The notes beneath the pieces were generated by a model, which saw only the letters and a program-made list of their open reading frames with translations, was not told the DNA's origin and did not search any database. From Candidatus Effluviviaceae Genus V sp. (GTDB taxonomy: Bacteria > Joyebacterota > Joyebacteria > Joyebacterales > Joyebacteraceae), in NCBI GenBank assembly GCA_014728125.1, contig WJMD01000057.1, positions 1 through 55,815 on the forward strand: 55,815 nucleotides of DNA, in the 5' to 3' direction. Position 1 is the first letter of the stretch. Each line of letters begins with the position of its first letter. A program made the position numbers and the translations under genes. Below, piece after piece: positions 1 through 55,815 of the stretch.

Positions 1-1
1 C

Positions 2-61
2 CTACTCATTGGGCTTGCAGCACTCTGGTTCGTCTCAGTCTACGCATCGAAGAAGGGGTAG
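2..61 (+). CDS. C-terminal end of a membrane protein, cut by the window edge
   Basis: The first 20 codons read as a hydrophobic helix followed by a short Lys-rich tail (ending SVYASKKG) and a TAG stop. This looks like the last transmembrane segment and cytoplasmic end of a small membrane protein that starts left of the window. It is followed 56 bases later by the first attC site, so it is probably the gene of the left-most, partial cassette. The family cannot be told from 19 residues. Confidence 0.5.
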   Translation, partial: LLIGLAALWFVSVYASKKG

Positions 62-117
62 CGGACAGTTGACTCGGCAACTGCGTGCCGCGGAAGAGCC
101 GTCAAGCTCAGCCTGCC

Positions 118-241
118 ACCTAACTAGCGCATGCAGCCGACGTGCTTGGGTGTCACGGCGTCTGCAAGGGGGCGCTCGCTTCGCTCGCGCGGCACACCCC
201 GCGCCACCCTACGCCCGCGGCTGATGCGCGATTCGTTAGGC
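118..241 (+). repeat. attC site 1 (integron recombination site)
   Basis: R'' box ACCTAAC at 118-124 and R' box GTTAGGC at 235-241 bound an imperfect palindrome. The left arm AGCGCATGCAGCC and right arm GGCTGATGCGC pair except for one extra G, the extrahelical base expected of a folded attC bottom strand. The centre is GC-rich and variable. Confidence 0.9.
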
Positions 242-292
242 TGCTGGCACTTGGGAACGGCGCGCAGTATCTGTGATGTGAGGGAGGGGCCA

Positions 293-895
293 TTGTCGCT
301 TCACAGCAGACATTCAGGGCAGCATGGACTGACTCGTGGCATCCTCGCTCTCGAGATCGTATCCATCATGCTCGCCGTAGCCCTTGGCTTCCTTGTAACG
401 GAGTGGCGCGAAGGGCTAGCCGACTCGAGAAGGAGCAGGGCGGCCCTGAATGCCATCAAGGCCGAGATCTCGATGAACCGAGAGCACCTCGGCGACCGCG
501 TTCCGTACTACGCTCACCTGGTGTCGGAGCTCAACGAGCTTGCGGCAATTGACGGAGAGGCTCAGTTCACGGGAGGGGAGCTTGATGGGTGGCGGGGTCT
601 CAACCCGCCCTTCCTGCATCAAGCTGCATACGAGGCAGCGTCCGCGACAGGAGCCTTGTCACACATGGACTTCGACGTCGTGAGTCGCGTAGCAGAGGCC
701 TATCTTGCACAGGAGATGGTAGACAGCACGTTCGACTGGGCGCTCCAATCCGCACTGACGGGACAGCTTGAGACACGGTCAGACGCTCAGCGGGCTTTCT
801 ATCTGATGTTGGAGGCCTCACAGCTTGCAGTGGGGACATACGATTCTGTTCTCCAGAGCCTGGGGAGCAAGATGACCGGCGACGAGACAGAGTAA
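293..895 (+). CDS. Membrane-anchored hypothetical protein (cassette gene)
   Basis: A 200-residue protein with one hydrophobic segment at about residues 17-37 (ILALEIVSIMLAVALGFLV), followed by a charged, mostly helical soluble part. The topology suggests a bitopic inner-membrane protein. I chose the TTG at 293 because GGGAGGGG lies 4-11 bases upstream; an ATG in the same frame further up (131) lies inside attC site 1 and would translate the recombination site. Similar N-terminal-anchor proteins of unknown function occur in environmental genomes, but I recognise no named domain. It is the only gene in its cassette and stops 24 bases before attC site 2. Confidence 0.75.
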   Translation: MSLHSRHSGQHGLTRGILALEIVSIMLAVALGFLVTEWREGLADSRRSRAALNAIKAEISMNREHLGDRVPYYAHLVSELNELAAIDGEAQFTGGELDGWRGLNPPFLHQAAYEAASATGALSHMDFDVVSRVAEAYLAQEMVDSTFDWALQSALTGQLETRSDAQRAFYLMLEASQLAVGTYDSVLQSLGSKMTGDETE

Positions 896-919
896 TGTGG
901 GGGCGTTTCTGTGGCGGCA

Positions 920-1102
920 ACCTAACTAGCGCATGCAGCCGACGCCCGCTCCGCCGCCCCAGTTGCGCGACAGGCCAGCTGCTCCGCCGCAGGGCGGCGT
1001 CGCGCCGGCTCTGTCACGGCAACTGCAAGGGGGGCCTCGCTGACGCTCGGCCGGCACTTGCCGCGCCAGTGCCTGGCGCGGCTGATACGCGATTCGTTAG
1101 GC
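920..1102 (+). repeat. attC site 2
   Basis: R'' ACCTAAC at 920-926 and R' GTTAGGC at 1096-1102, with the same AGCGCATGCAGCCGAC left arm and GCGGCTGATACGCG right arm as site 1. The variable centre is long and very GC-rich. The 16 bases beginning at R' are identical to those beginning at the R' of site 1, so the two following cassettes start alike. Confidence 0.9.
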
Positions 1103-1110
1103 TGCTGGCA

Positions 1111-1434
1111 CTACTTGGCTGACTGAATGGACCGGGCGAGAGACTTGCGGGTGGCGCCCAGTGCGATGAGGGATCGAACGAGGAGGTCGATCGAGACAGA
1201 CGGATCGCCAGCCTCCATCTTGGCGACGCGCGACTGACTCGAGCCGATCTTCCTGGCCAGCTGGACCTGAGTGACCTTGTTCTTCTGGCGTCGCTCGCGG
1301 AGCGCTCTGCTGAGAGCGAGCTTGAGCTCGACGTACGCGGCCTCTTCGTCAGTGAGTCCGAGGAGTTCCTGAACGGACCCGATCTTCCAGCCGCCGCGCT
1401 CGAGGCTCTTCTTGTTCTTGCTCGTGGGACTCAT
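1111..1434 (-). CDS. XRE-family antitoxin of a HigBA-like pair
   Basis: A 107-residue protein with a helix-turn-helix of the XRE type in its second half (VTQVQLARKIGSSQSRVAK, then a scaffold rich in small residues). The N-terminal part (LTDEEAAYVELKLALSRAL) is typical of antitoxins paired with HigB-like toxins. It should bind and neutralise the toxin encoded 11 bases upstream and repress their shared promoter. The start is the ATG at 1434, with GAGG about 8 bases upstream on the minus strand. The pair runs opposite to all other cassette genes, which is common for cassette-borne toxin-antitoxin modules that carry their own promoter. Confidence 0.85.
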   Translation of the reverse strand: MSPTSKNKKSLERGGWKIGSVQELLGLTDEEAAYVELKLALSRALRERRQKNKVTQVQLARKIGSSQSRVAKMEAGDPSVSIDLLVRSLIALGATRKSLARSIQSAK

Positions 1435-1445
1435 GGTCGTTTCCT

Positions 1446-1778
1446 CTACTTCTGGTCGTAGGCCTTGAGGCGTCTCTTGCACGTATCGATGACACGCTTG
1501 GGTGTGGCAGCAGACTTCTTCTTGAACACGTCGACTATGAGGATGGCCTCTTCGTCAACTCGGTAGATGATGCGCCAGCTCGTGTTGCCGTCTCTGATCC
1601 GCAGCTCGTGACAGCTGGAACCGATGTCAGACATGGGCCGGGAGAGGGGCATGCTCAGACTGACGCCCTCTTGGAGGAGCCCGATGAGATAGCCGGCCTG
1701 CACCCTGGCGAGCGAGGAAATTGGAGGGGACTTGAGCTCCCCATGGACCCATAGGACTGGTTTCCGGTCGGCTGTCAT
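1446..1778 (-). CDS. HigB/Gp49-like (RelE superfamily) toxin
   Basis: A 110-residue protein with the phage Gp49/HigB pattern: an early LWVHGELKSPP stretch, a middle LSMPLSRPM.DIG segment, then a core of the form HELRIRD...WRIIYRVDEEAILIVDVFKKK. In this family the fold is a ribosome-dependent mRNA interferase. The toxin comes first and the antitoxin second, the usual HigBA order. The ATG at 1778 is preferred over an in-frame ATG at 1817 because the promoter -10 sits just upstream of 1778, so only the downstream start can be on the transcript. The mRNA would then be nearly leaderless. Confidence 0.85.
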   Translation of the reverse strand: MTADRKPVLWVHGELKSPPISSLARVQAGYLIGLLQEGVSLSMPLSRPMSDIGSSCHELRIRDGNTSWRIIYRVDEEAILIVDVFKKKSAATPKRVIDTCKRRLKAYDQK

Positions 1779-1784
1779 GGTATC

Positions 1785-1813
1785 AGTATATGTCGGTACT
1801 GACATAGTGTCAA
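1785..1813 (-). promoter_or_regulatory. Near-consensus sigma-70 promoter with palindromic operator for the toxin-antitoxin pair
   Basis: On the minus strand TTGACA (1813-1808) is separated by exactly 17 bases from TATACT (1790-1785). The spacer overlaps a perfect palindrome, TATGTC-N6-GACATA (1789-1806), a plausible site for autorepression by the XRE protein. The ATG follows the -10 box by 6 bases, so transcription should begin at or next to the start codon. Confidence 0.8.
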
Positions 1814-1831
1814 GCACGATGTGTGCCAGCA

Positions 1832-1945
1832 GCCTAACTAGCGCATGCAGCCGTCATCACGGCGCTGTCACTCGCCTTGCATACGCCTTCGGCGGCAAGG
1901 CTCGCGCCAGGCTTAACGCCCGCGGCTGATACGCAGGCGGTAGGT
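1832..1945 (+). repeat. attC site 3
   Basis: R'' GCCTAAC at 1832-1838; the right end is GGTAGGT at 1939-1945, one mismatch from the GTTRRRY consensus. Left arm AGCGCATGCAGCCG and right arm GCGGCTGATACGC are conserved. The mismatch in R' may impair recombination here. Confidence 0.85.
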
Positions 1946-1971
1946 GACTCGCCTGGAAGGAGACTGATCAG

Positions 1972-2850
1972 ATGCTGCGATGCATGTTCTTCTTCCTTCT
2001 TGCCTGCTTGACGACGGGACTTCTGCAGGTGGATTGTGCGGGTGCAGCATCTCCGAGTGTTGTGCCTGTGCTGACCCAACAGCAGCTCACAGAGGCACTC
2101 GAAAGCCCAGACGGCAACGTCCGACCTGTAGTAGTTGAGTATGTCCGTCGTCTGGGGCCCTCTCAGCTCGAACTCCTGTCGGATCTTGTGTCGCACGAGC
2201 ACTGGGAGGTTCGCGCGGCTGCTCTAGCCGCGCTCGCTGAAGTGGGTGATGAGCGTGCCCGCTCAGTTCTTCGCAGCTGCCTGGCCGACACCGCTCGAGT
2301 TCGCGCCGACTGGTATCCTCTGACAAGCTCGATACTGAGACTGCGGGACGAGACCTTTCTCGAGCCTCTGCGCGAACAGGTGGAGGCGCACCCAGCTGAA
2401 CACGTACGAAAGGCGCTGCTCCGCACGATAGCGCAGATTGAGGCTGGCACTTGGGGAATCCAGCCGGTGCGGATCTACTCTGGCAGCATCGGATACGACT
2501 TCCTGCTCGAGGACGTGGAGTGCATGTGGGTCGGCACACAGGTGTTCGGTTTCGTGAAGCTGATCCCACCTGGTCAGCACAGGGGTGTGCTTGATGCACT
2601 GCAGTCTCCAGAGCCGGCAGGCGAATCGCCAGGTCCGTTCGAGCGCACGCTCGGGTACGTCGTGATGGAGCTACGAGACGGCCGTCGAGTGGAGATCGAG
2701 GTCTGCAATGCGGGCACCTACAACGTAGCCGGTCACTCGTTCGGGAGTGCGCGTCTCGATTCGATCGTGGGGAACCCCGACGTTCCGCCTCGACTCGACA
2801 AGGCGGATGTCAATTGCTCTGACATTCTAGAAGGCGAGTCACCTAACTAG
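1972..2850 (+). CDS. Exported HEAT-repeat-like protein (cassette gene)
   Basis: A 292-residue protein with a signal peptide at residues 1-26 (hydrophobic FFFLLACLTTGLL, small residues before the cleavage region). Residues about 36-160 form alpha-helical repeats of HEAT/PBS-lyase type (VRPVVVEYVRRLG, WEVRAAALAALAEVGDERA, VRKALLRTIAQIE). The C-terminal 130 residues are of unknown fold with several Cys. The role is unknown; such repeats bind partners. The start ATG has GGAAGGAG about 10 bases upstream. The stop codon TAG is supplied by attC site 4, directly after its R'' box, so the last residues are encoded by the recombination site. Confidence 0.75.
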   Translation: MLRCMFFFLLACLTTGLLQVDCAGAASPSVVPVLTQQQLTEALESPDGNVRPVVVEYVRRLGPSQLELLSDLVSHEHWEVRAAALAALAEVGDERARSVLRSCLADTARVRADWYPLTSSILRLRDETFLEPLREQVEAHPAEHVRKALLRTIAQIEAGTWGIQPVRIYSGSIGYDFLLEDVECMWVGTQVFGFVKLIPPGQHRGVLDALQSPEPAGESPGPFERTLGYVVMELRDGRRVEIEVCNAGTYNVAGHSFGSARLDSIVGNPDVPPRLDKADVNCSDILEGESPN

Positions 2851-2944
2851 CGCATGCAGCCGACAGGCTTGCCTGTCACGCCAGCTGCTTGCGCACCTGT
2901 CGCGCCAGGCTTGACGCCTGCGGCTGATGCGCGGTTCGTCAGGC
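2841..2944 (+). repeat. attC site 4
   Basis: R'' ACCTAAC at 2841-2847 and R' GTCAGGC at 2938-2944 (one mismatch from GTTRRRY). The arms AGCGCATGCAGCCGAC and GCGGCTGATGCGCG are intact and the centre is short. The upstream gene terminates inside this site. Confidence 0.88.
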
Positions 2945-2963
2945 GCAGCGAGAGGTATCACAA

Positions 2964-3434
2964 CTGGATATCTGCAGGCTGACATCCGATGAGACGCTGA
3001 AGCAGCTGTTGGAGCTATCCGAGGACTTCTTCGCGGAATATGAGGGATTCCACGAGGGGTTCTTCCGAGTAGCCAAGCTCGACCGTGAGGCCATCGAGTC
3101 GTACTTCCGTGGCTTCATGGGGACGCCCGATCATGTCGTCTATGTCGCGATCGACGGCGAAGCGCCCATCGGCTACATAACGGCCCGCATACAGGACCAG
3201 GATACGCATTGGGCGGTCCGTCGCGTTGGTCACATTTCGGGGCTGATGGTGTCCCGGGATCGACGCCGTCAGGGAGTCGGCAGGGAGTTGCTCCACGCGG
3301 CGCGTCGCTTCTTTGGCGAGAACGGTGTGCAGTACTTCACGGTGTACACAGCCGTGGGCAATCGCAGCGCGAGCGAGTTCTACAGGGCGTGTGGACTCAC
3401 GCCACTGCACACGAACTGGCTTGGTGAGGTGTAG
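2964..3434 (+). CDS. GNAT-family N-acetyltransferase (cassette gene)
   Basis: A 156-residue protein with the GNAT fold: acetyl-CoA-binding motif A is RRRQGVGRELL after the strand GHISGLMVS, followed by AVGNRSASEFYRACGL (motif B). It should transfer an acetyl group to an unknown amine. The only ordinary start, TTG at 3009, removes the first strand and helix of the fold. A frame-consistent CTG at 2964 has GAGAGG about 8 bases upstream and gives a proper N-terminus (DICRLTSDETLKQLLELSE), so I suggest a CTG start. It is the single gene of its cassette, 62 bases before attC site 5. Confidence 0.82.
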   Translation: MDICRLTSDETLKQLLELSEDFFAEYEGFHEGFFRVAKLDREAIESYFRGFMGTPDHVVYVAIDGEAPIGYITARIQDQDTHWAVRRVGHISGLMVSRDRRRQGVGRELLHAARRFFGENGVQYFTVYTAVGNRSASEFYRACGLTPLHTNWLGEV

Positions 3435-3496
3435 GTCGAGCACTCGAGGGACTGACTTGCTCTGCGGCGCGGCAAGAGGTTGACTCGCTTGGCTGC

Positions 3497-3665
3497 GCCT
3501 AACGAGCGCATGCAGCCGACACCCCGCGCCGCCGCGCCCCGGGACGGCTGCATGGTGAGCGCGCCGCAGGGCGGCGTCGCTCACGGTCCGCCACTCGCGC
3601 TGCAATCGGCTTCGCCGGCAGCGCTCGTGCCAGACCTGGCGCGGCTCATACGCGTTTCGTTATGC
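3497..3665 (+). repeat. attC site 5
   Basis: R'' GCCTAAC at 3497-3503 and R' GTTATGC at 3659-3665. The left arm GAGCGCATGCAGCCGAC is intact; the right arm GCGGCTCATACGCG differs by one base from its relatives. The long centre contains GGGCGGCGTCGCTCACGG-like sequence that reappears in the degenerate site near 7050. Confidence 0.87.
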
Positions 3666-3671
3666 CGCCTG

Positions 3672-3680
3672 TGCTATGAT
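3672..3680 (+). promoter_or_regulatory. Possible extended -10 promoter at the start of a cassette
   Basis: TGCTATGAT is an extended -10 element lying 7 bases after the R' box of attC site 5 and 45 bases before the nucleotidyltransferase start. No good -35 box is visible at the expected distance, which an extended -10 can tolerate. It would give the two-gene cassette its own transcription. Confidence 0.4.
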
Positions 3681-3724
3681 GTACGTGGTGACGTAGTTCG
3701 AGCGACCCCTTCGAGGATCCTGGC

Positions 3725-4273
3725 ATGAATGAGCAGCTCGAGTTCCTCCAGCTCATCGTATCTCGCCTCGACGCCGCAGGCATTCCCTACATGCTGACAG
3801 GTTCGATGGCGATGTCCGTTTATGTGGCGCCGCGAATGACTCGGGACCTGGACTTCGTCGTCGAGTGCAAGGCCGGAGACGCCCAGCGGTTTGTCGAGCT
3901 CTTCTCCCCGGACTGCTATGTGGATTCCGAGGCGGTGCGCGAGGCGATCAGGGAGCGCCAGTCGTTCAACATCATCCACAACGAGTGGATCGCGAAGGCC
4001 GACTTCATCGTGCGGAGGGACAGCGACTACAGACGGACGGAGTTCGGGCGTCGCCGCAACGTGGACATGGGGGGCTGGAGCATGCAGGTGGCCACCGCTG
4101 AGGACTTGCTTCTCACGAAGCTCCAGTGGTGGAAGGACGGTTCGTCTGAACTCCATCACCGTGACGCGGCGCTACTGGCCTCCCAGGCAGCAGATCTGGA
4201 CTGGGACTACGTGGGTTCATGGGCGGACAAGCTCGATCTAACTGCGGCATTGGCGGAGGTAGGGCCACGATGA
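3725..4273 (+). CDS. Nucleotidyltransferase-fold protein (AbiEii/DUF6036-like; cassette gene)
   Basis: A 182-residue protein of the minimal nucleotidyltransferase type. The signature is YMLTGSMAMSVY then RMTRDLDFVVE at residues 22-47, matching GS-x-R-T-x-D-D of AbiEii/MNT-like enzymes, where the Asp pair binds metal. The later VATAEDLLLTKLQWW segment is also typical of these proteins. Relatives act as toxins that modify tRNA or as partners in phage-defence pairs, but many have unknown targets. The next gene overlaps by 4 bases (ATGA) and is probably coupled. GAGGATCC lies upstream of the ATG. Confidence 0.8.
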   Translation: MNEQLEFLQLIVSRLDAAGIPYMLTGSMAMSVYVAPRMTRDLDFVVECKAGDAQRFVELFSPDCYVDSEAVREAIRERQSFNIIHNEWIAKADFIVRRDSDYRRTEFGRRRNVDMGGWSMQVATAEDLLLTKLQWWKDGSSELHHRDAALLASQAADLDWDYVGSWADKLDLTAALAEVGPR

Positions 4274-4521
4274 CCGATACACCGCAAGCTGTCGCCGACC
4301 GATACACACGAGCGCTTCTCTCCGTGCCTGCCGCCCGGCGCATAGAGATGGCCTGTTCGATGTTCGGTGCAGCGAAAGCCATGGCCTTGGCGGGCCTTCG
4401 GATCGCGCCGCTCCAACAGCCCACTGGCGAGCGTGCGGCTCTGTTCCTGCGCATCTATGGAGCTGATCTTCCAGAGGACGTCCGACGCTCTGTCGTGGCT
4501 CATCTGGAACGGGCGGCATAA
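4270..4521 (+). CDS. Small hypothetical partner of the nucleotidyltransferase
   Basis: An 83-residue, Ala-rich, predicted all-helical protein (TPQAVADRYTRALLSVPAARR, then AAKAMALAGLR). It overlaps the nucleotidyltransferase by ATGA, so the two are translated together. I do not recognise the family. Its position makes it a candidate antitoxin or accessory subunit, but this is inference from arrangement only. The stop TAA is formed by the R'' box of attC site 6. Confidence 0.65.
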   Translation: MTDTPQAVADRYTRALLSVPAARRIEMACSMFGAAKAMALAGLRIAPLQQPTGERAALFLRIYGADLPEDVRRSVVAHLERAA

Positions 4522-4627
4522 CGAGCGCATGCAGCCGACATCCTGGCGCTGTCACTCGCCTTGCACACGCCTTCGGCGGCGAGGCTCGCGCCATCGCCGC
4601 CCGCAGCTGAAACGCGACTCGTTAGGC
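4516..4627 (+). repeat. attC site 6
   Basis: R'' GCATAAC at 4516-4522 and R' GTTAGGC at 4621-4627. R'' is not complementary to this R' but is exactly complementary to GTTATGC at the start of its own cassette (3659-3665). This is the pattern expected when a cassette inserts and its R' is split between neighbours. Confidence 0.88.
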
Positions 4628-4712
4628 TTCTCGGTCCGTCGTGGTCTCGGACGGTGGTGTAAGAGGAGAGAAGTGTCGTTCCCTGACGGTCCCCTCGCTT
4701 CACGGAGGTTTC

Positions 4713-5048
4713 TTGATCCACATCATCCGAGAGATGGCGACTGACTCGAAGATTCGGGAGATGCTCGAGCAGCTCGAGAACTACATCAAGCTCGCGGACG
4801 ATGTCCGACGTGAGATTCTGGCTGGCGGCGGAGCTCTCCACGCCGACTGCGAAGCTGTTCTCCTCGAGGACGCCAGTAAGCAGGAGGACGTCTGGGGTGC
4901 TGATTGGATCCCGTCCAGCCAAGAGGTCCGCTACGAGGCACTGATCAACCTCCGCCCGGGGCAGGGCGGTTTCTCGATGGAACTCGAGGATCCTCAGCTT
5001 CGTGAGGCCATTGAGCGAATCGTGACTGCGCGCATGGTGGCAGCATGA
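4713..5048 (+). CDS. Small hypothetical protein, first gene of a two-gene cassette
   Basis: A protein of about 111 residues beginning with a helix (REMLEQLENYIKLADDVRREILAGG), followed by an acidic, Trp-containing middle (EDVWGADWIPSSQEVRYEAL). I recognise no family. The start is uncertain: TTG at 4713 has GGAGG four bases upstream, while ATG at 4734 has no spaced ribosome-binding site. The stop overlaps the next start (ATGA), so the two products are probably coupled and may interact. Confidence 0.6.
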   Translation: MIHIIREMATDSKIREMLEQLENYIKLADDVRREILAGGGALHADCEAVLLEDASKQEDVWGADWIPSSQEVRYEALINLRPGQGGFSMELEDPQLREAIERIVTARMVAA

Positions 5049-5401
5049 GCGACTGGACGAGCATCCGAGAACGCTATCTCCGCGACGGCGTCCCCGTGCG
5101 TCTCGGCGGGCTCGCTGCGAACCTGGCGCGGATCCGGTCGTTTTCGGACCAGCCAGAGCACGAGGAAGTTGTCGGACGCATGGTGCGGGAAAGCGCGATG
5201 TTCATCGAGTGGACGGCACAGGACATTCCCTCTGATGATGTCGCAGCACTTGCGGAGCTTCAGCGCGACCTGGTGCGGTGGTACCAGCACTGGCACTCGC
5301 TGTGGGCTGATCCTGAGCGGCGGGCTGAGGTCGCACGTGATGCGGCACAGTGGTCGACTCGAGTGCTTGAGATATCGGGACTGATGTCGCGCGAAGCCTA
5401 A
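5045..5401 (+). CDS. Small hypothetical protein, second gene of the two-gene cassette
   Basis: A 118-residue, predicted alpha-helical protein with no Cys, rich in Arg, Ala and Trp (LVRWYQHWHSLWADPERRAEVARDAAQW). No signal peptide or membrane segment is seen, so it should be cytoplasmic. I do not recognise the family. It overlaps the preceding gene by 4 bases. Its stop TAA lies in the R'' box of attC site 7, so the gene fills its cassette to the last base. Confidence 0.65.
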   Translation: MSDWTSIRERYLRDGVPVRLGGLAANLARIRSFSDQPEHEEVVGRMVRESAMFIEWTAQDIPSDDVAALAELQRDLVRWYQHWHSLWADPERRAEVARDAAQWSTRVLEISGLMSREA

Positions 5402-5508
5402 CGAGCGCATGCAGCCGACATGACGGCGCCGCCGGGCGCGTGGCAACCGGCTTGTCTGCGGTTTCAGGAGTGCGGGCTGCGGCCACGGGTGATGCATGTT
5501 CGTCGGGC
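5396..5508 (+). repeat. attC site 7
   Basis: R'' GCCTAAC at 5396-5402 and right end GTCGGGC at 5502-5508 (two differences from GTTRRRY). The left arm is intact, but the right arm reads ACGGGTGATGCATG, so this site is starting to degenerate. Confidence 0.8.
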
Positions 5509-5529
5509 GCGCACGCCGGAAGGAACTCG

Positions 5530-6240
5530 ATGCTACAGCTTGCGGACGGTATCTACTGGCTGGAGGGCCTGCGCAGCAGCAACGCGTATCTCTTGGCTTC
5601 TGATCACGGCCTCCTGCTGGTAGATGCCGGCATGTCTGGTGATGTACCTCGAATCGTCAGCCAGATCGAGTCCTCCGGCCGCCCGATCACCGAGCTGCAG
5701 GCGATCGTCCTAACGCACGCTCACGGCGATCACACTGGAGGCGTCGCGAAGCTCCTTCGTCGGAGCAGCGCGAATGTGATGGCCCACAAGGACGAGGTGG
5801 CGTACATCGAGGGGAGCAGGAGTCTACCCACGAGGTCGCTGGCTATGAGAGCCATCAGATGGTTGGATGATCTCATCTCCGGACGAGGTGACGGAATCGT
5901 GGTCACGGGGCCACTCGAGGATCGGGATCGCCTGGACTTCATCGGTGGGCTGCAGGTCATCCATACTCCAGGTCACACTCCCGGTAGTATCTCGCTCTAT
6001 CAGGAACAGAGGGAAATCCTCTTTTGTGGAGACCTTCTCTTCAACGGTGACCTTCTTTCGGGGCGTGGCGGACTCAGACAAGCACCTCGCTTCTTCAGCG
6101 CTGATCCGGACGAGGCGACGCGGTCTCTCAATGCGTTGAGCAAGCTTGACGTTCAGATTCTGTGTACCGGACACGGAGAGCCTATCGTGTTCGATAGCAG
6201 CAGGCGCATGCAGCGCGTGCTGGAGGACGTGCGCACCTGA
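5530..6240 (+). CDS. Metallo-beta-lactamase-fold hydrolase (cassette gene)
   Basis: A 236-residue cytoplasmic protein with the MBL fold metal motifs in order: THAHGDHTGG at about residues 63-72, HTPGHTPGS near 148-156, FCGDLLF near 167-173 and a final CTGHGEP. These supply the His and Asp ligands of a two-zinc site. The substrate is unknown; the layout resembles glyoxalase II-like and other general MBL hydrolases rather than class B beta-lactamases, and there is no signal peptide. The ATG at 5530 follows GGAAGGAA. The stop TGA is provided by the R'' box (ACCTGAC) of attC site 8. Confidence 0.88.
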   Translation: MLQLADGIYWLEGLRSSNAYLLASDHGLLLVDAGMSGDVPRIVSQIESSGRPITELQAIVLTHAHGDHTGGVAKLLRRSSANVMAHKDEVAYIEGSRSLPTRSLAMRAIRWLDDLISGRGDGIVVTGPLEDRDRLDFIGGLQVIHTPGHTPGSISLYQEQREILFCGDLLFNGDLLSGRGGLRQAPRFFSADPDEATRSLNALSKLDVQILCTGHGEPIVFDSSRRMQRVLEDVRT

Positions 6241-6396
6241 CGAGCGCATGCAGCCGACATGCGGTGCCTTCGCACCCGAGGTTGGCTGCAGCGCACCGCT
6301 GCGACTTCGCTCACGGTCTGTCACTCGCATTGTGTCCGCTCCCGGCGCCGAGACTCGGGTCATCGCCGGCGCAGGGCGATGCGTCATTCGTCAGCA
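6235..6396 (+). repeat. attC site 8
   Basis: R'' ACCTGAC at 6235-6241 and right end GTCAGCA at 6390-6396. The left arm GAGCGCATGCAGCCGAC is intact; the right arm has decayed to GGCGATGCGTCATTC. Recognisable but probably weak as a recombination site. Confidence 0.78.
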
Positions 6397-6439
6397 AGTC
6401 ATCACCGATATGGATCCGGCAAGGGAAAGGAGAGTGCAC

Positions 6440-6922
6440 TTGAGAACAACCGTAGCGCTGCTCGCGATGATCGTGATGTGTGCCGCCGCTTGGGCCACAC
6501 CGGAGGCAGACACAACAGAAGCCGAACTCCTCGAGAGAATCGACGAAGCCAACGCCATCATCAACAAGGCTGCCATCGAGGACGACTACGAGACGGTAGC
6601 ATCGTTCTACGCCGATGATGTTGTCGTTCTTCCGAATCACGAGCCGATGATCGTCGGTCGGGAAGCGTTCATCGAGAACGAGAAGGCTGCACGTGAGGCG
6701 GGGATCGAGGTTGTGGCCATAGAGTCAACGCTCACGGATGTCTTCAGCTCGGGCGATCTCATACACGAGATCGGGGAGTACAAGGTGACACTCAATGTGC
6801 CCGGGCCGCCGTATCCGATCACAGACACAGGGAAGTACCTGGTCATCTGGGAGATCCAGTCCGATGGCTCTCTCAAGATCAAACTTGAGATGTGGAACAA
6901 CGACGAGATGCCGGAGTACTGA
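6440..6922 (+). CDS. Exported SnoaL/DUF4440-like protein (cassette gene)
   Basis: A 160-residue protein with a signal peptide (LLAMIVMCAAAWATP). The rest has the NTF2/SnoaL-like pattern: a long first helix (LLERIDEANAIINKAAIEDDYETVASFYADDVVVLPN), then GREAFIENEKAA, then paired strands ending in KLEMWNNDEMPEY. DUF4440 proteins of this kind bind small ligands and mostly lack a known substrate. I prefer TTG at 6440, which follows AAAGGAGAG by 5 bases; an ATG at 6410 would add an Arg/Glu-rich extension before the signal. The downstream attC is badly decayed. Confidence 0.75.
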   Translation: MRTTVALLAMIVMCAAAWATPEADTTEAELLERIDEANAIINKAAIEDDYETVASFYADDVVVLPNHEPMIVGREAFIENEKAAREAGIEVVAIESTLTDVFSSGDLIHEIGEYKVTLNVPGPPYPITDTGKYLVIWEIQSDGSLKIKLEMWNNDEMPEY

Positions 6923-6999
6923 TCGCCGGTAAGCGACAGCTCTTTGTGGCCGACGTCCGGGAGCGCCCGAGCATCTGTCGTGCCCCCTCTCGCAGGGTG

Positions 7000-7110
7000 G
7001 TCCGACGAGCCCCAGGCAACCGACACTCCTCACCGTCGCACCCAGTTCGGCTGCACGGCGAGCGCACCACCGGGCGGCGTCTTCCACGGTCCGTCACTCG
7101 AGTCGCAAAC
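7000..7110 (+). repeat. Degenerate attC remnant
   Basis: The stretch begins GTCCGACGAGCCCCAGGCAACCGAC-like, a worn version of the CCTAACGAGCGCATGCAGCCGAC left end. It then has GGCTGCACGGCGAGCGCACC and GGGCGGCGTC...CACGGTCCGTCACTCG, matching the centre of attC site 5. No right end can be fixed. Confidence 0.6.
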
Positions 7111-7160
7111 GGAGAGAGATTCATGAGAGCCTCCGGACGCAATGCCGGGCGAGATGAGCT

Positions 7161-7394
7161 TTGAGTTTTTTCGGATCGGTTCTCGTGGCTGCCGGCGTTC
7201 TGGTCGCCTACGTGGCCGTGTTCTTCTGGTTCGCACGGAAGGTGAGGCGGGGCGGAGGCGGCATGACAGCTGGCGTGCTGGGCGCAACTCACGAGCTGAT
7301 GGCTGAGGAACGCCGCAGGGCGGGAGAGGTGATCCTGCGCCGGAACGCCGGGGAGCAGGAGGAGGAAGACGATTCGGGAGAGCCTGAGGCGTAG
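7161..7394 (+). CDS. Small single-pass membrane protein
   Basis: A 77-residue protein with one transmembrane helix at residues 3-24 (FFGSVLVAAGVLVAYVAVFFWF), followed by a basic stretch (RKVRRGG) and an acidic C-terminal tail (GEQEEEDDSGEPEA). The positive-inside rule places the tail in the cytoplasm. The start is TTG at 7161 after a weak GAGATGAG. It lies between two worn attC sites, so it is probably an old cassette gene. No function can be proposed. Confidence 0.55.
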   Translation: MSFFGSVLVAAGVLVAYVAVFFWFARKVRRGGGGMTAGVLGATHELMAEERRRAGEVILRRNAGEQEEEDDSGEPEA

Positions 7395-7462
7395 AGTGGA
7401 GGCGGCTCGCGCGGCGCTCTTCGGCCGCGCTGCGCCTGCGGCTGTCATGCCGTTTGTAAGGT
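7395..7462 (+). repeat. Degenerate attC, right half only
   Basis: GCGCCTGCGGCTGTCATGCCGTTTGTAAGGT matches the usual right end, with GTAAGGT (7456-7462) as the R' box. The left arm is not recognisable beyond a GC-rich palindrome. Confidence 0.6.
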
Positions 7463-7514
7463 GAACACCCATGAGTCGGTACACATGGAATCTGATAGCC
7501 GGGGGAGGAACTGC

Positions 7515-8016
7515 ATGAGAGTTGTGGCGATTCAGGGCAGCCCACACAGAGGTAACACCTACGACCGGGTCGAGCAGTTCGGGCGGTCCTTGATGAGCCT
7601 CGACCATGTGGAGTTCGAGCACGTGCCGCTCAAGGACGCGAACCTCGAACCGTGTCGGCGACCTGCGCTATGTCGATCCGCCGAGGGGGACGACGCTGCC
7701 CCGTCTGTCGGGTGAAAAAGAGCGTTGCGCAGACGTGGCTCGGACGCTTCACCAGATGATGAAGGCCAAGCCACCCCGGCGCTTGTCGCTCAACGACCAT
7801 CTGATGTTCCGCGTGATGCGTACGGTGTACGGTCGCATGGAGGACTACTCACCAGCGGACTATGCGTACTGGCGTGAACAGGGCTGGCTGGAGCCGAAAG
7901 CCCGTTACTTCACCGAGCACGCGCGTCCCGTTCTACTGAAGGAGCTCTATGCCAGGTTCGTCGCCTGGATAATGGGGCGCAGCATGGACAAGCAGGTCAG
8001 AGCCCAGGGAGAATAG
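7515..8016 (+). pseudogene. Broken NADPH-dependent FMN reductase/flavodoxin-like gene
   Basis: The 5' part encodes the start of a flavodoxin-fold reductase: VVAIQGSPHRGNTY (phosphate-binding loop) to PLKDANLEPCRRPALC, the point where the family has a C-x-x-C cluster. The frame ends at a TGA at 7713. The 3' part continues in another frame from about 7719 to 8016 with a plausible C-terminal domain (SLNDHLMFRVMRTVYGRMEDYSPADYAYWREQGWL). About 100 central residues, including the rest of the FMN site, are missing. The simplest reading is a decayed cassette gene with an internal deletion and frameshift. Confidence 0.7.
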
Positions 8017-8068
8017 TCGCGCGCCGGTGTTCAGGGCCAGCGCTTCGTTCGGATGTACGGGAGTGTGA

Positions 8069-8494
8069 ATGGCTGACTTGTACGGTCGACTCGCGGGTGT
8101 CAGCGCGATACTCGCCGGTTTCGCAATCACGTTCCTCGCTCTGCTTCTCAGCCATAGGGAGCACAGCCGCAGTCTGGTCGCATCGATGGCCGTGACGATC
8201 GCCGCGGCCGCCAGTCTCCTCATCTCGGCGGTTGGATGGACGCTCATCGCGGCGTTTCTGACGCAGGTCGGGTTTCTGGAGGGTGTCTCGGGGCCGGTGG
8301 TGTCGGAGTTCGACTGGATCGGTGGCCGGCACCGGATGCTGTCATTCGCGTTTATCGTGGGCCTTCTGTTCCTGAACGGCACCTTGGGCCTGAGCGGGTG
8401 GCTTCGCAGTCGCTGGCTTGGGGTGTTCTCAACGACGTGCGCGGTCATCGTCACGGTCGGTATCTGGAGTGTTCTGCGTCACGTCATGGGGTGA
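8069..8494 (+). CDS. Four-helix integral membrane protein, unknown function
   Basis: A 141-residue protein with four predicted transmembrane segments at about residues 8-26, 35-58, 86-107 and 115-137, joined by short loops. It has no Cys. The pattern (LYGRLAGVSAILAGFAITFLALLL) resembles small uncharacterised membrane proteins found in many environmental genomes. The start ATG at 8069 follows GGGAG. It lies between worn attC sites and is probably an old cassette cargo. No enzymatic motif is seen. Confidence 0.7.
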   Translation: MADLYGRLAGVSAILAGFAITFLALLLSHREHSRSLVASMAVTIAAAASLLISAVGWTLIAAFLTQVGFLEGVSGPVVSEFDWIGGRHRMLSFAFIVGLLFLNGTLGLSGWLRSRWLGVFSTTCAVIVTVGIWSVLRHVMG

Positions 8495-8534
8495 GCCGAT
8501 ACCGGCGACAGCGACTTCGGGCGGGCTTCAGACT

Positions 8535-8637
8535 GCCCCACGAGCGCACTCGGTCGCTTTCACGGCGCTGTCACGTGCAGCGGGTGGGCTTCCGTCGGCG
8601 TGAGTCGCGGTACTCCTGTGCCCGCGGCCGGTGGGCG
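8535..8637 (+). repeat. Degenerate attC remnant
   Basis: GCCCCACGAGCGCACTCGG at 8535 corresponds to R'' plus left arm. GTGGGC at 8631-8636, after CCCGCGGCC, could be its R' partner (CCCAC pairs with GTGGG). The centre keeps a GGCGCTGTCAC motif shared with attC sites 3 and 6. Confidence 0.55.
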
Positions 8638-8669
8638 ACTCGCGAGGGCATTCCATCGGGGAGCTGCCA

Positions 8670-9515
8670 GTGGAACTTCGAGAGCTGCTGGATCGCAACC
8701 GGCCGGAACCGTGGTCCCACGGCGGGAAGATCCCGTGGCATGAGCCCGGCTTCAGCGCCCGTATGCTCCCGGAGCACCTCAGCCAGGAACACGATCTGGC
8801 CAGTCGGCGCTCATCGAAGATCGATGACCAGGTAGAGTGGCTCGATCGAGAGGTCCTGCCTGAGCACGCGCGTGTTCTGGATCTGGGCTGCGGCCCGGGC
8901 CTCTATAGCTCACGACTCGCCGAACGCGGACACAGCTGTGTGGGCATCGACTTCTCGCCGTCGTCGATAGAGTACGCCCGATCGGACGCGAGCAGCAGGG
9001 CACTCGACTGCACGTATATCCTCGGGGATCTGCTGTCGACCGACTTCGGCTCGGGGTTCGATGCGGTGCTTCTCCTGTACGGTGAGTTCAACACATTCCG
9101 GCGACATGAAGCTGAAGAACTGCTGCGCCGGATCATGGAGTCACTGAAGCCCGGCGGTCACGTGGTGCTCGAGGTCTCAACTGAAGAGCTTGTCCGCGGG
9201 CTCGGAGCCGGGGCGCAGTCTTGGTACGTCTCCGAGAGCGGGCTCTTCGCGGACGAGCCTCACCTCTGTCTCATCGACTGCGACTGGGATGAAACGGCGC
9301 GGGCGTCTGCAGAGCGGTTCACCGTGTTCCGCAGTAGCTGCAGCGCGCCGGACACCTACGTCTGCACGACGCGAGCGTACACGGACTCCGAGTACGACGA
9401 TCTGCTGAAGTTACCGGGCTTCGTGTCGATTCAGAGGCTGGACCCTGAAGCTGAGACACAGTCGGACGCAGGGCAAGGCCTGTTGATGATCACGGCAGAG
9501 GCTCCAGCGCCCTGA
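8670..9515 (+). CDS. Class I SAM-dependent methyltransferase
   Basis: A 281-residue cytoplasmic protein with the Rossmann methyltransferase motifs: motif I VLDLGCGPGLYSSRLAERG, motif II CVGIDFSPSSIEYA, post-II GDLLSTDFGSGFDAVLLLYGEFNTF and motif III ESLKPGGHVVLEV. The substrate is unknown. GTG at 8670 has GGGGAG about 7 bases upstream and is preferred to GTG at 8631, which lies in the attC remnant. The stop TGA is formed by the R'' box of the next attC (CCCTGAC), showing that the gene was once a cassette. Confidence 0.87.
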   Translation: MELRELLDRNRPEPWSHGGKIPWHEPGFSARMLPEHLSQEHDLASRRSSKIDDQVEWLDREVLPEHARVLDLGCGPGLYSSRLAERGHSCVGIDFSPSSIEYARSDASSRALDCTYILGDLLSTDFGSGFDAVLLLYGEFNTFRRHEAEELLRRIMESLKPGGHVVLEVSTEELVRGLGAGAQSWYVSESGLFADEPHLCLIDCDWDETARASAERFTVFRSSCSAPDTYVCTTRAYTDSEYDDLLKLPGFVSIQRLDPEAETQSDAGQGLLMITAEAPAP

Positions 9516-9621
9516 CGTGCGCATCCAGCAGCCATCGGACGGCCGGCACTCACCGTGCGGGCACTTCTTGCGGCAGAGTCCGGGCCGTCGAGGCCTGCGG
9601 CCCTTGCGCGGTTCGTTGAGC
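9510..9621 (+). repeat. Last recognisable attC site (worn)
   Basis: R'' CCCTGAC at 9510-9516 is followed by GTGCGCATCCAGCAGCC, a variant left arm. The right arm is GCCTGCGGCCCTTGCGCGGTTC with R' GTTGAGC at 9615-9621. It is the right-most site I can defend. Confidence 0.72.
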
Positions 9622-9648
9622 CGTCGACACTTCGAACGGGTGTGTGAG

Positions 9649-10350
9649 ATGCCGAACCTGGGCGAGTCCGTCGTCTATTTCGTGATATTCCTGTTCGCCA
9701 CGACGTTTCACGAGGCGGCGCATGCCTGGGCGGCGAGACGCGGGGGAGATCTGACCGCGTATCACGGTGGTCAAGTCACCCTCGACCCTGTGCCACACAT
9801 CAGACGCCATCCTTTCGGTATGGTCGTTCTTCCGATCATCTCGTTGCTCACTATCGGCTGGCCGTTGGGGTTCGCGAGCGCCCCGTACGACAGGGGTTGG
9901 GCGCAGCTCCACCCGCGGCGCGCTGCGTGGATGGCTCTGGCTGGTCCCGGCGCCAATCTGCTGCTCATACTGGTGGCCGCGCTGGCCATCAGGCTGGGGG
10001 TCTGGACCGGTCACTTCCAGGTGCCGGACTCGGTCCTCTTCGGCCACGTGGCGGCTTCGACCTCGCAGGGTGTTGGCGACGCTGTCGCCTTCTTTCTGGG
10101 GGCCTTGTTCTCACTGAATCTGGTGCTTCTGGTGCTGAACCTGCTGCCGATACCGCCGCTCGACGGCAGCGGGGCCCTCCCGCTTCTCCTGCCCCCCGAT
10201 GCCGTGCCCAGGTACCAGGAGTTCATCTGGAGTCGGCCCGCGTTGAGCTGGATCGGTATCCTCGTTGCGTGGCAGCTCTTCCGCTTCGTGTTCGATCCGG
10301 TCTTTTTGCTCGCCGTGAACCTGCTGTATCCGGGAGCCGGCTACTCCTGA
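9649..10350 (+). CDS. Site-2-protease-like (M50) membrane metalloprotease
   Basis: A 233-residue polytopic membrane protein with the zinc motif HEAAH at about residues 23-27 and a second metal-ligand motif LPIPPLDGSG near residues 166-175, both inside hydrophobic segments. These define the M50/S2P rhomboid-unrelated membrane proteases, which cut transmembrane substrates. The pattern fits the small S2P group with a DPVPHIRRHPFG insertion. The start ATG follows the attC by 27 bases, so it may be an old cassette gene. CTCCTGACGCG after its stop resembles an R'' box, but no site can be shown. Confidence 0.85.
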   Translation: MPNLGESVVYFVIFLFATTFHEAAHAWAARRGGDLTAYHGGQVTLDPVPHIRRHPFGMVVLPIISLLTIGWPLGFASAPYDRGWAQLHPRRAAWMALAGPGANLLLILVAALAIRLGVWTGHFQVPDSVLFGHVAASTSQGVGDAVAFFLGALFSLNLVLLVLNLLPIPPLDGSGALPLLLPPDAVPRYQEFIWSRPALSWIGILVAWQLFRFVFDPVFLLAVNLLYPGAGYS

Positions 10351-10392
10351 CGCGTGGCTGCTGCGCGACGAGCCCTTCCGGCCCCTATGGGA

Positions 10393-10422
10393 TTGACTGA
10401 GTCGTGGCCAGTACGGTATTAT
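10393..10422 (+). promoter_or_regulatory. Sigma-70-like promoter for the beta-helix gene
   Basis: TTGACT (10393-10398), an 18-base spacer and TATTAT (10417-10422) form a good promoter. It would give a leader of about 195 bases before the ATG at 10625. Confidence 0.65.
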
Positions 10423-10624
10423 TGCATGGGGTGCAGGCATGGTGGCCGAGAGCCGGAGAATCCTGCCGTGGGGGGGAGATGCCGACGTTCGGAGCCTGTC
10501 CCCGCGGGTCTCGTTCCGCGGGGCCATTCCTCACTCCCGCCGCCTGTGCGGCGGTCGTGTCAGACCGGCATCTGACGCGTCTGACCACGGTTTCCGGGGC
10601 GGATTGCCTCAGAGAGGAGTCACA
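10423..10624 (+). promoter_or_regulatory. Structured 5' leader with two strong hairpins
   Basis: Two perfect inverted repeats lie in the leader: CCCCGCGG (10500-10507) with CCGCGGGG (10516-10523), and CCGCCGC (10537-10543) with GCGGCGG (10548-10554). AGAGAGGAG precedes the ATG. No U-tract follows either hairpin. I recognise no riboswitch class. Confidence 0.4.
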
Positions 10625-11755
10625 ATGCGAACCGGAGGAGTCGGATTCCTGGTGACGGTCGGTGCGGTCGTGCTTGTCATGGGGACCGCTCAGACGGGCT
10701 TTGCAGGTGTTCTGCGGGTCGACCAGTCGGGAGACCCGGGGACGTACGCATCGATCAGGGACGCTGTGCAGATGGCAGCGGATGGAGACACGGTGTTGGT
10801 TGCGCCCGGGACCTATACCGGGCCCGACAACCGTAACATCCGGATACCGGATCTCGACATCAACATCGTCTCGGCCGCGGGGCCGGAGTCCACGGTCATA
10901 GATGTGGAGTGGACGCAGGCTGCCTTTCGTGCGCTAGACTACCAGCACAACGACTCGATGATCCGGGGCTTCACGTTCAAAAATGGGAGCTCCACCTGGG
11001 GGGCCGTGAAGGGTGACGGTCCGATGAGCGTGCGCGTCGTCGACTGCTGGTTTTCGGAGTGTGAAACGGGCATCCTGTGCGAGCAGAACTCGAACCTGAG
11101 GATCAGGGACTGCCTCTTCTCGAACAACCACTCGAGCATCGGCGGCAGCGCGATCCGCATCGACAGCTCTCAGCCCGAGATCACCGACTGCGTTTTCCGG
11201 GAGAACTCCTCCGACGGAAGCGGGGGGGCGATCGACTGCTGGGGCGCCATGTGCAAGCCACAGATCCAGGGATGCCTCTTCGTGGACAACACCGCCGGCG
11301 GATTCGGCGGAGCGATCTGCGGAAAGGAGTTCAGCAGGCCTACGATCACCAACTGCACGTTCGTCGGGAACTCCGCTGCGGAGTCTGGAGGAGCACTCTA
11401 TTTCGAGGCCCTCTACGGCGCCGTCCTCGAGAACTGCATCATCGCGTTCAACGGAGGGCCGAACCCCTTCGGATGCGGCACCAGCGACCCTCAGATCTGG
11501 CGGAGCCTCCTGTTCGGGAATGCTGGAGCGGACACAGTGTGTGGTTCCGTTCTGCAGTACGTCGTCACTGACCCCCGGTTCTGCGGAGTCACTGCGCGCG
11601 ATGTGACCCTCTGCGCCGACTCCCCGGCGCTCCCGGACTCACCGGAGAATCCCTGGGGAGAGCTGATCGGGTGCTTCGACCTCGGCTGCGGCCCCTGCGG
11701 GTCCGCCGTCGAGGGGGCCTCCTGGGGCGGGATCAAGGCGCTGTTCAGACCGTAG
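10625..11755 (+). CDS. Secreted right-handed beta-helix protein with C-terminal SWGGIKALFRP tail
   Basis: A 376-residue protein with a signal peptide (residues 1-27, ending TGFAG). Residues about 34-300 show DUF1565/parallel beta-helix repeats, starting GTYASIRDAVQMAADGDTVLVAPGTY and continuing as short turns with GGAI and C-x-F patterns (DCVFREN, GCLFVDN, NCTFVGN). Many paired Cys suggest disulfides outside the cytoplasm. The end region (DPRFCGV...DVTLCADSPAL...GCFDLGCGPC) and the terminal SWGGIKALFRP are shared in type with two other exported proteins here. It probably binds or degrades polysaccharide or acts at the cell surface; no catalytic residues are evident. Confidence 0.85.
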   Translation: MRTGGVGFLVTVGAVVLVMGTAQTGFAGVLRVDQSGDPGTYASIRDAVQMAADGDTVLVAPGTYTGPDNRNIRIPDLDINIVSAAGPESTVIDVEWTQAAFRALDYQHNDSMIRGFTFKNGSSTWGAVKGDGPMSVRVVDCWFSECETGILCEQNSNLRIRDCLFSNNHSSIGGSAIRIDSSQPEITDCVFRENSSDGSGGAIDCWGAMCKPQIQGCLFVDNTAGGFGGAICGKEFSRPTITNCTFVGNSAAESGGALYFEALYGAVLENCIIAFNGGPNPFGCGTSDPQIWRSLLFGNAGADTVCGSVLQYVVTDPRFCGVTARDVTLCADSPALPDSPENPWGELIGCFDLGCGPCGSAVEGASWGGIKALFRP

Positions 11756-11800
11756 CGTCAGTGCGGCACAGCGGAAAGCCCGGAGGAGGGGAGTCCTGCA

Positions 11801-13213
11801 GTGGAGCATCGCCGCACTCCCATGTTCGTGACGGTGTGCATCTTCGCACTGTGCGGAAGCTGTCTCGGACGTGGTCCTGCCGGTACCTTGCCTTCCGACG
11901 AACAGCCACCTGAACAACCCGGCCTGCAAAGCCTGCGCCGGATCGAGGTGACCGAGGACGGGGCGTGGTCGTGGCTCCCGGATGCACGGGCGGTTTGCCA
12001 TGCGGGTTCGACGAACAGGACGTACATCGGATGGGTCGACGGCGCAGGGGAGGTATGGGTGGCATCGTACGATCATGCGTCTCGGGCGATGCAGAGAACA
12101 CCCCTCACGGAAGGTCTTGGAGGTGACGACCATTCCAACCCCTCGCTCCTTGTGCTCGAGGACGGCCGCATCATGGCCTTCTACTCGGCCCACGGCGGCA
12201 GCGCGATTTACAGCCGGACCACGCTGCTGCCTGAGGACGTTACCGCGTGGTCCGACGCCCGGGCCGTGACCGCTGTGAACCGTTTCGCAGGTGGGCATTG
12301 GGGATACACCTACCCGAACGCCGTGCGGCTCGCAGATGCCGAAAGCCCGCTCTTTCTCTTCTTCAGGGGACCCGATTTCAAACAGTGGTTTGTGACGTCC
12401 ACCGATGGACTGCAGTGGTCCTCTGAACGGCAGCTCATGGTCGGGGCAGGCAGTAAGCCATACTTCAAGTATGCACCTGATGGCGCCGGTTCGGTGCACA
12501 TCGCCTTCACAGATGGGCACCCGCGAGGGGAGCCGGAGAACAGCATCTACTATCTCTGCTACAGAGATGGAGCGTTCTACGAGGCCGACGGAACACAGGC
12601 AGCCGAACTCGATGACCTTCCCTTCAGTCCCGACGATGCTGACACGGTCTATGGCGGATCGGCCGAGACAGGTCGTGCATGGGTATCGGACATCTCGCTC
12701 GACGGCGACGGACGGCCGGTCGTCGTCTATGCGACGTTCCCCGAGGTTGATGACCATCGATGCTACTACGCCAGATGGGACGGGTCGGCCTGGGTGCGTC
12801 GTGAGGTGACGCGAACCGGGTCTTCCTTTGCCACCGATCCGGTCATGCGAGTCGGGCGTGTCGATCGCCCTCTGTACTACATGTTCGGCGGAGCTTCGAT
12901 CGATCCGCTGGACGCGTCCCGTGTCTACGTCGCGCGCGAGGTCCGCTCGGTGTACGAAATCGAGCGGTGGTGCACACCCGACAGCGGGCGCACGTGGACC
13001 GGGTGGCCCATCACGAGGGGTTCCTCGGTCCACAACGTAAGACCCTTCGTGCCGTGGTGCGAGTTGGACGGGGGGCCTGAGGTACTCTGGCTGTCAGGCA
13101 CCTACGACGACTACGACTCCTATGAGATGTCCCTGCAGATGATGGTCCACGACAGCAGCGGTCTGTCGTCCGTCGAAAACCCCCATGAGGCGATGCGTCC
13201 GCCACCCGACTAG
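11801..13213 (+). CDS. Exported BNR-4-type beta-propeller protein
   Basis: A 470-residue protein beginning with GTG after GGAGGAGGGGAG, with an N-terminal hydrophobic segment (MFVTVCIFALCGSCLG) that may be a signal or lipoprotein signal. The body has BNR-repeat features: DDHSNPSLLVLEDGRIMAFYS, GYTYPNAVRL, TDGLQWSS and DSGRTWTGWP (Asp-box-like). This is the BNR_4 pattern found in polysaccharide lyase and sialidase-like propellers. The DDHSNP and HIAFTDGHPRGEPEN motifs favour a sugar-binding or lyase role, but the catalytic class is not settled. It lies 45 bases after the beta-helix gene, so co-transcription is likely. Confidence 0.72.
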   Translation: MEHRRTPMFVTVCIFALCGSCLGRGPAGTLPSDEQPPEQPGLQSLRRIEVTEDGAWSWLPDARAVCHAGSTNRTYIGWVDGAGEVWVASYDHASRAMQRTPLTEGLGGDDHSNPSLLVLEDGRIMAFYSAHGGSAIYSRTTLLPEDVTAWSDARAVTAVNRFAGGHWGYTYPNAVRLADAESPLFLFFRGPDFKQWFVTSTDGLQWSSERQLMVGAGSKPYFKYAPDGAGSVHIAFTDGHPRGEPENSIYYLCYRDGAFYEADGTQAAELDDLPFSPDDADTVYGGSAETGRAWVSDISLDGDGRPVVVYATFPEVDDHRCYYARWDGSAWVRREVTRTGSSFATDPVMRVGRVDRPLYYMFGGASIDPLDASRVYVAREVRSVYEIERWCTPDSGRTWTGWPITRGSSVHNVRPFVPWCELDGGPEVLWLSGTYDDYDSYEMSLQMMVHDSSGLSSVENPHEAMRPPPD

Positions 13214-13306
13214 CGCACGCAGGCGTTTCAGACCGGACCATCCATCAGCGCGCGTCGCCGAACGCCGCGACCCGGACCGGCGGCACAGGCGCGGGAGCGA
13301 ACCCGG

Positions 13307-13969
13307 GTGAACGAAGTCGAGACAGCCATGTGCCCATTGCGCGAGACATCTCTGAGTTCCTGGCTTCCCTGGCTGGTCGTTGCAGCAGCGCTCTGCTGTC
13401 AGGGAAGTGAGGCGTGTGCTTCCGATGGGATCCGCAATCCAACGGAGGTCGATATGGTCGCTGACACGACCCGAGTGTTCCCGGACGTCGGCGGCAGGAA
13501 CCTCGAGGGACGGGAGTTTCAGTTGCCCGGGGACCTCGAAGGTGAGCTGAACCTGCTCATGATCGCGTTCCAGAGGCAGCACCAGTCGCTCGTAGACAGC
13601 TGGATGCCGGCCGCGGCAGCGTGGGCGGCGTCCCATCCTCGCCTCCACTACTATGAGCTGCCGACGATCTCGAGCGGGTACCGGCTGTTCAGAGGTTTCA
13701 TCGACGGTGGCATGCGCGGCGGCATCGCGGACGTCGAGGCCCGCGAGCGGACGATCACGCTGTATCTGGACAAGGACGCGTTCCGCTCCGCGTTGGGACT
13801 TGCCGACGAGGAGACGATCTACGTGCTTCTCGTCGATCCAGGAGGGACGGTCTTCGAGCTTGTTGAGGGGCCCTATTCGGAGGAAAAAGCGCTCTCGCTG
13901 GAGCGGGGGATCGAGGCGTTGCTCCCTGAGAGCAGTCCGGGGTCGAGTGTCGAAAGCGATGTTCAGTAG
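13307..13969 (+). CDS. Exported thioredoxin-fold-like (ATP10/redoxin-type) protein
   Basis: A 220-residue protein with a hydrophobic signal segment (SSWLPWLVVAAALCC). After it, FPDVGGRNLEGREFQLPGDLEGELNLLMIAFQRQHQSLVDSWMP has the layout of a peroxiredoxin-like domain without a redox Cys pair, resembling the ATP10-like group. A later strand-turn-strand (EETIYVLLVDPGGTVFELVEGPYSEEKALSLE) matches the C-terminal part of thioredoxin folds. The lack of active-site Cys argues against a peroxidase. GTG at 13307 follows GGGAG; ATG at 13328 is an alternative start. Confidence 0.55.
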   Translation: MNEVETAMCPLRETSLSSWLPWLVVAAALCCQGSEACASDGIRNPTEVDMVADTTRVFPDVGGRNLEGREFQLPGDLEGELNLLMIAFQRQHQSLVDSWMPAAAAWAASHPRLHYYELPTISSGYRLFRGFIDGGMRGGIADVEARERTITLYLDKDAFRSALGLADEETIYVLLVDPGGTVFELVEGPYSEEKALSLERGIEALLPESSPGSSVESDVQ

Positions 13970-14074
13970 CGCTGCAGCCGTCGATAGGATGTTGTGCACC
14001 ATGGCATTGCCATCAAGGGCGCTGATTTCCCGCGAGGTGGGCGCGCGCTCAGAATGTTGGTTGTGAGGTCCGTC

Positions 14075-14854
14075 ATGAGCAGATCACTCGCGACGGCGAT
14101 GGTCATCCTGTTGATGACGTGCGGAGGTTCAGGGATGCCGGCCGATGTCCCGCTCGAGGACCTCGTCCGGGACAGTGACCTGGTCGTCGCCGGTACGCTG
14201 CGGTCGGTTTCAGCGTCCACGAGGTCCGGGGTCGACGTCGCTTCAGGGATCATCGATGTTGCGGATGTCCTGTGGGGAGATGCGGCGCCCGGTGACACGC
14301 TTCGGCTCGTGTGGAAGAACCAGTCCGGCCTTGCGCACCCGCGAGTCGAGTATGCGCACTTCACGGGCCGTGAGGTGGTCTGGCTCCTCACGACGCGGTC
14401 CGACGGGACCATTCGCGCTGATCATCCCGCCTGTGCTTCGGGTTCCCCCGAGCGTGTGGAGAAGGCGCTGCGCTCTGCCCGGGTGCTGACACGGTGGCCG
14501 AAGTACCGGTTCCGGGTTGGCGGCCCGGTCGAGATCGGGTACCGAAACGCAGCCGAGTCCCCGATGCTGTTTCCCGGTATCGTCCTCGAGGATGGAGCGC
14601 TGGTCGTCGACCCGTCCGTCCGCATTGCGCTGACCGCGGGGCGCGCGGGGACAGGGGTTCCGGTCCCTCCGAGGAAGGGTCGTCTGATCAGGGACCCTGC
14701 CATCGCACCGGTCCGCGTGCCGCCCGGGAGCCAGTGGACCGTCACGGTGGACCTGAACCAGCTCTATCCGCTGGGGCCCGCGGGCACGCACCACCTCACC
14801 GTGGACGTTGACGACAACGGGCCGCCGGACCGTCAGTGGTTCGAGATGGATTAG
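14075..14854 (+). CDS. Exported hypothetical protein
   Basis: A 259-residue protein with an N-terminal hydrophobic stretch ending in Cys (TAMVILLMTCGGSG), which could be a lipoprotein signal. The mature part starts PLEDLVRDSDLVVAGTLRSV, followed by VADVLWGDAAPGDTLRLVW, a pattern seen in secreted proteins of unknown function with an OB-like or beta-sandwich core. A second beta-rich domain follows (residues about 145-259). ATG at 14075 has GAGGT about 6 bases upstream; ATG at 14054 is possible. I cannot assign a role. Confidence 0.6.
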   Translation: MSRSLATAMVILLMTCGGSGMPADVPLEDLVRDSDLVVAGTLRSVSASTRSGVDVASGIIDVADVLWGDAAPGDTLRLVWKNQSGLAHPRVEYAHFTGREVVWLLTTRSDGTIRADHPACASGSPERVEKALRSARVLTRWPKYRFRVGGPVEIGYRNAAESPMLFPGIVLEDGALVVDPSVRIALTAGRAGTGVPVPPRKGRLIRDPAIAPVRVPPGSQWTVTVDLNQLYPLGPAGTHHLTVDVDDNGPPDRQWFEMD

Positions 14855-14864
14855 CGTAGGGGCC

Positions 14865-14918
14865 GCGGCACGGCGAAGCTCCGCCTGCCGGCCTGGGGCG
14901 CAGCTTGCGGCGTGCCGC
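14865..14918 (+). terminator. Long imperfect hairpin between genes
   Basis: GCGGCACG (14865-14872) pairs with CGTGCCGC (14911-14918), and GCGAAGCT inside pairs imperfectly with AGCTTGCG. It begins 10 bases after the stop and ends 11 bases before the next start. It lacks a U-tract, so it may slow RNA decay or terminate weakly. Confidence 0.4.
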
Positions 14919-14929
14919 AGGGAGGAACC

Positions 14930-15175
14930 ATGAGTCTGTCTACACGTCTGACGTCGGTCGCTGTCGGCCTCGGCATTCTGACGATCATCCTGGCGGTCCT
15001 GGGCTTCCTGGCGCTGCTTGATGTCCTTCAGGCAGTCGAGCAGAGCCTCGCCCTCGAACGGGCCGTCCTGTGGCTCGTTCTGATCGCCATCATACCAGTC
15101 CAGATCACGATGATCTGGACCGTGGTGCGGCTCAGGGCGAGCGTCGAGAGAGCCGGGGGCGCCGATCGCTCCTAG
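14930..15175 (+). CDS. Small two-helix membrane protein
   Basis: An 81-residue protein with two transmembrane segments at about residues 9-32 (VAVGLGILTIILAVLGFLALL) and 45-65 (VLWLVLIAIIPVQITMIWTVV). GGAGG precedes the ATG by 4 bases. No motif points to a function. The next gene has its own Shine-Dalgarno sequence and is unrelated in type. Confidence 0.65.
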   Translation: MSLSTRLTSVAVGLGILTIILAVLGFLALLDVLQAVEQSLALERAVLWLVLIAIIPVQITMIWTVVRLRASVERAGGADRS

Positions 15176-15304
15176 GTGCGCGCTCGGAGTGACGCGTGTG
15201 ACACGGGGTTTCGCGCCGTCTTCGGTTGCGTCCGACGCGCCATGGAGGCCGGCTTCTCAAAGGGTGTTTTCCAACGGCTCCCACGTAGAGCGATGGGAGG
15301 CACC

Positions 15305-15949
15305 ATGCGGTACACGATCGCGCTGTGTCTGGTGTGTGCTCTGGCTGCTTCGTCTCCGACGAGCGCCCAGGGCACCGAAGTGGAACTCGCCTGGGATGGC
15401 GGGGGAGAGATCTCTCCCATGTTCCCCCAACCGTCTGAGGGGCGGAAGGTGGCGGTGCTGTTTCAGGCCCCGGAGGGGTTCCCCTGGCTTGGGGCGATCA
15501 GGTGTTTCATCTGCAACGACAACTGGACGGACCCCGACCATCCGGAGATGACGACAACCGACCCATTCATCGCGACGGTGTGGGCTCCGGTACAGATCGA
15601 TGACGACATCTTCCCGGCTCATCCTCCCGTGGTCGAGTTCCACTCGGGGGCGCACTACTGGGAGGACTCGTGGGTCCGTTTCGATCTCCCGCAGGCGATC
15701 GACCTTCGCGATCCGACCATATTCCCCGAGCGTACGTTCTTCGTCGGGATGCAGTGGCTGAGCATCTACAACCCGGTTCTCGGCTACGACGCCGAGGTGA
15801 TCCCGGGCGGCCGCACCTGCAACACGTTCTCGATGGACTGGCAGTGCGGAACGGAGTCGGCCGCGATGATCCGCGCGGTTGTCTCGGACGAGGACGGAAC
15901 CTCGGTCGAGATCGACTCCTGGGGGAGGATCAAGGCCGTCTACGAGTGA
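15305..15949 (+). CDS. Secreted protein with C-terminal SWGRIKAVYE tail
   Basis: A 214-residue protein with a clear signal peptide (residues 1-22, ALAASSPTSAQG). The mature part is beta-rich and Trp/aromatic-rich, with a Cys pair (RCFICND) and another (RTCNTF...WQCGTE). Its central part (WVRFDLPQAIDLRDPTIFPERTFFVGMQW) resembles a jelly-roll strand pattern. The very end is SWGRIKAVYE, closely like the ends of the beta-helix proteins at 10625-11755 and 23726-24784, suggesting the same export or anchoring route. GGGAGG precedes the ATG. Confidence 0.7.
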   Translation: MRYTIALCLVCALAASSPTSAQGTEVELAWDGGGEISPMFPQPSEGRKVAVLFQAPEGFPWLGAIRCFICNDNWTDPDHPEMTTTDPFIATVWAPVQIDDDIFPAHPPVVEFHSGAHYWEDSWVRFDLPQAIDLRDPTIFPERTFFVGMQWLSIYNPVLGYDAEVIPGGRTCNTFSMDWQCGTESAAMIRAVVSDEDGTSVEIDSWGRIKAVYE

Positions 15950-16016
15950 TGTTGCCGGGCCTTCCGATGGGCGCCGCTTGGGCCACGCGATACCCTGCGG
16001 CATGTGAGGGGCGAGC

Positions 16017-16439
16017 GTGAAGCGGTTTCGAATAGACGAGCTGCGACCGAACAACTGGTACGTCAACCGCGCGAAGCTGGACCGCGTGCGGTCAGCCTGG
16101 GCGAACGGAGAGGAAGCGTCGCTGCCTCCGGTGCTCGTGACGCACATCGACGGTGAGCTGAGTCTGATCGACGGCCACGCCCGAACGCTGGGCGCCTTCG
16201 AGGCGGGCGCGATCGAGATCCCTGGCGAGTATCAGCCACTCGAGGAGATCGAGGGCTCGCGCGCACTCTATGAGCACATCCACCGGCGCGGCCCCGAGGT
16301 CGGCGTTCGCAGCGTGGAGGACCTCGTGGCCCGAGTCGTCTCACCGGAGGACCACGAGCGACTCTGGATCGGGTACTGCGAGGCCTGGCTGCGCGAGAAC
16401 CAGCGGGACCACGAGGATTCTGAGGAGCGGTCCGGCTGA
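16017..16439 (+). CDS. ParB/Srx-like-fold small protein
   Basis: A 140-residue cytoplasmic protein. The N-terminal 70 residues fit a ParB-N/sulfiredoxin-like fold: a strand with RIDELRPNNWYVNRAKLDRV, a strand with PPVLVTHIDGELSLIDGHARTLGAFEAG, where the DGHAR corresponds to the nucleotide-binding DGHHR-like motif of that superfamily. The C-terminal half is helical and acidic. ParB itself has GERR/GHRR motifs and a DNA-binding part that are absent here. The substrate is unknown. Start GTG with GAGGGGCGA upstream. Confidence 0.6.
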   Translation: MKRFRIDELRPNNWYVNRAKLDRVRSAWANGEEASLPPVLVTHIDGELSLIDGHARTLGAFEAGAIEIPGEYQPLEEIEGSRALYEHIHRRGPEVGVRSVEDLVARVVSPEDHERLWIGYCEAWLRENQRDHEDSEERSG

Positions 16440-16702
16440 TACCTGCAGCGTCCGCGGAGGCGGCGTTCCCATGCCGGTTCGACGGAAGTCCCACCCGCAC
16501 GTCTGCTCCCGGGGGCGGGCGGAGGGAAGGCATTCCGACAGCACGACACCCCCTTCCGCCGCGCCCGGGGGGTCTCAGATGACATCGGAAACCGAGCGGA
16601 TGTTCGAGCGCCTCTGCGCGCCCCGTGCCCCGCGGGCGTGATCTCCCGCGGAGGGCGCTGCGCGCTCTTTCATGTCGGACTGCCTGTCAAGGGAGGGAGC
16701 GG

Positions 16703-17455
16703 ATGACGAACGAATTGCGCGGTGAGGTCTCACCCCGGCTCCTTGCGAGAAGCGCCGGTGTGCTCTATCTCGTCATCATCGTCTTCGGCCTCTTCGGTGA
16801 GCTCTCCGTTCGCTCGGGCCTCGTTGTCCCCGGGGACGTCGCCGCCACGGCGACGAACATCGTCGCTTCCGGCGGGCTCTTCCGCCTGGGCTTTCTGACG
16901 GACTCCGTGATGTTCCTGTGCGACGTCGCACTGGCAGTTCTTCTCTACGTCCTTCTGAGGCCCGTCGGCAAGACGGTCGCGCTCGTGGCGATGTGCTTCC
17001 GGTTGACCCAGACGGCAGTCATCGCGCTCAACCTCCTTCACTACCACGCCGCGATGCTCGCGCTGAGCGGGCGGGCGTACACCGCCTCGTTCGGTCCGGA
17101 CCAGCTCAATGCGCTGGCGTCCTTTTTCCTGGACCTGCACAGCCACGGCTACGATCTCGGCCTGTTGCTCTTCGGGGTGCACTGTCTGCTGCTGGGCTAC
17201 CTCATATACCGCTCGGGATATCTCCCGAAGGTCCTCGGCGTCCTGCTTGTGGCGGCCGGTTTCACGTATCTCATCGGAAGTTACACCCGTTTCCTGGTGC
17301 CTCAGTACGTTCAGACCGTTGCACCGATCTACGCAGTTGCTATCATTGCTGAGGTCGGCATCTGTCTGTGGCTGCTCATCCGAGGGGTGAACGTCGAACT
17401 CTGGGAGAGCGCGTCTCGCAGGCCGCATGGCCGGGTGGCGTCTTCACCGAGGTAG
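16703..17455 (+). CDS. DUF4386 membrane protein
   Basis: A 250-residue integral membrane protein with about six transmembrane helices. The order (LARSAGVLYLVIIVFGLFGEL, then VMFLCDVALAVLLYVLLRPVGK, LALVAMCFRLTQTAVIALNLL and a final LHSHGYDLGLLLFGVHCLLLGYLIYRSGYLPKVLG) is typical of DUF4386. The family has no known activity. AGGGAGGGAG precedes the ATG. The 263 bases between this gene and the previous one hold only a short unsupported reading frame (16579-16641). Confidence 0.85.
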   Translation: MTNELRGEVSPRLLARSAGVLYLVIIVFGLFGELSVRSGLVVPGDVAATATNIVASGGLFRLGFLTDSVMFLCDVALAVLLYVLLRPVGKTVALVAMCFRLTQTAVIALNLLHYHAAMLALSGRAYTASFGPDQLNALASFFLDLHSHGYDLGLLLFGVHCLLLGYLIYRSGYLPKVLGVLLVAAGFTYLIGSYTRFLVPQYVQTVAPIYAVAIIAEVGICLWLLIRGVNVELWESASRRPHGRVASSPR

Positions 17456-17488
17456 CGTGAACGACACAGGAACTGGAGGCGAGTACCC

Positions 17489-17977
17489 GTGGAGAACACT
17501 CCTGCACCCGAAGTGCGGACCCTTCTCGCGTACGTCAGCGCAGGAGGTGCGGCAGGGGAGTACGCCGGCGTCATCGCCGACGTCCTGACGTCCGAGGGAT
17601 ACGACGTGGAGGTCGTCGACCTGAAGCGAGAGAAGGTCAGGGACCTCGCACCGTACGCGAACGTGGTGGTCGGGACCGGCGTCCGGATGATGATGGTCTA
17701 CCGTCACGCCAAGCGCTTTCTCGCGCGCAGAGACCTCAGGGGGAAGCGGCTGGCGATCTATCTCGCAAGCGGGATGGCGGTCGAGGAACCTGAGCAGGCA
17801 AGGGGGCGGTTCCTCGAAACGCTCATCAAGAGGAACCGGCTCACGCCGGTGACGTACATCGCGCTGCCCGGGAAGATGCCGGGCGGGGAGCGCGGGAGGC
17901 TCATCGACCACACGGACCCCGACGCGGCCAGAGCCTGGGCGGAGGACCTCGCGGGCAGGCTTCGTTCAGCCGACTGA
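17489..17977 (+). CDS. Flavodoxin-domain protein
   Basis: A 162-residue protein. Strand one and the loop TLLAYVSAGGAAGEYAGVIADVL match a flavodoxin-like FMN phosphate loop, though Ser/Thr-x-T is replaced by SAGGAA. It continues with VEVVDLKREKVRDLAPYANVVVGTGVRMMMVYRHAKRFL and the strand KRLAIYLASGMA, as in flavodoxin_5/HemG-type proteins. It probably carries FMN and moves electrons, but HemG activity cannot be inferred. GTG start at 17489 after GGAGGCGAG. Confidence 0.75.
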   Translation: MENTPAPEVRTLLAYVSAGGAAGEYAGVIADVLTSEGYDVEVVDLKREKVRDLAPYANVVVGTGVRMMMVYRHAKRFLARRDLRGKRLAIYLASGMAVEEPEQARGRFLETLIKRNRLTPVTYIALPGKMPGGERGRLIDHTDPDAARAWAEDLAGRLRSAD

Positions 17978-18062
17978 CCACCTGTCCGTTCGTGCGACGT
18001 GTCGTGGGGCATTCGAAGGGAGACCGAAGATCAGGAACAGACTCCTCGGACTGGGGCTGTGG

Positions 18063-18494
18063 GTGTTCGGTTCGCTCGCCGCGGGCTGGGTGGGTTCCCA
18101 GTTCAGGCCCGGAGAGTGGTACGCCGCGCTCGTCAAGCCGGCGTGGACACCGCCGAACGCTGTCTTCGGCCCGGTGTGGACGATTCTCTACGTGCTGATG
18201 GGCGTGGCGGCCTGGCTCGTCTGGCGCCGTGCGGGCTTCTCGGAAGCCAGGGGGCCCCTGTGGCTCTTCATCGCACAGCTTGTGCTCAACGCGCTCTGGT
18301 CCTGCATCTTCTTCGGCGCGCACGAGCTTCTGCCGGCTTTCGTCGAGATCGTCGTGCTGTGGGTTGCGATCGCGGTCACGCTGGTGTGGTTCTGGAGGGT
18401 GGTTCCGGCGGCAGGGCTGCTCCTGGTCCCGTATCTCGCCTGGGTCACGTTCGCCTCCGCCCTGAACTTCCAGTTGTGGCGCCTCAACGGGTGA
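18063..18494 (+). CDS. tspO: TspO/MBR family membrane protein
   Basis: A protein of at least 143 residues with five transmembrane helices and the TspO signatures WYAALVKPAWTPPNAVFGPVWTILYVLMGVAAWLVW and NFQLWRLN. TspO proteins bind porphyrins and other hydrophobic ligands and are linked to stress signalling. The frame extends 15 or more residues upstream (KIRNRLLGLGLWVFGSLAAG), which the first helix needs, but no ATG, GTG or TTG is found there. AAGGGAGA lies just before an ATC codon, so the true start may be non-standard or altered; GTG at 18063 is the first ordinary start. Confidence 0.88.
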   Translation: MFGSLAAGWVGSQFRPGEWYAALVKPAWTPPNAVFGPVWTILYVLMGVAAWLVWRRAGFSEARGPLWLFIAQLVLNALWSCIFFGAHELLPAFVEIVVLWVAIAVTLVWFWRVVPAAGLLLVPYLAWVTFASALNFQLWRLNG

Positions 18495-18572
18495 TCGCTG
18501 TGTGGCCGTTGCTGGGTGGCCTCCGCCTCGCGGGACACGGCGAACGACGGAACACTGCATCCAGAAACCTGA

Positions 18573-19922
18573 ATGGGCGGACAACGCGTGGCGGACGCAG
18601 AGCGGAGCTTCTTCATCAAGGGTGAGCACGTCGGGCTCGCCCGACGGGTGCCGGCGGACGATCGCCTCGTGCATGAGAACTGGCGTGATCCGGAGGTTCA
18701 GCGGGCCTACAACGTGCGTCCGCCGTGGGACGACCTCGATTCCTTCCGTGCCTTCCACGCGTCGCCTGAGCGGAGGCCTTTCCGGTTCGACGCTGCGGTC
18801 GTGGACCTTAGGGACGGCTCCTGCCGCGGCGTCGTGACGCTGGCTCCTCCGGAACGGGAACCTGACATCAGCATCAGTCTCTTCCGCGGGTCCCGGGGCG
18901 GGGGACTCGGCGCCGAGGCGCTCGGACTCGCGCTCGAGTACTCCTTCCGAAAACTCGAACTCGACCACGTCGTCGCGGGCGCCTACGAGCACAACGTTGT
19001 GAGCATCGCGCTTCTCGAGAAGCTCGGGTTCAGGAGAGAGCCCGGCGCAGACCTGACGGAGGACGACGCCTTCGGGCCCGGCAGCGTGCGGCAGTTGGGA
19101 TTCAGACTGGACCGGGTCGATTGGGAGGAGCGGGGCCGCGGCGCCCGCGATCGGCCAGAAGAGGGCGGCGTCTCGGATGCCGGGGGTTCCACGGACAGCG
19201 GCTTCGCGAATGTGTACGAGGACGAGCAGAGAGCCTCGGCGTACGCGGAGCTCGCGTTCCCCGGGACGTACTCCCTTGCGTTCAGGGACCTGCCGGAGCT
19301 CTTCCAACGGCACGTCACGGGAAAGCGTGCTCTGGACTTCGGGTGCGGTACCGGCAGGTCGACGCGGTTCCTCGAGGAGCACGGCTTCGAGGTCGTCGGG
19401 GTCGACATCTCCCCAGCGATGCTCACCCGGGCCCGCGAGCTGGACCCTGAGGGTGACTACCGGCTGGTCGACGAAGAGGGCGAAGGGCTTGAGGGTGGTG
19501 CCTTCGACCTTGTTCTGTCCGCCTTCACATTCGACAACATCCCGACCCTCGGAGAGCGCGGGCGGACCCTGACAGGCCTCGGGAGAATCCTGTCCGGCGA
19601 CGGCTGTCTGGTCTGCATCGTGTCGTCCCCTGAGATCTACGTCAACGAGTGGACGTCGTTCAGCACGAGCAACCACCCGGAGAACAGGAAGGCGCGAAGC
19701 GGCGACGTCGTACGCATCGTCATGCTCGATGTGCCCGACAGGCGTCCGGTCGAGGATGTGGTGTGCTTCGATGAGGACTACCGGCGGCTCTTCCGGCAAG
19801 CCGGTCTGGACGTCGTCGAGATGCGGCGGCCCCTCGCCACGGGCGCCGAGCCGATCGAGTGGAAGTCCGAGTGCTCGGTCGCGCCGTGGACCATCTACGT
19901 TCTGAAGGCCGACGAGCGCTGA
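18573..19922 (+). CDS. Fusion of a GNAT acetyltransferase and a SAM methyltransferase
   Basis: A 449-residue protein. Residues about 12-180 are a RimJ-like GNAT domain: LARRVPADDRLVHENWRDPEVQRAY, DISISLFRGSRGGGLGAEALGLAL, and VVAGAYEHNVVSIALLEKLGFRRE (motif B). A Gly/Asp/Arg-rich linker follows, then a class I methyltransferase at about 215-445 with motif I ALDFGCGTGRSTRFLEEHG, motif II VVGVDISPAMLTRARELD and a CFDEDYRRLFRQAGLDVVE end. I do not know this order as a standard family. The two activities may act on one substrate, for example a metabolite or protein amine. TG-rich DNA around 18560 gives no clear ribosome site. Confidence 0.85.
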   Translation: MGGQRVADAERSFFIKGEHVGLARRVPADDRLVHENWRDPEVQRAYNVRPPWDDLDSFRAFHASPERRPFRFDAAVVDLRDGSCRGVVTLAPPEREPDISISLFRGSRGGGLGAEALGLALEYSFRKLELDHVVAGAYEHNVVSIALLEKLGFRREPGADLTEDDAFGPGSVRQLGFRLDRVDWEERGRGARDRPEEGGVSDAGGSTDSGFANVYEDEQRASAYAELAFPGTYSLAFRDLPELFQRHVTGKRALDFGCGTGRSTRFLEEHGFEVVGVDISPAMLTRARELDPEGDYRLVDEEGEGLEGGAFDLVLSAFTFDNIPTLGERGRTLTGLGRILSGDGCLVCIVSSPEIYVNEWTSFSTSNHPENRKARSGDVVRIVMLDVPDRRPVEDVVCFDEDYRRLFRQAGLDVVEMRRPLATGAEPIEWKSECSVAPWTIYVLKADER

Positions 19923-20036
19923 CCGGGGGGCGTCGACCGCGTTCGGCGGTGGACGAAGCGCGTCGTGCCGGAGTGGGCGCCCCCGGGCCTTTCGCTTGAG
20001 CGGAGCGCCCGAACCGGCGCTGGTTGGAGACGTGCT

Positions 20037-20456
20037 ATGCGAAGACTCTGTGCTCTGCTTCTGGTCGGTCTGACGCTGACCTCCTGCGGGGACGTCCCGC
20101 CGGAGCAGGCCGAGCGACCTGACCCGGCGATGGAGGAATGGGCCGACGCGTGGGATCGCCGTGAGACCGTCCGACAGCCCGAGTGGGCCGGCGGGCGCGA
20201 GGTGCTCCGGTGGCCAGACGGGGCCGGACGGGACCTGCCGCGCGCGTGGGCAGAGGAGCGCGGCCTCAGCGGCCTGACGCGGGCACAGCTCGTCGAGCAG
20301 TTCGGCGCTCCGGACACCACAGTCGTCAACGAGTCGGTCGGGGGCGTGCTCGTGCTCTACGACACGTTCGGTCTCATCGTGTACGAGGGCGTCTGCACCG
20401 GCCTGGTGCCGCGGTCGGCGCCCTTCGAGGAGTATTTCGCGCAGCCCGACCTGTGA
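20037..20456 (+). CDS. Small lipoprotein, unknown function
   Basis: A 139-residue protein with a lipobox signal (LCALLLVGLTLTSCGD; Cys at about residue 17). The mature part is acidic and Trp-rich, then has LSGLTRAQLVEQFGAPDTTVV..GGVLVLYDTFGLIVYEGVCTG, which resembles the BamE/SmpA-type small beta-alpha domain that many outer-membrane assembly lipoproteins carry. That resemblance is weak. The start ATG has GGAGACG upstream. Confidence 0.65.
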   Translation: MRRLCALLLVGLTLTSCGDVPPEQAERPDPAMEEWADAWDRRETVRQPEWAGGREVLRWPDGAGRDLPRAWAEERGLSGLTRAQLVEQFGAPDTTVVNESVGGVLVLYDTFGLIVYEGVCTGLVPRSAPFEEYFAQPDL

Positions 20457-20573
20457 GGGGACAGGGCCGGGGTCGGTTCGATGTGAGGGCTTGTCCGGTC
20501 TCTTCAGGCATGGTAAGCAGGTGCCTCCGGGTGGACAGGAGCGCAGGACCGCGGGGCTCGGAAGGAGTGAAGG

Positions 20574-20792
20574 ATGTCTGACGACAAACGAGCGCTACCG
20601 GTCGTGTTCATCGCTCTCGGTATCAGCTTTCTGGGCGTGGGTGTCGCCATGAGCGCGGCGCTCGCGCAGAGCGGTCTTCCGATGGCGGGCATGGGCATGT
20701 TCGGATTGGGCATCGTCTTCATCGTCCTGGGCGTTGCGAAGAGACGCGAGGCCCGTCGTCAGAACGGCGATGAGGACGAACACTCGAGCTAG
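20574..20792 (+). CDS. Small two-helix membrane protein
   Basis: A 72-residue protein with transmembrane segments at about residues 8-25 and 30-50 (LGISFLGVGVAMSAAL and AGMGMFGLGIVFIVLGV), and a charged C-terminus (KRREARRQNGDEDEHSS). GGAAGGAG precedes the ATG by 9 bases. It overlaps the following gene remnant in a different frame. Unknown role. Confidence 0.65.
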   Translation: MSDDKRALPVVFIALGISFLGVGVAMSAALAQSGLPMAGMGMFGLGIVFIVLGVAKRREARRQNGDEDEHSS

Positions 20793-20988
20793 GGGCGATT
20801 CGTGTGCCGCGAAGGGCACGAGCAGCTGTCGCGAACTCACCGGCCTCCATCTGACGACGAGCGAGGGCATCGAGCAGCTCATGACATCGGGCACGTCGGA
20901 GGATGCCTGCTTCCCGGCAGTTGCCGCAGCCTACAGGATAGCGGTCGAGATACTGAGGGAGCAGGAACTCGGCGAGAGAACCGCGTAG
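20770..20988 (+). pseudogene. Remnant of a C_GCAxxG_C_C-family redox protein
   Basis: The frame encodes SCRELTGLHLTTSEGIEQLMTSGTSE-like sequence followed by CFPAVAAAYRIAVEILREQEL. This corresponds to the C-terminal third of the putative redox-active C_GCAxxG_C_C family, where C-x-E-L-x-G-x-D-L-x-T and a distal Cys are conserved. The N-terminal part with the GCA motif is absent, and the DNA there encodes the previous membrane protein. A deletion that fused the remnant next to that gene explains it. An ATG at 20770 is available but probably fortuitous. Confidence 0.55.
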
Positions 20989-21004
20989 CAGGAGTCCCAG
21001 GGGA

Positions 21005-21502
21005 ATGGGAGGCAGGGTGGACTTCACCTACCGGGCGATGGACCCGAACGGAACAGAGATCTACGGCGAGATCCGCGGGTCCGACAGGGCCGACGCTGAA
21101 CGCAGACTGCGTGCCGAGGGCCTCGATCCCCTTGAGATTACGCCTGCCGATGAACTGGCTCGTCCCGGAGAGAGATCGGCCGGCTTCACGGAGACGACGA
21201 GCGACAGGGGACAGGGGTTCGCCAGCGGCTGCTTGTCGGGCTGGGCGCTCGGTCTCGTCCTCATCGTCCTGGGACTCTTGCTGACCTTCACGTGGATCGG
21301 TGCCGTCATAGGCATCCCTATGATCATCATCGGCATCATCGTGCCGTTCGTCGTGCCCTTCTTCGGACTGCGAGCCGTGCGCGGTCCCTGTCCGTACTGC
21401 GGCTCCGAGGTTCGCTCGGGGCGGACCGACCCGCTGGTGCGGTGCAGGACGTGCGGCCGCGTGATCGTCGTACGTGACGGGAGGTACTACAGGGCGCAGT
21501 GA
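21005..21502 (+). CDS. GspF-N-like domain joined to membrane helices and a zinc ribbon
   Basis: A 165-residue protein in three parts. Residues 5-50 (FTYRAMDPNGTEIYGEIRGSDRADAERRLRAEGLDPLEI) match the short N-terminal motif of type II secretion/pilus F proteins. Residues about 75-120 hold two transmembrane helices. Residues 125-160 form a zinc ribbon (CPYCGSEV...VRCRTCGRVIVV). This is far too short for GspF and has no second F domain. It may be a membrane assembly or sensing factor. An in-frame GTG at 21017 with GGGAGG upstream is an alternative start. Confidence 0.65.
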   Translation: MGGRVDFTYRAMDPNGTEIYGEIRGSDRADAERRLRAEGLDPLEITPADELARPGERSAGFTETTSDRGQGFASGCLSGWALGLVLIVLGLLLTFTWIGAVIGIPMIIIGIIVPFVVPFFGLRAVRGPCPYCGSEVRSGRTDPLVRCRTCGRVIVVRDGRYYRAQ

Positions 21503-21557
21503 CCCTGGTACGCTGCCCGGTGCTCGTGCGCCACAAGGCTCGAACGACGGGAGGACC

Positions 21558-22082
21558 ATGGCCCCTCTGGGCCCTCCGTTCGATGACAGATTCGGCCCGC
21601 ACTGGGTCAACTACGTTCTTCAGAGCGCCTTCGCGGCCGCCAGCATCTTCGTGGTCCTCGCGGCGCTCAGACAGCAGAACCTCGTCGTCGCCGCCTCGCT
21701 CGCCGCGACGGCGTTCACGGTCTTCGCCGTGCCGAGCAGCGTCACGGCATCGATGCGGAACGTCGTCGGAGGCCACGTGATCGGCCTTCTCTTCGGCTCC
21801 GTCTTTGCGCTCATCCAGGTCGACGCGGTCATCGCTCAGGATGCGATGTACGCCCTCGCCGTCGGCGGGGCCATGTTCACGATGGCCGTGACGAACACGG
21901 AGCACCCGCCCGCCGCCGGAACAGCGCTCGGCGTGCTCATGACCGGCTTCTCGTGGCGAATCGTGCTCGGCGTGGTCGTGGGCGTGCTCGTGCTGGCGCT
22001 GCTGCACAGGCTTCTCAGGCCGTTCCTCAGGGACCTCGTGGCCGCCCCGGAGACCGCCGCGCTGCACCGCGCGGATGGGTGA
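21558..22082 (+). CDS. HPP-family integral membrane protein
   Basis: A 174-residue membrane protein with four hydrophobic helices and the family motif EHPPAAGTALG near residues 113-123. Members have been linked to nitrite transport in plastids and cyanobacteria; the substrate here is unknown. The pattern LVVAASLAATAFTVFAVPSSVTASMRNVVGGHVIGLLFG is also characteristic. GGGAGG precedes the ATG. Confidence 0.87.
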   Translation: MAPLGPPFDDRFGPHWVNYVLQSAFAAASIFVVLAALRQQNLVVAASLAATAFTVFAVPSSVTASMRNVVGGHVIGLLFGSVFALIQVDAVIAQDAMYALAVGGAMFTMAVTNTEHPPAAGTALGVLMTGFSWRIVLGVVVGVLVLALLHRLLRPFLRDLVAAPETAALHRADG

Positions 22083-22154
22083 GCCGGGTCGACGACGCGA
22101 CCTACCACCCCAACGTTCAGAAGATCCTGCCGGGTGCGGATTGACGCACAGTCA

Positions 22155-22184
22155 TTGACTGAAGCATCCTCAACGCAGTAAGAT
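22155..22184 (+). promoter_or_regulatory. Sigma-70-like promoter upstream of the RDD gene
   Basis: TTGACT (22155-22160), an 18-base spacer and TAAGAT (22179-22184). It lies in the 242-base gap after the HPP gene and would drive the RDD and alpha/beta-hydrolase pair. Confidence 0.6.
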
Positions 22185-22324
22185 GGAGTTGAGGCTTCCA
22201 TGAGGACAGCGACCCGACAGAGAGAGCTGCGGTCCGGACGCCGTCAGCGGCGCCCGTCGCCGCAGTTTCTGCGTCTTCGCCACGGAGGGGTGCCGGGCTC
22301 CTGCGGTGAGGCACGACGGGAGCA

Positions 22325-22792
22325 ATGGTCATGAGACGCTGCGCCGGTGCATCCGTTCGGCTCGTCGCGGTCCTGGTCGACCTGCTCATCATGACGCTGT
22401 TCTTCTTTCCCATCACCAGGCTCGTCAAGGGCACCTGGCTCATGTCCGCCGCGGACCATCGCTGGGCGGCAGGCTGGTTCGTGACCGATCCGCTGTGCAT
22501 CGCCTTCCTCATCGTGATGTTCGTCTACTTCGTGCTCTTCGAGGCCCTGGCCGGCGCGACTCCCGGGAAGCTCGTCTCCGGCGTCCGCGTCATCGGGCCG
22601 GACGGAGGTCGTCCCGGTCTCGTGCGCTCGCTCGTGCGCAATCTGCTGCGCGTGGTCGACGGCCTTCCTGCGTTCGGGATTCTCGCGGCCGTGCTCATCT
22701 CGACGTCGGAGGAGTGCGCCCGGTTCGGCGACCGGGTGGCCGGAACGCGCGTCGTCCGGACGCGCCCGATCGACGCGGGGGATGCCAGGTGA
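22325..22792 (+). CDS. RDD-family membrane protein
   Basis: A 155-residue protein with the RDD pattern: an Arg in the first helix start (GASVRLVAVLVDLLIM, the R and two Asp that name the family), a second helix (LCIAFLIVMFVYFVLFEALAGATPGKLVSGVRVIG with the GATPGK motif) and a third (RSLVRNLLRVVDGLP). RDD proteins may be transporters or assembly factors; function is mostly unknown. Its stop overlaps the next start by 4 bases (GTGA), so the two are coupled. Confidence 0.82.
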   Translation: MVMRRCAGASVRLVAVLVDLLIMTLFFFPITRLVKGTWLMSAADHRWAAGWFVTDPLCIAFLIVMFVYFVLFEALAGATPGKLVSGVRVIGPDGGRPGLVRSLVRNLLRVVDGLPAFGILAAVLISTSEECARFGDRVAGTRVVRTRPIDAGDAR

Positions 22793-23661
22793 ACGGCAAC
22801 GACTGGATCGACCGCGCGGCGTACCCGTTCGAGTCGCACTGGTTCGACGTGCCGGCCGGCCGGATGCACTACGTCGACGAGGGACGTGGCCCACCGATCC
22901 TCATGGTCCACGGGAACCCGACGTGGTCGTTCCTGTATCGACATCTGATCCGTCGGCTGGCTCCGAACCACCGGTGCGTCGCACCCGACCACATCGGCTT
23001 CGGTCTCTCGGATAAGCCCGTCGGCTGGTCGTACCGCCCGGAGGAGCACGCCCGCAATCTCGCGAGGTTCATCGAGGCGCTCGAGCTCGCCCGGTTCACC
23101 ATCGTCGTGCAGGACTGGGGCGGACCGACGGGGCTCTCGTACGCGCTCGAGCACCCCGAGAGGGTGGCCGGCCTCGTCATCCTCAATACGTGGATGTGGC
23201 CGGTCGACGATGACACGTACTACAGGGCCTTCAGCGGGTTCGTGGGGGGACCTGTCGGCCGGTTCCTCATCAGGCGCTTCAACTTCTTCGTCCGTGTCGT
23301 GATGCCCGAGGCCTACGGCGACAGGCGCCTGCTGACGAAGGCCATCCACGAGCACTATCTGACGCCCCTCGGAACCCCGGTCGAGCGGACCGGATCGGCG
23401 GTCTTCCCGCGCGAGATCGTCGGGTCGACGCCGTGGCTCCGGAAATTGTGGCAGCGGCGCGAGGCGCTCCAGGGGAAGCGGGCGCTCATCGCCTGGGGGA
23501 TGAAGGACATCGCGTTTCGGGAGAAGGAGCTCCAGACGTGGATCGAGGCGCTTCCGGGCGCCGAGGTACTCAGGCTCGAGTCGGCGGGTCACTATGTGCA
23601 GGAAGAGGCCCCGGAGGAACTTGGAGAGGCGATCGCGTCACTCATCGACGGATCTGCGTGA
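22789..23661 (+). CDS. Haloalkane dehalogenase-like alpha/beta-hydrolase
   Basis: A 290-residue alpha/beta-hydrolase with features of haloalkane dehalogenases: the oxyanion/halide loop HGNPTWSFLYR (Asn43), nucleophile motif VVQDWGGPTG (Asp109 with Trp110 as halide ligand), an acidic residue after AWGMKD and the catalytic His in SAGHYVQEE. In the family these hydrolyse C-halogen bonds to alcohols. Related epoxide hydrolases share part of this pattern, so activity is not certain. GTG start at 22789, overlapping the RDD gene. Confidence 0.85.
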   Translation: MNGNDWIDRAAYPFESHWFDVPAGRMHYVDEGRGPPILMVHGNPTWSFLYRHLIRRLAPNHRCVAPDHIGFGLSDKPVGWSYRPEEHARNLARFIEALELARFTIVVQDWGGPTGLSYALEHPERVAGLVILNTWMWPVDDDTYYRAFSGFVGGPVGRFLIRRFNFFVRVVMPEAYGDRRLLTKAIHEHYLTPLGTPVERTGSAVFPREIVGSTPWLRKLWQRREALQGKRALIAWGMKDIAFREKELQTWIEALPGAEVLRLESAGHYVQEEAPEELGEAIASLIDGSA

Positions 23662-23725
23662 GTTTCTCGGGAGTGACGGCGACGGCTTCGAGGGCGGTTC
23701 GAGAACAGATGGAAGGGGGAGCACG

Positions 23726-24784
23726 ATGAAACGCATCTGCATCGGTGTCTGTCTGCTTCTGGTCCTGCCTCTGTCGGCGTCGGGGGCGTTCGTAACGGTC
23801 GATCCGGACGGTACGGGCGACTACCTTACGCTGCCGGATGCCTGGGCGAGTGTCGGCGCGGGGGACACGGTGCTCATGTCCCCGGACGTTCACCAGGTCG
23901 GCGGCGGCTCGACCGGATGGCCTCTGACGTTGGGTCCCGACAGTCCATCCGTCGTCGGCATCGAGGGTGCCGACCAAACCGTGCTCGCCGGCGACGGCGT
24001 GACCTCCGCGTTCTTCATCCCGCAGGACGTCTGGGACGCGCACATGGACCTCCGCGGCCTGATGTTCCTGGACATCGCCGAGATCATTGAGCGCGGCGGT
24101 GAGTACGGCGAAGCCGGGGGCACGCTCGTCTTCATTGACAACGTGGTGATGAACTGCGGGTCCTCACACGCGCTCGACGCCTCCCAGTGCCGGGAGGAAA
24201 GCGTCATCCGCGGGAATGTCATAACGGCGAATCCGGGCTCCGGTCTCTGGACCTATCACTACTGGGGCACGATCGAGAACAACGAGATCTCGTACAACGC
24301 GAGCGGCATCGTCGGCGCGTGCTGTGAGGAACCGGTGATCGACTGCAACTACATTCACAACAACACGGAGTACGGCATCTGGACCGGTTTCAACTACACG
24401 GTCGAGAACAACATCATCGAGTCGAACGGCGACGCCGGACTGCTGCTCGTGTCCGACGGGACCGTGCAGAACAACATCATCAGGCACAACGCCGTCGGCG
24501 TTCGGCACGAGGGACTTCCCGAGACCGAACTCAGGCACAACGACATATACGGCAACACGAACTACGACCTCGAGGTGACGGACGGCCAGACGTGGATCTG
24601 GTACGCGACGTGGAACTGGTGGGGGACGACAGACCCCGACGTGATCGACGCGAACGTCTTCGACTGTGAGGACGACCCCGGCATCGGTGTCTGCGTGACG
24701 ACATACCCGTTCTGCAACATGCCCGGCTGCGCCTCCAGCGCGCAACCGGCCTCATGGGGCGCGATCAAGGCGCTGTACCGCTGA
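23726..24784 (+). CDS. Secreted parallel beta-helix protein with C-terminal SWGAIKALYR tail
   Basis: A 352-residue protein with a signal peptide (ICIGVCLLLVLPLSASGA). The N-terminal part FVTVDPDGTGDYLTLPDAWASVGAGDTVLMSPDVHQ marks a pectate-lyase-like beta helix. The middle has NosD-like turns (NNEISYNASGI, CNYIHNNTEYGIW, NNIIESNGDAGLLL, NNIIRHNAVGV, HNDIYGNTNYDL) and ends WNWWGTTDPDVIDANVFDCEDDPGIG, typical of such proteins. The last ten residues are the SWGAIKALYR tail shared with two other exported proteins in the window. It is likely a cell-surface or secreted carbohydrate-acting or adhesive protein. Confidence 0.85.
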   Translation: MKRICIGVCLLLVLPLSASGAFVTVDPDGTGDYLTLPDAWASVGAGDTVLMSPDVHQVGGGSTGWPLTLGPDSPSVVGIEGADQTVLAGDGVTSAFFIPQDVWDAHMDLRGLMFLDIAEIIERGGEYGEAGGTLVFIDNVVMNCGSSHALDASQCREESVIRGNVITANPGSGLWTYHYWGTIENNEISYNASGIVGACCEEPVIDCNYIHNNTEYGIWTGFNYTVENNIIESNGDAGLLLVSDGTVQNNIIRHNAVGVRHEGLPETELRHNDIYGNTNYDLEVTDGQTWIWYATWNWWGTTDPDVIDANVFDCEDDPGIGVCVTTYPFCNMPGCASSAQPASWGAIKALYR

Positions 24785-24854
24785 TCGACGCTGAGGCAGG
24801 CGTCGGGATGACGTCGGTTGCGCGGAGGGTGCATGGAGAACGACCGGCGGCGTC

Positions 24855-24889
24855 GCGCTCGACAGAGCCGTCAGCGCTCTGTCGAGCGC
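24855..24889 (+). repeat. Perfect 14-bp inverted repeat
   Basis: GCGCTCGACAGAGC (24855-24868) and GCTCTGTCGAGCGC (24876-24889) flank a 7-base loop. It lies 70 bases after the beta-helix gene and 50 before the lipoprotein gene. There is no U-tract after either arm. It may stop transcription, stabilise mRNA or bind a dimeric protein. Confidence 0.65.
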
Positions 24890-24939
24890 ACCATGACCGT
24901 ATCCTACCTTCAGGATGTGACCCGATGTGGAGGTGTCTT

Positions 24940-25710
24940 ATGAGGAAGGCCGGAAGAGGCGGGCGGGTCTCACGCTGGAGTCACCATGCGCCGATTTCTC
25001 TGATACTCTGTCTCCCTGTCTCTCTCTCCATCATGCTGGCCGGCTGCGGCGACACGGCGGAGCCGGCGTGGGACAACCTCCCGCCCGAGACCACGATACT
25101 CGAACCGGACGAGCCCAGCGGGACAGTGACCGTCGCCAACGGAGACACGATCTGGCTCCGGTGGAGCTCCGTCGATCCTGAGGAACGTATTGGTCTCTCC
25201 GGCGGCATCGCTGTCGTGCGACTCGGCCTTAACTACGAGCAGGTGGTCGAACTCGACTGTCCTTCCTACGAAGGAGAGTGGTGGTTTTCCTCGACCGCGG
25301 AGAGCGGGAGCGTGCACTACATCGAGAGCCGGAACATGCCGACGGGCGGAAACGTGATCCACGAGTTCACCGTGCTGGCGCAGGACGTCGAGGGACTGTG
25401 GGAGTCCGAGGCGGCCTCGTACGCATTCCGTTACAATCATCCTCCGACGTCCGAGATCCTCCGCCCGGCGCACGGCGAGACCGTCGGCACGTCGTTCACT
25501 GTCGCCTGGCAGGGAGCCGACGTGGATGGAGAGGTCGCGGGGTACCAGTATGCGCTCCTGCCGGATGAAGCGTACTGGCACACGACAACAGATACCTCGG
25601 TCGCGTTCACGGTGTCCGGAGTCGGCGAACGCGAGTTCAGACTTCAGGCATGGGACGACACGGGCTGCCTCGATTCCTACTGCCGCTCGGTCTCGTTCTT
25701 CGTGGAGTAG
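24940..25710 (+). CDS. Lipoprotein with Ig/fibronectin-like domains
   Basis: A 256-residue protein with a long signal and lipobox (SLSIMLAGCGD). Two beta-sandwich modules follow: residues about 40-155 (PPETTILEPDEPSGTVTVANGDTIWLRWSS...VIHEFTVLAQDVEGLWES) and about 165-255 (PPTSEILRPAHGETVGTSFTVAWQGADVDGEVAGYQYAL). The repeated PPT/PPE start and the aromatic pattern fit fibronectin type III or Ig-like surface modules. ATG at 24940 has GGAGG 7 bases upstream and is preferred over ATG at 24925. Probably anchored to the outer membrane. Confidence 0.7.
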   Translation: MRKAGRGGRVSRWSHHAPISLILCLPVSLSIMLAGCGDTAEPAWDNLPPETTILEPDEPSGTVTVANGDTIWLRWSSVDPEERIGLSGGIAVVRLGLNYEQVVELDCPSYEGEWWFSSTAESGSVHYIESRNMPTGGNVIHEFTVLAQDVEGLWESEAASYAFRYNHPPTSEILRPAHGETVGTSFTVAWQGADVDGEVAGYQYALLPDEAYWHTTTDTSVAFTVSGVGEREFRLQAWDDTGCLDSYCRSVSFFVE

Positions 25711-25902
25711 ATGCAAGAGGACGCACGTTCGGCTTGCTTGACGGGTCTGCTTCGGCGCCGGTCCCCGCCGATCGATGGCAGCGGGGGAGACTGGCGCCGG
25801 TGGTCTATCTGGTGTAATCTCCGGTCAGGTTTCGGATGAGAGGAGGACGGCGGGCACGCTGAGGCCGCCGCGCCGTCCCGGGGAAGGGAGGGGGAGCTGC
25901 AG

Positions 25903-26334
25903 ATGTCGACGCGTTGGTTCACGTACTGCTTCACTCTGGTGACCCTCATCGCGGTGCTCGCCGGCTGTAGCGGCGGAGGAGGGGGCGAGACCGTGGCACT
26001 GGGGGGTCCCGAACGCGTGACGATCGAGCAGGTCGAGCGGTGGTTGGCCGAGGGACGCACGCTCGTGCTCATCGACTCCAGAAGCGACGTCGCGTGGGAG
26101 CGAGGTTCGACGAAGGCGGAAGGCGCCATCCGCGTGCCGCCGGGAGATGTGGATTCGGTCATCGAGCAGATCCCGACCGAGGGCACCCTCATCGTCTACT
26201 GCACGTGACCGGACGAGGCCTCGAGCGTCCGTGTGGCGCTCCAGCTTCAGAGCAGGGGATGGGACGAGGTCTACCCTCTGATCGGCGGCTACGCTGAGTG
26301 GCTTGCAGCGCGGCTTCCGACGGAGAGCAGGTAG
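25903..26334 (+). CDS. Rhodanese-like lipoprotein with an in-frame UGA, probable selenocysteine
   Basis: Translated through TGA at 26206-26208, this gives 143 residues. A lipobox signal (TLIAVLAGCSG) precedes a rhodanese domain: TIEQVERWLAEGRTLVLIDSRSDVAWERGS, then the active loop IVYCT-U-PDEASSVRVALQLQSRG, then the family end PLIGGYAEWLAAR. Residue 102 is the UGA position; relatives as I recall them have Cys there (YCxCP). Reading stops without it would remove the whole C-terminal helix pair. CGGACG and CGTCCG form a hairpin directly after the UGA. The domain probably handles persulfide or thiol chemistry outside the cytoplasm. Confidence 0.82.
26210..26231 (+). promoter_or_regulatory. SECIS-like hairpin after the rhodanese UGA
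   Basis: CGGACG (26210-26215) pairs perfectly with CGTCCG (26226-26231) around a 10-base loop, starting two bases after the TGA. Bacterial SECIS elements are hairpins at this place in the reading frame. The loop sequence itself is not diagnostic. Confidence 0.5.
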
Positions 26335-26358
26335 TTCGCAGCGACAGACACGGGAGAT

Positions 26359-26961
26359 GTGTTGGACGCCCTCGAGCTTCTTGACGAACTCCGTGTGATG
26401 GCGGCCAACGGCCTGAAGTACGCGGAGAACGACTACGACCGAGCGCGCTACGAGCGGTTGATGGAGCTCGTCGAGCGTCACGTCGGACTCGCGCTGGAGC
26501 TGCCGCGTGAGGAGGTCCGGGGACGTTTCAGGCGCGAGCTCGGGCACGTGACGCCGAAGGTCGGGGCCGACGCCGCCATCTTCGATGACGACGGACGCAT
26601 CCTCCTGATGCAGCGCGCTTTTGAGGGAACGTGGTGCCTGCCCTGCGGATGGCTCGAGCCCTACGAGAGCCCCCGCGAGGGCGTCGTGCGCGAGGTCCGC
26701 GAGGAGACAGGGCTTTGCGTGTCGCCCGCGAGACTCGTCGACGTGTTCTGGCGACCCGCGGGACGCAGCGCCGGTCCGCACGGCGTCATATCGATCCTCT
26801 ACATGTGCGAGGTCGTCGGCGGAGACCTCACGCTCTCGGACGAAGGTCTCGATCTCCGGTACAGGGACATCGACGAGGTGTCGGACTGGTTCGCCCATCA
26901 CGAGAAGATGGCGCGCGCCGCCCGCGCCGTGCTGGAGCGGGATCCGGGAAGAGGGCGGTGA
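26359..26961 (+). CDS. NUDIX hydrolase with N-terminal helical domain
   Basis: A 200-residue protein. Residues 1-60 form an N-terminal helical region (LDALELLDELRVMAANGLKYAENDYDRARYERLMELV), as in YjhB/MutT-like ADP-ribose or NAD-related pyrophosphatases. The NUDIX box is GWLEPYESPREGVVREVREETGL, fully matching GX5EX7REUXEEXGU. It should hydrolyse a nucleoside diphosphate linked to another group. GTG at 26359 starts 24 bases after the rhodanese gene; TTG at 26362 is possible. Confidence 0.9.
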   Translation: MLDALELLDELRVMAANGLKYAENDYDRARYERLMELVERHVGLALELPREEVRGRFRRELGHVTPKVGADAAIFDDDGRILLMQRAFEGTWCLPCGWLEPYESPREGVVREVREETGLCVSPARLVDVFWRPAGRSAGPHGVISILYMCEVVGGDLTLSDEGLDLRYRDIDEVSDWFAHHEKMARAARAVLERDPGRGR

Positions 26962-27018
26962 GCTGCCGCGGGCGATCCGCGGACGGGGTCGCAGCCCGAG
27001 AGTCCTGAGAAAGGAGTC

Positions 27019-27423
27019 GTGTGCTTGGCGTTCTGCACGGTCATCAACTGTATGGACGGGCGGGTTCAACTGCCCGTCATCTCATATCTCATGAACCGGC
27101 TCGGCGTGCCGTACGTCGACTCGGTGACCGAGCCGGGACCGGTCAGGATACTGGCCGACTCCTCGGAGAAGGAAGCGCGACGCTCGGTCTTCGATAGGGT
27201 GAGCATCTCCGTTGAGAAGCACGATTCGAATGTCATCGCCGTCGTAGCGCATGCTGACTGTGCGGGTAACGCCGCGGCGAAGGAGGAGCAGTTGAAGGAG
27301 CTCAAGACGTCGGTCGACGCGGTCGCGAACGCCTTCCCCATGGTCCGCGTCATCGGCCTTTGGGTCGACGAGAGTTGGAGCGTCTCCGAGATCACCGAGC
27401 GTGCGCCCGTCGGGGGAAGCTGA
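27019..27423 (+). CDS. Carbonic anhydrase-like protein (Pro_CA_2 type)
   Basis: A 134-residue protein with the small beta-carbonic-anhydrase-like order: CMDGRVQLPVISYLMNRLG, VDSVTEPGPVRIL, VSISVEKHDSNVIAVVAHADCAGN and VRVIGLWVDESW. The Cys, Asp-Arg, His and Cys positions could hold zinc as in beta-carbonic anhydrases, but the protein is shorter than standard ones. Family members are little studied. Start GTG at 27019 after GAAAGGAG. Confidence 0.75.
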   Translation: MCLAFCTVINCMDGRVQLPVISYLMNRLGVPYVDSVTEPGPVRILADSSEKEARRSVFDRVSISVEKHDSNVIAVVAHADCAGNAAAKEEQLKELKTSVDAVANAFPMVRVIGLWVDESWSVSEITERAPVGGS

Positions 27424-27457
27424 GCACACACCCAAAGGAATGACGGGGTGAGACCCT

Positions 27458-27994
27458 GTGGAACGGGTGATGGTGGTCGGTACGAGTTCGTCCGGGAAAA
27501 CGACGCTCGCGCGTCGCGTGGCCGATTCCATCGGGGCGGAGCACATCGAACTGGATGCGCTTCACTGGGGCCCGAACTGGACCGGGCTGCCGCGGGACGT
27601 CTTCCGCGACATCGTGAGACGACGTGCTGGAGCCGACCGCTGGGTCATCGACGGCAACTACGGCGCCGTCCAGGACATCGTCATGGCCCGGGCGACCGAC
27701 GCGCTGTGGCTCGACTACCCGCTCGCCGTCGTCTTCTGCCGGGCCGTCAGACGGACCTGGCGGCGCGTGGTGACCGGTGAGGAGCTCTTCGGGGGGAACC
27801 GCGAGACGTTCTTCGCGGCCTTCTTCCGACCAGATGCCATTCCCTGGTGGGTGGTCCGGACGCACTTCCGACACCGGCGCACGTATCCGGAGCGTTTCGC
27901 ACGGTACCCGGACATTCGTCTGACAAGATTGACCGGCCAGAGCGAAGCCGACGCCTTTGTTCGCCGACTGGCGGTACAGGGAGAGAGCAGGTGA
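27458..27994 (+). CDS. P-loop kinase-like protein (adenylate kinase/DNA topology modulation-like)
   Basis: A 178-residue protein with the Walker A motif VVGTSSSGKTTLARRVADSIG at residues 5-25, then HIELDALHWGPNWT and WVIDGNYG, and LWLDYPLAVVFCRAVRRTWRRV. This is the arrangement of small kinases annotated as topology modulation protein (FlaR-like). The substrate is not known. GTG start; its stop overlaps the methyltransferase start by 4 bases. Confidence 0.85.
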   Translation: MERVMVVGTSSSGKTTLARRVADSIGAEHIELDALHWGPNWTGLPRDVFRDIVRRRAGADRWVIDGNYGAVQDIVMARATDALWLDYPLAVVFCRAVRRTWRRVVTGEELFGGNRETFFAAFFRPDAIPWWVVRTHFRHRRTYPERFARYPDIRLTRLTGQSEADAFVRRLAVQGESR

Positions 27995-28749
27995 AAGGTG
28001 TACTGAGACAGGCGGCGCTCACGCTGTACCGGAGCCTGCCGGTTCCGGTGAGGCGGGCGTTCTTCGCCGGCCACGCCAGGTACTGTCCGGTCTGTGACAG
28101 CGCGGTCGGCCGCTTCGTCGAGGCCGGGGTGAACGCGCTCAGACCGGACGCCCGGTGTCCCGTCTGCGGCTCGGAGGAGCGCCAGCGGCTGGCGCATGTC
28201 TACGCGACCCGTCGCGCGGGGATTCTGGGACCCGGTACGAAGCGCGTGCTGCACATGGCGCCGTCGGCCTGTCTCGAGAGACGACTGCCCCGCATTCCCG
28301 GTGTGCGCTACACGGCGGCCGACCTGGACCCGGGGCCCGGACAGCTCCAGGCCGACATCACGGCGCTCCCGTTCGAGGACGCCTCGTTCGAGATCGTCTG
28401 GTGTTCTCACGTGCTCGAACATGTGGTCGACGACCGCGCGGGGATGCGGGAGATGCTCCGTGTGCTCGTCCCGGGAGGGCACGCGATCGTCCAGGTCCCT
28501 GTTTCGGCGAACCACACGATCGAGGACGCCTCCGTCACCGACCCGGAGCGGCGGCTCGAGCTCTACGGGCAGAGGGACCATGTCAGGCGATACGGTCCGG
28601 ACGTGCTGGCGCGGCTTCGGGACGCCGGATTCGAAGCAGAGGCTCTGGGACCGGAGGATCTTCTGACGGAGGACGAGCCGGTGCTGATGGCCGTTCCCGA
28701 CGACGAGGTGGTGTACGCCTGCGTGAGACCCCGTGGGCGAGACAATTGA
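27991..28749 (+). CDS. SAM-dependent methyltransferase with N-terminal zinc-binding region
   Basis: A 252-residue protein. The N-terminal region has two CPVC motifs (YCPVCDSAV and RCPVCGSEERQRLAHVY), forming a zinc finger-like unit. The methyltransferase part begins RVLHMAPSACLERRLP, in place of a canonical glycine loop, then YTAADLDPGPGQLQADITALPFEDASFEIVWCSHVLEHVVDD and LRVLVPGGHAIVQVP. It belongs to the methyltransferase_11-like group with unknown substrate, often near glycan genes. GTG start overlaps the kinase gene. Confidence 0.85.
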   Translation: MKGVLRQAALTLYRSLPVPVRRAFFAGHARYCPVCDSAVGRFVEAGVNALRPDARCPVCGSEERQRLAHVYATRRAGILGPGTKRVLHMAPSACLERRLPRIPGVRYTAADLDPGPGQLQADITALPFEDASFEIVWCSHVLEHVVDDRAGMREMLRVLVPGGHAIVQVPVSANHTIEDASVTDPERRLELYGQRDHVRRYGPDVLARLRDAGFEAEALGPEDLLTEDEPVLMAVPDDEVVYACVRPRGRDN

Positions 28750-28774
28750 CGTTGGGAACGGCACCCGGTATCAT
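28746..28774 (+). promoter_or_regulatory. Sigma-70-like promoter for the cupin gene
   Basis: TTGACG (28746-28751), a 17-base spacer and TATCAT (28769-28774), directly after the methyltransferase stop and about 107 bases before the cupin ATG. Confidence 0.6.
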
Positions 28775-28881
28775 GGATATGCGTTCCCATAAACACCGGC
28801 ACGTCGTTCTTTCGTGCTGCCGTACGCCGGAGTGCGGCTGCGGCCCGGACGGACGCCGGTCCCCGGGGTATCGGAGGCAGG

Positions 28882-29220
28882 ATGAAAGCGGTCGTCGTGA
28901 ACGACATGGAGCCCGGGAAGAACCCGCACGGCATTGATGCGCGCAGGCTTCTCGACGCTGAGTACGCTCAGGCGGTTCACATCCGACTGGAGCCCGGCGA
29001 GTCGCTGCGCAGGCACATCACGCATACCGATGTCCTGTTCTACGTTCTCGAGGGCACCGGTATCGTGGAGATCGGAGACGAGAAGCGCGAGGTCGGACCG
29101 GATACTCTGATCGAGAGCCCCTCGGGGATCCCGCACTGCTGGTACAACGAGAGTGACGGAGTGCTCCGCGTGTTCGTCGTCAAGACGCCGCGCCCGACCG
29201 AGTCGACGACGCTGCTCTAG
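28882..29220 (+). CDS. Cupin-domain protein
   Basis: A 112-residue single-domain cupin. Motif 1 is EPGESLRRHITHTDVLFYVLEGTGIVEIGDE, with His residues and the Glu of the metal site; motif 2 is SPSGIPHCWYNESD with the last His. It is a small metal-binding barrel that could act as an enzyme or sensor; the ligand is unknown. GGAGGCAGG precedes the ATG by 4 bases. Confidence 0.87.
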   Translation: MKAVVVNDMEPGKNPHGIDARRLLDAEYAQAVHIRLEPGESLRRHITHTDVLFYVLEGTGIVEIGDEKREVGPDTLIESPSGIPHCWYNESDGVLRVFVVKTPRPTESTTLL

Positions 29221-29297
29221 CCGCCGGGCCGAAGGGTCTCAGCGGCTTGAAACGGCCGGTCGACCGCCGCAAACGCAGGAGACGAACGGGGGGAACG

Positions 29298-29513
29298 ATG
29301 CCTGATGGGATGCCGAAGGCTCTGCGCTGGCTTCTGTTCGTCATCGGTGTCGGGTCGCTTGTGGCGGCCGGCATCTACCTTGGTGAGGGGCTTCGCGCGG
29401 TTGCCGCGGGGTGGGGGCTCGCGCGGGCCCTCATGTTCCTGCTGCTGGGGCTCTTCTTCACCCTGATGTACGGGGAACACGTCAGTCGCAGGAGAGTCAC
29501 ACGCGACGACTGA
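29298..29513 (+). CDS. Small two-helix membrane protein
   Basis: A 71-residue protein with transmembrane segments at about residues 9-28 (LRWLLFVIGVGSLVAAGIYLG) and 37-58 (WGLARALMFLLLGLFFTLMYG), and a basic C-terminus. GGGGGGAAC precedes the ATG at 29298. Unknown role. Confidence 0.65.
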   Translation: MPDGMPKALRWLLFVIGVGSLVAAGIYLGEGLRAVAAGWGLARALMFLLLGLFFTLMYGEHVSRRRVTRDD

Positions 29514-29567
29514 CGACACGCCGGATGACCCCCAGTTCCTTCGCGGTATCGCTGGAGGGAGGCTTCA

Positions 29568-30254
29568 GTGCTCAGATGGTCCTGGTTCGTTCCGGTGCTG
29601 GTTCTCTGCGTCATGGGATCGGCGGCTTCTCTGCATGCGGGCGACGTTGTGAGACCACACGGCCAGGCGCTGCTGTTCGGGATCAGGGACATCGGCTCGC
29701 TCGAAGGATTCCAGGGCGGTTCGATCGCGTATCAACGCTTCGTCGGTGAGAACGTCGCGTGGAGAGTCGGTCTCGGTCTCGAGCTTTCCTATGACGCAGG
29801 CGAGATCGAGGAAGGCCACTGGGGAGGTTCGTACGAGGGATACGGCGAGGACGAGACCGAGGGGTGGTCGCACAGAGTGAGCCTCGTGACGCAGTGGCTC
29901 GTCTTCCGCGGTGACCGTGTCTCCGTCTTCTACGGCGGCGGTCCCTATCTGTCCTACCGTACTTACCGGGATGAGGGAGGATACCTGCACGGCGACGCAT
30001 GGGCGGACACCTGGGAGGACTCTGACACATACACCGTGGGGTTCCAGGGAACGATCGGAACGCAGTGGGCCGCCGCGGACTGGTTCGCCCTCCATGCGGA
30101 GTACCAGGTGCTCGGCGCGTACGAGCACACCTCAAGCGAGTACTACAGGCTGATCGACGATGAGGACCCCGAGGCGCACGGAAAGAAGACTGAGTCCGAC
30201 AGGTTCCTCGTGGACTCCCTCGGTGTCCTCTTCGGCATATCGGTCTACTTCTGA
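29568..30254 (+). CDS. Outer-membrane beta-barrel-like protein
   Basis: A 228-residue protein with a signal peptide (VPVLVLCVMGSAASLHAG). The mature part has alternating aromatic strands (AWRVGLGLELSYDAG, SLVTQWLVFRGDRVSVFYGGGPYLSYRTY, TVGFQGTIGTQWAAADWFALHAEYQVL) and ends in ISVYF. A C-terminal Phe after alternating hydrophobic residues is the usual BamA recognition signal for outer-membrane barrels of Gram-negatives. GTG start after GGAGGGAGG. Confidence 0.72.
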   Translation: MLRWSWFVPVLVLCVMGSAASLHAGDVVRPHGQALLFGIRDIGSLEGFQGGSIAYQRFVGENVAWRVGLGLELSYDAGEIEEGHWGGSYEGYGEDETEGWSHRVSLVTQWLVFRGDRVSVFYGGGPYLSYRTYRDEGGYLHGDAWADTWEDSDTYTVGFQGTIGTQWAAADWFALHAEYQVLGAYEHTSSEYYRLIDDEDPEAHGKKTESDRFLVDSLGVLFGISVYF

Positions 30255-30393
30255 GGCGGCGGGCATCGGTTCCAGCGCAACATCCACCCCGTCTCTCAGG
30301 CGGTATCGGAGAAGTCGTTTGTCCGGTGGGACCACCACACCCGACCGATGCAGACCTTCGGTGTTCGTCGCGGTGCCGCGCCATCGGTCGTGG

Positions 30394-31527
30394 ATGATGC
30401 CGGGCGCCGGGCTCAGTGCGGGTGTTGCGTCCGTCCGGTTCCTCGGAACACGGCTCGTCGCTGCTGCTCTTCTGGGTGTTCTTCCGGCTCTTCTCTCGCA
30501 CGGTTCGGCCGAGGCCGCTGACCGTGAGGATGAAGCCGCGGGAGGTGCCGGAGGCTGGTTCGCGCTGCCGTATGTGTTCTACTCGCCCGAGACCGAGTTC
30601 GGTGGAGGCGTCACAGGCGGGTTCTTCCTGGGGTCCGAGAGGCGGCCATCGAGCGTGCAGGCCGCCGTGAGCTACACGCAGCTCGCGCAGTTCTCCTTCG
30701 AGTTCTTTCCGGAGTTCTCCCTGGACGACGATCGCTGGCGCGTGTCGGTCGAGGCGGCCGCCCGCGAGTTCCCCGATGCGTTCTACGGAATCGGGCCGGG
30801 AGCCTCCGAGGACGACGAGGAGACCTACACGTCGAGAGATGTGACGGCGCGCGTGGTCGTGTCGCGGCGTACCCGGGGATGTCTCCGCACAGGGCTCAGA
30901 ACCGATGTCTCCGGGACCGACATCGCCGACGTCGAGTCGGGCGGCCTTCTGGACGACGGCGCTGTCGAGGGGTTCGATGGAGGCACGGTCTTCGGGGCCG
31001 GTCCCGTGCTCATCTGGGACTCGCGCGACAATGCCGTGTTCCCAACGGCCGGCGCGTTCATCGAGATCGACTTTCTGGTGTATGACCGAAGGACGTGGAG
31101 CGACTACGACTTCACGAGACTTGAGGTTGATGGGCGCCGTTTCGCGTCCGCGGCCGGGCAGCACGTGTTCGGACTCCGCGGCTACGTCGAGATCGTTGAT
31201 GGCGATGTGCCCTTCTTCGCTCTGCCGCGCCTCGGGGGTGTCCGACTGATGCGAGGATACCGGGAGGGCCGTTTCCGCGACAACTGCTGCGCTGCCGTAC
31301 AGTTCGAGTATCGTCCGCCCCTTCCGGGCAGGTTCCGGGGAGCCGTCTTCGGGTCGGTCGGTGCCGTTGCGTCCTCCCTGGACGGGCTGGGCCGGGAGCG
31401 TCTCGAGCTCGCGGGGGGAGCGGGGCTCAGGTACCGCATCAACGACGCCGGCCTGCACATTCGCGCGGACTACGCTCTCGGCAGGGAAGGCGGCGGCTTC
31501 TACCTGACGATCGGCGAGGCGTTCTGA
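30394..31527 (+). CDS. Outer-membrane surface antigen (Omp85/BamA-like barrel)
   Basis: A 377-residue protein with a signal peptide (LVAAALLGVLPALLSHGSAEA). It lacks POTRA domains. The barrel has typical bacterial surface antigen (D15) features: FALPYVFYSPETEFGGG near the start, VLIWDSRDNAVFPTAGAFIEID, LGGVRLMRGYREGRFRDN (the VRGY/F-type motif of Omp85 loop 6) and a terminal YLTIGEAF. The group with this layout is related to patatin-type or BamA-like translocation barrels. ATG at 30394 is the preferred start, 139 bases after the previous gene. Confidence 0.82.
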   Translation: MMPGAGLSAGVASVRFLGTRLVAAALLGVLPALLSHGSAEAADREDEAAGGAGGWFALPYVFYSPETEFGGGVTGGFFLGSERRPSSVQAAVSYTQLAQFSFEFFPEFSLDDDRWRVSVEAAAREFPDAFYGIGPGASEDDEETYTSRDVTARVVVSRRTRGCLRTGLRTDVSGTDIADVESGGLLDDGAVEGFDGGTVFGAGPVLIWDSRDNAVFPTAGAFIEIDFLVYDRRTWSDYDFTRLEVDGRRFASAAGQHVFGLRGYVEIVDGDVPFFALPRLGGVRLMRGYREGRFRDNCCAAVQFEYRPPLPGRFRGAVFGSVGAVASSLDGLGRERLELAGGAGLRYRINDAGLHIRADYALGREGGGFYLTIGEAF

Positions 31528-31551
31528 TCCCACGAGTCTCCGGGAGGCAGG

Positions 31552-31944
31552 ATGTACGTACGCGCCCTCGTTGTGTGGTGCGTTCTGGCGGTCGTGGCTG
31601 TCCTGAACGGTGTGGTCAGGAACGCGTTGCTGACTCCCGGAATGGGCGAGGAACGAGCCCACGTGTTGAGCACGGTGACGCTCTCGGTCCTGATCATCGG
31701 GGTCGCGCTTGCTTTCGCCCGCTGGATCGGTCTCCGATCACGTCTCGATGCCGCCATGGTCGGGCTTCTCTGGGTGCTCCTTACCCTCTCCTTCGAGTTC
31801 CTGGCCGGGCATTTCGTCTTCGGTCACGCGTGGGAGAAGCTGCTTGCCGACTACAACGTCCTGCGCGGGCGTGTCTGGATCGTGATTCCGGTCGTGACCT
31901 ACCTGGCACCGGGCATAGCGCGTCGGATCGTCGTGACCGGATAG
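31552..31944 (+). CDS. Four-helix membrane protein
   Basis: A 130-residue protein with four hydrophobic helices at about residues 3-23, 38-58, 65-88 and 108-126. No Cys or recognisable motif; Arg and Glu near helix ends. GGGAGGCAGG precedes the ATG. It may be transcribed with the surface antigen gene 24 bases upstream. Unknown function. Confidence 0.75.
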   Translation: MYVRALVVWCVLAVVAVLNGVVRNALLTPGMGEERAHVLSTVTLSVLIIGVALAFARWIGLRSRLDAAMVGLLWVLLTLSFEFLAGHFVFGHAWEKLLADYNVLRGRVWIVIPVVTYLAPGIARRIVVTG

Positions 31945-32020
31945 CGGCACATCCGTCCGCGGCGGCGCGTGGGCAGGGAGAGGACTGTGTGAGCGACCGT
32001 TCCCCGGAGCGACGAGGCGA

Positions 32021-32542
32021 ATGGAGACACGATTCAGGTTCGATAGCGAGATCATCGAGACGGTTCTCAGCGGATACGTGCTGTCCCCGCACGGTGTCCA
32101 CGGGATGGGACACTGGGCGCGCGTTCTCGAAACGGGATTGCGATTGGCGGAGGTCACGGGAGCTGACCCGTCGGTCGTCGTGTTCTTCGCCCTGCTGCAT
32201 GACGCGCGCCGCGTCAACGACGGCAGGGACCCCGGGCACGGCCGGCGCGGCGCAGAGCTCGCGGCGGCCGTCGGCGCGCCGAAGCTGGGTCTGTCGGACC
32301 CGCAGCTCGAGCTTCTGACAGCCGCCTGCGAGCGCCATACGGATGGACTGACCGAAGGGGACGTAACGGTCCTGACCTGCTGGGACGCCGACAGGCTGGA
32401 CCTGTGGCGCGTCTCGATCACGCCGGATGATCGCTATCTGTGTACGCGGGCGGCCCGGAACGAGATACTGAAACGCTGGGCACGCGAGCGCAGCCTCTCG
32501 GGGTACGTGCCGGACTTCGTGTCCGCGTACTGGATCAGGTGA
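32021..32542 (+). CDS. HD-domain phosphohydrolase-like protein
   Basis: A 173-residue cytoplasmic protein with HD-domain motifs: GVHGMGHWARVLETGLRLAE (first His), LLHDARR (the HD pair), GHGRRGAELAA and LTCWDADRLDL (last Asp). These bind a metal and hydrolyse phosphate esters, often of nucleotides. The substrate is unknown. GGCGA before the ATG is a weak ribosome site. Confidence 0.85.
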   Translation: METRFRFDSEIIETVLSGYVLSPHGVHGMGHWARVLETGLRLAEVTGADPSVVVFFALLHDARRVNDGRDPGHGRRGAELAAAVGAPKLGLSDPQLELLTAACERHTDGLTEGDVTVLTCWDADRLDLWRVSITPDDRYLCTRAARNEILKRWARERSLSGYVPDFVSAYWIR

Positions 32543-32586
32543 GTCGAGATGGGTTGTGCTGCTTCTTCTGACAGGGGAGTGGAACG

Positions 32587-33006
32587 ATGTCGTACGAGAC
32601 GCACTGGGAACCTGATGGTGTTCGATGGGTCTACAGGGGCGTCATGACGGACGACGACATACTCCGAAGCAACCTCGAGCTCTACGATGACCCGCGGTTC
32701 GACACGCTCAAGTACCAGATAGCCGACCTGAGGGGCATCGAGAGCTTCGAGGGAAGCGCTCGAGCGGTCCGTCGGCTCTCCCGCATGGACCGCGACCAGG
32801 CGGTCAGGAATCCGAACGTCAAAGTGGCGATCCTCGCCGATGAGGCACTCGTCCGGGGCATCGCCAACGTCTACGCGATGTCGGGCGTCGATGCGCCTTG
32901 GGAGACGCGGGTCTTCGAGTCAGAGAAGGAGGCCAGGGCGTGGCTTGCCGAGGCGACGGCGGGTCCGGAGTCCACCTCCGCGAGCGAGGAGTCGACCGGT
33001 GAGTGA
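32587..33006 (+). CDS. STAS/SpoIIAA-like small protein
   Basis: A 139-residue protein: strand-rich start (YETHWEPDGVRWVYRGVMTDDDILRSNLELYDDPRFDTLKYQIADLRGIESFE), followed by helices (AVRRLSRMDRDQAVRNPNVKVAILADEALVRGIANVYAMSG) and an acidic tail. This matches the small SpoIIAA-like family with a STAS-type alpha/beta fold, whose partners are mostly unknown. The next start lies 3 bases after the stop. Confidence 0.7.
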   Translation: MSYETHWEPDGVRWVYRGVMTDDDILRSNLELYDDPRFDTLKYQIADLRGIESFEGSARAVRRLSRMDRDQAVRNPNVKVAILADEALVRGIANVYAMSGVDAPWETRVFESEKEARAWLAEATAGPESTSASEESTGE

Positions 33007-33009
33007 ACT

Positions 33010-33498
33010 GTGGAGGTCGGTGTGAACCGCGGCGACAGGACACTCGAGCTCGATCCTCAGGCGCCCGTGTCGGCAGTTGCCGAGACACGCATCGCGGCAC
33101 CTGCGGACGTCGCGTGGTCGACGCTGGCAGATCTGAACACGTGGCCCGACTGGAACCCGGATGTCGAGGCGATGCGTCACAACGGTCGGGTTGAGCCGGG
33201 ATCGCGGTTCCGCTGGAAGGCGGGCGGACTCTCGATCGCCTCGCGTTTCGTTGACGTGGTGCGTCCCGACCTCCTCTCCTGGACCGGCAGAGCTCTGGGC
33301 CTCCGCGCGGCGCATCGCTGGACGTTCACCGAGGTCGACGGCGGGACGGTCGTCAGGACCGAGGAGACGTTCGACGGACTGCTCACGCGCATCATGCCCG
33401 GGAAGCTGCGGGCGACGCTGGCGACATCCCTGGAACACGCCCTGGAGGCTCTCGGGCGCGAGAGCGAACGTCGTGCGCGGGCCCGCGGCCGGGACTGA
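33010..33498 (+). CDS. SRPBCC/polyketide cyclase-like lipid-binding protein
   Basis: A 162-residue protein with the START/SRPBCC pattern: ETRIAAPADVAWSTLADLNTWPDWNPDVEAM, RFRWKAGGLSIASRFVDVVRPDLLSWTGRALG and a long C-terminal helix (LRATLATSLEHALEALGRESER). These helix-grip proteins bind hydrophobic ligands; no catalytic function is visible. GTG at 33010; another GTG at 33022 is possible. It follows the STAS-like gene by 3 bases, so the two are coupled. Confidence 0.85.
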   Translation: MEVGVNRGDRTLELDPQAPVSAVAETRIAAPADVAWSTLADLNTWPDWNPDVEAMRHNGRVEPGSRFRWKAGGLSIASRFVDVVRPDLLSWTGRALGLRAAHRWTFTEVDGGTVVRTEETFDGLLTRIMPGKLRATLATSLEHALEALGRESERRARARGRD

Positions 33499-33637
33499 GC
33501 GGCGGTACGCTCTGTCCGACGGTCGTCTGGTGCGGAGGCGGGACGAAGGAAAGGTGACGGAGAACGTGACGTGCTCTGCATCGTTCCGGGGACCGTTGGA
33601 GCTTGGGCAGAGTGTACGACTCGACTGCGTCCGCTGA
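33473..33637 (+). CDS. Possible small protein, weak support
   Basis: A 54-codon frame overlaps the SRPBCC end and continues RYALSDGRLVRRRDEGKVTENVTCSASFRGPLELGQSVRLDCVR with codon third positions of coding type. Start GTG at 33473 has no clear ribosome site; GTG at 33533 would give about 34 residues. I cannot place it in a family; the 240-base gap holds nothing else that I recognise. Confidence 0.25.
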   Translation: MRGPAAGTERRYALSDGRLVRRRDEGKVTENVTCSASFRGPLELGQSVRLDCVR

Positions 33638-33738
33638 TGCGCGCCGCCTGTCCGGAGCCCACGACGCATGCCGACGATGCACTCGAAGGGGGCTCGAGAA
33701 CGTAGTATGATGGTCTGCGTGTCTCGAGGAGGGCACAT

Positions 33739-33975
33739 ATGAAGTACGAGGTGACCAAGGACGTTCTCTACGCCAGCACGCTCTGTCCGCACGGATACCA
33801 GTGTCTCACGGACGGAGAGGGACACGTCTGCAAGGTCGTGCGATCGGTCCCCGACGACGGCGTCGTCGTCGAAACGCAGCGCCGCGTCGATTGCCCGTAC
33901 GCCTCGAAGTGCAAGGACGGTGTTCACTGCACGTGTCCGACACGAAGAGAGCTGTACACGAAGTTCGGTCTCTAG
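33739..33975 (+). CDS. Small Cys-rich protein, unknown function
   Basis: A 78-residue protein with six Cys in an ordered layout: TLCPHGYQCLTDGEGHVCKV, then DCPYASKCKDGVHCTC and a Lys/Phe-containing tail. No signal peptide, so the Cys probably bind a metal such as zinc in the cytoplasm. GAGGAGG precedes the ATG by about 9 bases. I recognise no family. Confidence 0.7.
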   Translation: MKYEVTKDVLYASTLCPHGYQCLTDGEGHVCKVVRSVPDDGVVVETQRRVDCPYASKCKDGVHCTCPTRRELYTKFGL

Positions 33976-34009
33976 CGACGCCCGACGTTACCTCTGACGG
34001 AGAACAGCC

Positions 34010-34957
34010 GTGCGGATGCTGGACCTCGAGACGCTGGATGAGTATCGCGCGGCCTACCACGACGAGTCGATCTGGACCCCCGTCGCGCAGGAAATCTGTC
34101 TCAGGCACGGGCTTGAGAACGACGCGGTGGCCCGCGGCCCCGACGGGACGCACATTGTCTTCTTCGTCGGTGATGCGCTCGTTCTGAAGCTCTTCTCGCC
34201 GCTCTTCCCCGACGATATCGAAGCCGAGTCCCTGGTGACTCCTCATCTGGCGGGACGCCTGGGCGTCAGGACGCCCGCCATCGTGGGGCGCGGGGTGTGC
34301 GCGGGCTGGCGGTACCTTCTGATGACGCGCGTCGACGGGCGGCCGGCGGTCGACCTGTGGTCCGAGCTCACGCGCTCCGACCAGCTGAATGTGGTGAGCG
34401 ATGTCGGGCGGCTGGTCGGCCGTCTGCGCGAAGTGTCCCTCGAGGGTCTCGGTGCACTGGAGATCGACTGGGTGGGCTTTCTGAAGCGCCAGCTCGGCCG
34501 GGCGCACCTCCGCGAGACGCCCTGTGGGATGGACCTGTCGTTCTCCGATGTGGAGTCGTTCGCCGGGACGGTCGAGATCGACCGTAGGGCCGGCGGCCGG
34601 CGCGTGCTGCTGCTGGCCGACATCACGGATGAGCATCTGCTGCTGACGAAGCAGGATGGGGCCCGAGGGCTCTTCGGACTCGTTGACTTCGGTGACGCCT
34701 TCATAGGGCACCCGGATTACGAACTCGTTGCGCCGGGGTTGACGCTGGCACGCGGCGACCGGGAGTTCCTGAGAACACTGCTTGTGTCCGCGGGATACGA
34801 TGTGGACGGCGACGCGGTGAACCTGCGCCGTCGATTGATGCTCCAGACGCTCGTTCACAGGTACGCAACGCTGGTGGACGCCGTGAGAACCGTCCCAGAC
34901 GCGGCAGGTGCGGCATCGCTCGAGGAGCTGTCGCGCCGTCTCTGGCCGGTCGACTGA
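34010..34957 (+). CDS. APH-like phosphotransferase (aminoglycoside phosphotransferase fold)
   Basis: A 315-residue protein. Early Lys-containing strand DALVLKLFSPLFPDDIEAES is the kinase lysine region; LLMTRVDGRPA is the hinge. The catalytic loop reads LLADITDEHLLL and the metal-binding loop LVDFGDAFIGHPDYEL. The catalytic loop lacks the canonical HGD, but the remaining order fits the phosphotransferase family often of unknown substrate. Start GTG at 34010 after GACGGAG; ATG at 34016 is possible. Confidence 0.78.
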   Translation: MRMLDLETLDEYRAAYHDESIWTPVAQEICLRHGLENDAVARGPDGTHIVFFVGDALVLKLFSPLFPDDIEAESLVTPHLAGRLGVRTPAIVGRGVCAGWRYLLMTRVDGRPAVDLWSELTRSDQLNVVSDVGRLVGRLREVSLEGLGALEIDWVGFLKRQLGRAHLRETPCGMDLSFSDVESFAGTVEIDRRAGGRRVLLLADITDEHLLLTKQDGARGLFGLVDFGDAFIGHPDYELVAPGLTLARGDREFLRTLLVSAGYDVDGDAVNLRRRLMLQTLVHRYATLVDAVRTVPDAAGAASLEELSRRLWPVD

Positions 34958-34991
34958 GCACGGAGACCCACCGTCACGAGGGGATCAGTCC

Positions 34992-35318
34992 ATGAGTCAG
35001 GCGAAGTACGCCGCCCGGTGCGGAATCTACTGCGGCGAGTGTGACTACAGGGAGAGGATGGGGTGCCCCGGGTGCGCCGACGCCGCGGGGGCGATGTTCT
35101 GGGGAACGTGCCCGATCGCGTCCTGCTGCATGGAAAGGGGACTCGAGCACTGCGGACTCTGCGAGGACTTCCCATGCAGTGATCTCAAGGCCTTCGCATA
35201 CGACGAGGAGCAGGGGGACGACGGCAGGAGGATCCAGCAGCTCGAGGCCTGGAACGAGATCGGCTTCGACGAGTGGGCAGGGCGACGAGGGAGACGTGAG
35301 GACCGAGGAGTCTCCTAG
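34992..35318 (+). CDS. DUF3795 Cys-rich protein
   Basis: A 108-residue protein rich in Cys: ARCGIYCGECDYRERMGCPGC, GTCPIASCCMERGLEHCGLCEDFPCSDLKAF. This order is the DUF3795 signature, probably a metal-binding protein of unknown role. Start ATG at 34992; the previous gene stops 34 bases before it. Confidence 0.88.
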   Translation: MSQAKYAARCGIYCGECDYRERMGCPGCADAAGAMFWGTCPIASCCMERGLEHCGLCEDFPCSDLKAFAYDEEQGDDGRRIQQLEAWNEIGFDEWAGRRGRREDRGVS

Positions 35319-35332
35319 AAGGGACCGAGGCC

Positions 35333-35551
35333 GTGGGCAGTGACAAGAAGGCGGAACCGAGAACCCGTGCGGGATGCGCGCTGGCGTGTCCGGTGTGCGG
35401 TCACGAGCGGTTCTGGGTCCGTGAGGCACAGCTCAACACGCGCCTGATGAGCTTCCTCGATCTCGACTTCGTGAATCCACGTGGGCAGTGCTACATCTGT
35501 GGGAACTGCCGCCACATCATGTGGTTCTACGGTGAAGATGAGCGACCGTAG
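35333..35551 (+). CDS. Small zinc-ribbon protein
   Basis: A 72-residue protein with a zinc ribbon: LACPVCGHERFWVREAQLN then QCYICGNCRHIMWFYG. Such ribbons are found in many uncharacterised proteins. GTG start after AAGGGACCGAGG. Its last 14 bases overlap the start of the next gene. Confidence 0.72.
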   Translation: MGSDKKAEPRTRAGCALACPVCGHERFWVREAQLNTRLMSFLDLDFVNPRGQCYICGNCRHIMWFYGEDERP

Positions 35552-36491
35552 CGTGCGATCCGCGCGCTGTTCCAGCGACCGCGTCGTGTTCTGCATCCTG
35601 GTGAACGACAGCGACGAGGCGGACTCCGCCGCGCTGCTGATCCGGAGTCTCAGAGACTTCGGTGGCCGGTTGTCCGGAAGCGACGTCTGCGTCCTGCACC
35701 CGCCGGGTACGAAGCCCCGGTCGATGTCCGACAGCCTCGGGTCGCTGGAGGCGTCCGGGCCGGGGAACCTCTTGGCGGTCGAACTCGAGGCCGATGCTGA
35801 GGTCGTCCGGTATCCGTTCGGCCGGAAGACGGCGGCCTGCGCCCAGGTCGAGTCGATCGCACGCGGGCGGTACCGGTCGCTGGTCTGGATGGCGCCCCAG
35901 TGCCTCGTCGTCAATGAGCCGGACCTTCTAACTCTCGACGGAGAGGTCGCCGCCGCGTTCCGGGCGGTTCACATCCGGAACATAGGGTCTCCTGCGGAGG
36001 CTCCGCCCGACGCGTTCTGGAAGAGCGTCTACGGTCTTGTGGGCGCCGATCCCGCTGCTGCGACGGTCAGGTCGCTCGTCGATGACAGGGAGATCCGTCC
36101 GTATTTCAACAGCCACCTGTTCGCTGTCGATCCGGGCCTCGGTCTCCTGGCGCGGTGGCTCAAGCTCTTCCGGACCGCCATTGGGGACCGGTCCCTGCAG
36201 CAGGGGCCGTGCGCGGACGACCTGCATCGCATCTTTCTGCACCAGGCGATCCTCTCGGCACTCGTTTCCCGGGAGCCGGGCTCCGACCGTGTCATCCACC
36301 TCCCGCCCGGATACAGCTATCCGCTGCACTTTCACCCGGGCGTTCCCCGCCTCCGCCGCGCCCGGACGCTTGACGACTGCACCTGTCCGGTCTACGAGGG
36401 CGCGTTCGCCTATCCCGAGACGCTCAACGGGCTGGTCCCGGGCGACAGGATGAAGGCGTGGCTCGCACACTTCGCTCCGCCGCGGGGGTGA
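35538..36491 (+). CDS. Hypothetical protein, possibly glycosyltransferase-like
   Basis: A 317-residue cytoplasmic protein. The first strand and loop VVFCILVNDSDEADSAALLIRSLRDFGG resemble a nucleotide-diphospho-sugar transferase start, and SLVWMAPQCLVVNEPDLL could be a DXD-like region without the Asp pair. PYFNSHLFAVDPGLGLLARWLKLF and LHRIFLHQAILSALV are also of the type found in these proteins. The evidence is weak, so I do not assign a function. It overlaps the zinc-ribbon gene by 14 bases. Confidence 0.6.
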   Translation: MSDRSVRSARCSSDRVVFCILVNDSDEADSAALLIRSLRDFGGRLSGSDVCVLHPPGTKPRSMSDSLGSLEASGPGNLLAVELEADAEVVRYPFGRKTAACAQVESIARGRYRSLVWMAPQCLVVNEPDLLTLDGEVAAAFRAVHIRNIGSPAEAPPDAFWKSVYGLVGADPAAATVRSLVDDREIRPYFNSHLFAVDPGLGLLARWLKLFRTAIGDRSLQQGPCADDLHRIFLHQAILSALVSREPGSDRVIHLPPGYSYPLHFHPGVPRLRRARTLDDCTCPVYEGAFAYPETLNGLVPGDRMKAWLAHFAPPRG

Positions 36492-36514
36492 GATGGCGGT
36501 CGTTCGACACGCTC

Positions 36515-36543
36515 TTGACCGGTGCGCATGAATGCCATAGTAT
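36515..36543 (+). promoter_or_regulatory. Sigma-70-like promoter for the GlsB/YeaQ gene
   Basis: TTGACC (36515-36520), a 17-base spacer and TAGTAT (36538-36543), 53 bases before the ATG at 36597. Confidence 0.6.
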
Positions 36544-36596
36544 CGTTGGGTCTTCTTTAGCGGGCACGTTCACCCTCCACGCGAGGAAAAGTCACC

Positions 36597-36854
36597 ATGG
36601 GACTGCTGTCCTGGATCATCTTCGGCGCGCTCGCAGGCTGGGTGGCGGGCCTCATCATGGGAGCGCGGCAGGGCTGCTGCCTGACGGTGATCGTCGGCAT
36701 CGTCGGCGCCTTCATCGGCGGGCTCATCATGGAGCTCGTGACGGGCACGGGTTTCTCGTTCGCCTTCAATCTGAGGAGCTTTCTCGTCGCGGTCGTCGGA
36801 TCGATCGTGCTTCTCGCGATCGTGCTGGGCGCGACGGGGCGGCGGCGCCCGTAG
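36597..36854 (+). CDS. GlsB/YeaQ/YmgE-family membrane protein
   Basis: An 85-residue protein with three transmembrane helices and the family's Gly motifs: IIFGALAGWVAGLIMG, VIVGIVGAFIGGLIM and VAVVGSIVLLAIVLG. Members are often stress-induced; mechanism is unknown. It has its own promoter and is followed by a strong hairpin terminator, so it is a single transcription unit. Confidence 0.9.
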   Translation: MGLLSWIIFGALAGWVAGLIMGARQGCCLTVIVGIVGAFIGGLIMELVTGTGFSFAFNLRSFLVAVVGSIVLLAIVLGATGRRRP

Positions 36855-36893
36855 GGCGGCTCCGCTGAATCGGGTGATCATCGGATCTGTGAG

Positions 36894-36928
36894 GACCGGG
36901 GCCTGAAGGCCCCGGTCCGGTCTTGTTT
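36894..36928 (+). terminator. Rho-independent-type terminator
   Basis: A perfect 10-bp stem, GACCGGGGCC (36894-36903) and GGCCCCGGTC (36908-36917), with loop TGAA, followed by a T-rich but interrupted tract (CTTGTTT). It closes the GlsB/YeaQ unit. Confidence 0.75.
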
Positions 36929-36983
36929 GGGGCCGTGTCCGACGTGTGGTAGTCTGGCGGCATCCAGATCGAGGGAGAGCGAC

Positions 36984-38516
36984 ATGGGGCAGGAAAAGCG
37001 CGTGCTGCGTCTCGAGCGTGTCGCGGCGCTGACGGACGGGCTGGTTGAGCTCCAGCGCATCTTCGACGGTGCGCCGGACTACGTTCGTCTGACAACGGGA
37101 GCCGGTCCGACGGGGCGGGAGGCACGCGACCTCTGGGATCTCATCCCGGCCGGGGTCAGCCGGGCGGACAAGTGGGTCTTTGTCCTCCGGTACGGCACGA
37201 AGCCCGTCGGCTGTCTTGACCTCCTTCGTGACTACCCGGGGCCCGGGACCGACTTCCTCGGTCTCCTTGTCATACCGGAGAGCTTGAGAGGCAGAGGCCT
37301 CGGCCGGAGAGCGCATGAAACGGCGGAGAAACTGCTTCGGGCATGGGGCACGGAGCGGCTGCGGCTCGGCGTGCTCGAGGACAACGACGCTGCCGCGTTC
37401 TGGGAACGCATGGGGTTCCGCCGGACGGGAGAACGCACACCGTACGCGTCGGACACGCGCGAGCGCGAGGTGCTTCTCTTCGAGAAAACGCTCGCGCCCG
37501 ACGCGCGTGTGACGGAGGACCGGCCGAGGCGGCGCAGACGTCTCCGGTTCGTGTCGGACGACCTCGTCGACCAGATCGTCCGGGGTACCAAGACCGCCAG
37601 CATCTGCCGTCTCGGTGAGGTCGATCTCATTGAGGATGTGTTCGACGACCCGCTGTTCGTTGGCGAGGCGTACGATGTCTTCGACATGAACGGGGCACGC
37701 AGAACGACGGTCCGCGTCCTCGGGATGGAGCTCGCACGCTGGGACGATATACCTGAGCGTCTCTGGCGCGGCGAGGGGAACCGGAGCGTCGACGAGTTCA
37801 GGGAAGACCATGTGGGGTACCTCGAGGATCCCGGACCCGATACGGAGTTCGTGGCGTACTACTTCACCGTCGTCCCGGCAGCCGATGCGTCGCTGGACCT
37901 CGAACTGCGCGAGTACGCGGACAGCGACTGGGAGGCGGTCTGCGCCATCCACGACAGCGCTCGACCGGTCGAACTCGGCTCGCTCGGTCCCGGGGTCCGC
38001 TGGAGCACGATGGCCGACATCGCCGAGGAGGACAGGTTCTTCGAGGGGCGGACCTTCGTTGCCGAGTCCGGTGGTCGCGTGGTCGGTTTCGTGACGGCCG
38101 AGGGACCGGAGCTCTCCTGGCTCTACGTCGACCCGGACCACGTCGGGAGAGGCGTCGGGCGGTCGCTCGTTGAGCTGGTCGTGCCGCTCATCGGCCGGGA
38201 CGGCTTCGTCCTCTGCGTCGCCGGCAATCTTTCGGCACGCCGGTTCTACGACCGGTGCGGGTTCACCCCCGCGGCGGTGTTCCCGGGCTCCGTGGGCGAC
38301 ACGCCGTGCGGCTGCGTCCGGCTGTGCCTTCCGTGGAGCCGGCACCGTGACAGGCCGCCGCGCCCGACGGACCGGTCGCTGGAGCTCTCAGGGTTCTCCA
38401 GCGAACATCGTGGGGGTCCCGTGCGGTGCGCCGACGGCGTCTGGCGGTGGTCGGCGGAAGTGGACGGAGACGGGGAGCAACTGAATGACCGACGTGCCGA
38501 GACGCCCGAGTCGTGA
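36984..38516 (+). CDS. Three-domain GNAT-ASCH-GNAT protein
   Basis: A 510-residue protein. Residues about 8-172 are a GNAT domain (LGLLVIPESLRGRGLGRRAHETAEKLL; DNDAAAFWERMGFRR). Residues 185-300 are an ASCH domain (SDDLVDQIVRGTKTASICRLG...VGEAYDVFDMNGARR...RVLGMELARWDDIP), a PUA-like fold thought to bind RNA or nucleotides. Residues 305-450 are a second GNAT (SWLYVDPDHVGRGVGRSLVEL; AGNLSARRFYDRCGF). The last 60 residues are polar. The ASCH domain may present an RNA substrate for acetylation, which is inference only. ATG follows GGGAGAG. Confidence 0.85.
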   Translation: MGQEKRVLRLERVAALTDGLVELQRIFDGAPDYVRLTTGAGPTGREARDLWDLIPAGVSRADKWVFVLRYGTKPVGCLDLLRDYPGPGTDFLGLLVIPESLRGRGLGRRAHETAEKLLRAWGTERLRLGVLEDNDAAAFWERMGFRRTGERTPYASDTREREVLLFEKTLAPDARVTEDRPRRRRRLRFVSDDLVDQIVRGTKTASICRLGEVDLIEDVFDDPLFVGEAYDVFDMNGARRTTVRVLGMELARWDDIPERLWRGEGNRSVDEFREDHVGYLEDPGPDTEFVAYYFTVVPAADASLDLELREYADSDWEAVCAIHDSARPVELGSLGPGVRWSTMADIAEEDRFFEGRTFVAESGGRVVGFVTAEGPELSWLYVDPDHVGRGVGRSLVELVVPLIGRDGFVLCVAGNLSARRFYDRCGFTPAAVFPGSVGDTPCGCVRLCLPWSRHRDRPPRPTDRSLELSGFSSEHRGGPVRCADGVWRWSAEVDGDGEQLNDRRAETPES

Positions 38517-39057
38517 TGAGGTGCTTGCGGCTGAGGGCGCAAGGGTCCCGGACGTCATTGCGCCGGGGCTCAGGATCCTCTTCTGCGGCATCAACCCCGG
38601 ACTCTATTCCGGGGCTGTCGGGCACCATTTCGCGCGCCCGGGGAACCGCTTCTGGAAGGCGCTCGCCGGCTCCGGACTGACGCGCGGAGAGGTGTCCCCG
38701 TTCGACGAACGGACGCTCCTCGAGCACGGGATCGGCATCACGAACCTCGTCGGGAGAGCGACCGCCAGGGCCGAGGAACTGACGCCGGCCGAGCTCCGGG
38801 GCGGACTGGGCGCGCTGACCGTCAAGGCCCGTCGCTACGGACCCCGGTACGTTGCGATGCTCGGCATCGGAGCCTACAGGATAGCGTTCGGACGGCGCGA
38901 GGCGGAGCTCGGACTCCGGCCAGAGACGGTCGGCGGCGTGCCCCTGTGGCTCCTTCCCAATCCCAGCGGGCTCAACGCCCACTACAGCGTCGGCGACCTG
39001 TCGACGCTCTTCGCGGACCTCAGACTGGCGGCATTCGGGCCGGGGGAGGGACCGTGA
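38485..39057 (+). CDS. mug: G:T/U mismatch-specific DNA glycosylase (Mug)
   Basis: A 190-residue uracil-DNA glycosylase family 2 protein. The catalytic motif is LFCGINPGLYSG and the second motif LPNPSGLNAHY; the middle ITNLVGRATARAEEL matches the family. It removes uracil or other lesions opposite guanine. The gene overlaps the GNAT-ASCH-GNAT gene by 32 bases and the next by 4, so the run of genes is likely one operon. Confidence 0.92.
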   Translation: MTDVPRRPSRDEVLAAEGARVPDVIAPGLRILFCGINPGLYSGAVGHHFARPGNRFWKALAGSGLTRGEVSPFDERTLLEHGIGITNLVGRATARAEELTPAELRGGLGALTVKARRYGPRYVAMLGIGAYRIAFGRREAELGLRPETVGGVPLWLLPNPSGLNAHYSVGDLSTLFADLRLAAFGPGEGP

Positions 39058-39458
39058 GGCCGACCGACGACGGGGTCCGCTCTCTCCGCTTCATCGCAGA
39101 GGAGATCGCGGTGGAGTTCGACGCGGAGCCCGCGCTCGAGAAGAAGCCCGGCCTTCCGGCCGCCTTCGTCTGGAGGGGGAAGCGCTACACGGTGATCCGT
39201 CTGCTGGCGGAGTGGCACGACTACACACGCCGCGGCAGGATGGCGTCCAACATGCGGCCGGAGCATGCGGAGAGGGCCCGCCTGCGCGGGTCGCGCGGCG
39301 TCGGGAGGGACTACTATCGCGTCGTGACCGGTGCCGGCCGGGCCTTCGAGATCTACTACGACCGCGCACCGAGAAGCGCCACCGACGCCAAGGGCTCCTG
39401 GCATCTCTTCCGGGAGATCGCCGTTCAGGAGGACCCGGCCCCGGAGTCGGGGGAATGA
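39054..39458 (+). CDS. DUF6504-like protein
   Basis: A 134-residue protein: FIAEEIAVEFDAEPALEKKPGLPAAFVWRGKRYTVIRLLAEWHDYTRRGR, then YYRVVTGAGRAFEIYYDRAP and SWHLFREIAVQ. Proteins of this pattern are found next to DNA polymerase or repair genes in Actinobacteria and others; they have no known activity. GTG at 39054 overlaps mug by 4 bases, and the stop overlaps the next gene by 4 bases. The setting between mug and an alkyltransferase-like gene supports a repair role. Confidence 0.72.
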   Translation: MRPTDDGVRSLRFIAEEIAVEFDAEPALEKKPGLPAAFVWRGKRYTVIRLLAEWHDYTRRGRMASNMRPEHAERARLRGSRGVGRDYYRVVTGAGRAFEIYYDRAPRSATDAKGSWHLFREIAVQEDPAPESGE

Positions 39459-39805
39459 GCGTCCCGGCCGGGAGAGCGACACACCGCGGAGGAGCGCACG
39501 AGCGGATCCGGCGGACGACCGAACTCGTCCCGCCGGGAAGGGTCGCCAGCTACGGCCAGATAGCCGAGATCACCGGCGGCGTCTCGCCCCGGATGGTCGG
39601 CTACGCGATGGCCGCCCTCGAACCCGGTTCGGGCGTGCCCTGGCACCGCGTCGTCAACGCCCGCGGGGAGATCAGTCTCCCGCCCGGGCGCGGCCGCGAG
39701 GAGCAGCGGGCGTTGCTCGAGGCGGAGGGCGTGTCGTTCGACGAGCGCGGCAGGATCGACCTCGAGACATACGGATGGCGGGGTCCTGCAGCGTCAGCAC
39801 CTTGA
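39455..39805 (+). CDS. Alkyltransferase-like protein (ATL, MGMT family)
   Basis: A 116-residue protein with the MGMT C-terminal DNA-binding domain: RIRRTTELVPPGRVASYGQIAEITG and ALEPGSGVPWHRVVNARGEISLP. The reactive Cys of the PCHRV motif is Trp (PWHRV), the mark of ATL proteins, which bind O6-alkylguanine and recruit nucleotide-excision repair rather than repairing it. ATG overlaps the previous gene by 4 bases. Confidence 0.9.
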   Translation: MSVPAGRATHRGGAHERIRRTTELVPPGRVASYGQIAEITGGVSPRMVGYAMAALEPGSGVPWHRVVNARGEISLPPGRGREEQRALLEAEGVSFDERGRIDLETYGWRGPAASAP

Positions 39806-39843
39806 CCGTGTTCCTGACTGGTGGTTAACTGTCGGAGCCTGAT

Positions 39844-40110
39844 GTGAAGAGACTGCCCGAGACCATGCGCGCCCGAATGACGTACCCGTGCAGCTGGTCG
39901 TACCGCGTCATCGGCGCCGACCTGGAGGCGCTCAAGCGGGCGGCCGGCTCGGTGTTCGGGGACCGCCCTGTGAACTCGACCCTGTCGAACGCCAGCAGGA
40001 CCGGGCGGTATGTCTCACTGAAACTGGTCGTGCGCGTCGAAAGCGAATCAGAGCGGCTCGCATTCTACGAGGCTCTGCGCAGCCATCCGTCCGTTGTTCT
40101 GGTCATCTGA
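39844..40110 (+). CDS. DUF493/YbeD-like small protein
   Basis: An 88-residue protein with the YbeD ferredoxin-like fold pattern: YPCSWSYRVIGADLEALKRAAGSVF, SNASRTGRYVSLKLVVRVESESERLAFYEALRSHPSVVLVI. YbeD-like proteins are thought to regulate allosterically, mechanism unknown. Start GTG at 39844 with GGAGCC upstream. Confidence 0.85.
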   Translation: MKRLPETMRARMTYPCSWSYRVIGADLEALKRAAGSVFGDRPVNSTLSNASRTGRYVSLKLVVRVESESERLAFYEALRSHPSVVLVI

Positions 40111-40125
40111 CCCACGGAGGTCCGA

Positions 40126-40683
40126 GTGTCCTTCATCAAGTGCGACGGCACCGAACCGCTCTCGGATGAGCAAGAGCGGCTGGCGAGGTCGAGCGTCCTT
40201 GCCGTGCACGCGTGCAGCCCTAGGGTCCTCGATGCGCACGTCGCGCTCTACCGTGCGATCGCGTTCGGCGAGGGACCGCTTCCGCGCTCGCGCCGGGAGA
40301 TGATCGCCGTCGCGGTCTCCTCGATGAACGGCTGCCTCTACTGACTGGAGCATCACGGGGCGGCGCTCCGTCGAGAGCTCGAACGTGAGGGGTGGGAGGC
40401 GCAGGAGGCCGACGACCTGGCAGCGCGTCTCGCCGATGAACCTCGAACCATGGCGCTGCCGGAGGACGCGGCGGCGATGCTCCGGTACGTGGCGCTTCTT
40501 ACGCTGGAGCCCCAGCGGGTGAGACGCGAGGACGTCGACAGACTGCGGGAAGCCGGTTTCACCGACCGCGCCGTGCACGACATCTGCGTGCTTGCCGCGT
40601 ACTTCGCCTTCGTCAACAGGACAGCGGACGGTCTGGGCGTCGAGCTGGAGCGAGACCGGTCGGAGAACGGAGGTCGCCGGTGA
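40126..40683 (+). CDS. AhpD-like peroxidase-family protein with an in-frame UGA (CxxU), probable selenocysteine
   Basis: Translated through TGA at 40342-40344, this gives 185 residues with a complete carboxymuconolactone decarboxylase/AhpD domain: LPRSRREMIAVAVSSMNGCLY-U-LEHHGAAL, then LRYVALLTLEPQRVRREDVDRLREAGFTDRAVHDICVLAAYFAFVNRTADGLGVEL. The family motif is CxxC-x3-H; here the second Cys is residue 73, encoded by UGA, giving CxxU. Both parts are in the same frame. TGGAGC and GCTCCG can form a hairpin right after the UGA. It probably acts in thiol-dependent peroxide reduction. GTG start after CGGAGG. Confidence 0.87.
40346..40370 (+). promoter_or_regulatory. SECIS-like hairpin after the AhpD-like UGA
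   Basis: TGGAGC (40346-40351) pairs with GCTCCG (40365-40370; one G-U pair) around a 13-base G-rich loop (with GGGG), starting one base after the TGA. The place fits a bacterial SECIS; the stem is short. Confidence 0.45.
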
Positions 40684-41267
40684 GCCCGTCGGTTCCCAGA
40701 CCCCTGGGCGTCGTCCCGGCCGGAGCCGAGACCGGTCTGGTGATCTTCGTACCGCAGGCTGAGACGCTGGTGCAGCCGTATCGCGAACGGCACGACCCGG
40801 TCGCGGCGCTCGGCATGCCGGCCCACGTGACGGTCTTCTACCCGTTCTTCGAGCCGGACGAGATCGACGGTGAGGTCCTCGCTGCGCTCGAGCGAATTGC
40901 GCAGGACCACGACGCGTTCTCGTTCAGCCTGACGGGAGTCGAGCGGTTCCCGGGTGTACTTTTCATGACGCCGGAGCCGAGAGAGCCGTTTGAGAGACTC
41001 TCTCAGGCGACCGCGACGGCCTTCCCGACGCTCAGCATGTATGAGGGTGAGCACAGGACGTTCGTACCGCATCTGACGGTGGCTCATGCGGACGATAAAC
41101 GGAAGCTGGACACCATCGCGGGCCGGTTCACGCGTGAGGCCGAACCTCATCTGCCCATTAACGCCTACGCCGGCCACCTCTGTCTGATGGAAAGCCGGGG
41201 GGAATGCTGGCGTCGACGCGAGTCGTTCCGACTGCGCGACCCGGAACACGAGGAGGCGGCGTTGTGA
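40680..41267 (+). CDS. 2'-5' RNA ligase superfamily protein
   Basis: A 195-residue protein with the two HxT/S motifs of the 2H phosphoesterase fold: AHVTVFYPF and HLTVAH. Proteins of this fold act on 2',3'-cyclic phosphate or 2'-5' linked RNA ends; the exact substrate is not clear. GTG start overlaps the AhpD-like gene by 4 bases, and the stop overlaps the next start. Confidence 0.87.
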   Translation: MSPSVPRPLGVVPAGAETGLVIFVPQAETLVQPYRERHDPVAALGMPAHVTVFYPFFEPDEIDGEVLAALERIAQDHDAFSFSLTGVERFPGVLFMTPEPREPFERLSQATATAFPTLSMYEGEHRTFVPHLTVAHADDKRKLDTIAGRFTREAEPHLPINAYAGHLCLMESRGECWRRRESFRLRDPEHEEAAL

Positions 41268-42058
41268 AGCGTGCGATCTACCAGGTGGACGCGTTCGCGA
41301 GCGAGCGCTTCAAGGGCAATCCGGCGGCGGTCGTCGTGCTGCACCGGGGCGACGACTGGCCCGCCGACGGCCTGCTTCTGTCCGTGGCGAAGGAGAACAA
41401 CCTCTCTGAGACCGCGTACGTTCGGCCTGAGGGAGCCGAACTCCATCTGAGGTGGTTCACGCCCTCCACCGAGATCGAGCTCTGCGGACACGCGACGCTG
41501 GCGACGGCGTTCGTGCTCATCGACATCCTCGACAACGAGGCCGATCACGTGACGTTTCAGACATTGAGCGGCGAACTCGAGGTGGTCAGGAACGGCGATG
41601 TCTTCACGCTGGACTTCCCGGCGCGTCCGCCGCAGGACGAGACCGAGGTTCCCGGGCTCGTCGAGGCGCTCGGACGGACTCCGACGGCCCTTCTCGGGGG
41701 GCGTTATCCGATGGCGGTCTATGAAAGTGAACGCGACATCAGGGCCATCGTCCCGGACATGCAGCGGCTGGCGGCGCTTCCCGTCCACGGCGCGATCGTC
41801 ACCGCGCCCGGCGAGGAGATCGACTTCGTCTCGAGGTTCTTCGCTCCCGGCATCGGGGTCCCGGAGGATCCGGTGACGGGCTCGACGCACACGACGCTGA
41901 TCCCGTTCTGGAGCGAACGTCTCGGCAAGTCGGACCTCATCGCGCGCCAGCTCTCGGAGCGCGGCGGCGAGCTCAGATGCAGCGCGAGAGGGGACAGGGT
42001 CGGCATCGGCGGACGAGCCGTGCTGTTTCTCGAGGGGCAGATCGAGCTGGCGTGGTAG
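41264..42058 (+). CDS. PhzF-family isomerase/epimerase-like protein
   Basis: A 264-residue protein with PhzF features: YQVDAFASERFKGNPAAVVVL, NNLSETAYV (catalytic Glu), LRWFTPSTEIELCGHATLATA and EDPVTGSTHTTLIPFW. PhzF-like proteins have two diaminopimelate epimerase-like halves and most have unknown substrates. GTG overlaps the previous gene by 4 bases, with GGAGGCG upstream. Confidence 0.92.
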   Translation: MKRAIYQVDAFASERFKGNPAAVVVLHRGDDWPADGLLLSVAKENNLSETAYVRPEGAELHLRWFTPSTEIELCGHATLATAFVLIDILDNEADHVTFQTLSGELEVVRNGDVFTLDFPARPPQDETEVPGLVEALGRTPTALLGGRYPMAVYESERDIRAIVPDMQRLAALPVHGAIVTAPGEEIDFVSRFFAPGIGVPEDPVTGSTHTTLIPFWSERLGKSDLIARQLSERGGELRCSARGDRVGIGGRAVLFLEGQIELAW

Positions 42059-42069
42059 AAGGGGGGGAG

Positions 42070-42483
42070 ATGAAACGTGTGCTGTTCGTGTGCACCGGCA
42101 ACGCCGCGCGGTCGCAGATGGCGGAAGGCTACCTTCGGACCCGCTACGGTGACCGCTATGAAGCGCTGAGCGGCGGTACCGAGCCCGGAACCGTGCGGCC
42201 CCTCGCCGTCGAGGCCATGCGCGAGTCGGGGGTCGACATCTCGTCGCAGCGTTCGAAGTCGGTCGACGAGTTCCTCGACGCTGACATCGACGTCGTCGTG
42301 ACGCTCTGCGACCAGGCACGCGAATCGTGTCCCTTCTTTCCCGGGGGCGGCACCAGGGAGCACAGGGGATTCGAGGACCCCGCGGCGGCCGAGGGCAGCA
42401 GGGATGAGCGCCTCGACGTCTTCCGAAGGGTCCGCGACGAGATCATGGGCTGGATCGACGAGCGATTCGGGGAGGGAATATGA
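42070..42483 (+). CDS. arsC: Thioredoxin-coupled arsenate reductase/low-MW phosphatase-fold protein
   Basis: A 137-residue protein with the P-loop VCTGNAARSQMAEG (Cys8, the nucleophile), RSKSVDEF and LCDQARESCPFF (Cys80, Cys87). The three Cys are spaced as in thioredoxin-type ArsC (10, 82, 89 in S. aureus, from memory), so arsenate reduction to arsenite is likely. GGGGGG precedes the ATG. No arsenite pump or ArsR is next to it. Its stop overlaps the next start by 4 bases. Confidence 0.85.
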   Translation: MKRVLFVCTGNAARSQMAEGYLRTRYGDRYEALSGGTEPGTVRPLAVEAMRESGVDISSQRSKSVDEFLDADIDVVVTLCDQARESCPFFPGGGTREHRGFEDPAAAEGSRDERLDVFRRVRDEIMGWIDERFGEGI

Positions 42484-42863
42484 GCGAGCAGGGGTTCGAC
42501 GCGGGCATCACGTTCTGTGCAACGACCGACCTCGAGGCCACGTCGGCCTTCTACGAAGGGTTGTTGGGCCTCAGGCTCGTTCTCGACCAGGGCCAGTGCC
42601 GCATCTACCGGCTCTCGCCGTCCTGCCACGTCGGGTTCTGTCTGAAGGACGAGCCCGCGGACACGCGGGGCATCGTCCTGACGTTCGTGACGGACGAGGT
42701 CGATGCGTGGTACGAGAGGCTCACCGAGGCGGGCGTTTCCGTCGAGAAGGAGCCCCAGTCGAACGAGGAGTACCGGATCTACCATCTCTTCGCGCGCGAC
42801 CCGAACGGCTACCTCGTCGAGATCCAGCGCTTCGACGATCCCCGCTGGTCGACGGAGGGCTGA
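42480..42863 (+). CDS. VOC-family (glyoxalase-like) protein
   Basis: A 127-residue protein with two beta-alpha-beta units: FCATTDLEATSAFYEGLLGLRLV and VDAWYERLTEAGVSVEKEP, ending IYHLFARDPNGYLVEIQRFDDP. The family binds a metal and includes glyoxalases, dioxygenases and antibiotic-binding proteins. ATG overlaps arsC by 4 bases, which could imply a role in arsenic or thiol stress, but the pairing may be fortuitous. Confidence 0.88.
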   Translation: MSEQGFDAGITFCATTDLEATSAFYEGLLGLRLVLDQGQCRIYRLSPSCHVGFCLKDEPADTRGIVLTFVTDEVDAWYERLTEAGVSVEKEPQSNEEYRIYHLFARDPNGYLVEIQRFDDPRWSTEG

Positions 42864-42865
42864 CA

Positions 42866-44866
42866 ATGCGGAGCACACTTCTCCTGCTCCTCGGGGGACT
42901 GATGATGCTTGGAGCATCCGGGACCCGGGCGCTCGAGAGCCCGGAGAACCTGACATCGCCGTCCGGTACCGTCACCGTCGCCTTCCATCTGGAGGATGGG
43001 CGGCCGTTCTACGCGGTCACACACAGGGGGCGGCCGGTCGTCCTGCCGTCGGAGCTCGGTTTCGTGCTGGGCGACGGGCCGTTCGACGGACCGTTCGAAC
43101 TCGTGTCGACCGACCGCCGGTCACACGACGGAACATGGAAGCCCGTCTGGGGTGCATTCGAGCGGGTCAGGAACCACTACAATGAACTCGATGTGACGCT
43201 CCGCGAGACGGCTGGTCGCGGTCGAACGCTCGACATCGTCTTCCGTGCGTACGACGATGGGGCGGCGTTCCGCTATCGCTTTCCCGAAGGCGGAGGCCGC
43301 GGGCCCTTCGAGATCATGGAGGAGCGGTCGACCTTCCGTTTCGGCGGCGACCACACGGTCTGGTGGACCGTGCAGGACTTCGACAGCTACGAGCATCTCT
43401 ATCGCAAGACGCCGCTGTCTCGACTCGAGGCGGCGAACACACCAATCACGATGCGCTTCGCCGACGGACTGCACGTCAGCCTGCACGAGGCCGACCTGAC
43501 CGACTACTCCGGCATGACGCTCGTGCCGGCCGACGGGACCGGACTCGCCCTCCGGAGCGCTCTCGTCCCGTGGCCGGACGGCGTCAAGGTGCTGGCCGAG
43601 GCCCCGTGCCGGACCCCGTGGAGGACGATCCAGATCGCGGAGACCCCCGGCGGGCTGGTCGAGTCGCAGCTCATTGCGAACCTCAACGAACCGTGCGCCC
43701 TGGACGACACGTCCTGGATCCGCCCCATGACGTACATCGGGATCTGGTGGGGCATGCACATCGGGAAGTACTCCTGGCACGAGGGTGCGACCCACGGTGC
43801 GACCACGGAGAATGCAAAGCGCTACATCGACTTCGCGGCGCGGCACGACATCCCCGGCGTGCTCATCGAGGGATGGAACACCGGCTGGGACCGCTGGGGT
43901 CAGGAGGGCGCCTTCGACTACGTGACGCCTTACGACGATTTCGACCTCGAGGAGGTAGTCGCCTACGCGCGCGAACGGGACGTCTCCATCATCGGTCATC
44001 ACGAGACCGGCGGCGACGCCCGTTCGTACGAGAACGTGCTCGACGACGCGCTCGGGTTGTACGCTTCGCTCGGCGTCCCCGCCGTGAAGACAGGCTACGC
44101 GGGGCCGATCGTCCCGTCGGGGCTTCATCACCACGGGCAGTGGATGGTCCAGCACTACCGCAGGGTCGTCGAGGCGGCCGCGCGCCACCGCATCATGCTC
44201 GATGTGCACGAACCGATCAAGCCGACCGGGCTTCGGAGAACGTGGCCCCACATGATGACGCGGGAGGGCGTCCGAGGGATGGAGTACAACGCCTGGAGCG
44301 AGGGGAACCCGCCCGAGCACACGACCATCCTGCCGTTCACCCGGATGCTCGCGGGGCCGCTGGACTACACGCCGGGCATCTTCGACATGTTCTTCGAGGA
44401 GCAGAACCGCCCCGAGAACAGCGTGAAGAGCACGCTGGCCAAACAGCTGGCGCTCTACGTCGTGCTCGAAAGCCCACTGCAGATGGCGGCCGACCTCATC
44501 GAGAACTACGAGGAGCATCCCGTCTTCGCATTCATCGAGCGGGTTCCCGTGACCTGGGACGAGACGCGGGTCCCCGAGGCCGCGGTCGGCGACTACTGCG
44601 TCTTCGTGAGGCGAGACAACCTCGACTGGTACATCGGTGCCGTAACGGACGAGACGGGCAGGACCGTGACCGTCTCTCTTGACTTCCTCGACCCCAGGAG
44701 AACGTACGAAGGGACGCTCTACGTCGACGGGGAGGACGCTCACTGGAGAGACGGGCCGGCGTCCTACGCCATCGAGTCGAGGACGCTCACATCGGACGAC
44801 GAGTTGACGCTGCGGCTGGCGCCCGGTGGCGGGGCCGCCGTTAGGCTGACGCCGCACCGCTGGTAG
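42866..44866 (+). CDS. GH97 family glycoside hydrolase, inverting (SusB-like alpha-glucosidase type)
   Basis: A 666-residue exported protein with signal peptide (LLLLLGGLMMLGASGTRAL), an N-terminal beta-sandwich, a catalytic barrel and a C-terminal beta domain as in GH97. The key acids Glu380 (HHETGG), Glu449 (DVHEPIKPTG) and Glu473 (MEYNAW) have the same spacing as Glu439, Glu508 and Glu532 in B. thetaiotaomicron SusB (from memory), and Glu467 fits the calcium ligand Glu526. This points to the inverting group. No SusC/D pair lies nearby. It begins 2 bases after the VOC gene. Confidence 0.9.
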   Translation: MRSTLLLLLGGLMMLGASGTRALESPENLTSPSGTVTVAFHLEDGRPFYAVTHRGRPVVLPSELGFVLGDGPFDGPFELVSTDRRSHDGTWKPVWGAFERVRNHYNELDVTLRETAGRGRTLDIVFRAYDDGAAFRYRFPEGGGRGPFEIMEERSTFRFGGDHTVWWTVQDFDSYEHLYRKTPLSRLEAANTPITMRFADGLHVSLHEADLTDYSGMTLVPADGTGLALRSALVPWPDGVKVLAEAPCRTPWRTIQIAETPGGLVESQLIANLNEPCALDDTSWIRPMTYIGIWWGMHIGKYSWHEGATHGATTENAKRYIDFAARHDIPGVLIEGWNTGWDRWGQEGAFDYVTPYDDFDLEEVVAYARERDVSIIGHHETGGDARSYENVLDDALGLYASLGVPAVKTGYAGPIVPSGLHHHGQWMVQHYRRVVEAAARHRIMLDVHEPIKPTGLRRTWPHMMTREGVRGMEYNAWSEGNPPEHTTILPFTRMLAGPLDYTPGIFDMFFEEQNRPENSVKSTLAKQLALYVVLESPLQMAADLIENYEEHPVFAFIERVPVTWDETRVPEAAVGDYCVFVRRDNLDWYIGAVTDETGRTVTVSLDFLDPRRTYEGTLYVDGEDAHWRDGPASYAIESRTLTSDDELTLRLAPGGGAAVRLTPHRW

Positions 44867-44896
44867 CGTGCGCCGGGACATGCTCTGGAGGAGTGC

Positions 44897-45895
44897 ATGG
44901 CAGATCTCACGACAACCTACATGGGCCTCACGCTCAGGAACCCGATCATCGTCGGGAGCTCGGGCCTTACGGACTCGGCCGACGGCGTCAGAAAGTGCGA
45001 GGACGCAGGCGCGGGCGCCGTCGTGCTCAAGTCGATCTTCGAGGAGCAGATCCTCGCGCAGCTCGAGGACCTCAAGGACGCCGGCAGCGAGCTTGAGTTC
45101 CAGCATGCCGAGGCCGCCGATTACATCACACGGTACGGGCGCGAGAACGCCGTCGACCACTACATCCGGCTCGTTCGCGAGTCGAACGAAGCGGTCGACA
45201 TCCCGGTCATCGCCAGTGTGCACTGCGTCTCGCCGGGCGGCTGGGTCGAGTTCGTGGACAGGGTCCAGGCGGCCGGCGCTGATGCCGTCGAGCTGAACGT
45301 GTACGTGCTGCCGTCCGACCCGACGCGCGACGGGCGGGACTACGAGCAGGTCTACATCGACATCCTCTCCGACGTGCAACGGGTCGCGAAGGTGCCTGTC
45401 TCCCTCAAGATCGGGAGCTCGTTTTCCGGCCTCGCGCGCATGGCCGTCGACCTCGCGGGCGCGGGGGCCGACGCGCTGGTCCTCTTCAACCGGTTCGCGC
45501 GAATCGACTTCGATATCGACTCGATGAAGGTCGTTCCCGGACCCTACCTGAGCGGTCCCGAGGAGCTGCTCGTACCGCTCAGGTGGATCTCCATCCTCTC
45601 GGGCCTCGTGCGCTGCGATCTGTCGGCGAGCACGGGGGTCCACGACGGGAGCGGCGTCGTCCGAGCGATCCTCGCCGGCGCCTCGGCCGTTCAGATGTGC
45701 TCGGCGCTCTACAAGGGCGGGGTCGAGCGTATTGCGCCGACCCTGAAAGAGGTCGAACGCTGGATGGACGCTCACGAGGTCGCCGTGATCGGCACGTTCA
45801 AGGGCCGGATGAGCCGATCGGCGAGCGGACAGGGAGAGGCCATCGAGCGGGTGCAGTTCATGAAGATGTCGGTCGGAGAGACCGAAGCGGCCTGA
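44897..45895 (+). CDS. Dihydroorotate dehydrogenase-like protein
   Basis: A 332-residue TIM-barrel protein with PyrD-like motifs: TYMGLTLRNPIIVGSSGLTDSADGVRKCEDAGAGAVVLKSIFEEQI, DAVELNVYVLP (Asn region), VSLKIGSSFSGL and the FMN-binding end GASAVQMCSALYKGG. The pattern IFEEQI rather than that of true PyrD indicates the DHOD-like group, which probably binds FMN but whose substrate is unknown. GGAGG precedes the ATG. Confidence 0.85.
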   Translation: MADLTTTYMGLTLRNPIIVGSSGLTDSADGVRKCEDAGAGAVVLKSIFEEQILAQLEDLKDAGSELEFQHAEAADYITRYGRENAVDHYIRLVRESNEAVDIPVIASVHCVSPGGWVEFVDRVQAAGADAVELNVYVLPSDPTRDGRDYEQVYIDILSDVQRVAKVPVSLKIGSSFSGLARMAVDLAGAGADALVLFNRFARIDFDIDSMKVVPGPYLSGPEELLVPLRWISILSGLVRCDLSASTGVHDGSGVVRAILAGASAVQMCSALYKGGVERIAPTLKEVERWMDAHEVAVIGTFKGRMSRSASGQGEAIERVQFMKMSVGETEAA

Positions 45896-45906
45896 GAGGA
45901 GGACAC

Positions 45907-46197
45907 GTGGACGACAGGGAGCTCTACGAACGCGCCCGGCAACGTGTTGAGGAGATCAAGGGATTCTATGTCCATCTCGTGACCTATCTCCTCGTGAACC
46001 TGGGACTCTTCATCATCAACGTGATGACCTCACCGGGCTACTACTGGTTCGTGTGGCCACTCTTCGGATGGGGCATCGGTCTCGTCGCCCATGCCGTCGG
46101 TACGTTCGGGGGCGGTATGTTCGGCGAGTCATGGCAGGAGAGGAAGATCGAGGAGATCGTGGAGAAGGAGCGCCGGCGGCGCGGGGGCGCCTCGTGA
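45907..46197 (+). CDS. 2TM-domain membrane protein
   Basis: A 96-residue protein with the 2TM domain: RVEEIKGFYVHLVTYLLVNLGLFIINVMTSPGYYWFVWPLFGWGIGLVAHAVGTFGG, then a charged helix. Two membrane helices are followed by a basic and acidic C-terminus (EEIVEKERRRR). Start GTG at 45907 after GAGGAGG. Its stop overlaps the msrA start (GTGA). Confidence 0.87.
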   Translation: MDDRELYERARQRVEEIKGFYVHLVTYLLVNLGLFIINVMTSPGYYWFVWPLFGWGIGLVAHAVGTFGGGMFGESWQERKIEEIVEKERRRRGGAS

Positions 46198-46985
46198 TCG
46201 CGTATCCGGGCGGCCGGGTACGAACGGCGTCATTCGTCGTTCTTACGATCGTAGGTCTGGTCGCGGCCGGGACCTCGGCAACGGTGGGAGAAGACGCAGT
46301 GTCGGTTGACGGTCCAGCACACGCGACACGGACGGACGTTCCCCCGATCGATGCAGCGGCGCCCGGGATCGTTGAGACCGCGGCGTTCGCGTTCGGATGA
46401 TTCTGGGGCGCCGAGGCCCGGTTCGGGTGCGTTCCAGGCGTCGTCAGAACGAGAGTGGGCTACGCCGGAGGTGAGACGGCGAGTCCGACGTATCGGAGCA
46501 TGGGAGACCACACGGAGACCGTCCAGCTCGACTACGACCCGCGGATGGTGTCGTACCAGGAGCTCCTGGAGGTCTTCTGGAGAGGCCACGCGCCCACGCG
46601 GCGTTCGTGGTCGCGACAGTACATGGCGGCCGTCTTCTATGACTCCGACGAGCAGAGGAAGCTCGCTGAGGTGTCGAAGGAGCAACTCGAGGACGAGCTC
46701 GGACGGGAAGTCCTGACGCGCGTGCTCCCGCTCAGGAGCTTCACATACGCCGAGGACTATCACCAGAAGTACCGCCTGCGGCGGGAGGAAGTCGTTCTGA
46801 GAGACCTCATGCACTACTTCGACAAGGAGCGGGAGTTCATCCACTCGACCGCGGCCTCGAAACTCAACGGCTACCTCTACGGATGCGGTTCGCTGGAGTT
46901 GCTGCGCTCGGAACTCGGCGGTCTCGGACTGAGCGACGAAGGCAACGAGAGGGTCATCGAGGTGGTGCGGGCGCTCGACGGCTGA
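46194..46985 (+). CDS. msrA: Exported peptide methionine sulfoxide reductase MsrA with in-frame UGA (GUFWG), probable selenocysteine
   Basis: Translated through TGA at 46398-46400, this gives 263 residues: an N-terminal membrane/signal segment (SFVVLTIVGLVAAGTSA), a linker, then MsrA: [51 protein letters not shown], and YHQKYRLR. Residue 69 is the UGA and sits exactly at the catalytic Cys of the GCFWG motif. A normal stop there would leave no MsrA. A 7-bp/4-bp hairpin lies 4 bases after the UGA. Reduces methionine-S-sulfoxide in exported proteins. GTG start overlaps the 2TM gene by 4 bases. Confidence 0.9.
46405..46435 (+). promoter_or_regulatory. SECIS-like hairpin after the MsrA UGA
   Basis: GGGGCGC (46405-46411) pairs with GCGTTCC (46429-46435; two G-U pairs) and CCCG (46417-46420) with CGGG (46424-46427), enclosing a GTT loop with an asymmetric internal bulge. 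The apical loop is 21 bases after the UGA, the usual range for bacterial SECIS elements. Confidence 0.6.
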
Positions 46986-47014
46986 GGCCCCGGCGTCCGG
47001 CCTGACGGAGGCAC

Positions 47015-47938
47015 ATGAGCGACCAGGGACGCGCGTATGTCTATGCCGGTGCGACCGTGCTCATGTGGTCGACCGTGGCCTCGGCGTTCAAGATCGCTCT
47101 TCGATACCAGAGTCCGCTCGAGCTCCTGCTGTGGTCGACCGTCGTCTCGGTGCTCGTCCTCGGGGGCATTCTGGCCGCCCGGGGTAAGCTCCGGCGCGCG
47201 TTCCGGTGCACGGCCGCCCAGTACAGACGTTCGCTGCTCCTGGGGCTCCTGAACCCGTTCCTCTACTACGTCGTCCTCTTCGAAGCCTACGATCGGCTGC
47301 CGGCCCAGCTCGCTCAGCCGCTCAACTACACGTGGGCGCTGACGCTGGCCTATCTCTCGGTGCCGCTTCTCGGACAGAGACTGTCGCGCCGCGACGTCAT
47401 CGCGGGACTGGTGGCGTACTCGGGCGTCGTCGTGCTGGCGACGCGCGGCGACCTTTCGGGATTCGGGGTTGCCGAGCCCGTCGGTGTCGCGCTGGCCCTG
47501 GGCAGCACGATCATCTGGGCGTTCTACTGGATCGGGAACACCCGAGACGAGCGGGATGCGACCGTATCGCTCTTTCTCTGCTTCCTGATGGGCCTCCCGT
47601 TCGTCGCCGTCGCGGCGGCGATCGGCGGCATCACGGCGCCCGGAGGACCGGCGCTGCTTGGGGCACTCTATGTCGGGGTCGTCGAGATGGGCGTCAGCTT
47701 CGTCTTCTGGCTGAAAGCGCTCAGACTGTCGGAGAATGCGTCACGCGTCGGGTATCTCATCTTCCTCTCCCCGTTTGTGTCGCTGCTGTTCATCAGGTCG
47801 GTCGTCGGGGAACCGATTCTGGCGTCGACGCCGGCGGGCCTGGCGCTCATCGTCGCCGGGCTCATCATCCAGCGCACAGGGCGCGGTCCGGCGACACCCG
47901 TGGAGCCCGGCCTTTCCGGCGGAGCCGGTGCCGCCTGA
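47015..47938 (+). CDS. EamA/DMT-family transporter
   Basis: A 307-residue integral membrane protein with ten predicted helices in two EamA repeats: YVYAGATVLMWSTVASAFKIAL...LLLWSTVVSVLVLG and GVALALGSTIIWAFYWIGNT...ALYVGVVEMGVSFVFWLKAL. Drug/metabolite exporters of this kind move small organic molecules or amino acids. GACGGAGG precedes the ATG. Confidence 0.92.
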   Translation: MSDQGRAYVYAGATVLMWSTVASAFKIALRYQSPLELLLWSTVVSVLVLGGILAARGKLRRAFRCTAAQYRRSLLLGLLNPFLYYVVLFEAYDRLPAQLAQPLNYTWALTLAYLSVPLLGQRLSRRDVIAGLVAYSGVVVLATRGDLSGFGVAEPVGVALALGSTIIWAFYWIGNTRDERDATVSLFLCFLMGLPFVAVAAAIGGITAPGGPALLGALYVGVVEMGVSFVFWLKALRLSENASRVGYLIFLSPFVSLLFIRSVVGEPILASTPAGLALIVAGLIIQRTGRGPATPVEPGLSGGAGAA

Positions 47939-48026
47939 CGGGGGGCGAATCAGCCTGCTGTTCCAGGCATCCCAACAAGACAGGTGGGCTCTCGGGCAAC
48001 GTGCCTATCGACAGTGGGGGGAGCAC

Positions 48027-48518
48027 GTGAAGCGCAACAGGAAACGGATCGTACTGCGGACGCTGGTCGTCTGCATCGGACTCGCGGCCGCGGTCGCCGT
48101 CGGCGGATGCGGCGCTATGACGTGCCGCGTGCCGCCGCCCGCGGATCCGGGACGGCCGGTGACGATCGGCGGGCCGCCGGAGAGCGGGACGCTCGCGCTC
48201 TTCGTCACGGCAGCGCGGGTCGAGCGGGGGCGTCTGGCCGTCGAGATCGAGGCGCCGGGGGCGTGCTCGGTCGGCCGGATCGACGCCTTCTCGACGGCCG
48301 TGTTCGATGCAACCGACCCGCCGGCGTGTGAGCTGTTCGTCGTCGCCGACGGTGAGTCCGGCTGCGAGGGGCGCTCCACCGGGCGCGCCGTGTTCGATCT
48401 CGGACCGCTCACGCAGCGGCTGCTCGACGAAATGCCGGAGAGCAGCGGCCTGATTCTGAGGGTCAGGCCCGCTGCGGACGGGAGTCCCATCAGCGTATCG
48501 ACCTACAGGCTGCGGTGA
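48027..48518 (+). CDS. Small lipoprotein or exported protein, unknown function
   Basis: A 163-residue protein with signal and probable lipobox (TLVVCIGLAAAVAVGGCGAM; Cys near residue 28). The mature domain is rich in acidic residues and strands (TIGGPPESGTLALFVTAARVERGRLAVEIEAPGACSVGRIDAF), with four further Cys. GGGGGGAG precedes the GTG start at 48027. No family is recognised. Confidence 0.68.
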   Translation: MKRNRKRIVLRTLVVCIGLAAAVAVGGCGAMTCRVPPPADPGRPVTIGGPPESGTLALFVTAARVERGRLAVEIEAPGACSVGRIDAFSTAVFDATDPPACELFVVADGESGCEGRSTGRAVFDLGPLTQRLLDEMPESSGLILRVRPAADGSPISVSTYRLR

Positions 48519-48561
48519 GCACACCTGCCGCAGCGGACAAGACCACCAACGGGAGGCACAT

Positions 48562-48849
48562 ATGAGCGAGGCGACCGGCAGGGTCGAGGGCTCGAACAGC
48601 GAACACACATGCAGGTTCTTCGGGCTGTCGACGTGCATCTGGTGCAAGAAGACGCGTCAGTTCCTCGAGGACAACGACGTGGCGTTCGATTTCACGTACG
48701 TCGACCTCCTCCAGGGAGAGGAACGCGCACGCGCGATCGAGGAAGTGAAGAAGTGGAACCCGGGGGTGAACTTCCCGACGGTCGTCATCGACGATGAGCC
48801 GGTCGTGGGCTTTGAGCCGGACACCATCAAGGAGAAGCTGGGGCTATGA
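48562..48849 (+). CDS. Glutaredoxin-like protein
   Basis: A 95-residue protein with thioredoxin-fold features: [75 protein letters not shown], i.e. the CxxC active site (CIWC) and a cis-Pro (FPTVVI). It should exchange dithiols or carry electrons. GGGAGG precedes the ATG. Its stop overlaps the next start by 4 bases, so it is probably the partner of the FTR-like protein. Confidence 0.92.
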
Positions 48850-49361
48850 GCGAGCAGGAGACGATCTCCGATGCGATGGTCGAGGAGCTCCATGAGAAGC
48901 TCGACCGGGAGGCCGAGGAGGGCGGATACCACCTGAACCCCGACCGCGGATTCGTCCGCGGCCTCGTCCACGGTCTCCTCCAGAACAGAAGACGCTACGG
49001 CTACCAGTCGTGCCCGTGCCGACTGGCGGACGGTGAGAAGAAGGAAGACCTGGACATCATCTGCCCGTGCGACTACCGTGACCCGGACCTGGCCGAGTAC
49101 GGGACGTGCTACTGCGCGCTCTATGTCAGCGGGGACGTTCTCGAGGGTGAGCGCGAGCTGCGGTCGATACCGGAACGCAGGCCTTCCCGCGAAGAGCGGG
49201 CGCAGCACCGCAGCCGGCGGTCGGGCCCCGGATCCGGAGCGAAGACCACGACGCCCGTCTGGCGCTGCCGCGTGTGCGGCTATCTGTGCGCTCGCGACGA
49301 GGCACCGGAGGTCTGTCCGATCTGCAAGGCGAAGAAGGAGCGGTTCGAGAGGTTCTGGTAA
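48846..49361 (+). CDS. Ferredoxin-thioredoxin reductase catalytic-chain-like protein fused to a rubredoxin-like domain
   Basis: A 171-residue protein. Residues about 20-100 have the FTR beta-chain motifs SCPCRL, ICPCDY and TCYCALYV (CPC-CPC-C-x-C), which hold a 4Fe-4S cluster and redox Cys pair. Residues 132-171 ([32 protein letters not shown]) are a rubredoxin-like iron or zinc domain. Together with the upstream glutaredoxin this suggests an electron chain from rubredoxin/ferredoxin to a thiol partner. The middle linker is Arg-rich. It is not a normal plant-type FTR. Confidence 0.85.
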
Positions 49362-49377
49362 CGGGAGGCACAGGCAC

Positions 49378-49672
49378 GTGGCCGACGGCACGACAGGGCA
49401 GATCCACGACACCGAGGCACTCGATCTCTCGACATCGCCCGGCACGTCCTGAACTGGAACGTACCCATCCCTCCGCTCTTCTCGACCGAGTTGGGCGTGC
49501 TTCCCGTCTCTGTCAGGATCCTCTGGATGATCCGCAAGCAGACCCACAGCGGGCACTTCCGGTTCTGGATCCTCAACTCGATCGAGTACCGTTTGAACGA
49601 CATGTCGAGGCAGATCCGGCAGATCGAGCGTCGGATCGAACGAGCGTCCGCAAGGGAGGGCGCATCGGATGA
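49378..49672 (+). pseudogene. Small gene with a broken frame before rpiA
   Basis: GTG at 49378 after GGGAGG opens a frame (ADGTTGQIHDTEALD) that stops at 49452. From about 49431 a different frame has typical coding composition: DIARHVLNWNVPIPPLFSTELGVLPVSVRILWM, then RKQTHSGHFRFWILNSIEYRLNDMSRQIRQIERRIERA. One extra or missing base near 49425-49430 would join them, and another near the end would reach the TGA at 49670-49672, which overlaps the rpiA ATG. Either a frameshifted real gene or a sequence error. I know no family. Confidence 0.45.
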
Positions 49673-50364
49673 CGGAGCGAACAACCGACGCCGAGAGCCT
49701 CAAGGAGTCCGCCGCCCGGGCAGCGCTCGAGTTCGTCGAGGACGGCGGCAGAGTGGGACTCGGATCGGGCTCCACGGTCGCCCACTTCATCGAGCTCATC
49801 GCGCATCGCGTCGCATCGGGCGACCTCGCCTCGTGTGTCTTCATCCCGTCGTCTCGTCAGACGGAGCACGTCGCGCGCTCGCGCGGCCTCACGCTCGATA
49901 CGCTTGACGGCATTCCGCGACTCGACGTGACCATCGACGGCGCCGACGAGTTCACCGATCGGCTCGAGCTTATCAAGGGTCTGGGCGGAGCGCTTCTGCG
50001 TGAGAAGATCCTCGCCGGGGCATCGGAGCGGTTCATCGTCATTGTGGACGATTCGAAGCACGTCGACCGGCTGGGAGAGCGCGCGCCGCTGCCCGTCGAG
50101 GTGCTGCCGTTCGCGAGGTCGTTCGTCTCGACGCAGGTGCGGGCGCTCGGAGGTCGGCCGGCGCTCCGGGGCGGCGCCGAGCCCTTCGTGACGGACCAGG
50201 GGAACTGGATCCTCGACTGCGAGTTCGGTCCGATCGACGACCCGGAGGCCCTGGCCGGCGTGCTCCGGGAGGTTCCCGGGGTGATGGAGCACGGCCTTTT
50301 TCTCGGGATGGCCGACGCTGTAGTCGTCGGGAGCCCGGACGGGGTGAGAACGCTACCGAGGTAG
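49669..50364 (+). CDS. rpiA: Ribose-5-phosphate isomerase A
   Basis: A 231-residue enzyme with RpiA motifs in order: GRVGLGSGSTVAHFIELI, VTIDGADEF, LIKGLGGALLREKI and IVIVDDSKHV, then LPVEVLPFA. It interconverts ribose-5-phosphate and ribulose-5-phosphate in the pentose phosphate pathway. Length and motifs are normal. It starts with ATG at 49669 and is followed by 91 bases without a gene. Confidence 0.95.
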   Translation: MTERTTDAESLKESAARAALEFVEDGGRVGLGSGSTVAHFIELIAHRVASGDLASCVFIPSSRQTEHVARSRGLTLDTLDGIPRLDVTIDGADEFTDRLELIKGLGGALLREKILAGASERFIVIVDDSKHVDRLGERAPLPVEVLPFARSFVSTQVRALGGRPALRGGAEPFVTDQGNWILDCEFGPIDDPEALAGVLREVPGVMEHGLFLGMADAVVVGSPDGVRTLPR

Positions 50365-50455
50365 ACAGGATGAGGCGTCCGACGGTCGGACACGGGCCGG
50401 GAGCCCCGCGTCCAGCTGTCGAGGACGTCTGACGAACCCACCGGAGGGAGCTGCC

Positions 50456-51262
50456 ATGACAGAGGGGAACATCGGCAGGGAGCGCATCGTCGACGCTCTC
50501 ATCGACCGTCTCGAGCCGCTCGAGTTCGTCGATGCGATGTGGGAGGGAGGCGCGGCGGCGCACGGCCGCGTCGACGAATGGTCCGATCTGGACCTGCAGG
50601 TCGTGTGCGACGACGAGAAGGTCGAGGAGACCTTCGAGACGGCGCGTGAGGCTCTCGACGAGGTCGCGTCCATCGAGCTTGCCTTCCGCATGCCCGAGCC
50701 CGCATGGCACGGTCACTCGCAGGTCTTCTGGAAGCTCCGCGAGGCCAGCCCGTTCCATCTGATTGATCTCTGCGTCATCAAGCGTTCCTCCGACGATAAG
50801 TTCCTCGAGCCTGAGATGCACGGGAGTCCCGAGGTCCACTTCGACAAGACCGGTGTCGCGAGGCCCGCCTCGTTCGACGTGACTGCGCACCGTGAAGCGC
50901 TCAGGCGCCGTCTCGGGACGCTGCGGACGGTGTTCGGCCTCTTCGGCAGGGTCATGGTTGAGAAGGAACTCCGGCGGGGGAACGGCATCGAGGCCGTCAG
51001 CTACTTCCACGGGACGACGCTCCGGCCGCTCATCGAGGTTCTGCGCATGCGCTACACGCCGGCGCAGCACAGGTTCCACACGCGCTATCTCTACTACGAC
51101 TTCCCGCACGACGTTGTGAAACGCCTTGAACGGCTCTTCTTCGTCGGCGATATCGGTGAGCTCGACGAGCGTCTCGAGGAGGCCGTGGCGTGGTTCGAGG
51201 TGGCCGCCGAGGAGGCTGAACGCTTCCTCAGTGCGGAGGACGACGAGAGGCCCCACCGCTAG
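50456..51262 (+). CDS. Nucleotidyltransferase-domain protein
   Basis: A 268-residue protein: the N-terminal domain has the motif MWEGGAAAHGRVDEWSDLDLQVVCDD (G-G/S-x-G then D-x-D), the metal-binding signature of MNT-type nucleotidyltransferases, and HLIDLCVIKR supplies the third Asp. The C-terminal helical part (EKELRRGNGIEAVSYFHGTTLRPLIEVLRMRY) resembles the substrate-binding part of aminoglycoside adenylyltransferase-like proteins. No known antibiotic target can be inferred. GGAGGGAG precedes the ATG. Confidence 0.87.
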   Translation: MTEGNIGRERIVDALIDRLEPLEFVDAMWEGGAAAHGRVDEWSDLDLQVVCDDEKVEETFETAREALDEVASIELAFRMPEPAWHGHSQVFWKLREASPFHLIDLCVIKRSSDDKFLEPEMHGSPEVHFDKTGVARPASFDVTAHREALRRRLGTLRTVFGLFGRVMVEKELRRGNGIEAVSYFHGTTLRPLIEVLRMRYTPAQHRFHTRYLYYDFPHDVVKRLERLFFVGDIGELDERLEEAVAWFEVAAEEAERFLSAEDDERPHR

Positions 51263-51344
51263 GGGGCTTCCAGGATACGAAGATCCATGGGAGCAGTCCC
51301 CGACGGGCGACGATGCGGCGTCCAGGCACAAGGGAGGAATAGCG

Positions 51345-52370
51345 ATGAGTGAACGAGGATTCTGGCCAGCTCTTTGCAATGGACTGGGACGACAGGTGCT
51401 CTCGGGAGTGGTCCTTACGTCGCTGTTTCTGCTTCCCGCGTGGCACCTGAGCCGCGCGGCCGAGCCCGTGGCGACCTACTCCATCGTCGGATACGACCCG
51501 TCGACGGGTGACATCGGCGTCGCCGTGCAGTCGAAGTTCTTCGCCGTCGGCGCCGTCGTTCCCTGGGCGAGGGCGGAGGTCGGAGCCGTCGCCACGCAGG
51601 CGTTCGGGAACACGACCTTCGGGCCTCGCGGTCTGGCGCTGCTTGAGAGCGGCATGTCGGTCGAGGAGACGCTCGAGGAACTCCTCGCCGGAGACGATGA
51701 CCGGGAGCGCCGGCAGGTCGGGATCGTGGACGCCGAGGGCCACTCCGCGTCGTTCACCGGTTCCGAGTGCATGGACTGGGCGGGCCACCGGACGGGTCCG
51801 AACTACGCGGCGCAGGGGAACATCCTCGTGAGCGGTGCGACCGTGGACTCGCTCGCGGAGACGTTCGAGGCGACGAACGGCACGATGCTCGTCGAGCGTC
51901 TCATGCGCTGCCTCGAGGCGGCGCAGGCGGCCGGAGGCGATTCCCGGGGGGTGCAGTCGGCGGCGATCATCGTTGAGCGGAAGGGCGCAGGCTACGGAGG
52001 CTTCGGCGATCGGTACTGCGATCTGAGGGTCGACGATCACGAGGAGCCGATCGCGGAGCTCAGACGGCTGGTCGACCTCTGGAAGGAACAGGCGCTCATC
52101 ATCGAGGGCTACCGGCTGGTGGAGCTCGAGGCGTACGACGAGGCGGTCAGACTCGGGCGCGAAGCCGTCGCGCTGACTCCGGAGAAGGGGGCACCCTACT
52201 ACCACCTGGCCTGCTACTACTCGCGGGCCGGGATGCGTGAGGAGGCTCTCGAGAACCTGAGGACCGCCGTCTCGAAGGAGCCGTCGCTCGGACCCAGGGC
52301 GACGGAGGATCCGGACTTCGAGCCCCTGTACGACGACCCTGAGTTCAAAGCGATCACGGTCGAACCGTGA
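51345..52370 (+). CDS. Exported DUF1028 (Ntn-hydrolase fold) protein with TPR-like C-terminus
   Basis: A 341-residue protein with a signal segment (VVLTSLFLLPAWHLSRAAEP). DUF1028 begins VATYSIVGYDPSTGDIGVAVQSKFFAVGAVVPWARAEVGAVATQAFGN, and the rest follows its pattern (GHRTGPNYAAQGNILVSG, GYGGFGDRYCDLRVDDH), an Ntn-hydrolase-like fold. Residues about 245-325 (LEAYDEAVRLGREAVALTPEKGAPYYHLACYYSRAGMREEALENLRTAVSKEPSL) are a TPR-like pair found in exported relatives. The substrate is unknown. AGGGAGG lies before the ATG. Confidence 0.87.
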   Translation: MSERGFWPALCNGLGRQVLSGVVLTSLFLLPAWHLSRAAEPVATYSIVGYDPSTGDIGVAVQSKFFAVGAVVPWARAEVGAVATQAFGNTTFGPRGLALLESGMSVEETLEELLAGDDDRERRQVGIVDAEGHSASFTGSECMDWAGHRTGPNYAAQGNILVSGATVDSLAETFEATNGTMLVERLMRCLEAAQAAGGDSRGVQSAAIIVERKGAGYGGFGDRYCDLRVDDHEEPIAELRRLVDLWKEQALIIEGYRLVELEAYDEAVRLGREAVALTPEKGAPYYHLACYYSRAGMREEALENLRTAVSKEPSLGPRATEDPDFEPLYDDPEFKAITVEP

Positions 52371-52395
52371 TGCGCTGAAACGACGGAGGCACGGA

Positions 52396-55300
52396 ATGGA
52401 CGACGGCCGCATCGACAGCTCAGGACACGAGGCGGCCGGCGACGGCCGTGCCTCGGATCCAGGGAAGCGGGCTCCGTGTGGTCGCGAGCCGACCGCGTTC
52501 TGCTCGAGGGCGCTCGAACGTTCCGGGGTGGCGATCGCTGTCATCGACGGAACCGACCTCGTTCACGCCAGCGGCGCCCTGGCCTCCCTCACCGGGTACA
52601 CCTACGACGAACTGGCCGCGATGAACGCCGGGGAGCTCGCCGAGCGGGTTCTTCTGGCCGACGACACGGCATCGGTGCTCGACTACCACTCCCGCCTCGT
52701 CCGAGGTGAGGACGTCCCGCTTCACATCGAATACCGGATCCGGCGCAAGGACGGTTCCGTCCGGTGGCTCGAGGAGACCGCCGAGCTGGTGTCCGATGAC
52801 GGCGAGCCGACCGTGCGTGCCTTCCTGATCGACGTCACCGAACGAAAGACCATGGAGAGTCGGGCCGACCGTGAGCGGCGCCAGCTTCTATCTATCTTCG
52901 AGGGACTCGACGAGTACGTCTACGTTGCTGACCCCGACACGCACGAGATCCTGTTCATCAACCAGTCGCTCAAGGAGGTCTTCGGTGACATCACCGGCCG
53001 GAAGTGCTACGAGGCACTGCAGGGTAGAGAGGGACCCTGCCCCTTCTGCACGAACGACAGGATCTTCGGAGAGAACGCGGGGACATCGTACGTCTGGGAG
53101 TTCAGGAACGAGAACGACCGCCACTGGTATCGCTGCATCGACAAGGCCATCGAATGGCCGGACGGCCGGCTGGTCCGGGCTGAGATAGCGCTTGACATCG
53201 ACGACCTGAAGACGGCAGAGGAGCGTCTTCGCGCGGGGGAGGCCCGGTACCGCAGCATCTTCGAAGGCGCGGCCGTGTCACTATGTGAACTCGATTTCAG
53301 CGGGTTCACGGAGTGGGTGTTGCGACTCGGAGACCGTGGGGTGGGCGACGTGGGGGCGTACTGCGTCGAGCATCCGGATGCGGTCATGCGGGCGTGCGGC
53401 ACCATGCGCATCCTCGATGCCAACCGGGAGAGCCTGAGGCTCTTCGCCGTGCCGTCCCGCGAGGAGCTCCCGGAGTCGGTCGCGGGCTTCGCGTGCCCTG
53501 AGTCGATGGACTTCATCTGCGGGCTGGCCCGGGCCGTCGCCGACGGCAGGAACTGCTACCGCGCCGGGACCATCATCCAGACACTCGATGGAGAGAAGCT
53601 CAACGTCATCATGACGGTCACGCTCGAGCCCAAGAGCAGCTCGGCGTTCATCAGCGTGACCGACGTCACCGAGCTCAAGCGCATCGAGCAAGCCCTGCGG
53701 GAGTCGGAGGAGCACTACCGCGAGGTCGTCGAGAACGCGCACGAAGCTATCATCGTCATCCAGGACGGCGTCATAGCCTTCGTGAACCCGAGGGGGGCGG
53801 CGTCCCTGGACCTCACGCCGGACGACCTCGTCGGGCGGCCCTTCACCGACTTCATCCACCCGGAGGAACGTGAGCTCCTGAAGGAGCGCTACCAGCACCG
53901 GCTGGCCGGTGAGGATGTGCTCCAGGACTACACCTACCGGAGTGTGACCGAGGACGGGCGCGTCGTCTGGGGCGAGGTTCACGCCACCCGCATCACCTGG
54001 GACGGCCGTCCGGCGACCCTCAATTTCGTGGCCGACGTGACGGAACGAAAGCTCGCCGAGGAGGCGAGAGTCGCGGCCCTCGCTGAACGCGCGGGCATCA
54101 TGGAGGCGATGGCGGACGGCATCGTCGTCGTCTCGCGCGAGGGGCGCGTGCTCGACGTCAACCCGGCGATGCTCGAGCTGCTCGGCGCGGCTGAGAAAGA
54201 GGTGGTCGGTCACGACGTCGAAGAACTTACGGAACGCTTCATCGCCCCGGAGGATGTCGAGAACGCTCTGGCCGGGTTCGCGGAGACGGCGCGGGGAGAC
54301 ACGCCGGCGCCCTACGTTCTCCACGTCGTCTCGGCGACCGGGGAGACGATTCCGGTCAGCTTCAAGGTCTCACAGCTGAAGACAGAGGAGCATGACCACC
54401 CGCGCATCCTCGTGGACTTCCACGACATGCGTGAGATCCTGTCGGTCGAGCATGCCCTGAGGAAGAGCGAGGCGGAGCGGCGGCTCTTCATGGAGGCCGC
54501 GACGGACGCGTTCACGCTGTGGGACGCCGACCTCAATCTGGTCGACGCCAACGCTGAGGCGTGCAGGCGGCTCGGTCTCGCGAGGGACCAGCTTGTCGGG
54601 CTGAACATGCGCGAGGTCTATCCGCCCTCGACGGAGCCCGGTGTGCTGGACCGCTATGTCGAGGTGATCAGGACAGGCGACCCGTATTGCGCGTTCGACG
54701 TGAGCCCCGCCGGCGAGCTCGCCGGAAAGCGATACTCCGTCAAGGCCTTTCCGGTGGGGGACGGCCTCGGCCTCATCACGACCGACACGACCGAGCGCTG
54801 GAAGGCCCAGGAGGCCCTCCGCAGGTCCGAGGAGCACTACCGACAGGTCGTAGAGAACGCGGACGAGGCGATCACGGTCGCTCAGGACGGGCGCCTGAAG
54901 TTCTTCAATCGCCGTCTCGTCGACATCCTCGGCTACGACGAGTCGGAGATCCGCGGCATGTCGTTCGTCGAGTTCATTCATCCGGACGACAGGGAGATGG
55001 TGGCGGAGCGGCATGCGAGACGACTGAACGGCGAGAACCCGCAGAGCCAGTACGGATTCCGCGTCGTGACGAAGCAGGGCGACCTCCGTCACGTGCGCAT
55101 CAACGCCGTCCGGTTCGAGTGGGGCGGGCGTCCGGCGACGCTCAACTTCATCCTCGATACGACGGAGCAGGTGGAGAACGAGCGGGCCATCCGTGAGAGG
55201 ACGCAGCGGCTCCGGCTCCTCTTCGACCGGGCGAACGACGCCATTCTCGTGATGAACGGTGAGGTGTTCATCGACTGCAACGAGCGGGCGCTGGAGATGT

Positions 55301-55815
55301 TCGGTTGCTCGCGGGAAGAGATCGTCGGGAGACCGCCGTATCACTTCTCGCCGGACACTCAGCCGGACGGAAGGGATTCCAGGGACAAGGCTCTCGAGAA
55401 GCTGTCAGCGGTCTCGGAGGGCGAGCCCCAGTCCTTCGAGTGGACCCATTGCCGTGCGGACGGAACGCCGTTCGACGCGGAGGTCGGCCTGACCTCGTTC
55501 ACGCTCGATGGGAAGCAGTACATCCAGGCGTTCGTCAAGGACATCACGAAGAGGAAGCGCGCCGAGGAGAACGTCAGGAGCATCGCGCGGTTCCCGGCCG
55601 AGAACCCGAACCCCGTGATCCGTGTCCAGCGGGACGGGCGAATACTGTACGCGAACGAAGCGACCGACTGGCTTCTCGACCAGTGGGGCTGTGAGGTCGG
55701 CCACTACCTCCCGCCGCGGCTTCGCGAGACGGTGATGGGGGCCTACAAAAGGGAGAGGACCGGCCGTCTGGAGGCGAACGTCTCCGACCGGACCTACTCG
55801 TTCGTGCTGGCGCCC
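52396..55815 (+). CDS. Very large multi-PAS sensor protein, 5' part (open at the window end)
   Basis: The frame is open for 1140 codons from ATG at 52396 (GGAGG upstream) to the window end. About nine PAS/PAC units follow each other, with repeated PAC ends (VTERKTMES, VTERKLAEE, TTERWKAQE, TTEQVENER, ITKRKRAEE) and starts such as EEHYREVVENAHEAIIV and EEHYRQVVENADEAITV. The second PAS has Cys204, Cys215 and Cys218 (KCYEAL...GPCPFC), as in PAS domains with a Cys cluster. No transmembrane helix or kinase domain is seen yet; a histidine kinase, GGDEF or similar output should follow beyond the window. Confidence 0.87.
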   Translation, partial: MDDGRIDSSGHEAAGDGRASDPGKRAPCGREPTAFCSRALERSGVAIAVIDGTDLVHASGALASLTGYTYDELAAMNAGELAERVLLADDTASVLDYHSRLVRGEDVPLHIEYRIRRKDGSVRWLEETAELVSDDGEPTVRAFLIDVTERKTMESRADRERRQLLSIFEGLDEYVYVADPDTHEILFINQSLKEVFGDITGRKCYEALQGREGPCPFCTNDRIFGENAGTSYVWEFRNENDRHWYRCIDKAIEWPDGRLVRAEIALDIDDLKTAEERLRAGEARYRSIFEGAAVSLCELDFSGFTEWVLRLGDRGVGDVGAYCVEHPDAVMRACGTMRILDANRESLRLFAVPSREELPESVAGFACPESMDFICGLARAVADGRNCYRAGTIIQTLDGEKLNVIMTVTLEPKSSSAFISVTDVTELKRIEQALRESEEHYREVVENAHEAIIVIQDGVIAFVNPRGAASLDLTPDDLVGRPFTDFIHPEERELLKERYQHRLAGEDVLQDYTYRSVTEDGRVVWGEVHATRITWDGRPATLNFVADVTERKLAEEARVAALAERAGIMEAMADGIVVVSREGRVLDVNPAMLELLGAAEKEVVGHDVEELTERFIAPEDVENALAGFAETARGDTPAPYVLHVVSATGETIPVSFKVSQLKTEEHDHPRILVDFHDMREILSVEHALRKSEAERRLFMEAATDAFTLWDADLNLVDANAEACRRLGLARDQLVGLNMREVYPPSTEPGVLDRYVEVIRTGDPYCAFDVSPAGELAGKRYSVKAFPVGDGLGLITTDTTERWKAQEALRRSEEHYRQVVENADEAITVAQDGRLKFFNRRLVDILGYDESEIRGMSFVEFIHPDDREMVAERHARRLNGENPQSQYGFRVVTKQGDLRHVRINAVRFEWGGRPATLNFILDTTEQVENERAIRERTQRLRLLFDRANDAILVMNGEVFIDCNERALEMFGCSREEIVGRPPYHFSPDTQPDGRDSRDKALEKLSAVSEGEPQSFEWTHCRADGTPFDAEVGLTSFTLDGKQYIQAFVKDITKRKRAEENVRSIARFPAENPNPVIRVQRDGRILYANEATDWLLDQWGCEVGHYLPPRLRETVMGAYKRERTGRLEANVSDRTYSFVLAP

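Follow-up and report, generated by a model that had tools for sequence, protein, structure and literature searches.

To our knowledge, the signals of the type IX secretion system (T9SS) are understood only as folded C-terminal domains (CTDs) recognized by PorV or PorP shuttles. The known signals are beta structures, unlike the tail described here, which is predicted to be helical. The type B CTD is a complete domain that has five motifs, and a shuttle gene is genetically linked to it (PMC12618676). Shorter signals have also been reported: CTDs of 43-55 residues are functional in Prevotella intermedia (PMC11969387), export of GFP by the T9SS needs no more than the last 22 residues of the HBP35 CTD (PMC4804311), and CTDs tolerate extension at their extreme C-terminus, although it is essential (PMC11285876). 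These precedents make a very short signal plausible, and the tail is probably an undescribed signal of this kind, sending proteins to the cell surface.

The window, which is the whole stretch of DNA analyzed, comprises 55,815 nucleotides of Candidatus Effluviviaceae Genus V sp. (contig WJMD01000057.1). The original prediction was that three mutually unrelated exported proteins encoded in it share a short C-terminal tail resembling a sorting signal. Translation places all three tails immediately 5' of a stop codon (Table 1), and a heuristic predicts a signal peptide on each carrier. The protein types were also as proposed, two being beta-helix proteins by Pfam and the one ending at 15949 beta-rich, with no match in a Pfam scan. 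The lack of relationship holds for the latter against the beta-helix pair and not within the pair: a single BLAST group holds the proteins ending at 11755 and 24784, which are distantly homologous, so the window contains two unrelated cargo types instead of three. A search of the window for the DNA pattern of WGxIK finds the three tails and nothing else, while dinucleotide shuffles of the window gave a mean of 0.04 occurrences and never three. No close relatives of window protein P0002 were found in the named genomes; by one protein, Ca. Effluviviaceae Genus IV and MAGs filed under Eisenbacteria are among the named genomes closest to the window. The window ends inside a gene (52396-55815) whose product, with at least five tandem PAS domains, has 1139 residues or more and continues past the window end.

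Table 1. Tail-bearing proteins of the window and their tails.
Feature	Coordinates	Strand	Evidence
Exported beta-helix protein, 376 aa, Sec signal peptide and tail	10625..11755	+	Pfam Beta_helix 7.7e-15, Chlam_PMP 4.7e-14; signal-peptide heuristic
C-terminal tail SWGGIKALFRP	11720..11752	+	Translation; pattern search
Exported beta-rich protein, ~218 aa, start 15293 or 15305, Sec signal peptide and tail	15293..15949	+	Signal-peptide heuristic
C-terminal tail SWGRIKAVYE	15917..15946	+	Translation; pattern search
Exported beta-helix (NosD-like) protein, 352 aa, Sec signal peptide and tail	23726..24784	+	Pfam Beta_helix 4.4e-16, NosD 1e-11; signal-peptide heuristic
C-terminal tail SWGAIKALYR	24752..24781	+	Translation; pattern search

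The tail pattern is genuine and extends far beyond the window. In the 2.5-Mb genome from which the window comes (the home genome), the DNA pattern for [ST]WGxIK has 35 matches and a reversed control pattern none. Among the loci read in this genome, the frame ends 10-12 codons past the Ser or Thr in 29 of 30. The exception is an internal SWGSIK on contig C38 (L309:5840-7177), in a protein of the L010 tail family with an unrelated ending close to the contig end, possibly through misassembly or a frameshift; we treated it as a chance occurrence. Signal peptides were found by the heuristic in 27 of the 29 rows of frames with a usable start (two rows being duplicates); locus L002 proved clearly exported once its full contig was read, and the frames of L021 and L007 are cut before the N-terminus. 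Variants with Ser for Gly (TWSTVKNLYR, TWSGIKALYG, SWSTIKGMYR) are likewise carried by signal-peptide proteins.

With the tail removed, 26 tail proteins of the home genome fall into 14 groups without detectable similarity, and hence the tail is not a domain shared by descent. Proteome statistics draw on the home-genome matches and on the 928 genes predicted in 1.2 Mb of the relative G003. The core is rare away from C-termini: WGx[IVLM]K occurs internally only twice in this part of G003, in neither case after Ser or Thr. The carriers are exported; for two with a non-exported score the start appears to have been miscalled, and one of these is homologous to a signal-peptide protein. Either a shared C-terminal domain or a motif common inside proteins or in cytoplasmic ones would speak against a sorting-type signal; both were looked for and neither held, and the sequences thus favor the signal first proposed.

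All 20 genomes examined in the home family carry the tail, with 19-83 matches each. Under a stricter pattern reading through the stop codon, 52 of 386 genomes were positive, and the control gave no match in any of the 386. Chance, a compositional artifact or a repeated DNA element overlapping gene ends is a negligible explanation for these numbers, given the zero counts of the controls in the home genome and in the larger set; against a repeated element, the tail is conserved as protein, with free variation of its codons. Besides the home family, at least five families (f99, f135, f174, f215 and f67) have multiple copies, and in all of them, the home family included, the tail sits on many unrelated exported proteins; family f104 has two copies. 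Among the matches listed, the named genomes with the tail belong almost entirely to FCB-group lineages: Eisenbacteria, Effluviviaceae, Krumholzibacteriota, Latescibacterota, Zixibacteria, Cloacimonadota, Delongbacteria, KSB1, Calditrichota, Ignavibacteria, Kapabacteria, Hymenobacter and Adhaeribacter. The Poribacteria-like genome G058 (loci L247-L273) has about ten LamG-type and similar proteins with the shortened ending K-L-x-T-T-W-G-x-I-K-x-x, and further variants were found in G167, G348 and G215.

In Ignavibacteria, Kapabacteria, Hymenobacter, Calditrichota and Delongbacteria, the tail is carried by one orthologous exported protein of ~135 residues, consisting of a fibronectin-III-like domain and the tail, which is single-copy across several T9SS phyla. 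AlphaFold2 models its body as a confident beta-sandwich, which resembles fibronectin-III domains in the PDB. In an alignment of 46 of these proteins the W, G, I, K, F and R of the tail are invariant against a mean column identity of 33%, an invariance that is partly selected, because the sequences were found through the tail, although the pattern left the body free. Depending on the lineage, the gene adjoins Maf, SpoIID-like, MATE or RdgB-like genes (names from sequence reading), and among its neighbors no partner is conserved across phyla. At three loci from Cloacimonadota and one other genome (L043, L092 and L168), the tail (NRSWGRIKSIYR, PSWGRIKFLYR) is found instead on lamin-tail/OB-fold-like exported proteins. 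The fibronectin-III protein was also considered as the ancestor of all tails, and this was rejected, no full-length orthologue having been detected in the home family.

The tail logo reads (S/T)P-V-E-x-x-[ST]-W-G-x-I-K-A-[LM]-[YF]-R-COOH, and accommodates up to three additional residues; its part from outside the home family is biased toward the search pattern by which those sequences were selected. For one tail family, that of the fibronectin-III protein, AlphaFold2 predicts a C-terminal helix over the tail (pLDDT ~71-76). The hydrophobic moment did not discriminate between beta-sheet and helix, so the helix is predicted solely from the AlphaFold2 model. As had been proposed, the tail lies outside the known signals: no NCBIfam or Pfam model covers it, a scan of ten tail proteins against NCBIfam gave no CTD match at E<=1, and the logo has neither a hydrophobic stretch nor an LPxTG- or PEP-type motif, which sets it apart from PEP-CTERM, LPxTG and GlyGly-CTERM signals as defined. 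A search of the open-access literature yielded neither the motif nor a comparable tag.

The tail is associated with SprA, the outer-membrane translocon of the T9SS, which was detected in 117 of the 386 genomes. Outside the home family, all 32 tail-bearing genomes have SprA, against 99 of the 366 genomes overall (hypergeometric 1e-20, ignoring kinship). Within the family it was found in 18 of 20 genomes, the other two being 57% and 78% complete. Conversely, 67 SprA-positive genomes have no strict tail, and G058, which bears tail variants, gave only a weak SprA match. The link is a correlation confounded by phylogeny, since both the T9SS and the tail occur in the FCB group. The suggestion that a transport gene might track the motif across genomes was partly borne out for SprA and not for the copy number of the PorV/PorQ family, which does not distinguish tail-rich from tail-free SprA genomes and so offers no sign of an expansion providing a tail-specific receptor. 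No shuttle gene linked to the tail was found either. GldM is the canonical motor protein of the T9SS, part of the proton-driven GldL/GldM motor; its model (TIGR03517), which may miss divergent motors, found it in two of 30 genomes tested, both tail-negative, and detected none in the home genome or the other tail genomes tested.

The home genome encodes SprA (contig C135) together with adjacent PorU and PorV (C149), and has at least 78 matches to the type A CTD. In G003, the beta-helix proteins related to those of the window have one of two endings, the tail or a type A CTD. The L010 family, which has the tail, is homologous to the N-terminal part of CTD proteins of ~960 residues; no protein with both endings was found in the 1.2 Mb of G003. 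As judged from the sequences, then, the carriers are exported, and the tail is C-terminal, conserved, interchangeable with a CTD and, in our sample, confined to genomes with SprA.

Further observations were made in the home genome. On contig C135, SprA (L306:12211-18459, minus strand) adjoins an apparent nusA-infB-rbfA-truB-ribF-rpsO-pnp translation cluster, its genes named by sequence reading; this linkage may be conserved. On contig C44 (L308:7519-13599), two paralogous tail genes lie directly upstream of a gene whose 1517-aa product has a CTD and a match to a gingipain-type (C25) peptidase. A signal-peptide protein on contig C123 (L310:9825-10535, minus strand) ends in PSTWLLLSTGLVGVGALVRRRFRG, which is PEP-CTERM-like and may represent a third kind of C-terminal sorting signal in the home genome.

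We propose, with a probability of roughly 0.52, that the tail is a minimal C-terminal export and sorting signal of a type IX-like secretion system, used in place of a CTD. The carriers, with their predicted signal peptides, would cross the inner membrane by Sec. Their last ~10-14 residues would consist of a flexible linker, (S/T)PVE, and a short amphipathic helix, WGxIKAxYR, which runs to the carboxylate, and this helical tail may be recognized by the SprA translocon or by a PorV/PorP-type shuttle. It would thereby replace the ~70-residue beta-sandwich CTD that other substrates bear in the same cells, and the carriers would end at the cell surface.

In an unlikely though respectable alternative, the tail is a docking or anchoring peptide: whatever the route by which the carriers arrive at the surface or in the periplasm, the amphipathic helix binds a common receptor, an outer-membrane protein or a surface scaffold, present only in SprA lineages. 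Invariant W, G, I, K, F/Y and R on a predicted short helix are typical of a peptide ligand, and the homologue in G003 of the window protein ending at 15949 lacks the tail and begins with a lipoprotein-like N-terminus, which suggests that the tail and a lipid anchor may be alternative modes of fixing. Docking alone, however, leaves unexplained both the strict association with SprA and the exchange for type A CTDs on homologous cargo, and the comparison of PorV-family copy number revealed no receptor gene. Still less likely is a role of the tail as a mark for proteolysis or transpeptidation after export, by a sortase-like or C-terminal processing enzyme such as those of PEP-CTERM or PorU systems. 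Its extreme C-terminal position on dozens of unrelated carriers would suit such a step, as would the PorU homologue of the home genome, but the tail has only ten residues, with neither a hydrophobic stretch nor a motif of the LPxTG or PEP type, and no protease gene was seen adjoining tail genes. Improbable, too, is a periplasmic chaperone, quality-control or retention tag unconnected with passage of the outer membrane. The Sec signal peptides would be in keeping with it, and short helical C-terminal peptides could act as chaperone ligands; against this, the cargo (beta-helix, LamG, MAM-like and lamin-tail-like) is typical of surface proteins, and homologues of some carriers bear surface-export CTDs.

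Returning to the minimal-signal reading, the tail could, with odds a little short of even, constitute a third class of type IX signal: about ten residues long, helical and present in many FCB-group phyla, it would label dozens of surface proteins in uncultured phyla and have a single conserved bearer, the fibronectin-III protein, possibly a T9SS component, in cultured lineages such as Hymenobacter and Melioribacter. If the proposal is right, the minimum T9SS signal would be defined by a ten-residue tail that stands in for the CTD on the same cargo; this tail would offer a compact tag for directing proteins to the FCB bacterial surface, and the surface proteomes of several uncultured phyla would become readable from sequence. 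Since the fibronectin-III protein is conserved in cultured Hymenobacter, the hypothesis is open to experiment now.

Among known systems, PEP-CTERM, GlyGly-CTERM and MYXO-CTERM resemble the tail in being short, modular and C-terminal, with dozens of copies on unrelated exported proteins, but they combine a motif with a transmembrane helix, a basic end and a dedicated processing enzyme, whereas the tail has no hydrophobic stretch. The short CTDs of P. intermedia are T9SS signals far below the classic CTD length, as the tail would be; they have 43-55 residues in three beta-strands with motifs B, D (GxY) and E (PMC11969387), whereas the tail has ~10 conserved residues, a (S/T)PVE linker, no GxY and a predicted helix. 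The type B CTD with its PorP/SprF shuttles (PMC12618676) is a second signal class beside type A, as the tail would be another; the tail has no match to TIGR04131 and no linked shuttle was found for it. The type A CTD (TIGR04183, Por_Secre_tail) is also C-terminal on many unrelated Sec-exported surface proteins, resides in the same genomes and alternates with the tail on homologous cargo; it is a beta-sandwich of ~70 residues, whereas the tail has ~10, is predicted to be helical and does not match TIGR04183. The analogy with type IX systems drawn in the original prediction stands as far as the sampled tail genomes carry SprA, and not in the sense that the tail is a type A or type B CTD. As with T9SS substrates, the carriers have Sec signal peptides and the host has SprA/Sov, PorU and PorV, and the tail is probably a C-terminal surface-sorting signal linked to the T9SS. 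It is T9SS-like in its distribution and modular use, yet falls outside the definitions of type A, type B and short CTDs.
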